Part shown: positions 1 to 64,000 of the stretch, piece after piece
Numbering within the stretch: the first letter of the stretch is position 1
Layout: the number at the start of each line of letters is the position of its first letter
Source of the DNA: Polytrichum commune
Taxonomy: Eukaryota > Streptophyta > Polytrichopsida > Polytrichales > Polytrichaceae
Assembly: GCA_950295325.1 (NCBI GenBank)
Contig: OX485807.1
Span: 42,438,440 to 42,502,439, forward strand
Direction of reading: 5' to 3'
Length of the DNA stretch: 64,000 nt
Translations under genes and position numbers: made by a program
Notes under the pieces: model-generated
Database searches by the model: none
Told to the model about the DNA's origin: nothing
Seen by the model: the letters and a program-made list of their open reading frames with translations, nothing else

Positions 1-23
1 AGTTTTGTACCTGTGTTCCTCGC

Positions 24-1190
24 ATGGCTGGAGAAGAGGTATTCGGGTCCACGAAGCGGAAGGCAGATCTACCTCTTGGAGCTGAAGAGGAGTCTCATCG
101 GCCTGACAAGGTAAACTTCTCACATCCAAGAGGTTTAGGACGTGCTGTGAGGGCTCGTCCTGTGCAGATGCCCATCATTCTTGAAGATACTGAAGATGAT
201 ACTAACGTCCAAGAAGTTCATCTTGAGCCTAAGCCTGAGTCTGAGAGCATCCCTGCAGAAGACCGCTACCCTGGCAAGAGAGACAGTAAGATTGTGAAAC
301 GCACTGCCACTCGCCCAAATCCCGCGCAGCGACTCTCCATGGCCTCCTCCGACTCTCTGAAAGCTTCCATCCGTTCCATCACTATGATACCTCATCCAGG
401 ACATGGTTGCATCATCGGGCTGGATTCGGGTGTTTCTCCTAACATCACACAATACCAGGTCACCATTAGTTCTTTCGTGGGTTGCACTTGCCCTGCATTT
501 AAGAAGACGATGACTAAGTTCAGAGGGAGGACCCAATTCTCTTATTGCAAGCATGTGTACCCCAGGGAGTGCACTGTTCAAGTACTGTATTTATACACGT
601 GGGTGCACAAAAGGGGTATTATTTAAAACAAGCATGTACAAAATGTACGTACAAGAGACATATTGCTATTAAGCAAGAAGTAGATATACATGAGGCTATA
701 GAAAAATATATGTAAAGTACGCATTTACGCATTTACGCGTTCAAGTCAGACCTGGACCAAGAATCATGTGTTTTTTCATCCACTAAGTAACGACTTTATA
801 ACTAAAAATCCATGATTTGATATTATACATATAATAGGGCCATATTTTTGCATTTCCAAACATTTGTACACATGTTATATACAATTTCTGTATTTGTTTT
901 TGGACCCTTGTGTACGTATGGAAATGTATTTTGAAGCAATGAGATTTGTAAGTATATTGCTTGATTTTAGCAAAAATAAAATGTATACAGGGGTATTTTA
1001 ATAAGGGGCATGCACGCACGTGATGCTTGGTTTTAATGAATAGTGCACTCCCTGAGATGTGTACTTCATTCTTTTAAAGGTTTGCCACCGTGATCCCGAT
1101 GCCGACATTTTCATTCACGCGCCTACCTTTAGTTTCAACGAGGTCAAGCTAGAAAGCGGACTCTTGACTCACCCTTTGGCTAAAAACTAG
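24..1190 (+). pseudogene. SWIM zinc-finger protein gene, interrupted by a hAT-like insertion
   Basis: The reading frame runs 24-560 and resumes at 1065-1190. SWIM fingers (CxC...CxH) bind DNA or protein and are common in plant MULE-derived and regulatory proteins. The CTC pair is near residue 153 and the CKH near residue 175, the usual SWIM spacing. Right after YCKHVY the frame enters foreign DNA (561-1056) and soon stops. If the insert and one copy of the flanking ATGTGTAC are ignored, the frame continues for 41 codons with typical post-SWIM sequence (phenylalanine-rich, IHAPTFSFNEV), then meets TAG at 1188. A further open stretch follows that TAG, so it may be a C-to-T stop in an older, longer frame. 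The N-terminal 130 residues are charged and low-complexity. The start at 24 is only the first ATG; an upstream exon is possible. No MULE transposase domain is visible here, so host gene or element remnant cannot be settled. Confidence 0.75.
561..1056. mobile_element. Non-autonomous hAT-like element in the SWIM gene
   Basis: The 496-bp element starts CCCAGGGAGTGCACTGTTCA and ends TGAATAGTGCACTCCCTGAG, which are near-perfect terminal inverted repeats. It is flanked by a perfect 8-bp duplication, ATGTGTAC, at 553-560 and 1057-1064. An 8-bp duplication and CAGGG-type ends are hallmarks of the hAT superfamily. The interior is AT-rich and has no transposase, so mobilisation would need a hAT source elsewhere. 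Removing it joins the SWIM frame in phase. Confidence 0.85.
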
Positions 1191-1320
1191 GAGGCAACCT
1201 ACAAACAGCCTAGATTCTTTTCAATGGACGGTGGCCTTGTCACTACATGTACTGAGTCAACAATACAATATTCATATTGTTTTTTTCAATAAAAAGGGTT
1301 TTGTCATTCAGACTATGTAG

Positions 1321-1868
1321 ACTATGTACTACTACCGCATGTTACTAGCAGCTTAGGCAGAAAATAATTATTTACAAGACTGCCTAAATTTTTTGGAAAT
1401 TCTTGTTTATATTTTCCCACAAACAATTAATTTAAATTATGAAACTGCCTAAACTTACATAAATTAAAGTGTAACTTAAACTGTAAATTATAGTATGCTT
1501 GTAAATTCAAGTGTAAATTCAAGTGTAACTTACATAAATTCAAGTATAACTCATAAATCTCTTTCCTACATACAACAATCATTTGATACACGATAAAACT
1601 ACAGCACACAACAAGAAGTCTGCTTAAGGTTAGTAATGCAATTGATTAGGGTAAAGTCAAATATATAAGAAGCCGTCATCCATTTTGAAAGTAACCCTAA
1701 CCAATTAGAAAATTGGATGAATGCCTAACTTATATTTAATTATAATTTTAAACTGCACAACTTTGAGATATTATTTTTCAAATTGCCTAACCACTTTTTT
1801 CACTTTAATTAATTATTAGGCAAAAGAGTGCCTAAGCTGCTGGTAACACATATTGTAAAACATACTAG
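1321..1868. repeat. MITE-like element with imperfect terminal inverted repeats
   Basis: The left end (1341-1358, GTTACTAGCAGCTTAGGC) and right end (1829-1846, GCCTAAGCTGCTGGTAAC) are inverted copies. Weaker complementarity extends outwards to about 1321 and 1868. The interior is very AT-rich, and TTAGGCA or TGCCTAA motifs recur several times inside it. No clear target duplication is visible, so the family is not assigned. The ORF inside is low-complexity and not believable as a gene. The flanks 1191-1320 and 1869-2095 hold nothing else I can identify. Confidence 0.6.
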
Positions 1869-2095
1869 TAAAAAAAAAATTAAATCAACCAATATTATTG
1901 GAAAGTGATAGCACGGTAATAGGAAAAAATAGGAATGTATCAATTTTTAAACCACTTGGGTCCACGGTTATAGGTCTCAAAAATTGGCCAAAATAAGAAT
2001 TATTCACAAAATATCCACGGAATATTCGAAAATGCTAAAAATGAAAACTAAACTTAGCATAAATAATCTATATTTGGATTATGTTATCCATTTTC

Positions 2096-3082
2096 TGCTC
2101 TCCGCTCTCCAATTCTCCGCTCTCCACCCATCGCTCGCATACAAGTCACGCTCGTCCCCAGGCTCCCCTTCCCGTGGCGTGACGTATTCCGTGATCCCCT
2201 CCCTCTACCACTTCTCGGCGGTGGATGCAGCCTCGGCGGTGGACTACTCCCGAGACGTCGACGTTGACGACGGTGTTGTCAACAACCCACCCCCCAAGGT
2301 TGTTGCCCGCGCGTACGCCCCGTCGCCCTCCCCCCTCTCCAAGGAGAAGCGAACGCTCGTTCGTTTGGGGCATGTGTCTCCCCCGAGGGATGACGCCGTC
2401 CCTCGTCGTGTGCCGAGCCGGCGTCTCCACATGGAAGCTCCCCGGTGCGACCCCTCCCCCGTCGACCCTATTCCTCCTCCTGCAAACCCGTCCCCCATCG
2501 TTGGCCCTCCTTGCCATGCTTCCCCCACATTACTCAACAGTGCCGCAATTCAACCGGATTCGTATGCTCTCCCCGACGCCCCCACCGTGCCCATCGTCCC
2601 CGGGATCGACGTTGCCAAATCCAAGGTGCCCTTCTTTGTCCCTAAACCCCTTTTCACCGTTGCTTTCCTCTTGTCTCCGCGTGGCAAGATCTTACGAGCG
2701 CCCATCCCAAACCACCTTTCCTCATTTCCCCACTCCGTTCTTATTATTTTCTTCCTATGGCGTATTTTGGCAGGTGGCCCCCCGCTCGCTTGGTGGCCAA
2801 CCCTCATCAACTTCGTCATTGGAAAGGCACGCCCTGAAGGCCCCAACTTCTGAGTCCGATCATTCTCTGGCCCTCCGGAGAAGCGCAAGACGTTCCCTTT
2901 CGCAAACGCCCTCGTATTCTACTTTTACTACCACCTCGTACAATTCAAGAGCGCGTCCGGAAATATGGAAGAACGACACATATTCCGGTTCAAGCAACAA
3001 ACAAGGATACAGTCGTGGGCCTGAGATTTTTAGAGCCATGGAGGCCGCCAAAAAAAAGAAAATAGCCGCCAAAAAAAAATAG
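2096..3082 (+). CDS. Two-exon gene of unknown function (copy 1; paralogue at 51465-52235)
   Basis: Exon A ends at 2625 (AAG|GTGCCC) and exon B runs from 2774 (TTTTGGCAG|GTGGCC) to the stop at 3082; both junctions keep frame. The call rests on homology with the minus-strand locus at 51465-52235, which has the same intron position and phase. Shared blocks include DAAS(A/T)(V/I)DYS, PPPK, SPSPL, RRL(H/R)M and, in exon B, GYSRG(P/A)EIFR followed by a Lys/Ala-rich basic tail. The protein is proline- and arginine-rich, mostly disordered in appearance, and matches no family I recognise. The segment is GC-rich compared with the AT-rich flanks. No convincing start is seen: an in-frame ATG at 1984 lies in AT-rich DNA, and an upstream exon is likely. 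The basic tail could be a nuclear-localisation or nucleic-acid-binding segment; that is inference. Confidence 0.6.
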
Positions 3083-3419
3083 TGGGACTACAAACGTCTA
3101 TTTCAAACGTAACTATCATAATGTCTAGACTAAGTGGTAGAACATAGTGTTTGGTTCTCTATAGGCTATGAATTTCTCCAATACATTGATGGTATTTCCA
3201 TTATATTTGTATTTCGAGCCCATTTAATATATTCAATTTGCAATCGTTGTCCTCATACTCCCTTCCATCAGCATCGTTTTCTTATTTCATACGCAAATGT
3301 TCTCATGTATCCTTCATATTTGTTTCCACTTACATGCACTTTATCCGATAATTATATGCAAAACCTTATATATGGGATTTTATGCTGTCATTATTGGTCC
3401 AAATTTGAAATTTGCGGCC
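3083..3419. other. AT-rich spacer
   Basis: This stretch lies between the two-exon gene and the 3' end of the LRR frame. I see no convincing gene, repeat or RNA in it. Confidence 0.5.
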
Positions 3420-3465
3420 TTAATAAGTCTCAAAATCATCAAAAAGTCTCCAATTAACGAATATA

Positions 3466-6280
3466 GTGTTAGAACTCAAGTTTGCCAATCCCTCCAGTAT
3501 TGTTGTCAAGCTCGTACAGTTTCTCAAATCAAGGGTTATCAAAGAACTCAAGTTCCCCAATCCCTTCGGTATTGTTGTCAAGCTCGTACACCCTCTCAAA
3601 TTAAGGGTTGTCAAAGAACTCAAGTTCCCCAATCCCTCCGGTATTGTTGTCAAGCTCGTACACCCTCTCAAATTAAGGGTTGTCAAAGAACTCAAGTTCC
3701 CCAATCCCTCCGGTATTGTTGTCAAGCTCGTACACCCTCTCAAATTAAGGGTAGCCAAAGAACCCAAGTTCCCCAATCCCTTTGGTATTGTTGTCAAGCT
3801 CGTACACTCTTCCAAATCAAGGGTTGCCAATGAACTCAAGTTCCCCAATCCCTCCGGTATTGTTGTCAAGCTCCTACACCCTCCCAAATCAAGGGTTGTC
3901 AAAGAACTCAAGTTCCCCAATCCCTCCGGTATTGTTGTCAAGCTCGTACACCCTCTCAAATTAAGGGTTGCCAAAGAACTCAAGTTCCCCAATCCCTCCG
4001 ATATTGTTGTCAAGTTCGTACACCCTCCCAAATCAAGGGTTGTCAAAGAACTCGAGTTTCCCAATCCCTCTAGTATCCTTGTCAAGCTCCTACACTTTCG
4101 CAAATCAAAGGTTGTTAAAGAACTCAAGTTCCCCAATCCCTCCGGTATTGTTGCCAAGCTCGTACACCATCTCAAATTAAGGGTTGTCAAAGAACTCAAG
4201 TTCCCCAATCCCTCTGGTATTGTTGTCAAGCTCGTACACCCTTCGAAATCAAGGGTTGTCAAAGAACTCAAGTTTCCCAATCCCTCCGGTACTGTTGTCA
4301 AGCTCGTACAATTTCTCAAATCAAGGGTTATCAAAGAACTCAAGTTCCCCAATCCCTCCGGTATTGTTGTCAAGCTCGTACACCCTCTCAAATTAAGGGT
4401 TTGTCAAAGAACTCAAGTTCCCCAATCCCTCCGGTATTGTTGTCAAGCTCGTACACCCTTCGAAATCAAGGGTTGTCAAAGAACTCAAGTTTCCCAATCC
4501 CTCCGGTATTGTTGTCAAGCTCGTACAGTTTCTCAAATCAAGGGTTATCAAAGAACTCAAGTTCCCCAATCCCTCCGGTATTGTTGTCAAGCTCGTACAC
4601 CCTCTCAAATTAAGGGTTTGTCAAAGAACTCAAGTTCCCCAATCCCTCCGGTATTGTTGTCAAGCTCGTACACCCTTCGAAATCAAGGGTTGTCAAAGAA
4701 CTCAAGTTTCCCAATCCCTCCGGTATTGTTGTCAAGCTCGTACAGTTTCTCAAATCAAGGGTTATCAAAGAACTCAAGTTCCCCAATCCCTCCGGTATTG
4801 TTGTCAAGCTCGTACACCCTCTCAAATTAAGGGTTGTCAAAGAACTCAAGTTCCCCAATCCCTCCGGTATTGTTGTCAAGCTCGTACACCCTCTCAAATT
4901 AAGGGTTGTCAAAGAACCCAAGTTCCCCAATCCCTTTGGTATTGTTGTCAAGCTCGTACACTCTTCCAAATCAAGGGTTGCCAATGAACTCAAGTTCCCC
5001 AATCCCTCCGGTATTGTTGTCAAGCTCCTACACCCTCCCAAATCAAGGGTTGTCAAAGAACTCAAGTTTCCCAATCCCTCCGGTATTGTTGTCAAGCTCG
5101 TACACCCTCTCAAATTAAGGGTTGCCAAAGAACTCAAGTTCCCCAATCCCTCCGATATTGTTGTCAAGTTCGTACACCCTCCCAAATCAAGGGTTGTCAA
5201 AGAACTCGAGTTTCCCAATCCCTCCGGTATCCTTGTCAAGCTCCTACACTTTCTCAAATCAAAGGTTGTCAAAGAACTCAAGTTCCTCAATCCCTCCGGT
5301 ATTGTTGTCAAGCTCGTACACCATCTCAAATTAAGGGTTGTCAAAGAACTCAAGTTCCCCAATCCCTTTGGTATTGTTGTCAAGCTCGTACACTCTTCCA
5401 AATCAAGGGTTGTCAAAGAACTCAAGTTCTCCAATCCCTCCGGTATTGTTGTCAAGCTCCAACACCCTCTCAAATTAAGGGTTGTCAAAGAACCCAAGTT
5501 CCCCAATCCCTCCGGTATTGTTGTCAAGCTCATACACCCTCCCAAATCAAGGGTTGTTAAAGAACTCAAGTTCCTCAATCCCTCCGGTATTGTTGTCGTA
5601 CACCCTGTCAAATCAAGAGTTGTCAAAGAACTCAAGTTCCCCAATCCCTCCGGTATTGTTGTCAAGCTCGTACACCCTGTCAAATTAAGGGTTGTCAAAG
5701 AACTCAAGTTCCCCAATCCCTCCGGTATTGTTGTCAAGTTCGTACACCCTGTCAAATTAAGGGTTGTCAAAGAACTCAAGTTCCCCAATCCCTCCGGTAT
5801 TGTTGTCAAGTTCGTACACCCTCCCAAATCAAGGGTTGTCAAAGAACTCAAGTTCCCCAATCCCTCCGGTATTGTTGTCAAGTTCGTACACCCTCCCAAA
5901 TCAAGGGTTGTCAAAGAACTCAAATTCCCCAATCCCTCCGGTATTGTTGTCAAGCTCGTACACCCTCTCAAATTAAGGGTTGTCAAAGAACCCAAGTTCC
6001 CCAATCCCTTTGGTATTGTTGTCAAGCTCGTACACTCTTCCAAATCAAGGGTTGTCAAAGAACTCAAGTTCCCCAATCCCTCCGGTATTGTTGTCAAGCT
6101 CGAACACCCTCCCAAACCAAGGGTTGCCAATGAACTCAAGTTCCCCAATCCCTCTGGTATTGTTGTCAAGTTCTGACAACAACACAAATGTAGGGTTGCC
6201 AAAGAACTCAAATTCCGCAATTCCTCTAGTATCATTTTCAAGCTCGTCCAATATCCCAATTCCAGGGTTGTGAAAGGCAT
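3466..6280. repeat. 72-bp tandem LRR-coding repeat with higher-order duplications
   Basis: The 72-bp unit (24 codons) repeats about 39 times with strong conservation. A longer block repeats at an offset of 1154 bp: GGGTTGCCAATGAACTCAAG at 3821 recurs at 4975. That offset is 16 units plus the two inserted bases, pointing to unequal exchange. Confidence 0.85.
4186..4834. repeat. Three recent tandem copies of about 217 bp (three LRR units plus one base)
   Basis: Blocks starting near 4186, 4402 and 4619 are almost identical. The 4402 and 4619 junctions carry the extra base that shifts the LRR frame. The second copy of the insertion is therefore best explained as a by-product of tandem duplication. 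Confidence 0.7.
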
Positions 6281-6364
6281 GTCAATGAAACTCAATGTGA
6301 GCCTAAACACACAATCAACAAAAATATGGAAATGAGCGGACATGGCCACTGGTATATTTAACAT

Positions 6365-6738
6365 ATTGTAATAAGAGTCAAAGAATTTTAGAAAATTTGC
6401 ATAATCTTATATTTGTTTTTTCTATTCTTCAAGGTGACTCATGATCTTCTGTAGAAGTTGGATGCTTGGTGTGGGGATGAGAATATAGATCCAACACCAA
6501 AGTTGCAAATGCTAATTGATCAAACATCAATAGACCCACAATAGACCCACACCAATAGACCCACAATTCGCAACCTTCTTGAGCTCGCCCAAGAGTGGCG
6601 ACCAACATCCAAGTCAAAGTTGAATCCTTCTGCGCCGCTAGAGGTAGCTGTTGACTCGCATTCCCTAGAATCCTCCTTCCACATTACAGCTCATGTGGCT
6701 GCTCACATCCCCTGTCCATTTGCACAATCCACCCCGAC
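6365..6738. other. Flank between LRR gene and nested retroelement
   Basis: No clear gene is seen. A short motif, ATAGACCCACA, is repeated near 6530-6568. The last five bases (CCGAC, 6734-6738) are the left target duplication of the chromovirus. Confidence 0.5.
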
Positions 6739-6901
6739 TGTCGCGCACCTCTCCATGAGGAGTGCCCGAAACACCATGGGCACAAGGGGGACCCCGGAGT
6801 GACACCCGGGACTTGTGGCGCCGTTGGTGAGAGGGCCCAAGTGATCCTAGTGTGGGTGAGGGCCCCGGGCGTTGGGAACGCCTCCCACCCACGGAGACTA
6901 G
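6739..6901 (+). repeat. 5' LTR of the chromovirus, first part
   Basis: These are the first 163 bp of the LTR, matching 20740-20902. The segment ends in ACTAG, where the Harbinger element begins. Confidence 0.9.
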
Positions 6902-7989
6902 GGGCCACCCCGCACCAGGGGGTGTTGGAGCCGGTCCGGCAAGGGGGAAGGCCTGCCTGGAACCCGCAAACCGGGTAGGTAGGGGACGCCGGTCCGGTGT
7001 GGCGGTGTTGAGCCGGGGGCCACAAAGGGCGGTTCCGTAGCGGGAATGGCGTAGTTCATCCAAAATTTTCTGTTCTGCGTTTGTTGTTTTGAAAGGTGCT
7101 GTAGCGGACGTGTCGGGCTGTGGGGCCTCGCCAACTCCGAGGGCTGTCTGGTATTCCACACCCTTCCGGCTGTCGCCAAAAATTTGTTCAACAATCGCCG
7201 GGATGGAAGAAGACATGGCCATCGACAGCGAGCTGCACCTCCTGAATTTTGGGTGACATGCACATTGTGTTTTTGTGTGGGCATTGGCTTTGCAACCACG
7301 GACTTGCGGATTGTCTGTGCTATCTTTTGTGTTTTGCGTGCTCGGGTGGGGTTTCGTTGTAGGTTTTTTGTGTTGCGTCAAATCGTTACCTCTGCTCGAG
7401 CCTCACTGGCACCTCGCCCCTTGCCGGATGTGAGAGGTTTTGTTTGCCCTGCACTGCCGAAATTCCCTGGTCGGTGCGCCAACGCCTGCCGACAGGACGG
7501 AAGGCTGTGGCCACCTCTTGTCGCGCTGGATGTCGCTGGTGCGTTGTGCTCGTTGCTGCACCGCATTGGCAGACGTTGCACAGGCCATGCCGGCCTCGGT
7601 AGTTCTGCCCAGTTTGTCTGCGCGGCCCGTGCTTGAGCGGTGACCAGCTAGGGGATGCGGTCTGGGGTGGACCGATGTGCACTGATTGTAGGTGTCGTGA
7701 TGTGCCAATGTTTGGAGCAATTCATCCGAGCTGCTCTGATGTGCCTTGCGTGTTCTGGAACACGCCCAATGTTTGTGCAGGGCGGAGGATTTCTGGAATG
7801 GCTACAAATTATTTTGTTATGCGTATTACTCAAACTCGGTGCCGCATGAGGCCGAGTTCCGAGCATCGAAATTGGGTGAGTCTGTTTCCTCCCCATTCCC
7901 TGGGGTTTTCTCTCAATGTCAACTTTTATGTGCATTCGGTGACGCTTGCGTTGTGTGTTGTCGACGTCGAATTCACCCTGCTGGGTATG

Positions 7990-8339
7990 CTGTTGCAGGT
8001 CAGGTCGTTTGGCGAAGACATCGCCAGTTCAGTAACCCCTCCCACCATGCTCTCCGTGCCACGTGCATGGAAATTCTTCCCCTCCTGGAAATGTATTGTA
8101 GATGGGAATTGGAGGAGGACTGCGGCAACCTTCGGGCACTCATGCTCCGATTCGACTCGGAGGCCTCCCTGGAGATGCATGATCTTGGGCGATCTCTGCT
8201 GCGGATGATCCGTGACGATGACTGCGGACTCCAATCTCCTCCTACACACCAGCTATCCGTGCCACCAGTAAACCCCTTCGACGCCATTAGGGGCAGACTT
8301 GCCGCAGTCGACCTCCAGTTCCAAAGTCTTCATGCACAG
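7990..8339 (+). CDS. Putative upstream exon of the Harbinger transposase
   Basis: An open segment is bounded by a plausible acceptor (GTTGCAG, near 7999) and donor (CATGCACAG|GTGCAT, 8339/8340). Its product is acidic and leucine-rich, includes a WELEEDCG motif, and has the look of a real coding exon. Nothing else explains it, and it lies upstream of the nuclease in the same orientation. Joining to the main exon is not proven. Another small candidate exon starts at the ATG at 7203 and ends near a GTGACA donor. Confidence 0.35.
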
Positions 8340-9426
8340 GTGCATGCACATGTAGGTGGTTATTCCAGTGTCACAACTGTGCTTATGCGGTGTTTGACGC
8401 CCGCTACGGCAGTGTGCCTGTTTAGGGTCTTCTGGCCGCAAAACACTTTGGAATTCAAGTTTACATTCGAGTACTTCGTGTCTCCCTTGCCCTGCCATTC
8501 ATATGTCCGCCCCCCTCCCTGTTGTTGTTTGAAGCCAATTTTTTGTGTGTCTGCAATTAAATCTGTGGGTGATTGCATTCCATGTCTTTGTTGTTTATCA
8601 GTTATCTGCGTTGTGTGCTTCCGCGCTGTAGGGTTCTCCGCAATCAATAATGCACAGATTTCTTGCAGTCTGCTCGCGTCCCCGTTTTTATATCGCCTTC
8701 TGCCACGTTCTGGTGCACAGGTGTGCCGTCTGTGAGCTATCAGTGTGGATTTTGCGTATTCCTAGCACCCTTTAATATATGTGCGCGTTTGGTTCGGTTA
8801 TTGCGTGCATCCATTTCCCTCCGATTCCCATCGTCGCGTTTCTAGCCTCTTGTTTGTTGGCATTTCACTATTGCCGCTCATGCGGAGTGTTTGTAGAGCA
8901 CATGCAGACTGGATGCAGTGCATAATATTTACCCTTAACCCAATACATCCCCAACCCAGGAACCTGGTCGCATTCACAGATCACACCATCCCAAAACAAG
9001 ACACAAACCCCGAGCAGACTACACATTTTGCATGCAGCCACGCACTTGCAGTCGATTTCGTGCATTCATAAAAAAATTCACTAGTATTCTGGCTCGGAAA
9101 TACTGCAAGTCCAGAGTTCATTGTACATTGCTCTGCGGCTGCATTGCAGCTGCTGGCGTCTACATTGCTGGCACGGTGGAAGCAAAAACCAGCACATAGC
9201 CATACCGTTCGTTGCTACAGACTGCACAAAACTAAAAGGCCTGCTAAAAAAAAAGTTGAATGCTCCTCAAAACATGGCCTGTAATATGTGTTGTCGTTGT
9301 CTTTGGCTGAAGGTTCCTGCCACAAATGCCGTGAACGTGGTTCAATCCGGTTCAAGCACTCCCCGACCATCCCTCCGCTCCCAGCCTCTTCGGGAGCCAG
9401 ATTCTGTTCGCGAAGGGCCTGCTGCA

Positions 9427-10400
9427 TGTCGCGCACCTCTCCATGAGGAGTGCCCGAAACACCATGGGCACAAGGGGGACCCCGGAGTGACACCCGGGAC
9501 TTGTGGCGCCGTTGGTGAGAGGGCCCAAGTGATCCTAGTGTGGGTGAGGGCCCCGGGCGTTGGGAACGCCTCCCACCCACGGAGACTAGGAGGCATGAGG
9601 GTAAGGCCATGAGCTATGCGTAGCTCATGGCGTGGTGATTCTAGAATGCTCAAGATCACCTCAATCGGAGGTGTGAGCTAGGAGTTATGGCCATTTGAGT
9701 GGGGCGCTGTCCCGGGACAGCGCCCTGGTGCAGCAGTGCCTGGGAGTGATTCCCGGGACTGCCAAGGTTCAAACAGGCATAACTTCCTCAAGACTTGCCT
9801 GAATGGGGCAAGTGAGGAGTCCATCGGCATCTACGTGAAGCGTAGATGAAGATGGAGTGGTCGCGTGTAAGCATCAGACATTGTACAAGGAAGTTATGAT
9901 GGTCTGAAGCTGCTGGGGGGTTCTAGGCCCAGCGGCTAAGGGAAAGTGTCCACTTGGCCCCAACTCTTGGTAGAGAGACAAGAGGTTGGCTGACGGTGGG
10001 GTAGGGGCCCCGCGTAGAATCCTAGAGGCTTATATGGGTGAGGTGGTGTGGCCTCACCCACCCGAGGCCGAACGGCAAGGCCTCCATGGGCAATGGCCCA
10101 TTGTGAGGCTATAGTTGCCTAGTATGGTTCGGGTTGTTGTAGTGTTGCTCCGGCAACGCGATGATCAACATGGGATTGGACTTCCATGGATGGAAGTCCA
10201 CATCTAGGAATGGGTTACCGATTAAGGGGTGAGTCCCGAAAGCAAAGTAGGAGGGTTGGTTCCCCTCCTATGAACTATAAGGTCCGGGGTAGGAGGAGCT
10301 AATCATTAGCATGGCGGAATGCGAATGGTTAGCACTCGTAACCTTTGCTAGAATTGAAAATTGGCAAGATTGTCAAGGGGGGCTAGCAAGGGTTGCGACA
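9427..10400 (+). mobile_element. Solo LTR of the same chromovirus family, inside the Harbinger transposase gene
   Basis: This is a full 974-bp LTR (TGTCGC...GCGACA) with a perfect 5-bp duplication, CTGCA, at 9422-9426 and 10401-10405. It differs from the LTRs of the surrounding element at several percent of sites, so it came from another family member. It splits the coding exon of the transposase: codons before 9427 and after 10405 join in frame when the LTR and one CTGCA are ignored. Confidence 0.92.
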
Positions 10401-12007
10401 CTGCACCTCCACCATCTCCGTATCCTCTCCGTTCGGGTGCACACACATCCGCTGCAGCCTCTCCGATCCCAACTCCACCAGCTGGAGCATGCACTTCACC
10501 CACCTCTGGCCGCGCTGATCCTTGCATCATGCCCCTAAACACACCACGTCATCCGAGATCACTCCTCACATCTGCAGTTGCCTCTGCCATTCCTATTCTT
10601 GTGGCAATCATAGACATGTCATTGGTTATGATGCACATGCATAATGCCTCGGTGGAGGCAACAAAGTCACTCCTATTGCACAGAAAGAAATGTAAGGTGG
10701 GAGTAGATGGCGACGGCATTTTGACATCGAGCAGTGTATACTCAAAGCAAGAATCCGAAGACGAAACACTGGCGCATCCACACGAGAAGCAAATTTTGGA
10801 CCTTGTTGCTTGGCACATTGACGACTTGGATGCAAAGTGGTACGTCAAACCAAGGTCCACATGTTGGTTTGAAGAGTACTTGTTCAACATCTACACCCCC
10901 GACATGTTCTACGACATTTTGAGAATGCGGCGGAGAACATTTGATAGGCTTGTGAATGATCTTAGACCTTTCATACAAGGACAACACACACATTGGAGAG
11001 AACCCATAGGAGTTGAAAAAAAAGTGGTTGTAACATTATTCAAACTCATGCACGGAGTTTCAATACCACTAGTTGCCGACAAGGCCGCACTTGGGAAATC
11101 AACGGTGCATGGAATTCTACGGCAAGTGTGCTCCGCCATTAGTGCGAATTTTGGCCACCTCATAGCGTGGCCGACTGGTCGAAGACTAGCAAGGGTCACA
11201 TCTGCTTTCCAAGCCAAACAGGGGTTGCCGAACTGTATGGGTGCCATAGATGGCACCCATGTGTACATTTCGGCACCGCCCAATAGCATTGTGGCGGCAG
11301 ACCACCGAAATCGCAATAAATCTTTCTCTATTTTGCTACAGGGTGTGGTGGACACTAAATGCTATTTCACATCGATGAACACCGGTCCTCCTGGTTCACT
11401 GCACGATAGCGCGCACTTCAAATCATCGGAGCTCTACAGGAAGGTGGAGGAGGGTGTTATGGGAGGATTCCACGACGATCCTTTAACGTGGCCCTCGGCT
11501 TTGCCATTTCCGCCCTACATAGTGGCGGACCGCGGGTACCCTCTCTTGAGTTGGTGCATGACACCATTCAAGATGGGACCCATGGGCATGGCTTTGACGA
11601 ACGAAGAGGTGTGGTTCAACCGCAAGCACTCATCCACCCGCATGTGCGTGGAGAGGGCCTTCGGCATACTAAAAGCCAGGTTCAAAGAGATTGGAGGAAA
11701 GTCATCATTGAAACTGGATTTTCTACCTACGGTTGTCCACGCGTGTTGTGTTATGCACAACATACTACTTGCAAGCAAAGACCGAACGCTTGACCAAATA
11801 CTTGCGGACTGCCACTTGCCCACAATGGAGGCGAGTGAACTCCTCCGAAGGGAGGAGGATGAAAGATTCCATCCTCCAAGACCAATGGGCCTTGTGAGTG
11901 AGGATAGGGCATTGTTGGAAGGGAAGATGGCGAGAGAGGACTTGTTGGATTATTTGGTGCGGAACCAAAACTCAGAGTACATAGCAAGACATTATCGGAG
12001 ACCATGA
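10361..12007 (+). CDS. HARBI1-like DDE nuclease of PIF/Harbinger
   Basis: The open frame is 548 residues, and the first 13 come from the solo LTR. Real transposase sequence starts at about residue 15 and originally continued upstream into 9310-9426. The first ~90 residues are Pro/Ser/Ala-rich. A helix-turn-helix-like segment (HGVSIPLVADKAALGKSTVH) is near residues 230-250. The catalytic triad is recognisable: Asp in MGAIDGTHVY (about 300), Asp in VADRGYP (about 390) and Glu in VERAFGILKARF (about 430). This enzyme cuts and joins transposon ends at YTA/TWA targets, normally in partnership with the Myb-like protein encoded opposite. The nuclease domain is free of stops. The LTR insertion probably removes its normal N-terminus and upstream exons. 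The annotated ATG in the LTR may not be used. Confidence 0.85.
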   Translation: MARLSRGASKGCDTAPPPSPYPLRSGAHTSAAASPIPTPPAGACTSPTSGRADPCIMPLNTPRHPRSLLTSAVASAIPILVAIIDMSLVMMHMHNASVEATKSLLLHRKKCKVGVDGDGILTSSSVYSKQESEDETLAHPHEKQILDLVAWHIDDLDAKWYVKPRSTCWFEEYLFNIYTPDMFYDILRMRRRTFDRLVNDLRPFIQGQHTHWREPIGVEKKVVVTLFKLMHGVSIPLVADKAALGKSTVHGILRQVCSAISANFGHLIAWPTGRRLARVTSAFQAKQGLPNCMGAIDGTHVYISAPPNSIVAADHRNRNKSFSILLQGVVDTKCYFTSMNTGPPGSLHDSAHFKSSELYRKVEEGVMGGFHDDPLTWPSALPFPPYIVADRGYPLLSWCMTPFKMGPMGMALTNEEVWFNRKHSSTRMCVERAFGILKARFKEIGGKSSLKLDFLPTVVHACCVMHNILLASKDRTLDQILADCHLPTMEASELLRREEDERFHPPRPMGLVSEDRALLEGKMAREDLLDYLVRNQNSEYIARHYRRP

Positions 12008-13133
12008 CAAATGAATGTGATTGAATTGAAATAGGTAGGGGGTGTACACAAAACCTGGTGAGTGCATCCATGGATGTGGCCAGCATGAGCAAAGCGCTCG
12101 TCATGTTCCCTAAATTTTTAGTTCTTTCAACCTCCAATTCATAAAGTTTCTTGTCCATGCTAGAAGCCTCCGCCTCTTTGTGTGCAATCCTTGCTTCTCG
12201 CGCTATGTCAAGTGCCATTACCTCACTCCTCCACAACCTCTTGTCTCTTTCTTGTGATTCCACCCGCGAAAGGTAGTCGTAGTTAAAGTCCTTGACGAAG
12301 TCCACGAGGTTGTCTGTGCCCGCCGCTTTGCGCTTCCGACCTGTTGAACCGGGCAAGTCGTCTCCGGGTGTGCCTACCATGGGTGAGTGAGGAGCGGTTG
12401 TGGCACTAGTGGCGGGGCTCCCAGCCTGCACAAATGTGGCTCCACGAGGCGAGGGTGGGGAGCGGCCAAACTGTCTAGCTGGTGGTGAACCCAATCGATC
12501 GGAGTCAACCACATCCGAGGCGCGGCCAAAAATCTGCCGCTTCCCAACAAAGCTCTCCATTTCATTGTACATGCCCTCGCTAAACTCAAGAGGCAATCTT
12601 CTTGTCTTGCACAACTCCCTTTTCTCCTCTCTATTCATGCCCCACCAATTCCCCGAACCCGTTCCTTCCAAGTATTCTTTTAGTTTTTTATAGTCCTTTA
12701 TCAATCCATCCCACTTGTTTGTCAATTGGTCAACATCTCTCACACGGAAACCCACCACAGCCATGCACCCGGCCAACACCGATTTCCACGCTGTCGTGCC
12801 ATAAACAAACTTGGCAAGAGATGGCTGACTACAATTATGCCTACCATCCCACTCTATACACTTTTGACCTATGAGGACCAACATTTCAGCCTCGGTCCAA
12901 TTGGGCCCTCGTAATTTGTGTGGAAGTGTGGTTTGGGATTGGGAAGCACCCTGCATCGACCTAGATGCACCATTTCTGCCCTTAGGACGGCCTCCCCCTC
13001 TGCTGCCCACGGGTGCGGAGGGCAGCTGCGATTGACTGTCAATGAACCCGGATGCATATTCGCAATCCCCAACCTGTGGTGCTTGAGATGAAGGACAGTG
13101 GAACCCCTCCTCCAGATCAACGATGTCGTCCAT
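11751..13133 (-). CDS. Trihelix/Myb-like DNA-binding protein of the Harbinger element
   Basis: The 460-residue frame starts with acidic and Gly/Arg-rich sequence. A trihelix domain follows at about residues 75-165, with the pattern GPNWTEAEMLVLI...W..V...C...G..RDVDQLTNKWDGLIKDYKKLKEY. A Ser/Pro-rich linker contains the basic motif GRKRKAAG, and an alpha-helical C-terminal part (ALDIAREARIAHKEAEASS) resembles the coiled-coil tail of such proteins. In PIF/Harbinger this second protein binds the transposon ends and helps carry the nuclease to the nucleus. It is encoded tail-to-tail with the nuclease. The last ~85 codons overlap the nuclease frame on the other strand and look non-genuine; a stop or a splice at CAG|GTTTTG near 12053 is more likely, so the true coding end is probably about 12050. 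Confidence 0.75.
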   Translation of the reverse strand: MDDIVDLEEGFHCPSSQAPQVGDCEYASGFIDSQSQLPSAPVGSRGGGRPKGRNGASRSMQGASQSQTTLPHKLRGPNWTEAEMLVLIGQKCIEWDGRHNCSQPSLAKFVYGTTAWKSVLAGCMAVVGFRVRDVDQLTNKWDGLIKDYKKLKEYLEGTGSGNWWGMNREEKRELCKTRRLPLEFSEGMYNEMESFVGKRQIFGRASDVVDSDRLGSPPARQFGRSPPSPRGATFVQAGSPATSATTAPHSPMVGTPGDDLPGSTGRKRKAAGTDNLVDFVKDFNYDYLSRVESQERDKRLWRSEVMALDIAREARIAHKEAEASSMDKKLYELEVERTKNLGNMTSALLMLATSMDALTRFCVHPLPISIQSHSFVMVSDNVLLCTLSFGSAPNNPTSPLSPSSLPTMPYPHSQGPLVLEDGIFHPPPFGGVHSPPLWASGSPQVFGQAFGLCLQVVCCA

Positions 13134-14858
13134 CCCTCAATGCGGGAACCGGTGTGGATGCACACAATCGACAAGATAGCAAGCCGTTGCATTGGCCAGT
13201 CTGCAACGAAATGAAACAAATCACTAAGAATTGAGTGCCAAGCAACGCACCGCTGCACGGCCACTGCCACAATGCCTTGGAGAGGGGGAACCCAACACCA
13301 ATTGAATAGACGCACGAATGTCCGAACTCGGACGACCAAAAAATCAATGCAGGAACGTAAATTCAGCCCCAGGCAGCACGGACAATGCAGATGAACATGA
13401 ATGCACTCGCCCCATTCTGGAAGACAAGTCTCAAATGAATTCTGGAATGCTACCCAAAAACACATGGCAACCGAAGACAGCACTACCCCACCAGTAATGA
13501 ACACTCTCACGGTCAAGCAGCAGCTGTTCGAAACTATGCATTCGTTCATTGCGATATTAACAAACTCGATGACTGGAAGTGCAACATGGCACAGACACTG
13601 CGTTCCTGAACTGTGTTGGCACGCGCCAACACCAACGAGGTATGCAGCTGCAAAGTTGTGCAGGGCGCTAGTCTGCAGATAAACAGTGAACTGCAGCCGA
13701 CGCTGCTGACAACGGCAGCGAGGAAAACCTCAGGCAGTATTGCGAGACGGCATTCGAATTGCTAGGGAGAATCCCAGAAGCATAGAATGGTGCGACTGCA
13801 CAGAGGCGATCACCAAAAACCAGCAGGCATGGAGCCCGACTGGCAGCACACACGGACCCAATTTCACAGACACAAAGAAGGCTCTGGCAATGAGGCCCAG
13901 GAGCACATGTTTCCAACAGCATAGACCACAAGCATCGTTGGAAGGCACATCCGGAGACCAATACAGAGAAGATAAAAAAATACAAGCAAAGGACTGCCAA
14001 GGACATCTGGGCAGCCCCGACTCGGGCGTGCCGGAATGAGCATACAAGCTGCAGGTAGGCTTGCTACGCCGACCGCCCGCTCCGGCAACAATCCGGGGGC
14101 AGCCACTTCGCAGAGGTCGTTGTGCATTAAAGGAAACGGGATAGACAAAGGAGGGATAACCCACAACCACAAAAAACAAGCCCAAAACCCGTAGACATGT
14201 CGCGGCGGGGTAGGGAACGGATGGGCCTGGGAGGGCCAATGCACCACAGAAAATGGACCTGATGACGCTAGCCATGAGAAGAGGGCACACAAGCAGCGAC
14301 AGACAAGACTCGGGGATCAAAAACATGCGGCAGAGACGACGGAAGAACGCCGTGTCGGCAAGCCATGGCGGTGCCTCTGCAGGCTGCCTACGAATGTGCA
14401 GATTGGCAGATGTGGCGCAATAACGACCGAGCCACAACCCTTCCCTACACTCCTGCCATGCCTCACGACGAAGATAGCATCGAACATTTGAACCCCCGTC
14501 AAAATGTAGAGCGTGCACACTCACCAGATTTGAAGGCTATGCAGTTCTCGAGGCGCAGCGAACGCATGCCCCCCCCTTTGCCACTCCCTGGGAGACGCAG
14601 ATCCTCGGACGCGGCTTGCAAACCATACACGCACATTCGACCTGGGACGCAACGAGCGTCCACGCCGAACGAAGCTCCCGCGAAAAAAAAATTCTTGCAG
14701 CAGAGCGCAAACCCTCCTGACCGGCCCCGCGGGAGCGGCGACCATGTCGGGTCCGACGGACAGCTGGTGGATCCACCGGGTGCGGCCTCCGGCAGTGCAT
14801 AAATACCGGTTGCGGCACCGGTCCAGGCCTGTGACCGCCGGGTGCGGCCCCCCCCTAG

Positions 14859-15670
14859 GATGCACAAGGGTAAGGCCATAAGCTATGCGTAGCTCATGGC
14901 GTGGTGATTCTAGAATGCTCAAGAACACCTTAATCGGAGGTGTGAGCTAGGAGTTATGGCCATTTGAGTGGGGCGCTGTCCCGGGACAGCGCCCTGGTAC
15001 AGCAGTGCCTGGGAGTGATTCCCGGGACTGCAAAGGTTCAAACAGGCATAACTTCCTCACCACTTGCCCGAATGGGGCAAGTGAGGAGTGCATCGGCATC
15101 TACGTGAAGCGTAGATGAAGATGGAGTGGTCAAGTATTAGCATCAGACATCATACAAGGAAGTTATGATGGTCTGAAGCTGTGGGGGCTTCTAGGCCCAG
15201 CGGCTAAGGGAAAATGTCCACTTGGCCCCAACTCTTGGTAGAGAGACAAGAGGTTGGTTGACGGTGGGGTAGGGGCCCCGTGTAGAGTCCTAGAGGCTTA
15301 TATGGGTGAGGTGGTGTGGCCTCACCCACCCGAGGCCGAACGGCAAGGCCTCCATGGGCTTTGGCCTATTGTGAGGCCATAGTTGCCTAGTATGCTTCGG
15401 GTTGTTGTAGTGTTGCTCCGGCAACGCGATGATCAACATAGGATTGGACTTCCATGGATGGAAGTCCACATTTGGGAATTGGTTACCGATTAAGGGGTGA
15501 GTCCCGAATGTAAAGTAGGAGGGTTGGTTCCCCTCCTATGAACTATTAGGTCCGGGGTGAGAGGAGCTAACCATTAGCATGGCGGTATGCGAAGGGTTAG
15601 CCACTCGTAACCTTTGCTAGAATTGAAAATTGGCAAGATGGTCAAGGGGGGGCTAGCAAGGGTTGCGACA
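14859..15670 (+). repeat. 5' LTR of the chromovirus, second part
   Basis: This matches 20903-21714 almost base for base (one C/T difference seen). It ends GGTTGCGACA directly before the primer-binding site. Confidence 0.92.
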
Positions 15671-15672
15671 CT

Positions 15673-15690
15673 TGGTATCAGAGCAAGGTT
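15673..15690 (+). promoter_or_regulatory. Primer-binding site, tRNA-iMet type
   Basis: TGGTATCAGAGCAAGGTT lies two bases after the LTR end. It matches the 3' end of plant initiator tRNA-Met, the usual primer for plant LTR retrotransposons. Confidence 0.9.
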
Positions 15691-16978
15691 CCAATTTTTG
15701 AGCTAGCACTTTGAGGGAAGCATGGCTATTAAATAAGCGGGTTATGATGGTGACCCAGGGTTTCCAAAAGGTTGTGAGGCTCAAATTGGAACAAAGATCA
15801 TGTGTAAATGGAATTTGACCATACCATTGGTTCTAATGACAATGATGGGCATGATGGTGGATTCGGTAAGGAAAGTGGTGGAGTCTTTTGAAAGGGCTCC
15901 CGCACACCTCAAAAAAGCATTTGGGGCCTAGAATACCGAATGCACCCAAAACCTTGGAGGGCATTAATGTTGGATTGAAATTTCAATTCGAAATGCTTGG
16001 AAGGTATTGATGTTGGAATGAATTTGGTGGAAATGAGGCGTGCGGGCCTCTTAAGGCGTATATGCGCGAATTTCACACCCAAATGAATTGTGCATCTTAG
16101 ATGAACGAGTTTTCTAAGGAATACATCATTTTAGGTGGGGTTTCAAAAGCGGGTGGTGAATACCAAGTTCAAATTTCCAAAAGTTTATTGAGGTTGTGGC
16201 GGGAATCATCAAAATTGCAACGAGCATTAAGGCCGATGACCCCAATAAGAAATTTGGTGGTGCCTTACAACAATGGACGTTGAGGGGAGATAGGTACCAC
16301 GCCAAATAATACTTATGCCGCGGACCGAATGTAAGACGATGGCATTGTGGCCAAGGTTAGTAGCCTTAAGTCGAGGCCAAGTCTTTTGTACTTTGAGGCT
16401 CAAATGAATGGGACAAATGTCTCATGGGTTGATCAAGAGGCTACCATTCCTTCTTGAGCCCAAAACTCGCAAGGGAGTTGGGGCTTGCCGATTGATAGAG
16501 CGGGCAAACCCACCAAGGTGCGGTTTGGAAAGGGCGAACCGCATGAAACAAAGGAGGCCGCGATGCATGTAACCTTTCAATGTGGGACATTGGATTTTTG
16601 TCAAAATTTCACACCATGTGAAATAGATGAAATGCATGTCATTGTGAAGGTTGCCTTCTTTGGAACTCACATGATAGATGTGAGGTGCAAGCCGGTGAGC
16701 TTGCGGTGCATTTGTGATGTCTTGATGGCAAAGAATTGCACTACAAATTGACAAGGACTCCTATGGTAGGAGGAACCAACTCGAATTTGGTCTTAATGGA
16801 CCAAATGAATAAATGGAAAAACATAATAATAATGGTCGTGGTTCAATTGGAGCAACTCCAAGGAACGTATGGGGAGGCTAGGAAAGATGGGCCTCCCCAA
16901 AACCACATTGGTGGGATGTTGGTGAGGTACAAGGATGTATTCACCAATGTGTTGTCCAAAATGTTACCGCCAACGAGT

Positions 16979-16980
16979 GG

Positions 16981-17010
<30 letters not shown>
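16979..17010. repeat. Internal poly(A) run at the deletion of the RT core
   Basis: About 30 A residues join sequence that precedes the RT domain to sequence that follows the YxDD region. The run marks the site of the deletion. Confidence 0.8.
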
Positions 17011-17012
<2 letters not shown>

Positions 17013-17220
17013 TGCTCAACGAGAGATTGACTTCTTGAGGTATGTGGTGACAAAGGAAGTTGGTGGATGAACATGACAAATGTCAAGGCAATCCAAGAGG
17101 AGAATTGGCCCTTGATTCAAGAGAAGGGCTAAGGTCATTTGTTGGCCTAGCCAACTACTACCACCACTTCATTCGAGGTGTTTCTAAGGTTGCTCGGACC
17201 TTAGTCAACTTGTTGGAAAA

Positions 17221-18140
17221 ATGGCTATCGCAAGAGTGGGATGAGCCTTGTCACCAAGCCTTTGGGGAGCTCAAAAGCAAGTTTCCTTCACAAGATGTGG
17301 TTAAGTTCCCGAGCTTTCACAAGCATTTTGAGATGCACATGGAGGCGAAGGACTTTACCATCGGCGGATGTTGGTCCAAGATGGATGACCTTTGCATATA
17401 AGAGCATGAAGCTTGATGGTTGTCCGACCTTGTCCAACTTGTGCAAGAAATGGCTATCCCAAGAGTGGGATGAGCCTTGTTACCAAGTCTTTGAGGAGCT
17501 TAAGAGCAAGCTCTCTTCGCCGCCCGTGCTCAAGTTTGCGAAATTTGACAAACCTTTTGAGATGCATATGGGGGCGAATGACTTTACCATTGGCGGATGT
17601 TGATCCAAGATGGATGCCCATTGCATATGGGAGCATTAAGCTTAAAGGTTGTCAAACCTTGTGCGACTTGTGAAAGAAATGGCTATCTTAAGAGTGGGAT
17701 GAGCCTTGCCCCCAAAGTCTTTGGGGAGCTTAATACAAAGTTGTCTTTGCCACCCGTGTTCAAGTTCGCGGAGCTTGACAAACCTTTTGAGGTGCATACG
17801 GGGTGGCGAGTGACTTTGCCATTGGCGGATGGTTAATGTAAGATGGATGGCCATTGCATATGAGAGCGTTAAGCTTGATGGTTATCCGACCTTATCCGAC
17901 TTGTGAGAGAAATGGCTATCCCAAGAGTGGGATGAGCCTTGCCACCAAGTCTTTAGGGAGCTTGAGAGCAAGTGTTCTTAGACGCCCGTGCTCAAGTTCG
18001 CGGAGCTTGACAAACCTTTTGAGGTGCATACGGGGGTGATTAACTTTGCCAATGGCGGATTATTGATGTAAGATGGATGGCCATTGCATATGGGAGCATG
18101 AAGCTCAATGGTTGTCAAAGAAGACAACCAACTCATGACA
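17221..18140 (+). repeat. Four tandem copies (~229 bp) of an RNase H-side pol segment
   Basis: ATGGCTATC starts at 17221, 17450, 17679 and 17912, giving periods of 229, 229 and 233 bp. Each unit repeats the part of pol with the EWDEPCxxxF...LK and FE(M/V)H motifs. Autonomous Ty3/gypsy elements have this segment once. Confidence 0.85.
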
Positions 18141-20739
18141 AAGAACTTCTTTGCCGTAGTGCATTGCTTGAAGATGTGGCGACATTATTTGGGGTCGTAC
18201 AAAGCAAAGGTCTACATGGACAATGTATCCTAAAAGAATTTTGACATTCAAACGCAAGTAAGCACCAAGTCATTGCGGTGGCATAATAGTTTGGCGCTTA
18301 TGAAGGTGGATTTGATCCACAAACCGGACCGTGGAAATGTGGTGCCGGATGCGCGAAGTAGACCGGAAGAGTTCCAAGCAATGAGAACCATCCAAACCTT
18401 GTGGCTAATGTGTGCCGGCGAAGGAAACTTGTGATGCAAGATACGGGAGGGGTAAATTAACTACCCCAAAGCACAAAAGCTTTTAGGTGAGCTTCGCAAG
18501 AGCAAGGTGCTTAAAGCGGTTAAGTTGGTGGACGGATTGTTCAAGTGCAAGCAAAGTTGGGTGTATGTGCCACAAGGCAAGTTGAGGCTATCGGTTTTGA
18601 AGGAGGAATATGATAGTCCTATTGCCGGCCATAGAGGAGAAAAAGAAAACCACCATAGAATGGTGTCAAAGAGGTACCATTGGCGGTGCATAAAGTAGGA
18701 TATAACCCACTTTGTGAAGGGGTGAATAAAGTGTCAAGTGAACCGAGCCTCTAACCAAAAGCAAGGCGGTTTCTTGCAACCGTTGCCTATCCCGTCGGCG
18801 CCATGGCATAGTATGTGCATGGACTTGATCACAAGTTTGCCGGAGTCACATGGGTATGATGCCATCTTGTTGATGGTAGAGTGGTTTGCCAAGTTGGCAC
18901 ACATGGTGCCGATTGTGGGAACCGCCACCGCGTTGGAGACCGCATAGCCTTTTCTCAAAGGATGGTTGAAGCACCACGGGTTGCCAAGAGTGATTGTGTG
19001 GGATCAAGATCCAAAGTTCACAAGTACATTTTCAATGCATTTCTCTAAGGAGGTTGTATTGAAACTAAGGTTTAGCGCGGCCGTGTATTCCCAAATGGAT
19101 GGGAAAGCGGAGCGTGTGAATGGAGTCTTGAAGCAATACTTAAGGAACTTGGTGGGGGCGGACCAAGGAGATTGGGCGGACTATGTGGGTCGAGCGGAGT
19201 GTAATTGCAATGTAGCCACGCACTTGGCTACCAAGGGGTGGTCTTTGGTGGTGGCTTATGGAGTGGATACGCTCCAACCTATTAACCTAGCTCTCGAGGG
19301 GGCACATTTAACACTAGAGTTTAACCAAGATGGTGAGGATTTGGCCAAGGATGGTAAACAAGTCTTGGAGATGACCAAGTTGTTGGTGGAGAAAGCCCGA
19401 AGGTACTACGAGGTGCGAGTCAATGCCGGAAGACGCAAAGTGGAGAATGAGGTGGGCAATAAGGTGTTGTTGAATGTGGACAACTTCACCTTGTCCAAAG
19501 GCCTTACTCCAAAAGTTCATGTCCAAAATTGGAGCTTCGTTTTCCATGGTGGAACAAGTGTTCAAGGACATGTATAAGTTGGAATTAATTACCGCCCGAG
19601 ATCAAAGTGCATCCGACATTTCATGTCTCATTACGAAAGTCATTTTAGGACGACACCTTGTGGCCCGATCACAAGCAAGTGATTAGGCCACGTCCCGACC
19701 TTGTGGAGGTCATTTGGAACATGAGGTAAGAGGGCACCCTCAAGTGTAGGAAGCCCAAGTGAAAATGAAGAAAATGTACAAAAGAGTACTTGGTGAAATG
19801 GTGAGGATACCATGAAAAAGAAACCGCTTGGGTGGCGGCAAGAGACATGGTGAACACCAATGAATAGGTGAAGCACTTTGAAGAAACTAAGGCTAAGGAT
19901 TCCAATAAAATGAAGCGTAGGCATTGATGAGGACATCAATCTCCTTTAGTGGGGGAGAGACGCTAGTAGCACACTTAGCTTCGAGGTTAATTATGCCACA
20001 ACATGAACTTGTTCTTTGGCTTGAGGGAATAAAGTCCAAACTTTAGTGGTGCAAAGAGAGAAGTATGAGATGAGGTCCTAGTCTTGTACTTGTGCTTGGT
20101 TAATGGAAGAGGGGGAATAGATATGCCAAACTAGGTTGGGTAAGCCGAGTAATTGGGGGCCATGGCTTGGAGGGGCCTTGGATAAAACCAAGAAACTTCT
20201 TAGTTGTGGGCTTGTCCGGGCGGGGGCAAGGTGATGGCGCGTGCTCATAAAAGTGCTACCCGCGAGCTAACGAGAGTTGGCGCATGGGAGTCATGAACCC
20301 ATGTCTCGAAAGAGCAAAGTGGGAACCGAGTCGGGCGGGACTTGGCATCACCCCCGTGCGATCGAGGCGTGGCTTAACAATGGAAAGCCATCTCGGAGTT
20401 GCAACCGAGACAACTTAGTGGAAGCGTTGAGGTCTCGCCTAGATGTGTCACGTTAGGCTAGTGGAGCCTAACGGGGGAGGCCCCAAAGGAGGGGCAACCC
20501 ATGTGAGTCCCGAAGTAGGTGGGTCTAGTATAGGTTAGGTCCTTGGAGGAGTTCCAAGGTCGCTAACGGACCACCTAGTAACGACACCTTTGGGACTATG
20601 CCAAATTTGAAGATGCATTGTGGGGGTCGCGCCCTAAGGTAAACACAATGCCGCACCATAGAGGATGGCAACTTGAGAATTGGTGTGCCGACTACGAGTA
20701 TAGTCGATGAGGGCATCGACTCCGTTTGGTGGGGGTGAG

Positions 20740-21714
20740 TGTCGCGCACCTCTCCATGAGGAGTGCCCGAAACACCATGGGCACAAGGGGGACCCCGGAG
20801 TGACACCCGGGACTTGTGGCGCCGTTGGTGAGAGGGCCCAAGTGATCCTAGTGTGGGTGAGGGCCCCGGGCGTTGGGAACGCCTCCCACCCACGGAGACT
20901 AGGATGCACAAGGGTAAGGCCATAAGCTATGCGTAGCTCATGGCGTGGTGATTCTAGAATGCTCAAGAACACCTTAATCGGAGGTGTGAGCTAGGAGTTA
21001 TGGCCATTTGAGTGGGGCGCTGTCCCGGGACAGCGCCCTGGTACAGCAGTGCCTGGGAGTGATTCCCGGGACTGCAAAGGTTCAAACAGGCATAACTTCC
21101 TCACCACTTGCCCAAATGGGGCAAGTGAGGAGTGCATCGGCATCTACGTGAAGCGTAGATGAAGATGGAGTGGTCAAGTATTAGCATCAGACATCATACA
21201 AGGAAGTTATGATGGTCTGAAGCTGTGGGGGCTTCTAGGCCCAGCGGCTAAGGGAAAATGTCCACTTGGCCCCAACTCTTGGTAGAGAGACAAGAGGTTG
21301 GTTGACGGTGGGGTAGGGGCCCCGTGTAGAGTCCTAGAGGCTTATATGGGTGAGGTGGTGTGGCCTCACCCACCCGAGGCCGAACGGCAAGGCCTCCATG
21401 GGCTTTGGCCTATTGTGAGGCCATAGTTGCCTAGTATGCTTCGGGTTGTTGTAGTGTTGCTCCGGCAACGCGATGATCAACATAGGATTGGACTTCCATG
21501 GATGGAAGTCCACATTTGGGAATTGGTTACCGATTAAGGGGTGAGTCCCGAATGTAAAGTAGGAGGGTTGGTTCCCCTCCTATGAACTATTAGGTCCGGG
21601 GTGAGAGGAGCTAACCATTAGCATGGCGGTATGCGAAGGGTTAGCCACTCGTAACCTTTGCTAGAATTGAAAATTGGCAAGATGGTCAAGGGGGGGCTAG
21701 CAAGGGTTGCGACA
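20740..21714 (+). repeat. 3' LTR of the chromovirus
   Basis: The 975-bp LTR (TGTCGC...GCGACA) is preceded by the purine tract GGTGGGGGTGAG and followed by the CCGAC duplication. Confidence 0.92.
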
Positions 21715-21719
21715 CCGAC

Positions 21720-22496
21720 TTCCTCGGCAATGGCTACAGGGTTGAGAACGGCAACAAATTCCAATTCCGGACTAGCCAAGGGGGCCCACAAGCTCATGAT
21801 CAACACGTTGAATGTGTATCGACGTGCCCACTGATGCTGATTACACCGCGCCCGCTAAGTATTGTCCTTAACCCTCGAATGGTGCTTCTAGCACACTGTC
21901 CCAATCTGTATCTTTTGTTGTACAGTGCCTCCTTAGCTCATTATGCCCGACATTGCCCTTAACAGTAGAAATCGCCTCCATCCCGCGAGTTCCAGCAGCC
22001 TTGCTGCTCGTCGTCAACATCCCACATCTTCACTGATCTCAACATATTCCCTGGGCTCCTTCGGAGTGAGACCTCTTTCCGCTTGTACATTGTTGGCAGC
22101 CCTCCCACTAACTGTGACCATAATGCAAAAAATTATGCAATGCGGCAGGGCTCCGCCCTGCTTCCCAGCCTGCCGAGAGAGAGAGAGAGAGCCGAGGATT
22201 CCAGGGGCTCACGTCCTGGGATCCGAAAATCCAGCATCCTACCCACCGTTGGAGCAACGGCATCCCCCCTTTCTCAAACCTAGTTTCAACCCAAAACGAA
22301 CACACTAACGCCTAAAACACCCACTTACCTCTCACCCGAACCACTCCTCACGTAATGTCATCCTTAATCTAATTAAAACTCCTAGCTTCTTTTTGGTCTT
22401 TTTTCTTTTCTTCTTTAAAAGTGAACATATAACTTGAGCAACACAATAACTACATTAAAGCAACTTAAATACTATCCATCTTTAATGCTACTACAA
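21720..22496. other. Flank of the chromovirus with a (GA)n tract
   Basis: Unremarkable sequence with a GAGAGAGAGAGAG tract near 22176-22190. On the minus strand an open stretch reads across the empty chromovirus target for about 40 codons; it has no recognisable similarity. No gene is called. Confidence 0.45.
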
Positions 22497-22997
22497 CTAC
22501 ATGCTAATTCCAATGTTTGAATGTAATTTTGCATTAAGTAAGAATGTGGGCACGATTTTGGGCTCACACACATCACTCACACTCACTGTATAAGGAGAAC
22601 TCAGATAAGAAGAGGGATTAGCATACAAAAAACGGTACTTACTGTCCTTCTTCCAAAGTGGGATAGCGTCACCAATTATGTCATCTATCTCCTCATCTGG
22701 CCCTTCCAAGGCAATTCGCACCATTGCATCGAGATTCTTACTACCCAACCTATTTCTAACTTTCGTCTTGATCAAATTTTGCACACTGAAAGCACGCTCA
22801 CATGTCGCTGTAGAAACACATTGCACATCAGCTAACTCTGCAAGAATAAGAAAGTTGGAGTACCGTGCTTGCAAAGCATGATTCCAAGTTATCATGCCCC
22901 ACAAATCCCTGAAATTCTTATCCCCCCATTCCGTAGTGCACTGAAGCTTGAAGGCTAAAAATTCACGCTTACATGTTGTTTGGTCCACAAGAGGAGG
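22497..22997 (-). pseudogene. hAT-like transposase C-terminal fragment (dimerisation region)
   Basis: The ~165-residue frame contains the conserved hAT C-terminal block near the middle: VQCVSTATCERAFSVQNLIK followed by RNRLGS..LDAMVRIA. This resembles the dimerisation domain of ZNF862/KIAA1586-type hAT-derived proteins. No catalytic or N-terminal part adjoins it; an upstream stop precedes the frame. A fragment with an N-terminal TTF-type finger of the same kind lies on the same strand at 31440-31860, so the two may be remains of one gene torn apart by later insertions, which is inference. Confidence 0.75.
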
Positions 22998-23582
22998 AAG
23001 TTTAATTTAAAGCTTCCATGTGAGCGGTCTACTCCATAATGGCACAACAAAGTATCCAATTCATAAATACACCAATTTTGTAAGCCCACTTGCCCTAAGG
23101 CATATTAATCGGATTCAAAATCTTAAAACAAAAATGCAAGCTCCACCGCTGCGGAATGAAAGTTGTGGCGGGAAGCAAGTAACCTTAAACCACAAGCCAA
23201 CAAGGCATAGTCTCCAACTATGCATAGTATTGAAAAAAATACCTAAATACCTAAATATATATATATATATTTGGTCGGCTGCCCGCCGTGAAAATAATTT
23301 TTCAATCGGTAATTTGCCGTGGATACTCTAGGGCAGCTTGCCTTAATGCCGGCATTTTTTTTCTTCTAATCGGCCCATTTCCGTAAACCTTGATTTTCTT
23401 CCGGAACCCCTTCCTAAACTTCCCAATTACATTCGGAAATTCTCAAAATCAACCAACTAGCTTGTAACTAACTGCCGGTTCTCCCCTATCTAACCGTAAG
23501 ACCTGCCTCTTATCACGCCCACAAAACATTGAGTCTTTGCTCTGACAATTCATCTCATTAATGGTTACCACTTGAGAAGGAG
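22998..23582. other. AT-rich spacer with a (TA)n tract
   Basis: A TATATATATATATA run sits near 23256-23270. No gene is seen. Confidence 0.5.
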
Positions 23583-23584
23583 TA

Positions 23585-25620
23585 CACCCTAACCTTGATA
23601 ATGTCACACCCTCCGTTTCACCAAAAAGTGTGATATAAACAAGGTGTGACATACTTGATAATGTCACATTTTGTGCATAATGTGATATTATCAAAAAATA
23701 TGTAGAAAATCAAAATATAATTACAATTTTTAAAAAATAACAAATACGAGACTTCAATGTTTTTGAATGTAAAATCTAATTCAAAATTGTGAATAACAAC
23801 AAGAGCACATCATAATGTGTCATTGAGATCAGGTAAAGACCTCTCACTAGAGACAAAGAAGCTTCTAATGTCACATTGTTTTGTTGATGTTAAATGTGCA
23901 ACACCAATTCTAATGAGTTTGTCATGGATTTTTTCCATTTCTAACAACTCATGAGTGCTGAAAATCTGAGAACCTTAGCTAGCCATAAAATTCAAAACAT
24001 CTTTAGCATATTTTTGTGCATCGCTTAGCTTCACTACTTTAGACTCATCATCACTGCTATCAACAATCAATGGGTCCACTTCCATGGAATCAAGAACCTG
24101 TTCGCCATCTTGCACTAATTGCACAAGCTCCTCAGTAGAAAATTCCACCTCAAAATCATCTTCACCTTCCATGTTTATGTACTCCAAAGGACAAAGCTTT
24201 TCTACAGGCTTGCCTTCAACATCCAAACCCAAATTTAATGCGGCGATGAGTCTACCCAATTCCAAAGTTGCTTCCTCCATTTTGGACTTCATACGTTCAT
24301 CAAGATTGTTTATATCTGCATTCCACTCTGCAAGCAATATAGCGGACTTTCTCCAACAATTTCTAATGGTTTGATCATCTAATTCATGCCATGCCGCCAC
24401 ACACCATAGCATAGCTTGAAATACATCAACATTCAATTTCCCCAAATCTTCATTTGAGTTGTTATCAATTTGTTGCAAAGTCCAGGCAACAAACTTGCGC
24501 TTATAGCACATTTTGAATGCTGCAATCACTCCTTGATCCAAAGGCTGAACAACTGAAGTCACATTTGGTGGAAGGAACTAGATAGTGATATGGGAGAGTA
24601 CAAAAGCATTAAACCCATCTATAACTTTCTTGACCTCACCATGAATATCATGGCTTCCTGCATTATCCATAATAATGCAAATCTTTATGTCTTTCAATGC
24701 CATTCTTCGGTTCTCACTCTTCACCCAATGTGTAAAAACATCACCATTCATCCAGGTTGAATTGTTAGAATAATAGTGTACTGTCCTATTTGGATCAAAA
24801 TTCCGAGGAAAGCATCTGGGACGCGCTGCTTTGTGAATGAAAACAAGCTTCAATCGCTCCTTCCCTGAGATATTAGTGCAAAGCCCCAATGTCACACGGT
24901 CCTTCTTTTTCTTATTTCCTTTCGCCTTCCCAATATTCAAAGTCTTATAAGGAGAGGCTCTATAATACAAACATGTCTCATCAAAATTGAAGATGTCTTC
25001 TGGATCATATTTCTTCAATATGAATGGGATCTTTGCCATGGCCAATGCAACTCCAACTCCATCTGCATCTCCACTTTCTCCACGCAGATAATAACACTTT
25101 ATTCCATGTCGAGTTTTGAAATTTTGCAACCACCCATTAGAAAGCTTGAATTCGGTATCAGATATGCCAAGTGAATCCCTTAATTCCTTAGCCTTATGCG
25201 TAATGACATCATCAGTTGCTACTCCCCTCCGTGCTCTAACTTGTCCAAACCATAAAAGCAAAGCTTTTTCAAGAGGAGAGAGCATACGATGCAAGCGGAG
25301 CTGCGAGAAGTTGATCTGTGAGAGAAACCGTTGCTTCTTCGGCACATGAGATTCAAGATTCAAAAACCCAAGATTCAAGCGGAAGCAAGTGAAGATGCCG
25401 ACGTCATCCATAGAATTTGTTGTCCATCCGGCCTTTTTTCATCCATGTTACTTGTTATTATCACACTTACACTACAAATTTTGAAAAACAAATGTGACAT
25501 TATCAAGGGTGATAGTGATAATAACGAGGGAGTTTTACACTATGGAAATCGGTTTCAAACTTTTAGGTGACAATATCAAGGTGTTCTATTAACAAGTGTG
25601 ATATTATCAAGGTTAGGGTG
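23585..25620 (-). mobile_element. Tigger/pogo-like (Tc1/mariner superfamily) transposon
   Basis: The 2,036-bp element is flanked by TA at 23583-23584 and 25621-25622. The ends are inverted repeats, CACCCTAACCTTGATAATGT on the left and a near-identical inverse (one or two changes) on the right. Copies of a GATAATGTCACA-like motif recur inside both ends (near 23652, 23680, 23866, 25493, 25569), probably transposase-binding sites. A pogo-type transposase fills the middle on the minus strand. Confidence 0.9.
23975..25411 (-). pseudogene. Tigger/pogo-like transposase, one in-frame stop
   Basis: Two frames, 25411-24578 and 24562-23975, are one coding region in the same phase, broken by a single TAG at about 24577-24579. 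Domains in order: a CENP-B/Tc5-type helix-turn-helix (about residues 45-115, LSPLEKALLLWFGQVRARRG and SNGWLQNFKTRHGI); the first catalytic Asp in IFNFDETCLYYR; the second in CIIMDNAGSHDIHG; and the third after the stop in VVQPLDQGVIAAF. The C-terminus is acidic. The enzyme would cut at TA dinucleotides. All three catalytic Asp are kept and only one stop is present, so the copy is young or barely dead. The stop is one C-to-T change from a Gln codon. Confidence 0.88.
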
Positions 25621-25622
25621 TA

Positions 25623-28600
25623 CTTGCTTGCATGGTGATCAGAATTCTTGTGCGAGTGGTAATACGGGTTGAAATTTATTAAGTTGGATGTCGTACATCC
25701 ACCACCAGGTCTTGATCACACAAAACTTTCCGTCTAGTTCTAGCTCTGAGTTTGTTGGGGGTTATGTTGAGAAATCGATGTTGGCCACCACTTTTCACAC
25801 TATTCCAACCGGAGATGCTGACGGATGGTGCCAATAGTGGCCGGTGTGATCAACTCCTGACCAATGCTATAATTACACAAATAACCAGTTGAACTAGACC
25901 TCACAAAACTTATCAATCGTTCTAGAGGAATATAGAGAACGTACCTCCAATTAATAAAGAAACAATTGGAAGTTCACACATTGGACTTGGAAAGAATAGA
26001 ATTTTAACCAATCTTGCCAAAAAATCTCCATGGACATTTAGTCAAATATGATATTTAGTGTGACTTACTATTTGTATTTACATGGTGCTATATCCTTTTA
26101 TTTATGAAATATTTCTTTCCCAAGTAAAGATGCCAATGTTTTATAATGTCCAAACTATCAATTTAATAATTTTTGGTAAAATATGAGATGTACAGTAAAT
26201 AGATGTAGCATTGCGTAATTCCACATAGCAAGCTTTGCCTAAATATCATATTTAGTGTAGTTATAGAGAGATATGAATTCATGGCCTTTATGTAAACTCA
26301 CTCATTGCAAAGGTGAAAACGTAGTGAATTATCTCGCTTGAAACTATACGGAAGTGCGGAATTATCTCGCTCAAAATTATCTAATGTTACAAAATTATTT
26401 GGCATGTGAAATTACCGATCGCAGAAGCGAGTGAGCGAGTGGTAGGACCGATGCAACCAATCGTTGCCACTGCTATAAAGTTATTTAAAAGTTCAACCTT
26501 GATGGTGGGAGTCGCCGACTAGTCTCACCACTAGTAGGTGTGGGGAGGCTATTAGAAAAGCACCGATGGAGCCTCTTCGCCATCGTTGACTCTCCCTTCA
26601 TTCATGTCCATTCATTGAGATATTTCTTCCCTCGATCCCTACTTTGCTTGCTCACTTCGATCACCTTTCCACCCGGCAATAATATCCATTAGTACCTTGC
26701 CCGATAAGTGTTAAAATTGCCTATGTGTTAAGGAAAATTACACCCCATAATAAATAAACAAATACACGAGTCAGTGTCGATTGTTGATTGCTAAGAATTT
26801 ATGAAACTTATGCTCCCATCTTCAATGAAGTCATCTTGGTAAGTGTTAATTTGGATGAATTTGACATAAACCCTACCCTAAACCCTATTGCCTTTGAAAT
26901 TGGATCCCCAATGAATGCACTTGAGTTCATCGATTATGAACCGAAATCTAAACAATCCCTACATGCCTATTGAAGAGGAAATAATAGGTAGGCTTCATGA
27001 AAAATAAGATGCGGCTGACAATGAAACCATTGAAGAGGTTGACGTTGTGCAATTTGGGGATGTGGTGATAAGTAGAGTAGGATTCAAGGATGTTGAATAT
27101 GCATTAGTGACCTTGAATTTTTTTTTGTAACAGTGACCTATTGATGGTACGCCTCCCTTCTAGAGAATTCAAACACTTTAAAAGGAAATAGGATATTGAT
27201 GCACACAAGATTCTCATCAAACTATTATGGATTTGCTTTTCCATACACTTAGATATATGTTGACATTCATATCTTATGTATTTTCACCCTTTATATATAT
27301 AAGTGTTATTTATTTTAATTCCATTGTCGCATAAGTGTTATTCATGTAAGTGCTTACAAATTGTCTATCATGTCCCCGATAAGTGCTAACACGACAAGTG
27401 TTAAAAGTTTCCTTGCTTGGAAGTATTTACAAATATAGAGACCAATTGTATTGGTCCAACATTGCTCTAAACCATTTTTAGTCATGTGACATTAATTGGA
27501 AACTCTTGGCAATTAGTGTAACCTATACATAATCTCAAAATGCCAGCGACAAACATTTAATACCCATTTCATATTAAGCTAGTGTCATTACATACTCTTT
27601 AACATTCAACTTATTCACAATACTAATTCAACATTAGCTAATTATTCAACATGGACTCAACATCTCGCATTTCATCCTTTTAGATTGTGCAACAATAAAT
27701 TATGGAACAAAAATCTATCAAGAATCGTATCATATGTTTGGTATGTGGTTGGTATTCGGTATTTAATATGTGGTTAGATGTGATTGAAATTGTGAAATCA
27801 ATGTTGATACATGGATTTAGAGCTTTGTGACAATGTACATCAAAAGCATGTGACACTATTGGCCCGTGACACTTAATACCATAAACAATACATTACTCAG
27901 TAAAGTGGAGATTTTTTATTGCGATTTATAATGCACAGCATAAATGAATGTGTCTTACAACGTCGGGATTTTCATTTTTCATGGTGTATCTTGGAACGTG
28001 CAAATTGCTTACACTAATACGTGCAATAGGGTTGGTCCTTGCTAATATAAAAACATTCCACACTCTTTTGAATACCTATTACCACAATAAAAAAAATGTA
28101 CAATTTTTTATTATTATTGTGGCTTTTTTGTGGTGATAAAGAAAGTTTTACGTTTTTGTGATATGGTTTTGACCCAATGTATTTTGCAAGTGTAAAGTGG
28201 GAACCTATATGCAAAGGTAACCTAATTGCAAACATTGGTGTAGTTAAGGCAAATCCATTGTCATCCACAACAATCACATAAACAAAGCCAACTCCATTAG
28301 GAGCGTTGGCAAGATGTTGCTAATCTCCTCTTAGGGCTAACCCCATGCCACCCAACCCCGGCCTTGGTAAGCAAGCCACCCAATATTGCCAACTGGGTAG
28401 GCATAAAGGACCCTCTTTATGTGACAACCAAACCCTCTTAAATCAATAGATTATATGACACCTCTTATAACTATTAAACATTCATTAGTGTTCACTCCTA
28501 GACTAATAGGAAAGAGCATATGGGACCCTCATTAAAAGACGACTAGCAAATAGATAAACATTCTCTTTACATCATTGTCTTGTGTTGTGAGTCCGCCACT

Positions 28601-28760
28601 TGACAAAGAATGTTCATATTTGGCAAGGTGGGTGACCCTCCCATATGATAGGTGGGATAACAAGTCAAGCTTGCCAACCCACCCATCCCATACGACATTT
28701 GTGTTCCCCTCTTATGCACAAGGACCGTTGGGAAAACTACTAACCCACCCATATGAGAAG
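25623..28760. other. 3.1-kb AT-rich intergenic stretch
   Basis: No convincing gene. A short AT-rich foldback lies at about 28083-28125. 28300-28760 contains many CCACCC/CCCAACC motifs and may be old repeat DNA. Short ORFs here have no recognisable similarity. Confidence 0.5.
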
Positions 28761-28761
28761 A

Positions 28762-28912
28762 CATAACTTTTTCATATTCATAAGTGTGTTATGTGGGACT
28801 GACAATATTATGTGGAATATTCCCCACCTTCATATTGAATGTGGGGAATATTCTATAGAATACTTTCAATCCCACATAACACACTTATGAATCTAAATAA
28901 TGTTATGGATTT
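28762..28912. repeat. Foldback element / long hairpin
   Basis: The core arms are 28777-28827 and 28841-28891, about 51 nt each, roughly 45 paired, with a 13-nt loop. Weaker pairing extends to 28762 and 28912. The outer core is TTCATAAGTGTGTTATGTGG and the inner end GAATATTCCCCAC. It is probably a small MITE; RNA from it would fold like a miRNA precursor. Confidence 0.75.
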
Positions 28913-29736
28913 GAGTGCACATGGGAATAGGCTCTAACTTTATACTTATTTGTTGAACTTTACGTAACCCAAATACTTGTCAACGACCCATAAATAGAAG
29001 CATGGGAGGGCTTTGTGTGCTTGTGGTAACCACCAAGGCATAAATTGACACCCTGGGGGGTATATTTTGCTTTCTAGGGTGTCCTATGACACCCAAATCT
29101 CATTTTGGGTGTCCCCGAGGACACCCAAAAATCCTACAAGGGTGTCCTTTTTACTCCCAAAAAAAATTTAAGGTGTCCCTTGTACTTGTAGGGCCTATGG
29201 CCCTGAACATATGAAGTTCTTAAACATATGAAGTTTGGATTAAGGAAGTTTAAATGTAAAATGATGAAATAAACATGAGAACCATGGGAACTAGGTTCTC
29301 TTTGTAAAACCCTACTCACACTCACAACACTCATCAAATGGTGTCTTTTTCGTAGCATCTCTTACCCTAAACCCTAAACTAAGATCCACAATATGAATCC
29401 GAGGTTTTTAGATCAAATTTTTATCTGATTGATGTGTTTTGCATATCGTTGGAAAACTATTGAAATTTCGCTTCTTTTGGTGGTAGTCTTGCTTCATTCC
29501 GAGTTGTATAGACAAAGTTATGAGCATATGAAGGTCGTCTAGTTCTAGAAATTGATCGATTTGGTTTTGCAATTTGTAAGGTCGGTTCTTATCCGAAAGA
29601 AAGTGCTACGGTGGTTCAAGGGTGTAGCAATTATGAAACTCTACCAAAGGAGCAAGCACTTATGCATATTCTAGACCATGAGGCAAATTTGGATGGGCAA
29701 GGGAGCATGAAAGCAAGAAATTATAGAGCGGAATGG

Positions 29737-29800
29737 AAATTCAAATATCCATCTACCATAATAGAGAAAAATGGATGGTAGATGGATATTTGAATTTCGT
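29737..29800. repeat. Short hairpin between the arms
   Basis: GAAATTCAAATATCCATCTA and its inverse are separated by a short loop, giving arms of about 24-25 nt. Confidence 0.7.
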
Positions 29801-29954
29801 TTCTCTTACTCTTCCCCATGATCTATACATAGAGGTTGACAATTATATTCAACTTCAATGCTTAAGAATTTGCTTTCATCCAAATGCCCACAACATAACT
29901 TGAAATCAAATGCTTAAACATAAATTGAAATCAAATGCTCAAACATAAATAAAA

Positions 29955-30510
29955 ATGAGCAAGACTACCACCAAAAGAAGGACAATCCAAATAGCTCTTT
30001 AATAATATCCAAACTAGGGTCACCGGATTAGATTTGACCTCACAAAGTGCAAAACAAGTTTGTTGTCTTGAAATGAATGTTTGAAAACTAGGCAGCCTTC
30101 AAATGCACATATCTTTGCCAATACAAACTGGAATTTAGCAAAACTACTACCAAAAGAAGCACAATCAAAATACCTTTCTAGAAATATGAAGAACATGGTA
30201 ATTGGATTAAAAATTACCTCACAAATTGCAAAATAAGCTTGCTGCCTTGAAATGAATGGTTGAAACTTGGACAGCATTCAAATGCACATATCTTTGCCAA
30301 TACAAATTCAAATTGAGCAAAACAAACACCAGAAGAAGCGTAATCTTCATAGCTTTCCAAAACTGTAAAGAAGTGTGTAATCGGATAAGAACCAACCTTA
30401 CAAATTGCAAAACCAAATCGATCAATTTCTAGAACTAGACGACCTTCATATGCTCATAACTTTGTCTATACAACTCGGAATGAAGCAAGACTACCACCAA
30501 AAGAAGCGAA
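29955..30510. repeat. Degenerate ~170-180-bp tandem repeats
   Basis: The motif AGCAARACTACYACCAAAAG recurs at about 29957, 30137, 30316 and 30484, with similar sequence between copies. The last copy is part of the right arm, and its inverse is in the left arm. Confidence 0.7.
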
Positions 30511-30944
30511 ATTTCAATAGCTTTCCAACGATATGCAAAACACATCAATCAGATAAAAATTTGATCTAAAAACCTCGGATTCAGATTGTGGATCTTAGTT
30601 TAGGGTTTAGGGTAAGAGATGCTACGAAAAAGACACCATTTGATGAGTGTTGTGAGTGTGAGTAGGGTTTTACAAAGAGAACCTAGTTCCCATGGTTCTC
30701 ATGTTTATTTCATCATTTTACATTTAAACTTCCTTAATCCAAACTTCATATGTTTAAGAACTTCATATGTTCAGGGCCATAGGCCCTACAAGTACAAGGG
30801 ACACCTTAAAATTTTTTTGGGTGTAAAAAGGACACCCTTGTAGGATTTTTGGGTGTCCTCGGGGACACCCAAAATGAGATTTGGGTGTCATAGGACACCC
30901 TAGGAAGCAAAATACACCCCCCAGGGTGTCAATTTTATGCCTTG

Positions 30945-31366
30945 AAGTGGACCATGAAAGTGTAAAAATACTCTCTGCAACGTGTATAATTGAGTGTTTT
31001 GTGTCAAATGTAGCCCATTTTTGAGTCCTCCTAAGCAGAGTTCATTGCAAGGTCCGTGAAATTTAAAGCATGAGAAGTGAGGAATCTTGTGGAGAGGTTA
31101 GTTGATGCTACTTGGCAATGAAAGCATGTGCAAATTGAGGCTTAGTCATCCGCTAACGTACAGTTGTGGATCATGACCATGACCATGCATATATTTCATC
31201 CCATGTAATGGAAGGTCCCTCCCCCACACATACTCATAGCTTGTGAGTATCATCAAAGCATGCATGTTAATCCAAATATAGTTAATCACTTATAAAACAA
31301 ATCACTTGAGGATCTAGGATTTCAGAAAGCCAAAGTGTCAAACTGCCGGAAACTTTCAAATGCAAG
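30945..31366. other. Spacer without recognised gene
   Basis: I see only unremarkable sequence with a short open stretch and no recognisable domain. Confidence 0.4.
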
Positions 31367-31439
31367 CTATCTTCTATTTTTTAGTATTAGGAGATGTCTC
31401 ATGACTGAATGACGCCGACTAAAGAAAAAAAAGGAAGTC

Positions 31440-31860
31440 TCGTTTAGCTCACTAAAACAAATTATGTACTCTAAAAACACCTTAGAGCATGTATTAATTA
31501 TTTTAGATTTAGTATCGCTCAATAAAGGAGAGATTGTTTCCCTATAAAGTAGGCCGCACAAAAAAGTGATGCCAATGATTCATCACATGCACGTTGTTCT
31601 TGCTTGATCGCCTTCTCCATCATTCTACCATCACTACATAAAGCACAAGAAAACCTCTTATGTTCATTAGAACACCCATGATCATGAAATGTGCTTACCT
31701 TTAAATTTTTTGATGCCTTCTTGGCATAAATAGAACGTCCATCATTCTCTTTGCAAACTTTGCAAAACACTCTCCTTGAATTAAGAGAAAAGTCTGACCA
31801 AACAAATTGGCTATACCGTTGATCTATCCATATACCTTGTGCAATCTTAACTTAAGAAGG
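31440..31860 (-). pseudogene. hAT-derived TTF-type zinc-finger fragment (N-terminal)
   Basis: The reading frame begins before 31770 (RYSQFVWSDFS) and contains a finger-like pattern, VFCKVCKEN...YAKKASKNLKVSTFHDHGCSNEH. It continues as QEQRACDESLASLFCAAYFIGK, the usual order in ZNF862/KIAA1586-type hAT proteins. It stops after about 110 residues. The matching C-terminal domain is not adjacent; a candidate lies at 22497-22997 on the same strand. Confidence 0.65.
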
Positions 31861-32668
31861 GGGAGGCAAAGCTGTCGCAACCCTTGCTAACCCCCTTAAC
31901 AATCTCGCCAATTTTCATTTTTAGCAAAGGTTATGAGCACTAACCCTTTGCATTCCGCCATGCTAATGGTTAGCTCCTCCTACCCCGGACCTTATGGTTT
32001 ATAGGAGGGGAACCAACCCTCCTACTTTGCTTTCAAGACTCACCCCTTAATTGGTAACCAATTCTTAGATGTTGACTTCCATTCATGAAAGTCCAATCTT
32101 AGGGCCGGTTTACACTACGGTGGAGAAGGCCTCCGGTCGGTCAAGAATGCTTGGCCAAGACATGGTTATATGAGGCAAATGGTGGATGTCCCGGAGAAGA
32201 ATTAAAGGCAATAAAATATTTCTTAAGGAGTCTTGACCGGTTGAAGTCTAAACACCTAGAGGAGAAGTTTAGCGGAGAAGTCCACCGGAGAAGAGAAGTT
32301 CACCTAATGGTGAAGATTTTTTGTGATAAAAAAACTATAATTCTCTACATTCACATTGTATCAAAAGATTTCAACAAGAATTGTGTAATATAATGTTCAA
32401 TTTTATTCAAAAGATAATGAAAATTGCCAAATTGCCAATTGTCAAGTTTGGCCCATGTAGGAAATAAATGTCTCCTTGGGTGTTTAAGAATGAAGAGGGG
32501 AAAATCCATACACATTGGACAAAGCACTACTCTTTGGTAATATTGAAGACATGCTCTCCTGTTAATCATCCTCATCAATTTCTCTCTTCTTATCTTTAAT
32601 CTTCAATCATGGATAATTGAAGAAGAGAGATTTTGTGCTCTCTTATGATCTTTATGGTTTTGAAGTAT

Positions 32669-33014
32669 TTTATCCTCGGGGGGGGGGGGGGGTAGTCATT
32701 GGTTGGAGTAGCAACATACGTGCGAACAAATGATAGGGTATTTTAAAAACATGGGGGCTAAAAATTATAAATGGACTTAAGAGTAATATAGGGTATCAAA
32801 AATGGCACTGGACATCTTTAAAGTACTATAGGGTATGGAATTATAAGTAATGCAAGTCATTTTTCTATTAACCCAAAGTAGAAATTTACATAATGATAGC
32901 ATGTGAAAAAAAGAAGATAATTGAAAGTAATACCCCCCTATAAAATAGTGGTTGTTCGCACCTATATCCTTAACTTTTTAACACACTGCCCCCCCCCCCC
33001 CCCCCCGAGATTTT
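32669..33014. repeat. Inverted repeat with poly(G)/poly(C) ends inside the Tourist-like element
   Basis: ATTTTATCCTCGGGG... at about 32669 is mirrored by a C run followed by GAGATTTTATCG ending near 33017. A GTGCGAACAA-type motif also recurs inverted inside (about 32721 and 32955). It is probably a further nested MITE; the homopolymer lengths may not be reliable. Confidence 0.55.
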
Positions 33015-33282
33015 ATCGTTTCAACTATGGCGATACAAAAAACCATCATGTATCACCATAATGCTTCAATTATGATGATGGCATATTTTTTGTTTGGGAG
33101 CAAGGAGAGGGTGGTGTGGAAATTTGATGAAAAAAATTTGCACAAAAAGAAATCGCTAAGGAGCTACTACAACAAAGAGAGAGAGAGAGAGAGAGAGAAG
33201 CTTGCCAACACCTTAGGTTTTGAATAGAACCAGATCTGAAATCTATGGTCCAGATCTGTTTTTGAAAATTAAATTTTTATTG

Positions 33283-33364
33283 AGTTGGGCTTCTCCGGAG
33301 GATGAGTTTCTTGTCCGGCCTCTTGAGGCCGGACAAGAAAGTCCTCCTCCGGAGAAGCCCAACT
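33283..33364. repeat. Near-perfect 40-bp hairpin
   Basis: The arms are 33283-33322 and 33325-33364 with a 2-nt loop and two mismatches. The outer sequence is AGTTGGGCTTCTCCGGAGGA and the inner CTTGTCCGGCCTC. A (GA)n tract lies just upstream at 33177-33198. Confidence 0.85.
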
Positions 33365-34154
33365 CCAAAAAGTGCCACCATATAGGCGGCCATGTCATTT
33401 TATCATCCATGAGAAAAATTCACCACCATTGTTTTCTTCACCTAGTGTAAACACCCACCGGTCAAGAGTTGCATTTTCGACCAATCACAATTGAGAAACG
33501 CCCTTTTTTTCATGACCGGTGGACTTCTCCACCGTAGTGTAAACCGGCTCTTATGTTGATCATCGCGTTGCCGGAGCAACACTTCAACAACCCGAACCAT
33601 ATTAGGCAACTATGTCCTCACATTGGGCCAATGCCATGAAGGCCGTGGTATTCGGCCTTGGGTGGGTAAGGCCACATTACCTAACCCATATAAGCCTCTA
33701 GGTCTCTAGGCGGGGCCCCTACCCCACCGTCAAGAAACCTTTTGTCTCTCTACCAAGAGTTGGGGCCAAGTAGACATTTTCCCTTAGCCGCTGGGCCTAG
33801 AAGCCCCTAGCAGCTTCAAACCATCATAACTTACGTGATCTCTGATGCTAACAAGCGACCACTCCATCTACATCGACGCTTCACGTAGATACCGATGGAC
33901 TCCTCATTTGCCCCATTTGGTCAAGTATTAATGAAAATATGCCAGTTCAAACCTTGGCATAGCTGATGGCCTTACCCTCGTGCTTCCTAGTCTCCGTGGG
34001 TGGGAGGCGTTCCCAACGCATGGGGCCCTCACCCACACTAGGATCACTTGGGCCCTCTCACCAACAGCGCCACAAGTCCCGGGTATCACTCCGGAGTCCC
34101 CCTTGTGCCCATGGTGTTTCAGGCACTCCTCATGGAGAGGTGCACAACAAAAGC

Positions 34155-37100
34155 AGCATGAAACTCATTCAATCTAGATGTCTCAAATGCTAAGGATTCA
34201 AAATCGATTATGCCAATATTTGGAGTATTGACAAAAAAATTGGTCCCTTCACGATTATTATTGTTTTGCCATACCTAGCCCCAAGCCCAACGTCCAAATA
34301 CTCGAAGAAATGCCAATACTCGCAATACTCGCAATACTCGCAATACTCGTAAACTTCCCCCCCCCCCCCCCCTTGAGTTCCCTATCTTCTTTGGCTCTCT
34401 CTCGGCCTCCAAATAGTCCGTCCCGACCGCTTGATCTTCTCTTTGTCACCTACACAAAGGCACCTACTAAGCTCGAAGCCAAACAAAAGCCAAGCAACGA
34501 AGCCAAAGCACAAAAACCAATGCACGAAGCCAAAGCACCGAGCTTGAAGCCAAACATAAGCTCAAACTCTTCTTGTGCTTGTGAGAGAGGGTCCTTGGTT
34601 GCTTAAAGCCCCAAAACCCTAATCAACCCCGTGACAACGGAACCAACCATAAATTAGCCTTCATGGTTTTTGACCTTAATATGACCTGGATACTTCACTT
34701 GGTGCATTTTAAAAATGACGTGCAACATAATATTGGGAGGATTGTATTTGTTTGACATATAGTTTATAAAAGAATTCCATTTAAAAAATAATAATAATAT
34801 AGGGGTTGAAAATAAGGATCCTAAGATGTATGTTTAGTAGGATTAATTTTGTATGCATGCCTTATGAGGGATGGATGGAAATAATCTCATCAATTGCCTA
34901 AAAATGGATGAAAATCGTAATGCCCATTACTAGTTGTCTACCTGCCATTTGTAAAAAACACCTAGGGTTTTGTTTCTTCCTCAAGTCCGCTATGTTTTGG
35001 GTAACTCATATTGATTTTCAAGTTTAAGGGAAACTCCTCCTTGTGGATTTCAAACATGGGCCCACCTCGGTGGCAAGTGCGGCCAAGGCCCAGGTTTTAC
35101 CTTAAATGCTTGGACGCTAGTAGCCCGGGGGTTGCAACGCCCAAAGCATCGATTTCAAGGCACATGTGCTAGGGCCTCACCTTCCCCTTGCACCTACAAT
35201 GAACGTCCCTCTTTTTTTGGTCTCGCGGAGTGGAATGCATGCCGATCGATTCATGAATATGATAGGTAACATCGACAACAAGGATCTTAGTTGTTGCCAA
35301 GAATAAACGAAGAAGCTAGAGGTGGAGAGAGACAAAGAGAGAAAGGTGGCATGTATATGGAGATGAGATTTAGGCACGGGTAGATCACTTACTGCATTTT
35401 AAAAACGATGTGCGGCAGAATATAGAGAGGATTAAAATCATTTGCAATAAAAATTATAAAGGAATTCCAAATAATGAAGGGGCCATTAAATGTAGACAAT
35501 CCCATTATAAATAAGTTAGATGGACATAAAATGTGGGCCATTATTTTTTTGTAAAATTAATATAGGGGCTGAAGATAAGGATCCTAGAAGGTATGTTTAG
35601 TATGGTATGTAAATGGATTTAGGACTCACATGGATAGATGATAATTGGGATTTCCGTCTGTCCAAAAATGGATGAAAAGGGAATGCGCCGTCGTTGGGGT
35701 CGTCTTCCCCACGTTAAAAGGAATATAGAGTACAAAAAATTGCAGTGACTTGGACAATATAAGTAATGGAAGAGTGCAAACATATGGGCCATTTTTGAAA
35801 TTTAAGTAATTATAGGGAGGCTTTAATTCAACCCTTGAAGGTAAATAGCCCCAAAACAAAAAAACCCCAGCCGCACGTGGTGCACAAAAATGCCTTAGAG
35901 TGATCTACCTGTGGATCGAGGAGTGGAGTAGGTTGGTAGGCGGCTTTAGAGAGATCAAAGAAGTGACAAAGGTCGCGAGATGAAATGGATTACCACATAG
36001 ATCGGTATCAAAGCAAGGAGATTAGGTAGTAGCATCACGTGTACAATCTCCACATCAACCCTTTGTTTGCAACGCCGTTATTCACTAAGATTCTCCTTGT
36101 AAAGTGCTTATCAACTTCACTAAGGTTGTCGCTTTGCTTATCATTGAGTTACTAGTTTGCATCTTAGGATTGATTACATTCAACTAATATAGGATCCGGG
36201 CTTTCATTTATGTTGTGTTTTTTTCTATGAGCTAGAGAGTGGTGGCTGGTTGTTGTCTGAATTTCGCCGTATTCTTGCAAGCATATGTTTGTGTGGACAT
36301 TGTTTCGAGTGCATTGGTATAGCAATGTGATTTTGAGCAGATGCGCAAATCACTAATCTCCAAAAAATCCTTCTCTAGCACTCTTTCCAGTGGGAACCAT
36401 ATCTGAATTGTGTCCATTTTTATTGGTCCAACACAAACAAAGTAGGACGAGAAATTCTTGTAATTTTTACCACTGGTGGAGAGATGTCACTTCATATTTA
36501 CAGTTCATTTTCAACTTCTAAGCATATTCTCTCAACACTATCCTTTACCCAATGATATGTATTCTATCTTCATCACTTGCAATTGTATGATATCATGCAA
36601 GTTATGGTCTTGGAATGATATGCATCATGTTATCACACTTGTTCTTTTGAGATGCGGTTAACAATGTACATATTTTGCACAAGTTAAGATTTGTTTTGGT
36701 AAGCACTAGTCTTTCACATGTATAATAAGTTTTTGCATGTATGATATGCATGCTTTATGCCTTTTTGTTGCCATGCATTTTTCCCACCACTTTTACATTG
36801 CATACATTTTTAGTTAAATTAAATTAAATTAAATTAAAAAGAATGTAGAATTACAAAAAATAGGCCATTTTAGAGAATTAAGTAATTAAAGGGAGTTTTT
36901 AATTCGTGCCTTGGAGGTAAATAGCCCTTAAACAAATACCCCTCTGCCGCATGTGGTGCACAAAAATCCTATAGAGTGACCTACCCAAGCCTTACGACTC
37001 TAGTATTATCCTAGTAGCTTTTTTTGTCTAATCCCTAGTCCCTTCAGCTACTTGCATAAAATAAAAATTGTCTTGGTAAATATCTCAAACTATTATGCCT

Positions 37101-37257
37101 CAACCAACCATATTGCTGGTCTATTCTTCCTTAAATTGGTTGATTTCCGACCTTGACAATTTTACATCGATACGTCATGTGAATAATTACGAGCTCATTC
37201 GGAAATCTCCAAAAAATAATCGCCTAGCTCATAACTAAACCTCGGTACTCCCTGTAC
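34155..37257. other. 3.1-kb spacer with degenerate duplicated blocks
   Basis: A C-run lies at about 34355-34372, preceded by four copies of AATACTCGC. Blocks at about 34690-34850 and 35390-35610 are diverged copies (TATAGGGG(T/C)TGAA(A/G)ATAAGG in both), and about 35785-35910 resembles 36850-36985 (TGGTGCACAAAAAT). These are probably remnants of one repeat family. No supported gene; I looked for the C-terminal fibrillin exon on the minus strand and did not see it. Confidence 0.5.
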
Positions 37258-38450
37258 ATTGGTGGTGGCTGGCCTGATATGGTTCTAGCCACAGAAATAA
37301 CAACATTTTGGAGGGGTTCCAACAATCCTTGGATCAGTGTTAGATTGATCTTTTGCCCCATAATGTCCACACTGGTAGGAACCTCCAGAGAGTCTGTCAA
37401 CTTCAGAGTACCAATAACCCCTTCTTCGAATTTTATCTACAGCAACCATACAGTACACACTAAATACTCTTGTCAATAATGACCAAAAAATACTTTGCAC
37501 TTAATTCTTGTGTAGCAAATAGAATTTGCAATAATACTGCAGTGGCTTAGAGATTGGTGGAAAGACTTTCAGAAATTTCTCTCTTTTTCATAAACATGTG
37601 AGGTAGATGAGCATGTGCCAGTTACTTCCAGCATATATCGGGGTCCTATAACATTGGAGAAATTACATAAGGAGATTAGAGTTATCCTTTAACTCAACAT
37701 GACTCTTGAGCATGAGTTGGTTGTTTTGCACACAAGACATTCCATGTTTAGTAAAGTTTTTGGTGCATGCTAGGAGAGAGTGTGGAGGTTTTATTAAATA
37801 AAGTACAATTTAAAATGGTTCATTAAGGGCCACATGTGATTTAGCACCGCTTGGCATACCGAAATGAGTTTGGCCCTTAATAAACCACAATAAGTTGCAA
37901 ATTCAAACACTACCTCCATGCTTGCACCACAGGTGTAAAGAACTATGGATTTTCTATGCAAAACAACCGATGGGAAATCATAAGGGACCAACTCTTGACC
38001 AAAAGTCCCGTTGAGTTAAAGGATAACTCTACTATCAAATTCAAATGAGGAACATAAGCATTGCACTTACAATTTCTGGAGTCAAGATAAATTTATGCTG
38101 AAACCTTGGAAGTATTACTTGTAGATTTTCCTGGACAACTTTCTTTCGGGTGTGTACATTTCAGACTTGAATATGTAGTATTAAAAAGCATTTAAGGTTA
38201 GTGTTATAATAGTTTATGAATGAATGCAGAGGAATGTGATATAGTATAGTTCACCTGCACTCGCTTTGGGCTTCGGACTTCAATTGAGGCAGAGGTGCTG
38301 AAGGATGTGGTTGTCAGAGGCCCCTCAAAAGACAGAGAGTTATCCACCGTGAATGCGAGCGCATCTATTGTCTGTGACATCTCACCAACCTTCACCAGTG
38401 GCAAATTTCCGGCAGCGAGCAATGGGTACAGCTCCGAATACGAGGTGTAA
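37258..38450 (-). CDS. FBN: Plastid-lipid-associated protein / fibrillin (PAP), two internal exons
   Basis: Exon 38450-38255 (acceptor GGACCAG|T, donor GTGCAG|GTGAAC) encodes [11 protein letters not shown]...[22 protein letters not shown]...[12 protein letters not shown] and ends EVRSPKRVQ. It splices in phase to 37436-37258 (acceptor TTGCTGTAG|ATAAAA), encoding [20 protein letters not shown], then [10 protein letters not shown], and ending [11 protein letters not shown]. This is the central part of the PAP/fibrillin domain of the FBN1/FBN2 type. Fibrillins are imported into plastids, coat plastoglobules and bind lipids and carotenoids. The 3' end of the second exon (donor at AAT|GTACAG) is uncertain. 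The N-terminal exons with the transit peptide and the C-terminal exon (normally with an RISRGDGGSVF motif) are not seen. Upstream on this strand lies the Copia element, downstream 3 kb of repeats. It is either a gene with very long TE-filled introns or a partial copy. Neither exon contains a stop. Confidence 0.85.
37679..38029. mobile_element. Stowaway-like MITE in the fibrillin intron
   Basis: The 351-bp element has inverted ends GAGTTATCCTTTAACTCAAC of about 45 bp with some mismatches. TA flanks it at 37677-37678 and 38030-38031. It lies wholly in the intron between the two fibrillin exons. Confidence 0.8.
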
Positions 38451-38909
38451 CTGGTCCATTGACACAAAGCAAGGTCAGATTTCAGGCGTAGAGCAATTAC
38501 AGTGACTATTAATTACAGAACGTCCAATAAGTGATGAAGTCTACCTGCGATGTGGAAGTTATACTAATAGACATGAAAATAGACGCCATTTGGCCTGCGT
38601 GAGTATTCAAACTTGTTCCCTATTCCCTTTTATCAAAATGTCAACATCATTATCTTCACTGAAAGCGTGTTCACACACAACTACTTGAGTTATTTTGGTT
38701 CAAGCCCAGTTTCAACGGCAACTACGAAATTTTTTGTCCACAAATAACTACTCTTTGAAGTTGCAGAGTGGTTTTGACCACACAGATCATCCCTCCTATT
38801 GGTCAAATCCATGGAGTGGATACAAACAGTTTATGGATTCTAGTGGGAAGTTCGTCTAAGACTAATTGCCACTTACAAATCCTCTCTCATGCTTTGGCCT
38901 TGAAGTTCT
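38451..38909. other. Spacer between fibrillin exon and Copia LTR
   Basis: It may be fibrillin intron, since the next upstream exon is not seen. No other feature is recognised. Confidence 0.4.
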
Positions 38910-39132
38910 TGTTGTTAGACTTAAGAACATGACTTATTTAATTAGCAGGAGGCAAATGCCTAAATATAAAATAGAGGTGAAATCAAGTGGTTGTGGTGGA
39001 ACCCCTAAATTGGAGCGCCAAGATGTCTACCTATTTATGTGGACTACAGGACAAGAGAGATCTCCTCTCTTCCTATCTGCTTAGCCTAAGTGGATTGCCG
39101 TGATGTCCCTCGTAAAGTAACTTTGAACAACA
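38910..39132 (-). repeat. Copia 3' LTR
   Basis: The 223-bp repeat matches 46844-47066. On the minus strand it is preceded by a purine tract (GAGAGGGGG, 39133-39141). Confidence 0.9.
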
Positions 39133-39186
39133 CCCCCTCTCGAGGAAAAGACTGGTACTTCCGGCATCACAATCGCTCGAGTCAGT

Positions 39187-39966
39187 GTGTGTTTGATCGT
39201 AGCTTGTGTGTGTGGCGTGCTGGACGTAGTGGCACTAATATGTGGAAGTTGTCAGTTTGTTGTTGAACGTGTTTCTGCACGTTTAGCTGCCATCGCCGGT
39301 TTATCTAGTCCATTATTGCGGATGGGATGGCCTCGGCTAAGACTAAGCGACGCACCAGGTACAAGTTCTCAAAGAGATCATACAAGGGAGTCGGTGATGA
39401 GCAAGGGCAGTGGACGACATGAAGGGAGGGGAACCTCCACTGAGCTAGAGGCGCATCGTCGTGTTCGAACGGGCAACATGGAACTTAGATCAAGACCAAT
39501 TAGTTCAGATGGAACTTTTGGTGAGGGAAGTCGAATGGTCGAGCAACCCATACTAGTTTTCGAAGGTAAATCTGTAGAGCTGATGAGACCAAGAGCGGCT
39601 GTTCGTGCTGATGTTGAGCGGGCGGAAGCCATCGTAGTAGAACGGGCTGAGAGGGCTGATGCAGTCGTTGCAGCTCGCTGGAGAGAATTGAATGAGAGTG
39701 CTCTGAACGGTCACTTTTACGGAGTGGCCGTAGGAAGGGTGCCAGGAATTTATCCTTCGTGGGCACAAGCTTACCAGCAAGTGCATAAGGTGTCTGGTAA
39801 CAGCCACCAGAAGTTCAGTGAGCTACAGCATGCCTTAATGTTCATCCGGGAGCATCAATTGGCAGTTGGACTTGACGAAGACATTAAACAATTTGGCAGC
39901 AACGGAGTAGTTGTAGTGGTGTGGAGATTCCCTCCTGACCAGTGTCGGAATGGAAGGTCGATGTAG
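39187..39966 (+). CDS. Antisense ORF with an RNase H1 hybrid-binding-like (Cauli_VI) domain
   Basis: The open frame is 259 residues; a likely start is the ATG at 39396 (MSKGSG), giving about 190 residues. At about residues 178-227 is FYGVAVGRVPGIYPSWAQAY followed by QVHKVSG...KFSELQHALMFI. This matches the RNase H1 N-terminal hybrid-binding domain, also found in the caulimovirus viroplasmin family: aromatic YxVxxGRxPGIYxxW, then V.G....KF. Before it is an Ala/Glu/Arg-rich helical stretch with VERAEAIVVERAERADAVVA. No RNase H catalytic domain is present. The ORF lies between the pol end and the 3' LTR of the Copia element, on the opposite strand to pol, and has no stops although pol has several. 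It may be an element-borne accessory gene or a captured host gene. Confidence 0.6.
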   Translation: MCLIVACVCGVLDVVALICGSCQFVVERVSARLAAIAGLSSPLLRMGWPRLRLSDAPGTSSQRDHTRESVMSKGSGRHEGRGTSTELEAHRRVRTGNMELRSRPISSDGTFGEGSRMVEQPILVFEGKSVELMRPRAAVRADVERAEAIVVERAERADAVVAARWRELNESALNGHFYGVAVGRVPGIYPSWAQAYQQVHKVSGNSHQKFSELQHALMFIREHQLAVGLDEDIKQFGSNGVVVVVWRFPPDQCRNGRSM

Positions 39967-39983
39967 CTAGAATATGTGTTGTT

Positions 39984-42900
39984 TCAGTTGATTTGCCCAT
40001 GTTGTACATCTTGCAAAGAGCGAAGGCCAATACAACATCTATGCTTCTCAAACTTGTGTTTGGGTAACGGCTTGGTTAGAAGGTCTGCTGGATTATTGTC
40101 TGTGTTCACGTACTTGAGCTGAATTTCCCCCTCTAGCACTCTTTCACGAACAAAGTGGTGCTTGCCCTCTATATGCTTCGTCTTAGCGTGAAACTGTGGG
40201 TTCTTGGCTAATTTAAGGGCACCCTGGTTATCATAGGACAAGTGCAGATCGGCCAAAATTTGGTGTAGACGCAGAAGTGAGGTCGCGATGCACCTGTTCG
40301 TCATGGCAGGAGATGGGAACCTTGGGTAAATTGAGAACTTTTAACTTGTTGAGTAGTCTGCGGATGTAGACGCCCTCTTTAGCTGCCTTCGAGAGCGCCT
40401 TGTACTCAGCTTCCGTGGTGTTGTCACTCACAGTTGGTTGTTGCTTGCTAGCCCAGGAAACAAGTCCACCTGCGAGCTTAAATATGTACGAGCCAACCGA
40501 GCGTCTAGTATTTTTGCAACTCAGGTAATCAAAGTCAGTAAACCCGTGGAGAGTGATCTCGCTAGAGGGATCAAATAGAATGCCTAGATCTGGCCCAGGG
40601 GTGTAATTTAAATAACGAAGAATGTATTGGAGGGCACTCCAATGAGCAGCTTGCGGTGAGTGCATGTAACGACTCATGATGCCTACAACATAGGAAATGT
40701 CAGGGCGAGTGTGACATAAGAAGATCAATTTACCTACAATGTGATAGTAGGTTGAAACGTCGACTGATGTCGTGTGGGTATCCGCCTCCAGTACAAGCCC
40801 TACTGATAAGGAATGGTTTCAATCATCCGTGGCTCAATGTTGCATTCCTTGAGAAGCTCCGTGGTGTAGTTGTGCTCGTGCAAGAAGACCTTGCCGTCGG
40901 TTGTGCGCACAAAGTCAATGCCGAGGTAACGGTTCACGAGCCCTAAATCCTTCATCTTATACTTTTGACCGAGTTGCACTTTGATTTCAACAACTCTCTC
41001 CTTGCTACTGCCGAAGATAAGCAAATCGTCAACGTAGAGCATCAAAATTGTGATAGTGTCACCCTCTCTTAGAAAATATAGATTGGGGTCGAGCTCACTG
41101 TGAGTCCATCCAAAATTCCTCAAATGATTGTCAATCTCCTCATACCACTGTCGAGGAGACTGTTTCAAGCCGTAAAGCAATCAATTCAATTGGCAGACTT
41201 TATCCTCATGGCCGAGTATAGCAAACCTAGGAGGTTGTTCCATGTAGATGCGTTCCTTAAGCTTGCCGTTGAGGAAAGCGGTAATCACATCCATGTGATT
41301 GAGCTCCCATCCTAAGGTGACAGATAGAACGATCATTGCCCGAAGTGTAGACCAGCGAACTACGGGTGCGAACGTCTCATTATAATCGATTCCAAACTTT
41401 TGCTCGAGTCCACGTGCAACGAGACGAGCCTTGAGGCGTACTCTAGTTGGATTAATCTTTGATTTTGCCTTGTAGACCCACTTAGAGTGCAGAATATGCT
41501 GGCCAAGGGGTCGATCCACTAATTCCCAGGTGAGATTTTGAATGAGGGCATCAAATTCCTCACGTCGAGCTGCTTGCCATTGAGGGTCATTATGAGCCTC
41601 CCGTTCGGATATCTTATCACTGATGGGGCCAGTGGTCTCCACGATGTCTACGTCGTCTGATGAGTCTGAACCTCCCATGTCGAAGAGGTCAAAATGCGAG
41701 GGCAGTCTCCTGGTAGCACATGAAGGATTGCGTCGGGGTAAAGTTGGCGAGGCAGGACTGTCCGGAGGAGTTAGTGGTGACCTTGGTGGTGTAGACCCCG
41801 TGTCATCGTTGTCCATAGGTGTAATGTCTGCTTGCGTGACTGGGTGCGAGGCCGGGGGCTCGAGATGATCGTCATCATCAAGAAGTCTCGCAAAGACGTC
41901 AACGAACGGTGTATCAGAGTGAAAATTACCTGGGACTGACTCAAACACCGTCACATCGTTAGACAGTATGACCTTCTGTCAGATTGGACACCATAGCCGA
42001 TAAGCTTTGGATTGGTCATCATATCCCACCAACACGCATTTGGATGCATTGTGCCCTAGCTTGGTGCGTTTGTCTTTAGGAATGTAGACATACGCCGTGC
42101 TCCTAAGAACTTGAAGTTGAGACAGATTGGGCTGGTAGCCATATAGCTTCTCGAATGAAGTCGTGAGGTTTAATGCACGAGTACCTGACCTGTTGAGCAC
42201 ATAGTTAACAACACGGGTACATTCAGTCCAAAGGTGGGCTGGATACTTATGCGAGTTAAAAACGCAGCGTGTTGCCTCCATTAAGGTCCGATTTTTTCTC
42301 TCTGAAATTCCGTTTTGATGCGGCATATCTGCAGTTGTCAATTGTCATTGAATCCCCTTTTGGATGAGATAGCTGGTGAATTTGGCCGATAAGTATTCCC
42401 CTCCGTAGTCGGACTTTAGATTTGCCACGGTGTTTGACCAATCGTGCTCAGTATGTGTCATTGAGTGCACTTTGTGGGAAAACTGAGTTTTCACTAGCTT
42501 TACAAAATCTTTAAAATGTTGGAAGGTGTCACTTTTCAAACGAAGAAAGCGAACCCACGTGTAACGTGTGTAATTGTCGGTCAACGTGAGTAAGTATTTA
42601 AACTCAGTGTCCTTGTGAATCGGTCCACACAAGTCACTGTGCACTAGCTCGAAGGGGTGAGTAGTTCGTTTGACAGTGCGTTTAGGTCGTCTAGATCTAT
42701 ATTGCTTGGCGAGTACACAAGTTTCACACTTCCTGTCCTTGCTGTCAGCCCTAAACCTCCACCCTTATGCGTCGGTGGTCCTGGTGAAGGGTTAAGGCTC
42801 ACATGTCTATACCAATCCTTCGGCCGTGGAAATTCATTACCCTTGCTGTAACATCTTCCCAAATATCAACCACATTCTTTTTAATTAATTTTTTTTCGGG

Positions 42901-44990
42901 GCCTTAGTATTGAAAAATACTTATGCACCCTTGATACACATAAAACCATCACCACACTAACACTCCCTCTCCCTCCTAAATTCCTACTTAATTCTAGTTA
43001 CTGCTATACTACTTAACCATCCCCCTTCACTAACCTTTGGTGGCTGCCTTCATCTTAACTAATTAAGCCCCTGGATATACCAATGGATTAACCGTCGATT
43101 AATCTCCTGGTCTGATCCAGCCCCCTTCCCCGAGTATGGCATACCGTTGCTGGTTACTCCGTTATTTGCAACCATCTGAGCCCAGTCCAGAATTCCCTTA
43201 ATCTGCCCCTGGGGACACGTCCCCCATGCTGTCCCCTTGCTAGCCGGGCCCTTGGCCGTAAGATTGAAGCTGCGGGAGCTCTTTGGAGCAGGCACCGAAT
43301 TCACCAGTCCAGCGCCCCTTTGGCCACGATCCCCGTATGTAATTCTAACCGTTTCGATCTGGCCACTCTGGGTTTCAGGCCCCCTGTTCTCCTGATTCAG
43401 ATCCCGAAAAGAGCTTGGGCTATAGGGCATTATACGGAGCCAAGCCTAATTCCCATAGGCAGCTTCAAAACATAGCATACCTCGCCCGTTTCCCACTGAA
43501 TCTCAATTTCTTCTATCAATTTCAGGCGGCATTTGTAATCCTAGCCTCGCCCGTTTAAGAATTTAGAATGCAGCCACCAACCCACCTGGATCTCAATTTG
43601 AGGGGTAGAAGCGTCCTCGCATTCTTCACAGCTTTGATCTTCCAAACTCCTCTCGGATTTTTAGCTCACCCTTGCTTGTTCCTTCCTGATCTACTGTAAA
43701 TCCTTGTACACAAGGCACAACGCCACAGTGTGTCTCGGCCGCCGCCCCTTCACCCCGGTTGCTCCTCCTTATGACCATTCTGCTTCCCTTCGGCAGCTGG
43801 CTTCCACAATGCCGAGGCGGCGTTGGCTAAATCCTATATGGTACCTATCCCTCCTTTTGTTGAATTTTTCCGCAGCCAATGCTGCTACCGTTTCTTCAGG
43901 TGATGGATTTCCTACGCGCTGCTGGAATCCCCTTGTGCGCCCTCCGGCCCCCGGCTGTGTGTGTGTGTGTGTTTTTTTTTGAGAGAGTTCCGAGGTCGGG
44001 GTCGACCCCTGTGACCCCTCTTCCCGCTGGGAACTCGGCACCTGATCCTCATTCAAATCTGACTCCCCTCCCCTTAATCTGCACCCTCGGGGGCCTTAAA
44101 CAAACAATAAAACCCCTGGTCCGAGCCTTAATAATGGAGAAAACCAAAGCTACCCATACCCCGCCTATCCTTTATCAATCCTTCCATACTCTTAGCACCC
44201 CACACTCTAATTTCTAAATGCCTAATCACCAAATTGTGCACACTCAGTCCCGTAAGCTTACAGTGACATTTAAACACCACCCCTACTCTTTTTATGTTTA
44301 CAACAAGTGATAGAAAATATCAAATCCTAAATGCCACTAACTCTTACTCCTAAACCCATGGGAGCACACCATTTTGGGCTCACACTTGCCTACTTGCAAA
44401 TAGGGAATGCCTTCAACAAATTTTTTAGACGACATGTTGTGCGCTATTTGGTGATTGATGTGGCACAGGCGCTTATGCCACAAGTCGGTGGGAGCCTCCT
44501 TACTGATGGTCGGAGCTGGTACGTCTTCCGCGAGTCCTATGAAGTTAGGAAGGTCATGTGGAACCGTGAGTGAAGCGGAGTGTGCATAGAATTTAGCTCG
44601 TTGTAAGCTGTTGCTAATCCTATACAATTTGGACTTAGGGTCCCGTTCACCAAAGAGGACTACTCGCTTTGGGTCCTTCTTTTCTAGAACAAAGCATGAC
44701 TCGGGAGTAAAAACTACGAGATGACCAGTGTTTATTAGCTTACCTACAGACAACAAGTTCTTAGTGAGTCCGGGCACGTACAAAATCAGTTTGATGCTTT
44801 TATTTGCCTCAATGTGAAGTATTCCTTTTCCTACAACTGGGAACCTTGCTCCGCTTGCAGTGGAAACTCTAGAATTGGAGGCTGTCGGCTGGAAAGATGA
44901 GAGCGTGGACCTATCGCCTGTCACATGGCTAGAGGCACCTGAGTCTATAAAATAATCTCTATGAGCCTCAAATCTTGCAAAATTAGCTTC
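39984..44990 (-). pseudogene. Copia pol (protease, integrase, RT, RNase H) with in-frame stops
   Basis: From the right: protease DSGASSHV near 44930-44960; the GAG-pre-integrase region to about 44390; an insertion at 42732-44379; the rest of the zinc region (about 42720, CETCVLAK); integrase core 42645-41980 (SDLCGP, KSDYGGEY, PHQNGISERKNR); RT 41954-40800 (LYVDDLLIFG near 41050); and RNase H 40728-39984 (SYDNQGALKLA). The chain is broken by single in-frame stops near 42342, 41976, 41178 and 40797, and by a frameshift near 40270. Each of the four stops is one C-to-T change from Arg (CGA) or Gln (CAG). The element cannot make an active polyprotein. Confidence 0.88.
42732..44379. mobile_element. 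1.65-kb insertion of unknown type in Copia integrase region
   Basis: An 8-bp duplication, TCACACTT, flanks it at 42724-42731 and 44380-44387, and the Copia frame joins across it. The ends show no clear inverted repeats and there is no poly(A) tail, so class is unresolved. The interior includes a GC-rich, gene-like stretch (43440-44060), a (GT)n tract near 43957-43972 and a 123-aa minus-strand frame at 43059-43430 with no recognised domain. It may carry a captured host gene fragment. Confidence 0.75.
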
Positions 44991-45067
44991 AAGCTCTACC
45001 TATTCACAGGGGAGCAATTCGCCTGGAACATCCAAGTCGCCTTCAACCAAGTTGACTTAACGTTTGG

Positions 45068-45826
45068 CAGGGTTGTCTATCGCGACGTCATGACGGTGTC
45101 GTGCCGTCATGTCAGGTCGTGTCGTGACGGACCCCTCCGTCACGACACAATAGGGTCCACGTAGGGTCAACATAGGGGGAATGGACTAGGGTGGGTAAAA
45201 TACTTACCTTCTTGCCAAGGTGGCGTCCTATGTGGCAGAAAACGCCGACGTGGATGTGCATATTTCCCTTGCCAAGTAAACCATTTTGCCATTGTGTTTA
45301 GGGTTCTGTTAAAATCAAAGTAGAAAAATATGACTAAGGAGGGTGTGGGGCGGCCGGGGGCAGACGGGGGAGGGGGGGGGGGGGGGCGGACGGACGGGGG
45401 GGCGGACGGGAGAGGGGGGGAGCGGACGGGGTTGGGAACGGGAGCGGACGGGGGGGAACGGTGGCGAACGGGGATTGTGAACGGGAGCGGACGGGGGGGA
45501 ACGGTGGCGAACGGGGATTGTGAACGGGAGCGGACGGGGGGGAACGGGGGCGAACGGGGGTTGGGAACGGAGGCGGACGGGGGGGCGGATGGGCTCTAGT
45601 AAATTTTTCCCCACTTTACCTTTACTTTGCTGACATGTCATCACACGTGGACATTGTAAATCCTACGTGTCAGAAATGGGTTAATGTAATTACACAAAAA
45701 AATCGGTAAAATTCAAGTCCGTCAGGATAAAGACAACATCCGGCATAATGTCGTGACGGATACGTGTCGTGACGGCACGACATTATGTCGAGAATACCCT
45801 CCGTCACGACACAATAGACAACCCTG
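45068..45826. mobile_element. Non-autonomous hAT-like element in Copia
   Basis: The ends are CAGGGTTGTCTAT and ATAGACAACCCTG, and a perfect 8-bp duplication, ACGTTTGG, lies at 45060-45067 and 45827-45834. Inside each end are further inverted blocks rich in GTCGTGACGG and CGTCACGAC. The centre is a G-rich minisatellite. Confidence 0.88.
45335..45595. repeat. G-rich minisatellite
   Basis: Units such as GGAACGGGAGCGGACGGGGG repeat with variation, with long G-runs on the plus strand. It could form G-quadruplexes, and the copy number may be unreliable in an assembly. The ORFs on both strands are low-complexity artefacts. Confidence 0.8.
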
Positions 45827-45838
45827 ACGTTTGGCACC

Positions 45839-46730
45839 TCATAATGTAGTGGCGCGAACTTGCATTTGCGCTATTTGCTCATCAAGTTTCTTTAAGTCGC
45901 AGTTGGAGGAGAGGTGATTCTTTCTACTACAGTAATCACACTGAACGGTTCCCGTCGATTGGGTATAGGCTTGCGGGTTGGTGTAGTGTTGCGAGCTTGC
46001 TTGCGTTGACCCATTACCCCTTCCGCGAGAAAACGAGGGAGGACGATATTGTTGAAAAGGCTGTCGGGGACGAAAAATATTGGCTGCGGTAAGAAAAACG
46101 GGACACAAGATTGGATTCTTTGTCCGCGTCGCGTTGCTAGCCATCCTTGTAAAACTGTTCCGAATGAAGGCGTCCAACTAAGTCGTGATAGGTGGGCGGA
46201 GGGTCGCGAGCTCGCTCTTCACTGAAGTTGGAGACGAAGTGGGACCACGTCAAGGGAAGTCCTTGAGTGTGATGTGAATGAGCTCCTCGTCGGGCGTGTG
46301 ATAGCCAATGGAATTAAGCTGGGAGACCATGGAATCAATACGTTGAATGTACTCATCTGCATCATTGCCCTGCATTTTAACAGCAGAAAGAGTGTGGGTG
46401 AGAACGAGGCGGCGTTGAGTATTTCGAAACTCATACGTGGACTGTAGATGTTGCCACATGGCGAAGGGATCTTCCTCAAACTCGTTGATGGTAGACAGTA
46501 AGTCGTCATGAACTGTAGACTGTATTACCGCAATCGCCTTGATCTAGCGTTTGCGATATGCGAGTATGTCGTCATCGGTGGCAGGAACTTCCAGGGGTAG
46601 TTGAACGACGCCACTATAACAATCCTTGTGATGTAAGATGGTACGGAGACGGATAGACCGGTTGTGGTAATTTGCACGGCCTGTGAGTTTCTCGTTGTTA
46701 GATAGAGGACCAGAAGACTTAGGCATTGTA
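45839..46730 (-). pseudogene. Copia gag, with one stop and one frameshift
   Basis: It starts at the ATG near 46726 (MPKSSGPLSNNEKLTG). It meets an in-frame TAG near 46543, continues through the gag core (about 46500-46250, QRIDSMVSQLNSIGYHTPDE), shifts frame near 46252, and ends with the zinc knuckle CDYCSRKNHLSSNC near 45920. The knuckle lacks the usual Gly before His. A second stop and a frame change precede the knuckle segment (near 46160). Confidence 0.82.
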
Positions 46731-46830
46731 GCGGAAAGTAGGTGGGGATTGAAAACGAGACAACTGCTCCAGATATCTAGAATTGAGAAGGGACGCAGGG
46801 ACTTAGAAAGAAGAGGACCAAAGAACGAAG

Positions 46831-46843
46831 CTAACTGATACCA
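46831..46843 (-). promoter_or_regulatory. Copia primer-binding site
   Basis: On the minus strand TGGTATCAGTTAG directly follows the 5' LTR. The first nine bases match the initiator tRNA-Met end; the rest has drifted. Confidence 0.8.
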
Positions 46844-47066
46844 TGTTGTTGGACTTAAGAACAAGACTTATTTAATTAGCGGGAGGCAAACGCCTAAATA
46901 CAAAATAGAGGTGAAATCAAGTGGTCGTGGTGGAACCCCTAAATTGGAGCGCCAAGATGTCTACCTATTTATGTGGACTACAGGACAAGAGAGATCACCT
47001 CTCTTGCTATCTGCTTAGCCTAAGTGGATTGACGTGATGTCCCTCGTAAAGTAACTTCGAACAACA
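46844..47066 (-). repeat. Copia 5' LTR
   Basis: The 223-bp repeat matches 38910-39132 at all but 10 positions counted by eye. Confidence 0.9.
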
Positions 47067-47314
47067 GTTGAATCTTTCCCAGTTCCACATAGTAAAACAA
47101 ACAAAAAAAACCAAAGGGCACTTGAAGTCCAGGCTATTATGACACTGTTGTCGATGACTAGGTGTCCGTAGACCCAACCTCGTCATTTAGAGTGAAAAGA
47201 TCTATGTACATAGAAAAGGAAACTTAAGTCTAAGATTAGTAAGACTTAAGACTTCTAAAAGTATCTCCTAGATACTATGGATAAAGAAGGATAAGACTAT
47301 GAGTTCCTTTGGGA

Positions 47315-47320
47315 TATAAA
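47315..47320 (+). promoter_or_regulatory. TATA box in the Copia LTR
   Basis: TATAAA in the context GGGATATAAAAGAGAG, about 95 bp before the LTR end, is the expected place for the element's promoter. Confidence 0.55.
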
Positions 47321-47697
47321 AGAGAGAGCTCGGAGGAGGAGCTCTCAAGGTTAATGCAATCTTGCTTTTGTGATGTGCTTCTTATTTTGTATTGATTTTG
47401 TACCAGTTTTATATCACGTTATCAGCACGAAGCTCGAAGCAACGGAGTTGTGATTTTGTAGTGGATTTTTGTTGAACGGTGCTTTTGTTGAGTGTTGTGA
47501 GATGAAGGAAAGAAATGTGTAGACAAATATGATGTCGTGATATGAAGGAGAAAAAGGCGTAGTGAAATATAGTATAGAAGTATAGAGTTGTTTACTTACC
47601 AACGTCCACAAGGAATTTATTGAGTTTCAAGGACATTCGTCGCAACGGTTTTCACCTTCGTACAACTGAGGAAGATAATCAAGAGTTGTTATAGATT

Positions 47698-50600
47698 TTG
47701 GATCGTGAAGGATGCCCAATTGAAAATATCTCGGCACACTCCTCAGGTATGTACATCATTCCTTTAATTTGTTCGTCCGAGGGGGAGGATGCTGCATTTT
47801 GTGTGAACACATGGCATGAATGCATGGGCCACCCGGGAGTTTCAATGATGAGACGAATTATTCCAAGCACAAAAGGACACAATCTTCAAATGTCAAATTT
47901 GTTGAAAGGTATGAAACCTTGTGAATTTTGTGCTTTGGAAAAATTTGTTAGTCGACCTCACAAATAGACATTGCCACATGAACTTCCAGTTATGCTTCAA
48001 AGGATTCAAGGAGATATTTGTGGACCAATAGATCCACCATGCGGACCGTTTAGATATTTTCTTGTCTTGATTGATGCATCTACAAAATGGTCACATGTCT
48101 CTCTTTTAGCTAGTAGGAATCAAACTTTTCTTAGATTGTTAGCGCAAATTATACAACTTCGGGCTAGGTTCTCAGATCATCCGATTCAGTCCATACGCTT
48201 AGATGGTGCAGGAGAATTTAAGTCTCAAGCATTTAAGACATATTGTGAGTCAACTGGAATACAATTAGAACACTCATTATCATATGTCCATGAGACAAAT
48301 GGTCTAGCGGAATCTTTTATTAAAAGGTTACAGTTAATTGCTAGACCATTACTTATGAGATCTAATCTTCTTACTTCAGCATGGGGATACGTTATCCTAC
48401 ATGCAGGAACGTTAGTTTGCTTAAGACCCTCCTCACTAGAAGTCAATACACCTACAGAAGTAGTGTATGGACAAGTACCTAGCATAAAACACCTAAGAAT
48501 TTTTGGTTGTCAGGTACTAGTACCAATTTCTCCCCCACATAAAAATAAGATGGGTCCTCCAAGGAAAGAAGGGATATATGTTGGGTGTGAATCACCTAGC
48601 ATTATTAAATATTTAGATCGTCCAACTGGAAATTTACTACGAAGAAGATTTGCTGATTGTTTTTTCGATGAGGAAAATTTCCCATGTTTGGTAGGACAGT
48701 CAAATCCAAGTAGAGATTTGAACTTTAATGCTTTATATACTCCAAACATGTTTCCGGATCCTCGTATCCAAGAATGTGAAAGGGAGGTTGAGCGAATTTT
48801 GTATTTGAATCAATTAGCTAATAGACTACCCAATTCATTCAATAATGCAGCAAATGTGACTAAGTCACACATTCATGCTGCTAATGTTCCTGCTCATCTA
48901 GAGAGACTCGCTATTCAAACCACACCCATGAAGAGAGGTCGTGGTATAGATCTTCAACCTCGCAAACGACATACCCAAGGAGAGGTATGTGTGACACGCG
49001 GAGGTGTGCTTCCAAACATTGAGCTGGATGACTATGAAAGAGAAGCACCGGTTGATTCAATAGAGATTGCAATCAACTTTGTGAAAACAAGAAAGATATG
49101 GGACCGTACGCTGGTAAACCTAGATGATGCCTTTTGTTTCCATATATCACAATACTTGGACGATGATTGTGATCCGACTACTATAGCTGAGGCTCGTAGT
49201 CAAAGTGATTGGCCCATGTGGGAAGAGGCCATGAGATCTGAACTAGGGTCTTTGAAATCACGGAAGGTGTTTAGTCCAGTTGAGACTACGCCAAAAGGGG
49301 TTAACCTAGTGGGTTGTAAATGGGTGTTTGTAAGGAAACGAGATAAGTTTGGAAACGTTTCCTGGTACAAAGCATGGCTAGTTGCCCAAGGCTTCACCCA
49401 ACGTCCAGACATTGATTATGAAGAGACGTATTCCCTTGTGATGGACTCAATTACGTCCAGGTATCTCTTAAGTCTTGCAGTTGACAAGAAGTTGGAAACA
49501 AGGTTGATGGATGTAGTTACCGCGTACTTGTATGGCAATTTGGATACTGACATATACATGAGAGTTCCTACGGGGTTGGTGGAATTCCAAAACTCTAAAA
49601 GACAGCCGCAATGCCTAAAACTTAAAAGGGCATTATATGGTCTTAAATAGGCCGGTAGGATTTGGTACAAACGTCTAAGAGATTTCTTAATAAATCGAGG
49701 TTTTAAGAATGATGAAGTTTGTCCATGTATCTTCATTAAACAGACTCACACAGAGTTAGTTATTGTGGCCGTGTATGTTGATGACCTCAACATCATTGGC
49801 ACGACTGATGCCATCTCCGAGATTGTTTCACAACTCGAAGGTGAATTTGAGATGAAAGATCTTGGTGAAACCACCTTTTGTCTTGGCCTACAGATTGAAC
49901 ATCTTGCAGGAAGTATTTTTCTACATCACAGTTTGTATACTCGAAAGCTACTCAAGCGTTTCTCAATGGATGCGGCTCACCCACTAAGTTCCCCGATGGT
50001 GGTACGATCATTGGATCCGAAGAAGGATGAGTTTAGACCATGTGATGAGGGGTAGAAATGTTTGGGACCTGAAACTCCATATTTGGCGGCAATAGGTGCA
50101 TTGATGTATTTGGCTAATTGCACCAGACTTGACATTGCTTTTGCTATTAATTTATTGGCTAGATTTAGTGCTAAGCCAACAAAACGGCATTGGAATGGTG
50201 TCAAACATATCCTACGATACCTCAAGGACACTAAAGATTTAGGATTGTTTTATAAAGTTGGAGAGGATAGCAACGTCAAAGGATACGTAGATGCAGGTTA
50301 CCTTTCCGATCCACATAAAGGAAAATCACAAACAGGCTATGTTTTCCTTAGAAAATGAGCAGCAATATCTTGGAAATCAACGAAGCAGAAACTTGTAGCA
50401 ACATCATCAAACCATTCAAAAATCATAGCCCTGCATGAGGCTTCTTGCGAATGCGTTTGGCTGAGACTGGTGGATGGCTTCATCAAAGGTTCTTGTGGTT
50501 TTTCCAATGTTCCAGAATCTCCAACAGTGATCTATGAAGATAATGCAGCTTGCATTGCTCAGATAAAGGCGGGCTACATCAAAGGAGATCGAATCAAACT

Positions 50601-50763
50601 CATCTTACCAAAGTTCTTTTTCACTCATGAATTGTTAGGATCGGATATAGATGTGATGCAAGTAAGGTCTTCTGATAATCTAGCAGACTTATTCACTAAG
50701 TCATTACTCTCGGGGAGTGCACTTAAAGTTAAGACTAGGAATCACGTGAGTGCGTACTTTTGA
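47698..50763 (+). pseudogene. Copia pol (integrase, RT, RNase H) with in-frame stops
   Basis: In order: integrase zinc region (HECMGHPG...CEFCALEK, 47810-47945); integrase core (QGDICGPI, 48011; RLDGAGEFKS; ETNGLAESFIKR); RT from about 49200 (GCKWVFVRKRDKFGNV, then AVYVDDLNIIG at about 49768-49800); and RNase H (VIYEDNAACIAQIK, 50530; then RSSDNLADLFTKSL). In-frame stops are at 47968 (TAG), 49648 (TAG), 50053 (TAG) and 50356 (TGA), while the phase is kept throughout. The 47971-49650 stretch is a clean 559-codon frame. At least three of the four stops can be read as C-to-T changes of Gln or Arg codons. Confidence 0.88.
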
Positions 50764-51464
50764 CCCCCTTATGTATGTACTAAAAAATCATCTAAAAATT
50801 GTAAAAAAAAAAAATGAAGTTGTTAAACACAATCTAAAGTTCTTGTTGTATAAATTTCAAAAAAAATCAATTGTAAATAACACTATATTCGTTAAATTGA
50901 GACTTTTTGGGCATTTTGAGACATTCACATAAATAAGAACAAGGATAAATGGAACACATATTGGAGAAAGTTGTAAGATGCGAACACTTTGAAGCAGGTG
51001 TTTAGACCAAGAACCCCATAAATAACTCATATTTGTGATGGTTTAGGGTGGGCAATCCAAATCTTAGACCACATTTAAGGGGAAACCTTAAAACATTCAT
51101 ATTATTGCACACAAAATATTAGAGCTTGTATGAATATGGTTTAGGTAGGGCAATCCAAACCATAGATCTTATTGAAGGGTTAATATGTTAACCAATATAA
51201 TATTGCATACAAAATATTCCAAACTCATATTTGTGATGGTTTAGGTAGGGCAATCCAAACCTTAGACCATATGGAAGGGGAAATCATGTCTAACTTGTAT
51301 TATTGCAAAAAAAAAACATACAAAGTGTGGCATGTAAAATGCATATCATGCTAACACCACACATGCATTGGATAGTGCGACCCAAAATGTTCTTGCCTAT
51401 GGCCCAAAACCCTACGCCTACTATGGCCTATCTAGCCTCGGATACTACCTCTTTTTCTTTTGCT
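50764..51464. other. AT-rich spacer with three ~100-bp tandem repeats
   Basis: GGTTTAGG(G)TRGGGCAATCCAAA recurs near 51040, 51130 and 51235 with similar following sequence. It may include the 3' flank of the gene at 51465. No other feature is seen. Confidence 0.6.
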
Positions 51465-52235
51465 TCATTTTCTTTTGCTTTTTTTTTCTTTTGCCTCTTT
51501 TTCTTTTGCTGCAGCTTCTTTTGCTCGCATTGCTTCAACATTCCTGAAAATCTCCGCCCCGCGACTATAGCCATTCTTGGGGTGAACGCCATCAATAACA
51601 CATTTTGTATTCCGTCGGCCGCCCGAATTATACGACGAAGAATTCGAATACGATGAAGTGGACTGTCTTGCATTTCTGGTCATGGAGTAGAAACGCTCCA
51701 ACTCGATGGACGCACTAGACCGCATAGGTTTACGGGTGGGAGCAACCTGCAACGCGTCAACGCACGAACACATGTGTTAGTTTAGGGAGGAAGACCCAAA
51801 CGTGTCACACATTCATTTTTTAAGTGCAAAATGATTGTAATGCGCGGATAACCATGTTTTTTTTTGGGGGGGGGGGTTCACCTTGTCACCGGGGGCGTTC
51901 CCGTCGGAGTTGGCGAGGAGGGGCAAGGCATCCCGCAAAGGAATAGGAAGGGTTCCACTCTTCGTAGGCCGAGCGTCCATCCGCAGCCGCCGTTGAGGTG
52001 TACTACTGCCGCCGGGCCGAGAGGGGGATGTCCGGACGCATTTGCGATTTATGCCTTTGAGCGGTGACGGGGACGCAGATCGCCGGAAGATTTGCTTGGG
52101 TGGGGGGCTATCGACGACGCCGGCGTCAAGAGGCTCCTTGGAGTAGTCGATGGTTGACGCGGCGTCATAAACGGTCTCGTAGAAGAAGCTCCCCAAGTCT
52201 GACTCGTTGACGACGTCAATCGAGGGCTCCAAACG
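51465..52235 (-). CDS. Two-exon gene of unknown function (copy 2; paralogue at 2096-3082)
   Basis: Exon A is 52235-51882 (acceptor GGCTCCAG|C, donor GACAAG|GTGAAC; 118 codons). Exon B is 51746-51465 (acceptor GTTGCAG|GTTGCT; 93 codons plus stop). Phase is kept. Exon A has an acidic N-terminal part (ESDLGSFFYETVYDAASTID) and a Pro/Ser/Arg-rich middle. Exon B has ELERFYSMTRNARQSTSSYS and a strongly basic Lys/Ala/Glu helix at the end. The same layout is found at 2.1-3.1 kb. No known domain is recognised. The acceptor-like start suggests an upstream exon; the nearest candidate, the FCP1-like exon at 52379-53191, ends in its own stop in frame, so a join is unproven. Alternatively translation begins at the ATG at 52268. 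Confidence 0.65.
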
Positions 52236-52378
52236 CTGGAGCCAAAATTGGAACAAAACAAAACCCAAGGAAAAGGGGGGAGATAGAGCGCGTGAAAATC
52301 AAGATACATATGAAGCGTAAATTACACAAAATGGGTAGGCGCATATACACACACACACATACAAACACACGTACTGTC

Positions 52379-53191
52379 TCAAATGAGCTTGTTAAATTTT
52401 GCGTGAGATAACAACTCTCTGTACAAATGGTCTCGTGGATCCAAGTATCTCTCGCCTATGGGATTATTCCTAACAAAATTGTTTACGGGAAGTCCACTTC
52501 CCCAGAGCGCCTGGAGGTATTTACTAAGGTCTAACAAAAATCGGTCCCGGACCTTCTCGACCGTCCACGTAGGGCACACTATGAAGTTGGCCGTCGGGTT
52601 CAACATGTTCTTTGCGGCGCTGTCGTCCACCATGAGCGTGTTCTCGCGGGTGGGGCGGACGTCGTAGGGGACGCCTATCAAGGACGGTCGCTGGTCCCAA
52701 AAAATGGGCTTCAAGACCTTGAGGTATTGGGGGGAAGCGGGGTTGTTTGGTTTTTTGACGACTTTGCCGTCCTGTGTGTACAATATTCTACAGGCTTCCT
52801 GTGCTAGGACCATGCAGGGGGGCTCGATGCCCTTGAAGATGAACTCCACGACCGCATTGGTGTTCTCGGCCGTCATGGAGCTCCACACGACCACCCACCA
52901 TCGTTGTTGGGCGATCTGGAGGAAGGTCCGAAGCCACAGGCGGAGGTGAACTAGTTTGCTCTTTATGAACGTGGGCGGCCCGTCGTAATTAGCGTCCTCG
53001 GGCTTGCAAAAGGGCACTGTGGGGGCCCTAGGGCAATGAACGCACTGCACGAGGACACCGTTCAGGTCTAACACCAGGAATCGTTTCTTCGGCAGCGGGG
53101 GCGGGGCGGGTAAAACCGGGGGGGCCGCCGTGCTGCCCTCTGCGCTCCTTGGAGAAGAGCGTCGGGGAGCCGCTACGCTATGCTCCGAGCC
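52379..53191 (-). CDS. FCP1/NIF-like HAD phosphatase domain exon
   Basis: The exon begins after a strong acceptor (TTTCTCTCGCTCGTATCCGCAG) and runs 270 codons to TGA. After a Pro-rich leader comes RFLVLDLNGVLVQ, HAD motif I with the first Asp kept and the second replaced by Asn (DLN rather than DLD). Motif II follows in WWVVVWSSMTAENTNAV and motif III/IV in LMVDDSAAKNML...NFIVCPTW. The layout matches the FCP1-homology (NIF) family, which includes RNA polymerase II CTD phosphatases. Whether the DxN variant is active is uncertain; similar plant forms exist. No start codon lies in the exon upstream of the domain except an internal Met, so a 5' exon is missing. It starts only about 270 bp beyond the stop of the large minus-strand gene, so it may be an alternative 3' part of that transcript or the remains of a separate gene. 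Confidence 0.72.
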   Translation of the reverse strand, partial: GSEHSVAAPRRSSPRSAEGSTAAPPVLPAPPPLPKKRFLVLDLNGVLVQCVHCPRAPTVPFCKPEDANYDGPPTFIKSKLVHLRLWLRTFLQIAQQRWWVVVWSSMTAENTNAVVEFIFKGIEPPCMVLAQEACRILYTQDGKVVKKPNNPASPQYLKVLKPIFWDQRPSLIGVPYDVRPTRENTLMVDDSAAKNMLNPTANFIVCPTWTVEKVRDRFLLDLSKYLQALWGSGLPVNNFVRNNPIGERYLDPRDHLYRELLSHAKFNKLI

Positions 53192-53461
53192 CTGCGGATA
53201 CGAGCGAGAGAAAACGGGGGCGACTTATGTCATGCTATGTCCAAACGAAGCATTAAGGAAACGAGCGTTCTCGGTGCAAACACAAAAGCATTTGATTCAT
53301 TTTGGAGGGGGTGCAACAAGGGATACAAGGGATACAAGAGCATACAAAATACATTCAAACACAATATACAAGTATATAGGAGTCAAAAATGGTGATTATA
53401 TTATATACAATGCTCTATGTACATCTTGATTGGGGGAGCCGCGTTGAACGATGCGTTCAAA

Positions 53462-56400
53462 CTAGCCTACTTCTACATCTAGAAAAAATTGAAGAGACGG
53501 GCCGCCGTGATGAAGACTTCGTTGCAAAGCCGGGGGTAGGTGGACGAACGAATGGTCGCTGGGGGTGACGAAGGGCGCGAGTGCCGGGGGGGGCCTAAGT
53601 TCGTCCTAGCTAGGGGACACGACCAAGGCAAGAAGTCAAAGACCCAGGAAGTTTGGGTCGGCCGACCCAAACTGAGTGGGGTCAGTGCATTACCTCGCCT
53701 TGGTCGTGCCTTGACGACGTTGATGCCGGCATCGCGTGCGCTGCCCCACCTCTGTCACCGCCGCCTCCGACGACGCCGTCAGCCGCAACCTGCTCCTGCA
53801 AAGGCTGACTGTCAGGCCTTTGTCCCAACCCAACCTCCGCATGCGCATCATGCATTGGTTCATCGACTGGGTTAGGAGTAGAGGTATCACCAGGCCCTTG
53901 CGGGCCTTCAACATCTAGCATAGGCTCGTCGACCGGGGTCTGATGGGGGACGGGGTTTGGGTCGGCCGACCCAAACCCTGCTGCTTGGCGAGGGTCGCTC
54001 TGCGACGCTGCAACGTCGGCACTGTTTGGGTCGGACGACCCAAACATGTGGGGGTCGTCCCGCTGGTGGTGTGGGGGCAAGAGGATGGGAGGCCGGAGCG
54101 GGGGGGGTGCCAACGAGCTGGACGCTCCGGGGACGCGCCAAAGGTTTGGATCATCCACCTGCTGCACAGGCGCGTAAGGACGGGCGTGCGGCTGCAGCAA
54201 ATCCGCGAAGCTGAAGGAATGCTCCAACGCCGGCCGCGGGCGGATATCCTGTGGAGGGAAGCCTGCGGGCAAGTGAGGGAATGAACTCGGGGGAGCCATC
54301 ACCAATCCCTGCGCCAGCATGCCCTGGATCACTTGCGTGATGAGGTCCGCTTGGGACGGAGTTTGGGACATCGCCCTTTGCCGCTCCTGCTCCAACAGGA
54401 GAGCCCTCAACTCCGCGACTTCGTTGCGGACAGAGGGTTCCTCGGCGGCAGCCCTCTGCAGTCGCACACGCTGCTCCTCGTCTCGGAGCATTTTTGCGTT
54501 CGCCTCCTCCACGGTGAGGACCTCCGGTTTCACCCTCACATTCCCGGCGAACGCTCTGGGGGAGGCAGGATCAGACCTCAGCTTCTTGGCGAGTTCCATG
54601 TCGTCCTCGTCCTCGGAGCTTATTGCGATCGTCTCCTCCACCGCATAGTCCCCGTACAGCTTCTTCCCCTTCATCCTTCTACGCTCCCTGAAGGTGGCCG
54701 TCGCGTCCCTCGAGTACATATCCTTGGCGTCGTCCACCGTCAACGCGGGCACCAGCCTGCTCTGCGGCGTGGCAGGCCGCATGGCCTTCTTCCGCTGAGG
54801 GGCCTCGGATTCTTGAGTGAATCCTGTTGCCCCTTCCTCCACCTCCCCCTCCACTTTCTCTGCTTCCTCCTCCGCCTCCTCCTCGTCTTCCTCCCCCTCC
54901 TCCCCAACCCTGCCACCTGCTCCCATAGACGGATTGCCCGGATGCAACCCGATGAGCGGCTCTGGCAATTGAACGGGGGCCCGCATGGCGAATTCACCCG
55001 GGTTGATTCGCCTCGCAATATCCAAAGGATTCTCGCCCCCCTCGACGATCTCTTCGACGTAGGATCCGGGTATCCAGTCGAGGATGTCCATTCTCTTGGC
55101 CAGCGCCTTTTGGGTCCTGTAGAATTGAACATCGGCATCCTCTACATAGGAGTAGATGTTCAACCCAGACATCTGCACAATCAAAATCAATACTATTAGT
55201 AACACCAAATGAACATATAATGGAAAATGACTTCCAAACAAAATAAGAATAGTTAGTTTGGGTCGCTCGACCCAAACTATGCATGGCCCTAGTTTGGGTC
55301 GAGCGACCCAAACTGTGCATGCCCCTAGTTTGGGTCGTTCGACCCAAACCGAACGTATAGGGACTTCTGGGTTTTCTGCTTACCATGGCTGCAAAAATCG
55401 GTTTGGACCCCCCGAAAACGTTGAAGATGCAGTCCCCTCTCTTCGTGAGGGTCCTCATCATCCGCAGGTAGAACTCCATGCGCAGCTCATCCGCGGGGTA
55501 GTTGGCGTACTTCGCCTCGTCATATAAGCTCCTGCTGGTACCCAACCCTTCTTGGACTTGGAAGAGCTTTTCCATCCTGGCTATGGGATGGTTTGGCACC
55601 TTAAGCAGCTCAGCTTTGTACACGAAGTACAAACACAGCACGTTGACGATCTTCGTCTTCTTGTCTTTCAGCGTGCTGTACGCCCCCTCCGCCGGTGCAG
55701 CAACGTAGTGAGATTTCGAGACGGCATACTCCGGCTGCAATTTGCGCACGATCTCGTAAACCTGCTCTGCCCTTCTGTCCTCGACAATCCAGAGCCAGAC
55801 GTCGACCTCCCTGAATTTGGGGCTGGCGTAGTCCACGAACTTCGACAAGAAAGGATCGTAAAAAGGGGTGCTCATAGTCCCCTCGAATGAGGCTCCAGGG
55901 ATGTTCCTGAAGTCTATCATTCCGAAGGGGAAGCGGTCCCCGGCTCTAGTCCTGATCGCCTTCCTTGACTCAGAACCCGGCCAACCCTGGATCCTGAGAG
56001 GTTCGACAGTGACCATGTTGAATTGCGCATCGCCTTCGAAACTGACGATCTTCTTCTCCTTTATGAAGTTGGAGAAGGCCCGCACTGAGTGTTCGGGAAG
56101 CGCCCGGTTCCTCCCCCCCTTCACGAGCTTGGATCTGAGGAAGTCGTCTCCCGCCTCCCTCATGAGTGCCGCCATGGACGCACTGGTAAACTTATATTCG
56201 GCTTTGAAGGCCCTCCAGTGCGCCTCGTCGACCTCTCCGTCCACGATGAGCTTCTTCTCTGGCACAAGCTTGTGCAGCTCCTGGACGATGGTCGTCTTCT
56301 TCTTCCTGTTCTCCGTCCATTCCTTCATTGTGTAGCATGAAGGGACGAAGATCTTGGGTTTGGTGAAGACGATCTTAGGGTGGACCCAGCATCTCTTCGC

Positions 56401-58304
56401 CGTCGTCTCCACGTGTAGGATGTGGGACGCCGCTTTTCCCATCTCTGTCTCGGAGAGACCTTGAAGCGCTCTGAAGAACTCCCTCACCAGAGGCTTCATT
56501 TGCTTGAAGCGCGTAGTCTGGTTGAAGAGCATGCCGGTGTCGGGGTCCATGAGGTCCCCCGTCTCGTGTTTTTCAAAAACACTCTTCCATCTTGCCCATA
56601 CGGAATCGGACGCTGTGATCAAATAGATTTCTCCTCTCAGCTCGTTATACTTTTTCTGCTTGTGGCTAGCATTGTCGATCGAGGAGAATTTATTGATCAT
56701 TTGATATTTGAAGTCCTGCACAGGAAGACATTAGCACATGTTAGACAACACATAATGGAAAAACAAATGCAACAGCAGTTTGGGTCGAACGACCCAAACT
56801 ATGAACCTGGCGAAAACATCTTAACAATTTCAGAGTTTGGGTCGACCGACCCAAACTATGAACCTGGGGACAATATCAAAATAATTTCAGAGTTTGGGTC
56901 GACCGACCCAAACTATCAACCTGGCGATGACAACAAAACAATGTAGGAGTTTGGGTCGATCGACCCAAACATACTCACCTCCCATTTGGGGTTCTTGTCT
57001 TTAGCATTCTCCCTTTCCTTGGGAGGCCTTCCATAAAACTCCCACACCTCCCTCGAGGCCATGATGTTTCTGATCCACGATGCCTGATAGGCCCTCTTTT
57101 TGTTCCCCATGTTGAAGAACCTGGAGATGTCGCTGAGGACCGTCTCGTTGTCCGACCAAACCACCAAAGCCTTCCAAACTTTTAGCTTCTCCTTCTGGTT
57201 GTTCGGGTCGTCCCACTCGGTCATCAGCTGGATTTTTTTCGAGGCCTCCACACTGTGCTGCCCGTCAATCAGCCAGAAGTCTCCTTTAGAGATTGCCGGC
57301 CACATCTCAGGCGTCGGCATTCTTTTCAGCCCTTGTGGCATGACAACAATTGTCTGCCTGTCGTCCTTGAACTGCCCGCCCAAAATTTGAGCGACCATCC
57401 AGTCGACGTAGGCGTCCTCCTTGGCTCGGACGCACTTCTCTGGTGGCGCAAGGTGGCACTGCGCAATGTTGACCTCGAATTTGAAGTCCCTGCCCATGAA
57501 GAAGCAGTGCAGGCATTTTGTCTCGAAGTTGTTGTTTATTTTTTGTATTTCGCCTGCATCCACCTCTTGGCCAGGCTTCGGCATCCGGAGCTCCGGGGAA
57601 ACAGGCTCGTCAGTCATCCCCGATGACTCTCTTCCCCTCTTGGAAGGGGTCGTCTGACGGCTTCCTGATGGCGTTGGCGTCTCGCTGTCAGCCGGCGTTG
57701 TTGTAGTGCTCGTCCGTCTCGAGTCTGCAGGGACCGCCCGCGGTTTCCTCACAGTTTGTGGTCTTGAGGACCCTGCGCCTTCTTCCGTCGTTGCCTTCCG
57801 CCTCACAGGCTGCTGCGTCTTGGGTTTGCTTTGCAGCGCCTTGTTGAGAACCGTGATAGCCTGTTTTAACTTCGTGAACCTGCTCGCAACCTTCGTGTTC
57901 GTTACACTACCATCTATGAATATGGCCTCTGGTTTTATGGTTTCAGGGTCGACGCAAGTCTCCTTGGCGTACAGGGGGTCGAAGGGCTCGGAGAACTGGT
58001 GCATGAACATGTGGACGTTCTGCACGGCGGAGTTCTCCAGTATCACGTCTACGTAGTCCCCGAGAGACTGGACGGACGCAACCTCCCATCCCGTCAGCGT
58101 TGCCCAGGTGTGCTGCTCGTGGGTCCCCACCTTCACCACGAATAGCAGCTTGAACATGGATGCCTTCACCACCTGAACGGACCATGCCAAAACGACGCCA
58201 TCTTTTGGGACGTAAGAATCGTCCTGTGGAGTTTCATACTCCTGCCAAAGGTGGTCTGGCGCGAGCATGAACCACCTTTCACCTGGTCTCTTTTTAGGGG
58301 CCAT
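53462..58304 (-). CDS. Large protein with ParB/DGQHR-like and amino-methyltransferase-like segments
   Basis: Four coding exons splice in phase: 58304-56979, 56715-55384, 55172-53694 and 53605-53462 (donors GAG|GTGAGT, ATG|GTAAGC, GAG|GTAATG; acceptors GTGCAG, TGTGCAG and, less surely, GCTAG). The product is about 1,426 residues. The start ATG follows an acceptor, and a non-coding exon ends at 59075 (AAG|GTAAGC). Residues 180-270 are basic and Ser/Thr/Pro-rich. Residues 344-356 read WLIDGQHSVEAS, like the ParB/DGQHR core, followed by a helical stretch. At 848-886 YPADELRMEFYLRMM...KRGD, FNVFGGS and FAAM resemble motifs X and I of beta-class N4/N6 amino-methyltransferases, continued in exon 3 by YVEDADVQFYRTQ. 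The (D/S)PPY motif expected near 746-755 is replaced by VDVWLWIVED, so activity is doubtful. Exon 3 then has an acidic block, a coiled coil and a disordered tail. The ParB-then-methylase order is known from phage and bacterial DNA methylases; homology here is inferred by eye. Confidence 0.7.
53652..54044. repeat. Palindromes, cluster 1 (one in intron, two in exon 3)
   Basis: Exact copies of TTTGGGTCGNNCGACCCAAA lie at 53652 (centre GC), 53956 (GC) and 54025 (GA). The first is in the last intron. The other two are inside the coding exon and are translated as FGSADPN and FGSSDPN without breaking the frame. Confidence 0.95.
55257..55348. repeat. Palindromes, cluster 2 (36-bp period)
   Basis: Exact copies start at 55257 (centre CT), 55293 (AG) and 55329 (TT), exactly 36 bp apart. 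The 16-bp spacers are similar (CTATGCATGGCCCTAG and CTGTGCATGCCCCTAG). All lie in the intron between coding exons 2 and 3. Confidence 0.95.
56779..56969. repeat. Palindromes, cluster 3 (57-bp period)
   Basis: Exact copies start at 56779 (centre AA), 56836 (AC), 56893 (AC) and 56950 (AT), exactly 57 bp apart. The 37-bp spacers are related (all begin CTAT.AACCTGG). They fill most of the intron between coding exons 1 and 2. Confidence 0.95.
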
Positions 58305-58332
58305 CTGCAATCCAAGAAATCGAAACTGTGAG

Positions 58333-58953
58333 TTTCGGTCGATCGACCCAAAGTATTGCAATGTGCATTTAACATTTGGAGGATTGACCCAAACATTTAC
58401 TTAATTTTCAAAGTCGTTTTAAAAGATCTTTTAGATTTTAAAGTGTGGTTTAGGTGGTCACCCTGTAATGTTTGGGTCGAGCGACCCAAACATGATGAGG
58501 CTGCAAATTTAGGTATCTCAACACATTCATTTCAGACTGCAATGTTTGGGTCGAACGACCCAAACAATTACTTAATTTTGGAAGTTCTTTTATATTTTAC
58601 AATGTGGTTTAGTTCTTCTCCCTGTAATGTTTGGGTCGAGCGACCCAAATATGTTAGGCTGCAAATTTAGGTAGCTCAACCCATTCATTTCAGACTGCAA
58701 TGTTTGGGTCGAACGACCCAAACATTCACTTAATTTTCAAAGTTCTTTTATATTTTACAATGTGGTTTAGTTCTTCTCCCTGTAATGTTTGGGTCGAGCG
58801 ACCCAAACATAATGAGGCTCCAATGTTTGGGTCGCTCGACCCAAACAAGAGGCTGCAATGTTTGGGTCGAACGACCCAAACATTTAGTTCATTTTAGGCT
58901 GCAATTCAAATATTTATTATATTTTAATATGAGTTTGGGTCGTCTCCCCAAAC
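58333..58953. repeat. Palindromes, cluster 4 (~158-bp higher-order period)
   Basis: Exact copies lie at 58471 (AG), 58545 (AA), 58631 (AG), 58703 (AA), 58788 (AG), 58826 (CT) and 58861 (AA). Decayed ones are at 58333, 58375 and 58934. AG and AA centres alternate, so the real unit is a pair of about 158 bp. All lie in the 5' UTR intron. Confidence 0.95.
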
Positions 58954-59074
58954 TACTGTGTTTCCAGATGCATGTTTAATGCTTGGGCAACATATACAAT
59001 GCTTATGCATTGTATATGTAACAGGAACCTAAAGGGAATGATGCAAATTGTGTGCACTGATGCAAATTGCTTAC

Positions 59075-59330
59075 CTTGTCTTTCAAACTCTTGAAAGCTG
59101 CTCTCACAATCTGCTTCTTACAACCAGACTCAGAAACTCTGTTGTGGCACTAAAGAACAACTCTCACAAAGATCTCAGAAACACAATGAATCTCTCAAGC
59201 ACCCTAAAACTTTCTCACAAACCCCCTGATTCTTGCAAACTCAGGCCTAATTTGAAAGACCTCTACATTTCTATCACACTCGACCGTGCTCACTTCTACT
59301 CAACCTAAAATCACTCCATGCATGAATTTT
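59075..59330 (-). other. Probable 5' UTR exon of the large minus-strand gene
   Basis: A strong donor (GACAAG|GTAAGC) ends this segment at 59075, and the first coding exon begins with ATG right after an acceptor at 58305. No ATG in the right phase is seen here, so it is taken as untranslated. The intron between (59074-58305) holds seven exact and about three decayed palindromes. Confidence 0.5.
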
Positions 59331-59379
59331 ACAAAACAAGTAAGGAGTTCAACACAATAAACCGCTCCGAACTCATTCA

Positions 59380-59690
59380 AAGCTAACACTCTGGACCAAG
59401 AAGAGAGAATAAGAAGAGGAAGACAATAACACGAGGAATAGAATGAGAGAAGAGGAGGAGAAGCATCAGAGAGGAGGAGAGGAATGAAGGAGAAAGAAGA
59501 ATGAAGGGAAGCGGCGCGACCAAGACAAAAGCAAAAGGTGCGAGAGGAAGCGCTTGGCGCGGCGCTATGGAAAGCGGCGGCGGCGTTTCCAAGAGCGGCG
59601 CTTGGCGCGGAGGAAGAGAGGAAGAAAAAGAGAGAAAGAAAAAAGAGGAGGGGAGAGAAGGAGAGAGCGGAAGGGGTCACCCTAAACCCT
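59380..59690 (-). promoter_or_regulatory. Pyrimidine-rich putative promoter region
   Basis: Read on the minus strand the interval is long runs of CT (for example CTCTTCTTATTCTCTC), like the Y-patches of plant core promoters. It lies just upstream of the probable 5' UTR exon. No clear TATA box is seen. Confidence 0.35.
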
Positions 59691-59699
59691 CGAATCCGG

Positions 59700-61300
59700 G
59701 CCATTAGATTGCGCCGGGCCCATCAACGGCTCAGAAGCCTCGCGGGCCAACACCTTGCCAGGTGTCGACACCTCCTTGGTTTAGGTGGTTGCCCGCGAGG
59801 CTTGTGGTGTTGACACCTGCCACCCTAGGGAGATTGCCTTCCTGGTTGTCCTTGCCCCTAGGTGCGGGACATAGGAGGGCCGGCGCCTCTCTTGGCCGCC
59901 CGGCCCCGGCCTTCTAACCCGCTATTCATTAGCGGCAATTCAATACCAGTCAAAAACCTACGTGGACTAAGGTATTCCACAAAATTAACACCATCACCAA
60001 CTCATATTTTAATGGTGTTCAATTGAATGATCACCCGTTGGAATTGATAACATCGTTGAATGTAGCCATTATCGTTTTGGTGTATGAATAATGTAATTTA
60101 TGGAATCATATGAGAGTGTTACAAAGTCTAAGAGGAGTAAGTCATAATTATATTGCAATCCACAAAGGCAATTACACGGTGCAATAATATAAATATGGTA
60201 ACCATTCACATGGTTAACAGTTTAGGATTATGTATTGTAATTTATATGATGGTTGTTGGTAGAGGACAATGCTCTAGTCTATAATGGATACCCTAACAAG
60301 TAGCATTAGAGTGAACATTAATATATGTACTTAGAAGTTCACATTTGAAGTACATGGGAGAAACAAATGATTACAAATGTATCTACTGCAACCCCATGGA
60401 GTTCACATATCATATGAAGTCATTTAAACATTCAGTTTGATGTTTGATGATGCCTGAACCCTAAACCCTAAACCCTAAACCCTAAACCTTAAACAACACA
60501 AACCATAACTGGATGGCACATAGGTCAAATGACATGGGCCTTGGTGCTTGTAGTTTCCAATACAAATGTATATTGTCATCACAACATCCTAATTCACAAA
60601 CGTGAAAGATGGATGTGTGGTTTTTCACGAATGAACGCACTAAAGGAAATAAACGATATTGTGCTCACAAGTAGGTGATACAATATTAACCTATAACCTT
60701 GTCACCTGGTAAGAAAAGCATAAGAACTAGATTATAATGGATAGGATGTTGTTCATGTTAACATGTTATTTGGAATAGTGAAATATTATATATTAATTTA
60801 AAGTAGATTTCATGTTGTGAATGATATGAGGACATACCTTTTGAACTTTGCATGTTTTGCTCACACACATTGGTAGAGTTCAAGGGACTTCACGATAGGT
60901 TCAAACATCCTTGGAAGATTGAACGTGCCAAATGTCATTTGTGGTTTAGGGTTCCATTAATGACTTCCACATAGGTACTAGGTTATTGTCACACTTGGAG
61001 TCTTGAGGATGAAGCAATATTGGGTGCACACATTACAACACAACATATGTTCTTTTAATTAGCAGAAATTGAAAGTTGGCCAAATTATTCAAGTTTGTCA
61101 TGGCATTAATTATTTGTTTTCAAAATATAAGTCCTCATGTGAGAGTCTAAATAATAGCATTAACTATTATATTTAGTGACTTTTAGTATATGAAGTTTTA
61201 TAATACATGCACATCTTTTGTCAATATATTGTTTGAAATATACCATAATGTTTGACTACAAGTAGAGTAAAACCCCTTAATAGATATAATCTTACATATT
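59700..61300. other. Spacer: GC-rich inverted motifs, then AT-rich DNA
   Basis: 59690-59950 is GC-rich, with GCCTCGCGGGC near 59737 and its inverse GCCCGCGAGGC near 59790, plus GGTGTCGACACC. The rest is AT-rich without a supported gene. Confidence 0.5.
60459..60492. repeat. Interstitial telomere-type repeat (CCCTAAA)n
   Basis: Four CCCTAAA units and one variant lie in tandem. This is the Arabidopsis-type plant telomere motif. The tract is short and internal, so it is not a chromosome end. Confidence 0.85.
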
Positions 61301-61437
61301 GTCATAGGGTTATTGGTATTTAGTGTATGCGTTCATATGTAGTGTATCAAAACCTTTATATCCTTTTTAGTTATATGATAGTTAGTGTTTGATACACTTA
61401 AAACGAACGCATACACTTCCCATTACTAACCCTATGA
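61301..61437. repeat. Imperfect long hairpin
   Basis: Arms of about 50 nt share TCATAGGGTTA, AGTGTATGCGTTC and GTGTATCAAA in inverted order, with a ~35-nt loop. It is probably a foldback MITE. Confidence 0.65.
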
Positions 61438-62059
61438 GAGTAAGTAACATTAAATGTAAACTCAAACACTAAATATCCACTATGGTGATATATGGAAGTT
61501 ACATATAGGGATTTAGTATTAGTAAGGATGTGAGAAAAATATACAACAATGATAAAAGGAGAAAGGAGATGGCAATAGGGAAGGTGGTGGTGTATTCATG
61601 TATAAAACTAATTATGAAAGAGTTGAAGAATAGTGTTGACCAAGTTAGGGTGGTAACAACTTTAAATATATGTTGAATTATTCATTTGGTGGTTGGGGCA
61701 ACGAAGAGCCAAGCTAAATATACATTCTCTATTATTGACAAGAAGCGGGAAATTGAGTCAGAAGGTTTGAATTAACATCCAAAGGAGACCAGGTGGGAAA
61801 GGCATCCAAAGAGGATGCCCAAAGCGGAGGCGGGTAGTATAAAGAGCCCAACCCCCCCAAATGCTGGTTCTTTCTTTCATGTCCCAATCCTGAGATTGCT
61901 GCAAGCTCTCTAAGTTGGAGCTGTAATACACGGTTTGTATACGCTTCCATTCATGAGCAGCTAATTACAACAAGCATCTATGAGTTCAGTTGTCCCAAAT
62001 AGGTTATAAATAGATTAATAGAGCATCACCCGAATAAATAGGCGGATTTTGCGGAATTG
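61438..62059. other. Spacer before the 78-bp array
   Basis: AT-rich DNA. A 72-aa minus-strand frame at 61732-61950 has no recognised similarity. Confidence 0.4.
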
Positions 62060-63250
62060 TTTGGGTCGGTCGACCCAAACCCAGCCTTACAGTGTGGGTG
62101 CTCTCTGTATTGAGCCAGAACCCATCCTGCCTCAAGGTTTGGGTCGATCGACCCAAACCCAGCCCTACAGTGTAGGTGCTCACTGTTGTGAGCCTGAACC
62201 CATCCTGCCTCATGGTTTGGGTCGATCGACCCAAACCCAGCCCTACAGTGTGGGTGCTCACTGTTGTGAGCCTGAACCCATCCTGCCTCATGGTTTGGGT
62301 CGGTCGACCCAAACCCAGCCTTACAGTGTGGGTGCTCTCTGTTGTGAGCCTGAACCCATCCTGCCTCATGGTTTGGGTCGATCGACCCAAACCCAGCCCT
62401 ACAGTGTGGGTGCTCTCTGTTGTGAGCCTGAACCCATCCTGCCTCATGGTTTGGGTCGATCGACCCAAACCCAGCCCTACAGTGTGGGTGCTCTCTGTTG
62501 TGAGCCTGAACCCATCCTGCCTCATGGTTTGGGTCGATCGACCCAAACCCAGCCCTACAGTGTGGGTGCTCTCTGTTGTGAGCCTGAACCCATCCTGCCT
62601 CATGGTTTGGGTCGATCGACCCAAACCCAGCCCTACAGTGTGGGTGCTCACTGTTGTGAGCCTGAACTCATCCTGCCTCATGGTTTGGGTCGATCGACCC
62701 AAACCCAGCCCTACAGTGTGGGTGCTCACTGTTGTGAGCCTGAACCCATCCTGCCTCATGGTTTGGGTCGGTCGACCCAAACCCAGCCTTACAGTGTGGG
62801 TGCTCTTTGTTGTGAGCCTGAACCCATCCTGCCTCAAGGTTTGGGTCGATCGACCCAAACCCAGCCCTACAGTGTGGGTGCTCATTGTTGTGAGCCTGAA
62901 CCCATCCTGCCTCATGGTTTGGGTCGATCGACCCAAACCTAGCCCTACACTGTGGGTGCTCACTGTTGTGAGCCTGAACCCATCCTGCAAAAAGGTTTGG
63001 GTCGCTCGACCCAAACCCAGCCCTCTAAGTGTGGGTGCTCCCTGTCGTGACCCAAAACCCATTCTGCCAAAAGGTTTGGGTCGCTCGACCCAAACCCAGC
63101 CCCTAAGTGTGGATGCTGTCTGTAGTGAGCCTAAACCCATCCTGCCAGAAGGTTTGGGTCGCTCGACCCAAATCCAGCGCCTAAGTGTGGGTGCTCTCTG
63201 TATTGAGCCTGAACCCATCCTCCCAAAAGGTTTGGGTCGCTCGACCCAAA
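62060..63250. repeat. Palindromes, cluster 5: 78-bp tandem array, 16 copies
   Basis: Exact palindromes start at 62060 and then every 78 bp (one step of 79 and one of 78 near the end compensate) to 63231. The first twelve have AT or GT centres and the last four CT. Spacers are conserved (CCAGCCCTACAGTGTGGGTG and TGAACCCATCCTGCCTCA). Because 78 is divisible by three and the unit lacks stops in several frames, long spurious ORFs occur on both strands. The array ends about 215 bp before the next gene's first ATG. Confidence 0.95.
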
Positions 63251-63464
63251 CCCAGCCTCTAAGTGTGGTTGGGATCTGGGTGCCGGTGTGGCCACTGGCC
63301 TTCCGAAACCTTTACAAGCCCAATGGCATAGCAGTCATATGAACTTGTATGAGCACTGAGTATTTGCAATTTTGTTTATATATGATGGTTTTTTTGTTCT
63401 TCGATTTGAACCTACAATTTTTGTGATTTTAAGACAATGTTCAATGTTCATGTGTGTAGGCAGA

Positions 63465-64000
63465 ATGGATGGGTTTAGTGAAATAGGGGATTGGTCATCT
63501 GATGACATGGCCACTTGGCCATCTGCATCTGATGATGACCTAGACATTGTCGGGGAGGCTACTATGGCTGACAGTGCGGATGAAGATCATTTGGATTTAC
63601 CTTCGTCTTCCGTACCGCAGTGTCCCATTGTTGAATGTACGGGACTTTCAAGGGCTTCGTGGGTGAATTTGGAGGTGATACTTCTTAACGATAGTGGAGT
63701 TGTTGTGGCGGAGGGGATTTGCCGTAACACCCATCCGCAAGATTGCATTGATGAAAACCCGCTTGGCACTGAGGACGTTGGGGTTGTCATATTGGAGTCG
63801 GTCGTTCATTCCGAGGTGGATCCCACTCATAGGTTCTCCCTCCGCAGGTGGCCATTGAGGAATGTCACAATTGATGGAGTTAGCTTGCGTGAACATGAGC
63901 AACGACACATGCAAATCGAAAAGGAGGTGCAATCAAACATGCGGCCGCGCAAGGGTCAAAGAAAGTACGATACATTGGCACGTCCTGCTCCGTCTGCAAC
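63465..64000 (+). CDS. 5' part of an unknown protein, runs off the window
   Basis: An ATG at 63465 follows a TGTGTAG acceptor by five bases and opens a frame that stays open to the window end (178 codons). The first ~45 residues are acidic with Ser/Asp runs (WSSDDM, SASDDDLD). Then comes a compact-looking segment, CTGLSRASWVNLEVILLNDS, GVVVAEGI and LGTEDVGVVILESVVHSEV, ending near WPLRNVTIDGV. A basic stretch, MRPRKGQRKYD, follows. The layout loosely recalls the beta-rich domain that precedes transposon-associated regions in some plant proteins, but I cannot name a family. The first exon is probably non-coding and upstream, which would put the 78-bp palindrome array in or next to its 5' intron, as in the large minus-strand gene. 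Confidence 0.6.
   Translation, partial: MDGFSEIGDWSSDDMATWPSASDDDLDIVGEATMADSADEDHLDLPSSSVPQCPIVECTGLSRASWVNLEVILLNDSGVVVAEGICRNTHPQDCIDENPLGTEDVGVVILESVVHSEVDPTHRFSLRRWPLRNVTIDGVSLREHEQRHMQIEKEVQSNMRPRKGQRKYDTLARPAPSA

Follow-up and report, generated by a model that had tools for sequence, protein, structure and literature searches.

The stretch of Polytrichum commune DNA analyzed here (64,000 nucleotides, C5:42438440-42502439, hereafter the window) contains most of a DNA transposon, element A (Table 1), the sharp ends of which emerged by comparison with three further clusters of the same kind on C1 (copies B, C, and D). Element A is bounded by a 28-bp TIR, AACACTATATTCGTTAAATTGAGACTTT, and a 4-bp target duplication (AAAT); the corresponding duplications of B, C, and D, read by eye, are ACTT, AAGG, and ATAA, and a similar unoccupied site is found within the stretch containing D. 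A CCCTAAA run is also present in the element. The transposase gene carries a DUF7869 domain in its second part (PF25273, E 1.1e-42), a domain for which a literature search found no paper, and its reading frame shifts near window-equivalent positions 65021-65045, reflecting either an intron or a defect. Relatives of this transposase from two mosses, Ceratodon purpureus and Physcomitrium patens, share 50% identity with it (among 120 relatives listed).

On the opposite strand, element A encodes an accessory gene, for which a four-exon model was built with splice sites picked by eye and coding parts backed by outside homologues. The lengths of exons 1-3 are all divisible by three, and these exons share a single frame. 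Three database proteins (P0002-P0004), known at the protein level only, match the accessory protein at 72-73% identity and translate across intron 1 and/or intron 2 as V-W-V-x-R-P-K or L-G-R-x-T-Q-T, the peptides encoded by the palindrome described below. The open reading frame of exon 4 contains an NLI-interacting-factor (FCP1-like) phosphatase domain (Pfam PF03031, E 2.1e-13). Apart from this domain, no Pfam family matched the P0005 or P0006 regions, domain and profile searches revealed no recognised DNA-binding domain, and likeness to methyltransferases was tested and not found. Sequence searches of the PDB returned nothing or chance matches, the AlphaFold model of P0003 (mean pLDDT 31) was useless, and a segment of the exon 1 protein with a DGQH motif showed a weak, non-significant resemblance to a ParB-like PHROG (E 0.3).

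Table 1. Features of element A and its palindrome arrays, in window coordinates.
Feature	Position	Strand	Details and basis
DNA transposon A	50879..67061		16,183 bp, last 3,061 bp past the window (L010); ends defined against copies B, C, and D
Accessory exon 4	52420..53191	-	3' end not fixed; splice model, ORF 52382-53224
Single palindrome, intron 3 (53192-53693)	53652..53671		pattern search; one exact copy in B, C, and D too
Accessory exon 3	53694..55172	-	1479 bases; splice model, open frame
Two palindromes within coding exon 3	53956..54044		two exact exon 3 copies also in B, C, and D
Intron 2 array (55173-55383)	55257..55348		3 palindromes, 36-bp period; pattern search, Tandem Repeats Finder, splice model
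Accessory exon 2	55384..56715	-	1332 bases, 444 aa, P0006; splice model, genomic copies
Intron 1 array (56716-56978)	56779..56969		4 palindromes, 57-bp period; pattern search, Tandem Repeats Finder, splice model
Accessory exon 1	56979..58304	-	1326 bases, 442 aa, P0005; splice model
Array 5' of accessory ATG, in probable 5'UTR intron	58471..58880		7 exact palindromes; pattern search, Tandem Repeats Finder
Array 5' of transposase ATG	62060..63250		16 palindromes, 78-bp period; pattern search, Tandem Repeats Finder
Start of transposase gene	63465..64000	+	continues in L010; ORFs, ATG located

A pattern search of the entire window identified 33 exact copies of the palindrome TTTGGGTCGNNCGACCCAAA, spanning positions 53652 to 63250, vs. 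a mean of 0 in 100 dinucleotide shuffles, and all of them lie inside this one transposon. Seventeen copies fall within 53652-58880 and 16 within 62060-63250, and no exact copy occurs upstream of 53652. The count, the positions, and the absence from the first 53 kb reproduce the original prediction, as do each of its nine centre forms (GC, GA, CT, AG, TT, AA, AC, AT, and GT) and its arrays of differing units with periods of 36, 57, 158, and 78 bp, which were also seen by Tandem Repeats Finder. The proposed 20-bp unit needed extension: its copies are real, but a G/C pair flanks the palindrome in 132 of the 140 exact copies from the first sampled loci, and the conserved unit is closer to 22 bp, GTTTGGGTCG-NN-CGACCCAAAC. 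The interval originally delimited, likewise, places the copies correctly but covers only a part of the larger unit, a transposon extending 3 kb past the window. By context, the sites fall mainly in non-coding DNA: 16 are located 5' of the transposase gene, 7 are 5' of the accessory gene (within a probable 5'UTR intron, read by eye from an acceptor before the accessory ATG and a donor near 59073), 8 are in introns 1-3, and 2 are in exon 3. Copies B, C, and D follow the same layout: an upstream array, the 5' region, introns 1, 2, and 3, and two sites in exon 3.

Extension of the pattern search to the 408-Mb genome (64 contigs; C1 to C7 of 78, 70, 59, 59, 53, 45, and 42 Mb) yielded 9,731 exact palindromes, while the control pattern read backwards was found in 0 places. 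Among the matches listed, which cover the first 2.2 Mb of C1 (C1:438280 to 2159694), all are located by coordinate in either A-type elements or elements of a second, MULE-like family. Twelve loci were sampled elsewhere, selected via their rare pyrimidine-purine (YR) centres; outside the palindromes, all of them match sequence of A-type elements (12/12), and most also match the second family over a short stretch (598 bases in L033). Neither of the two outcomes that would have contradicted the original prediction was observed: the arms do not vary freely, and the copies do not descend from one recent satellite with a common spacer.

The centre, which had been described as free, turned out to be restricted. 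Genome-wide, RY centres account for 5,678 copies, RR or YY for 4,015, and YR for just 38 (all TG or CA) vs. approximately 430 expected if the two centre bases were independent (a figure obtained by taking RR = YY, and for copies that are statistically non-independent owing to descent within arrays). By spacing, ten of the 12 YR loci are apparently of one array type and, thus, YR centres seem to have arisen only a few times. TA and CG centres are absent among the 9,731 genome copies; since this holds over many arrays and in two families, it suggests a readout of DNA shape at the dyad, in the style of a dimeric protein. The distance between arms is also constrained: arm spacings of 3-12 bp were found in 172 places vs. 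9,731 at 2 bp, and the rows shown for these longer spacings contain one other 29-bp sequence or its near variants throughout. A 2-bp arm spacing is, therefore, preferred within the range tested (2 vs. 3-12 bp).

The second family sharing the same word (elements E, F, G, and L003) accounts for the clusters at C1:438, 463, 475-478, and 2154-2160 kb. Element E has imperfect TIRs, its ends matching in inverted orientation over 57 bp at 88%, and a 9-10 bp target duplication that was judged by eye, AGTTGGCAT(G). MULE target duplications are approximately 9-11 bp long, and element E agrees with MULEs in both its duplication and its TIRs. Its minus-strand gene looks MULE-like by eye, with a SWIM match (PF04434, E 0.075) below the cut-off. 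The plus-strand accessory gene of element E has a first exon with a DGNH motif (DGQH in the A-type) and a later ORF that matches PHROG DNA methyltransferases (E 5e-5 and 1e-4) and no Pfam family. A profile comparison of A-type and E-type accessory proteins was non-significant and detected no homology; their DG-x-H motifs align in register, at E 0.12 only.

Comparison of element A with its more distant relatives allowed us to contrast the arms with the sequences around them. Between A and D, third codon positions of exon 1 are 49% identical, and fourfold sites (46/151 identical) are saturated. Spacers in introns 1-2 are near-random between A and C/D (49-58% identical vs. 46-48% in shuffled controls), those in intron 3 are better kept (67-68% vs. 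42-43% shuffled), and all four elements retain exact palindromes in each of introns 1-3. C and D contain stops within the exon frames, as well as 6 and 9 sites, respectively, with one mismatch, which is what dead copies would be expected to show.

A finer view was provided by 20 copies of exon 2 fetched together with introns 1 and 2, which were compared, along with B, to the window as a reference (Table 2). In the four most diverged copies, 0.6% of arm positions changed vs. 27% of spacer positions; codon positions 1, 2, and 3 differ at 61, 46, and 359 of 1776 each (20% for third positions), so that changes are rarer in the arms than at second codon positions, and centres differ in 26 of 54 cases. 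Palindromes that were gapped or had more than three arm changes were excluded, which biases these counts towards conservation; unfiltered, all 21 copies show 67/2320 arm changes vs. 675/6126 spacer changes. Because exact palindromes persist despite saturated fourfold sites and near-random spacers, the sequence comparisons indicate strong purifying selection on the arms. The data support selection that would act at the level of DNA, alike in introns, 5' regions, and the coding exon.

Table 2. Changes in arms and spacers relative to the window.
Group	Arms changed	Spacers changed	Palindromes excluded
Four most diverged aligned copies	3/486	310/1142	1 (unmatched)
Five middle copies	3/450	217/1380	10
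Nine close copies	0/1026	6/2733	6
Three shifted-array copies	6/252	142/871	7

The family of element A seems to have been active recently because eight copies of exon 2, including the window's own, tie at the top score (100%) among 95 scored genomic copies (out of 1,236 candidates; 91-100% identity, the window's own included). Such recent activity is consistent with a working escape system, falling short of proof of one. The observed/expected ratio of CpG is 0.74-0.77 in the four elements vs. 0.36-0.71 in their flanks, which is compatible with low methylation, but is confounded by coding content.

Taken together, these observations lead us to interpret the palindrome as a DNA recognition site of approximately 22 bp, probably for a dimeric protein, with the accessory protein or a relative as its binder in a VANC-like system, an interpretation to which we assign a probability of about 0.5. 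A symmetric, probably dimeric protein would recognise GTTTGGGTCG-NN-CGACCCAAAC; the element's accessory protein, or a relative thereof, would bind the arrays; and the bound arrays would keep the genes of the element expressed or unsilenced, in the fashion of VANC. Among the three options of the original prediction, the dimeric protein site is the best supported, since the arms are symmetric and fixed, the spacing is 2 bp, and selection appears to operate on DNA in varied contexts; the RNA hairpin is disfavoured, and the recombination site seems less likely. What the sequences show directly are the sites and their placement in the element, the conservation of arms relative to spacers and silent positions, the preferred spacing, and the restricted centre; protein binding, the identity of the binder, and an anti-silencing or activation outcome are all points that we infer. 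Counting against this interpretation are the mutated sites in the old copies C and D, the 69 of 506 sites in all fetched DNA that have one mismatch, and the lack of a recognised DNA-binding domain in the A-type accessory protein.

A somewhat unlikely alternative is that a host transcription factor binds the site, which two unrelated transposon families would have each recruited as an enhancer. The occurrence of one palindrome in the DUF7869 and MULE-like families, with different transposases and with accessory proteins lacking detectable homology, is what this explanation would account for, and the same sharing bears on the accessory protein as a binder, leaving room for a host factor. However, the two transposon families contain all matches listed in the first 2.2 Mb of C1, the 12 YR-selected loci elsewhere without exception match A-type sequence, and sites within introns 1-3 and a coding exon are atypical of enhancers. 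The transposase itself might bind the arrays, which would then serve in transposition as internal sites of assembly or as enhancers, as could be suggested by imperfect relatives of the word (e.g., TTTAGGTAGGGCAATCCAAA) in the left subterminal repeats, at element positions 164 to 381. We consider this quite unlikely, as exact palindromes leave the leftmost 2.8 kb and the rightmost 3.8 kb of element A free, and the MULE-like family combines another transposase with the identical word.

The perfect inverted repeats of the probable 5'UTR intron and introns 1-3 could also form RNA hairpins or DNA cruciforms, with a role in, e.g., splicing or small-RNA control. In line with this, most copies have a complementary pair, of one of three main types, outside of the 22-bp core, and an apparent flip of the core between near-identical copies is of a kind that hairpin intermediates would permit: the second palindrome of intron 2 has a CT centre in the window, L042, and L045 and an AG centre in B, L043, L047, and L048, at 0-1 spacer changes relative to the window. 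Nevertheless, the 331,669 fetched bases contain 506 sites with no more than three arm mismatches (418 exact, 69 with one, 13 with two, and 6 with three), and pairing is restored in 0 of the 13 double changes; thus, it is the sequence rather than the pairing that appears to be kept. Conservation of the arm sequence beyond mere pairing, as well as copies 5' of a gene and within a coding exon, makes a hairpin or cruciform decidedly improbable, and a scan of the window against Rfam at gathering scores found no known family. Selectively neutral spread of a satellite, or gene conversion, would fit with the growth and shrinkage of arrays between copies, but conversion tracts would need to end at approximately 22 bp across many unrelated arrays, and neutral spread is at odds with arms kept between A and C/D next to near-random spacers in introns 1-2, so that we regard this explanation as very remote.

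A recombination site was also considered and seems less likely: the ORFs scanned contain no recombinase domain, and no centre reads TA or CG. The apparent core flips between close copies could reflect recombination or have other causes. No match for the 78-bp array was found in a plasmid collection, and a literature search with the two arm 9-mers listed matching titles that look like chance primer matches.

A separate observation concerns the pair outside of the 22-bp core: 110 of 140 copies have complementary bases there vs. 51.5 expected (mainly G/C, A/T, and T/A), these copies being non-independent, as each array is a single descent group, and representing perhaps seven independent observations. 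Such complementarity is not expected of a simple protein site and thus speaks against our interpretation. Near-perfect palindromes are repairable by template switching, and such repair might account for it.

The closest known parallel is VANC, the anti-silencing system of Arabidopsis VANDAL transposons (PMC5735166, PMC10398659). As described in PMC5735166, the VANC21 motif (YAGTATTAY) resides in quickly changing tandem repeats, located upstream of VANA21 and within introns of both VANC21 and VANB21. In both systems, motif arrays occupy introns of an accessory gene and the region preceding the transposase gene, the motif stays constant while the tandem repeats turn over, and the carriers are DNA transposons bearing accessory genes. 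The motifs differ: that of element A is palindromic, 22 bp long, and restricted at its 2-bp centre, whereas that of VANC21 is a directional 9-mer. We propose that element A works like VANC because its layout matches the VANC21 plan; we liken the two by layout and make no claim of VANC family membership. Indeed, element A has a DUF7869 transposase rather than a VANDAL-type (MULE) one, its TIRs measure 28 bp and its target duplications 4 bp, and its motif also occurs in a second family, which is MULE-like and, at most, a putative member of VANDAL. A literature search on palindromic transposon-encoded anti-silencing, including bryophytes, provided only the VANC papers as relevant among the matches listed.

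More limited likenesses extend to other systems. In En/Spm (CACTA) elements, the element-encoded TNPA binds many subterminal short motifs and is linked to demethylation; element A similarly has many copies of a short motif within itself, but its exact sites are internal, and its TIR lacks a CACTA start. Sola-type DNA transposons have 4-bp target duplications, as does element A. Bacterial ParB-parS uses a palindromic site, a feature shared here alongside the aforementioned ParB-like match at the DGQH motif (E 0.3, non-significant), but nothing in the present data indicates clamp loading or spreading. A bolder scenario, which we view as unlikely, envisions an anti-silencing code that mosses evolved on their own, in which one palindromic word would be used by two unrelated families via transposon proteins with ParB-like and DNA-methyltransferase-derived domains, the loaded protein acting or spreading over the whole element.

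To our knowledge, VANC is the main worked example of plant transposon-encoded, sequence-specific anti-silencing. If our interpretation is true, a layout in moss matching that of VANC, but with a different motif and transposase, would imply that anti-silencing systems arose more than once, and that anti-silencing contributed to the success of transposons beyond flowering plants. The occurrence of one word in two transposon families raises the question of whether a regulator is common to both or whether one family is exploiting that of the other. Since the word is long, exact, and easily counted, its binding, its centre preference, and its effects on methylation are directly testable.

Among the window stretch 55173-56978 (intron 2, exon 2 and intron 1 of the accessory gene of transposon A, the DUF7869 element) and its genomic copies L042-L061, an asymmetric palindrome centre appears to flip from CT to AG between near-identical elements. 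Because the spacers remain almost unchanged across this apparent flip, the comparison suggests an inversion of the palindrome core.

A genome-wide search for arms placed 3-12 bp apart returned 172 places; among the matches listed with their letters, every one reads TTTGGGTCGAGCA(TTT/AAA)TGCTCGACCCAAA or a near variant (e.g., C1:1020528-1020556), and this wider-spaced relative looks like one dispersed repeat. Imperfect relatives of the TTTAGGTAGGGCAATCCAAA type occupy the left subterminal repeats of transposon A as well as those of its related copies B, C and D, and are possible transposase sites. The telomere-type run of transposon A is also present in copy B and is shorter in C and D.

Elsewhere in the window, the minus strand of the 72-bp array reads as a leucine-rich-repeat-like protein. 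The minus-strand ORF beside the DDE_Tnp_4 ORF has a Myb/SANT-like match slightly below its cut-off, and the pair appears to be Harbinger-type.

Coordinates of the features (window positions unless a locus is named)
Feature	Position	Remarks
72-bp tandem array, 39 units	3471-6276	
DDE_Tnp_4 transposase ORF and neighbouring minus-strand ORF	10358-13136	PF13359, E 3e-32 for the transposase ORF
Left subterminal repeats of transposon A	51042-51259	Imperfect palindrome relatives: TTTAGGTAGGGCAATCCAAA and near variants
Four CCCTAAA telomere-type units, one run	60459-60486	Inside transposon A
DNA-methyltransferase-like ORF, accessory gene of the MULE-like element (second family with the palindrome)	L026:3273-3731 = C1:2163273-2163731	PHROG, E 5e-5
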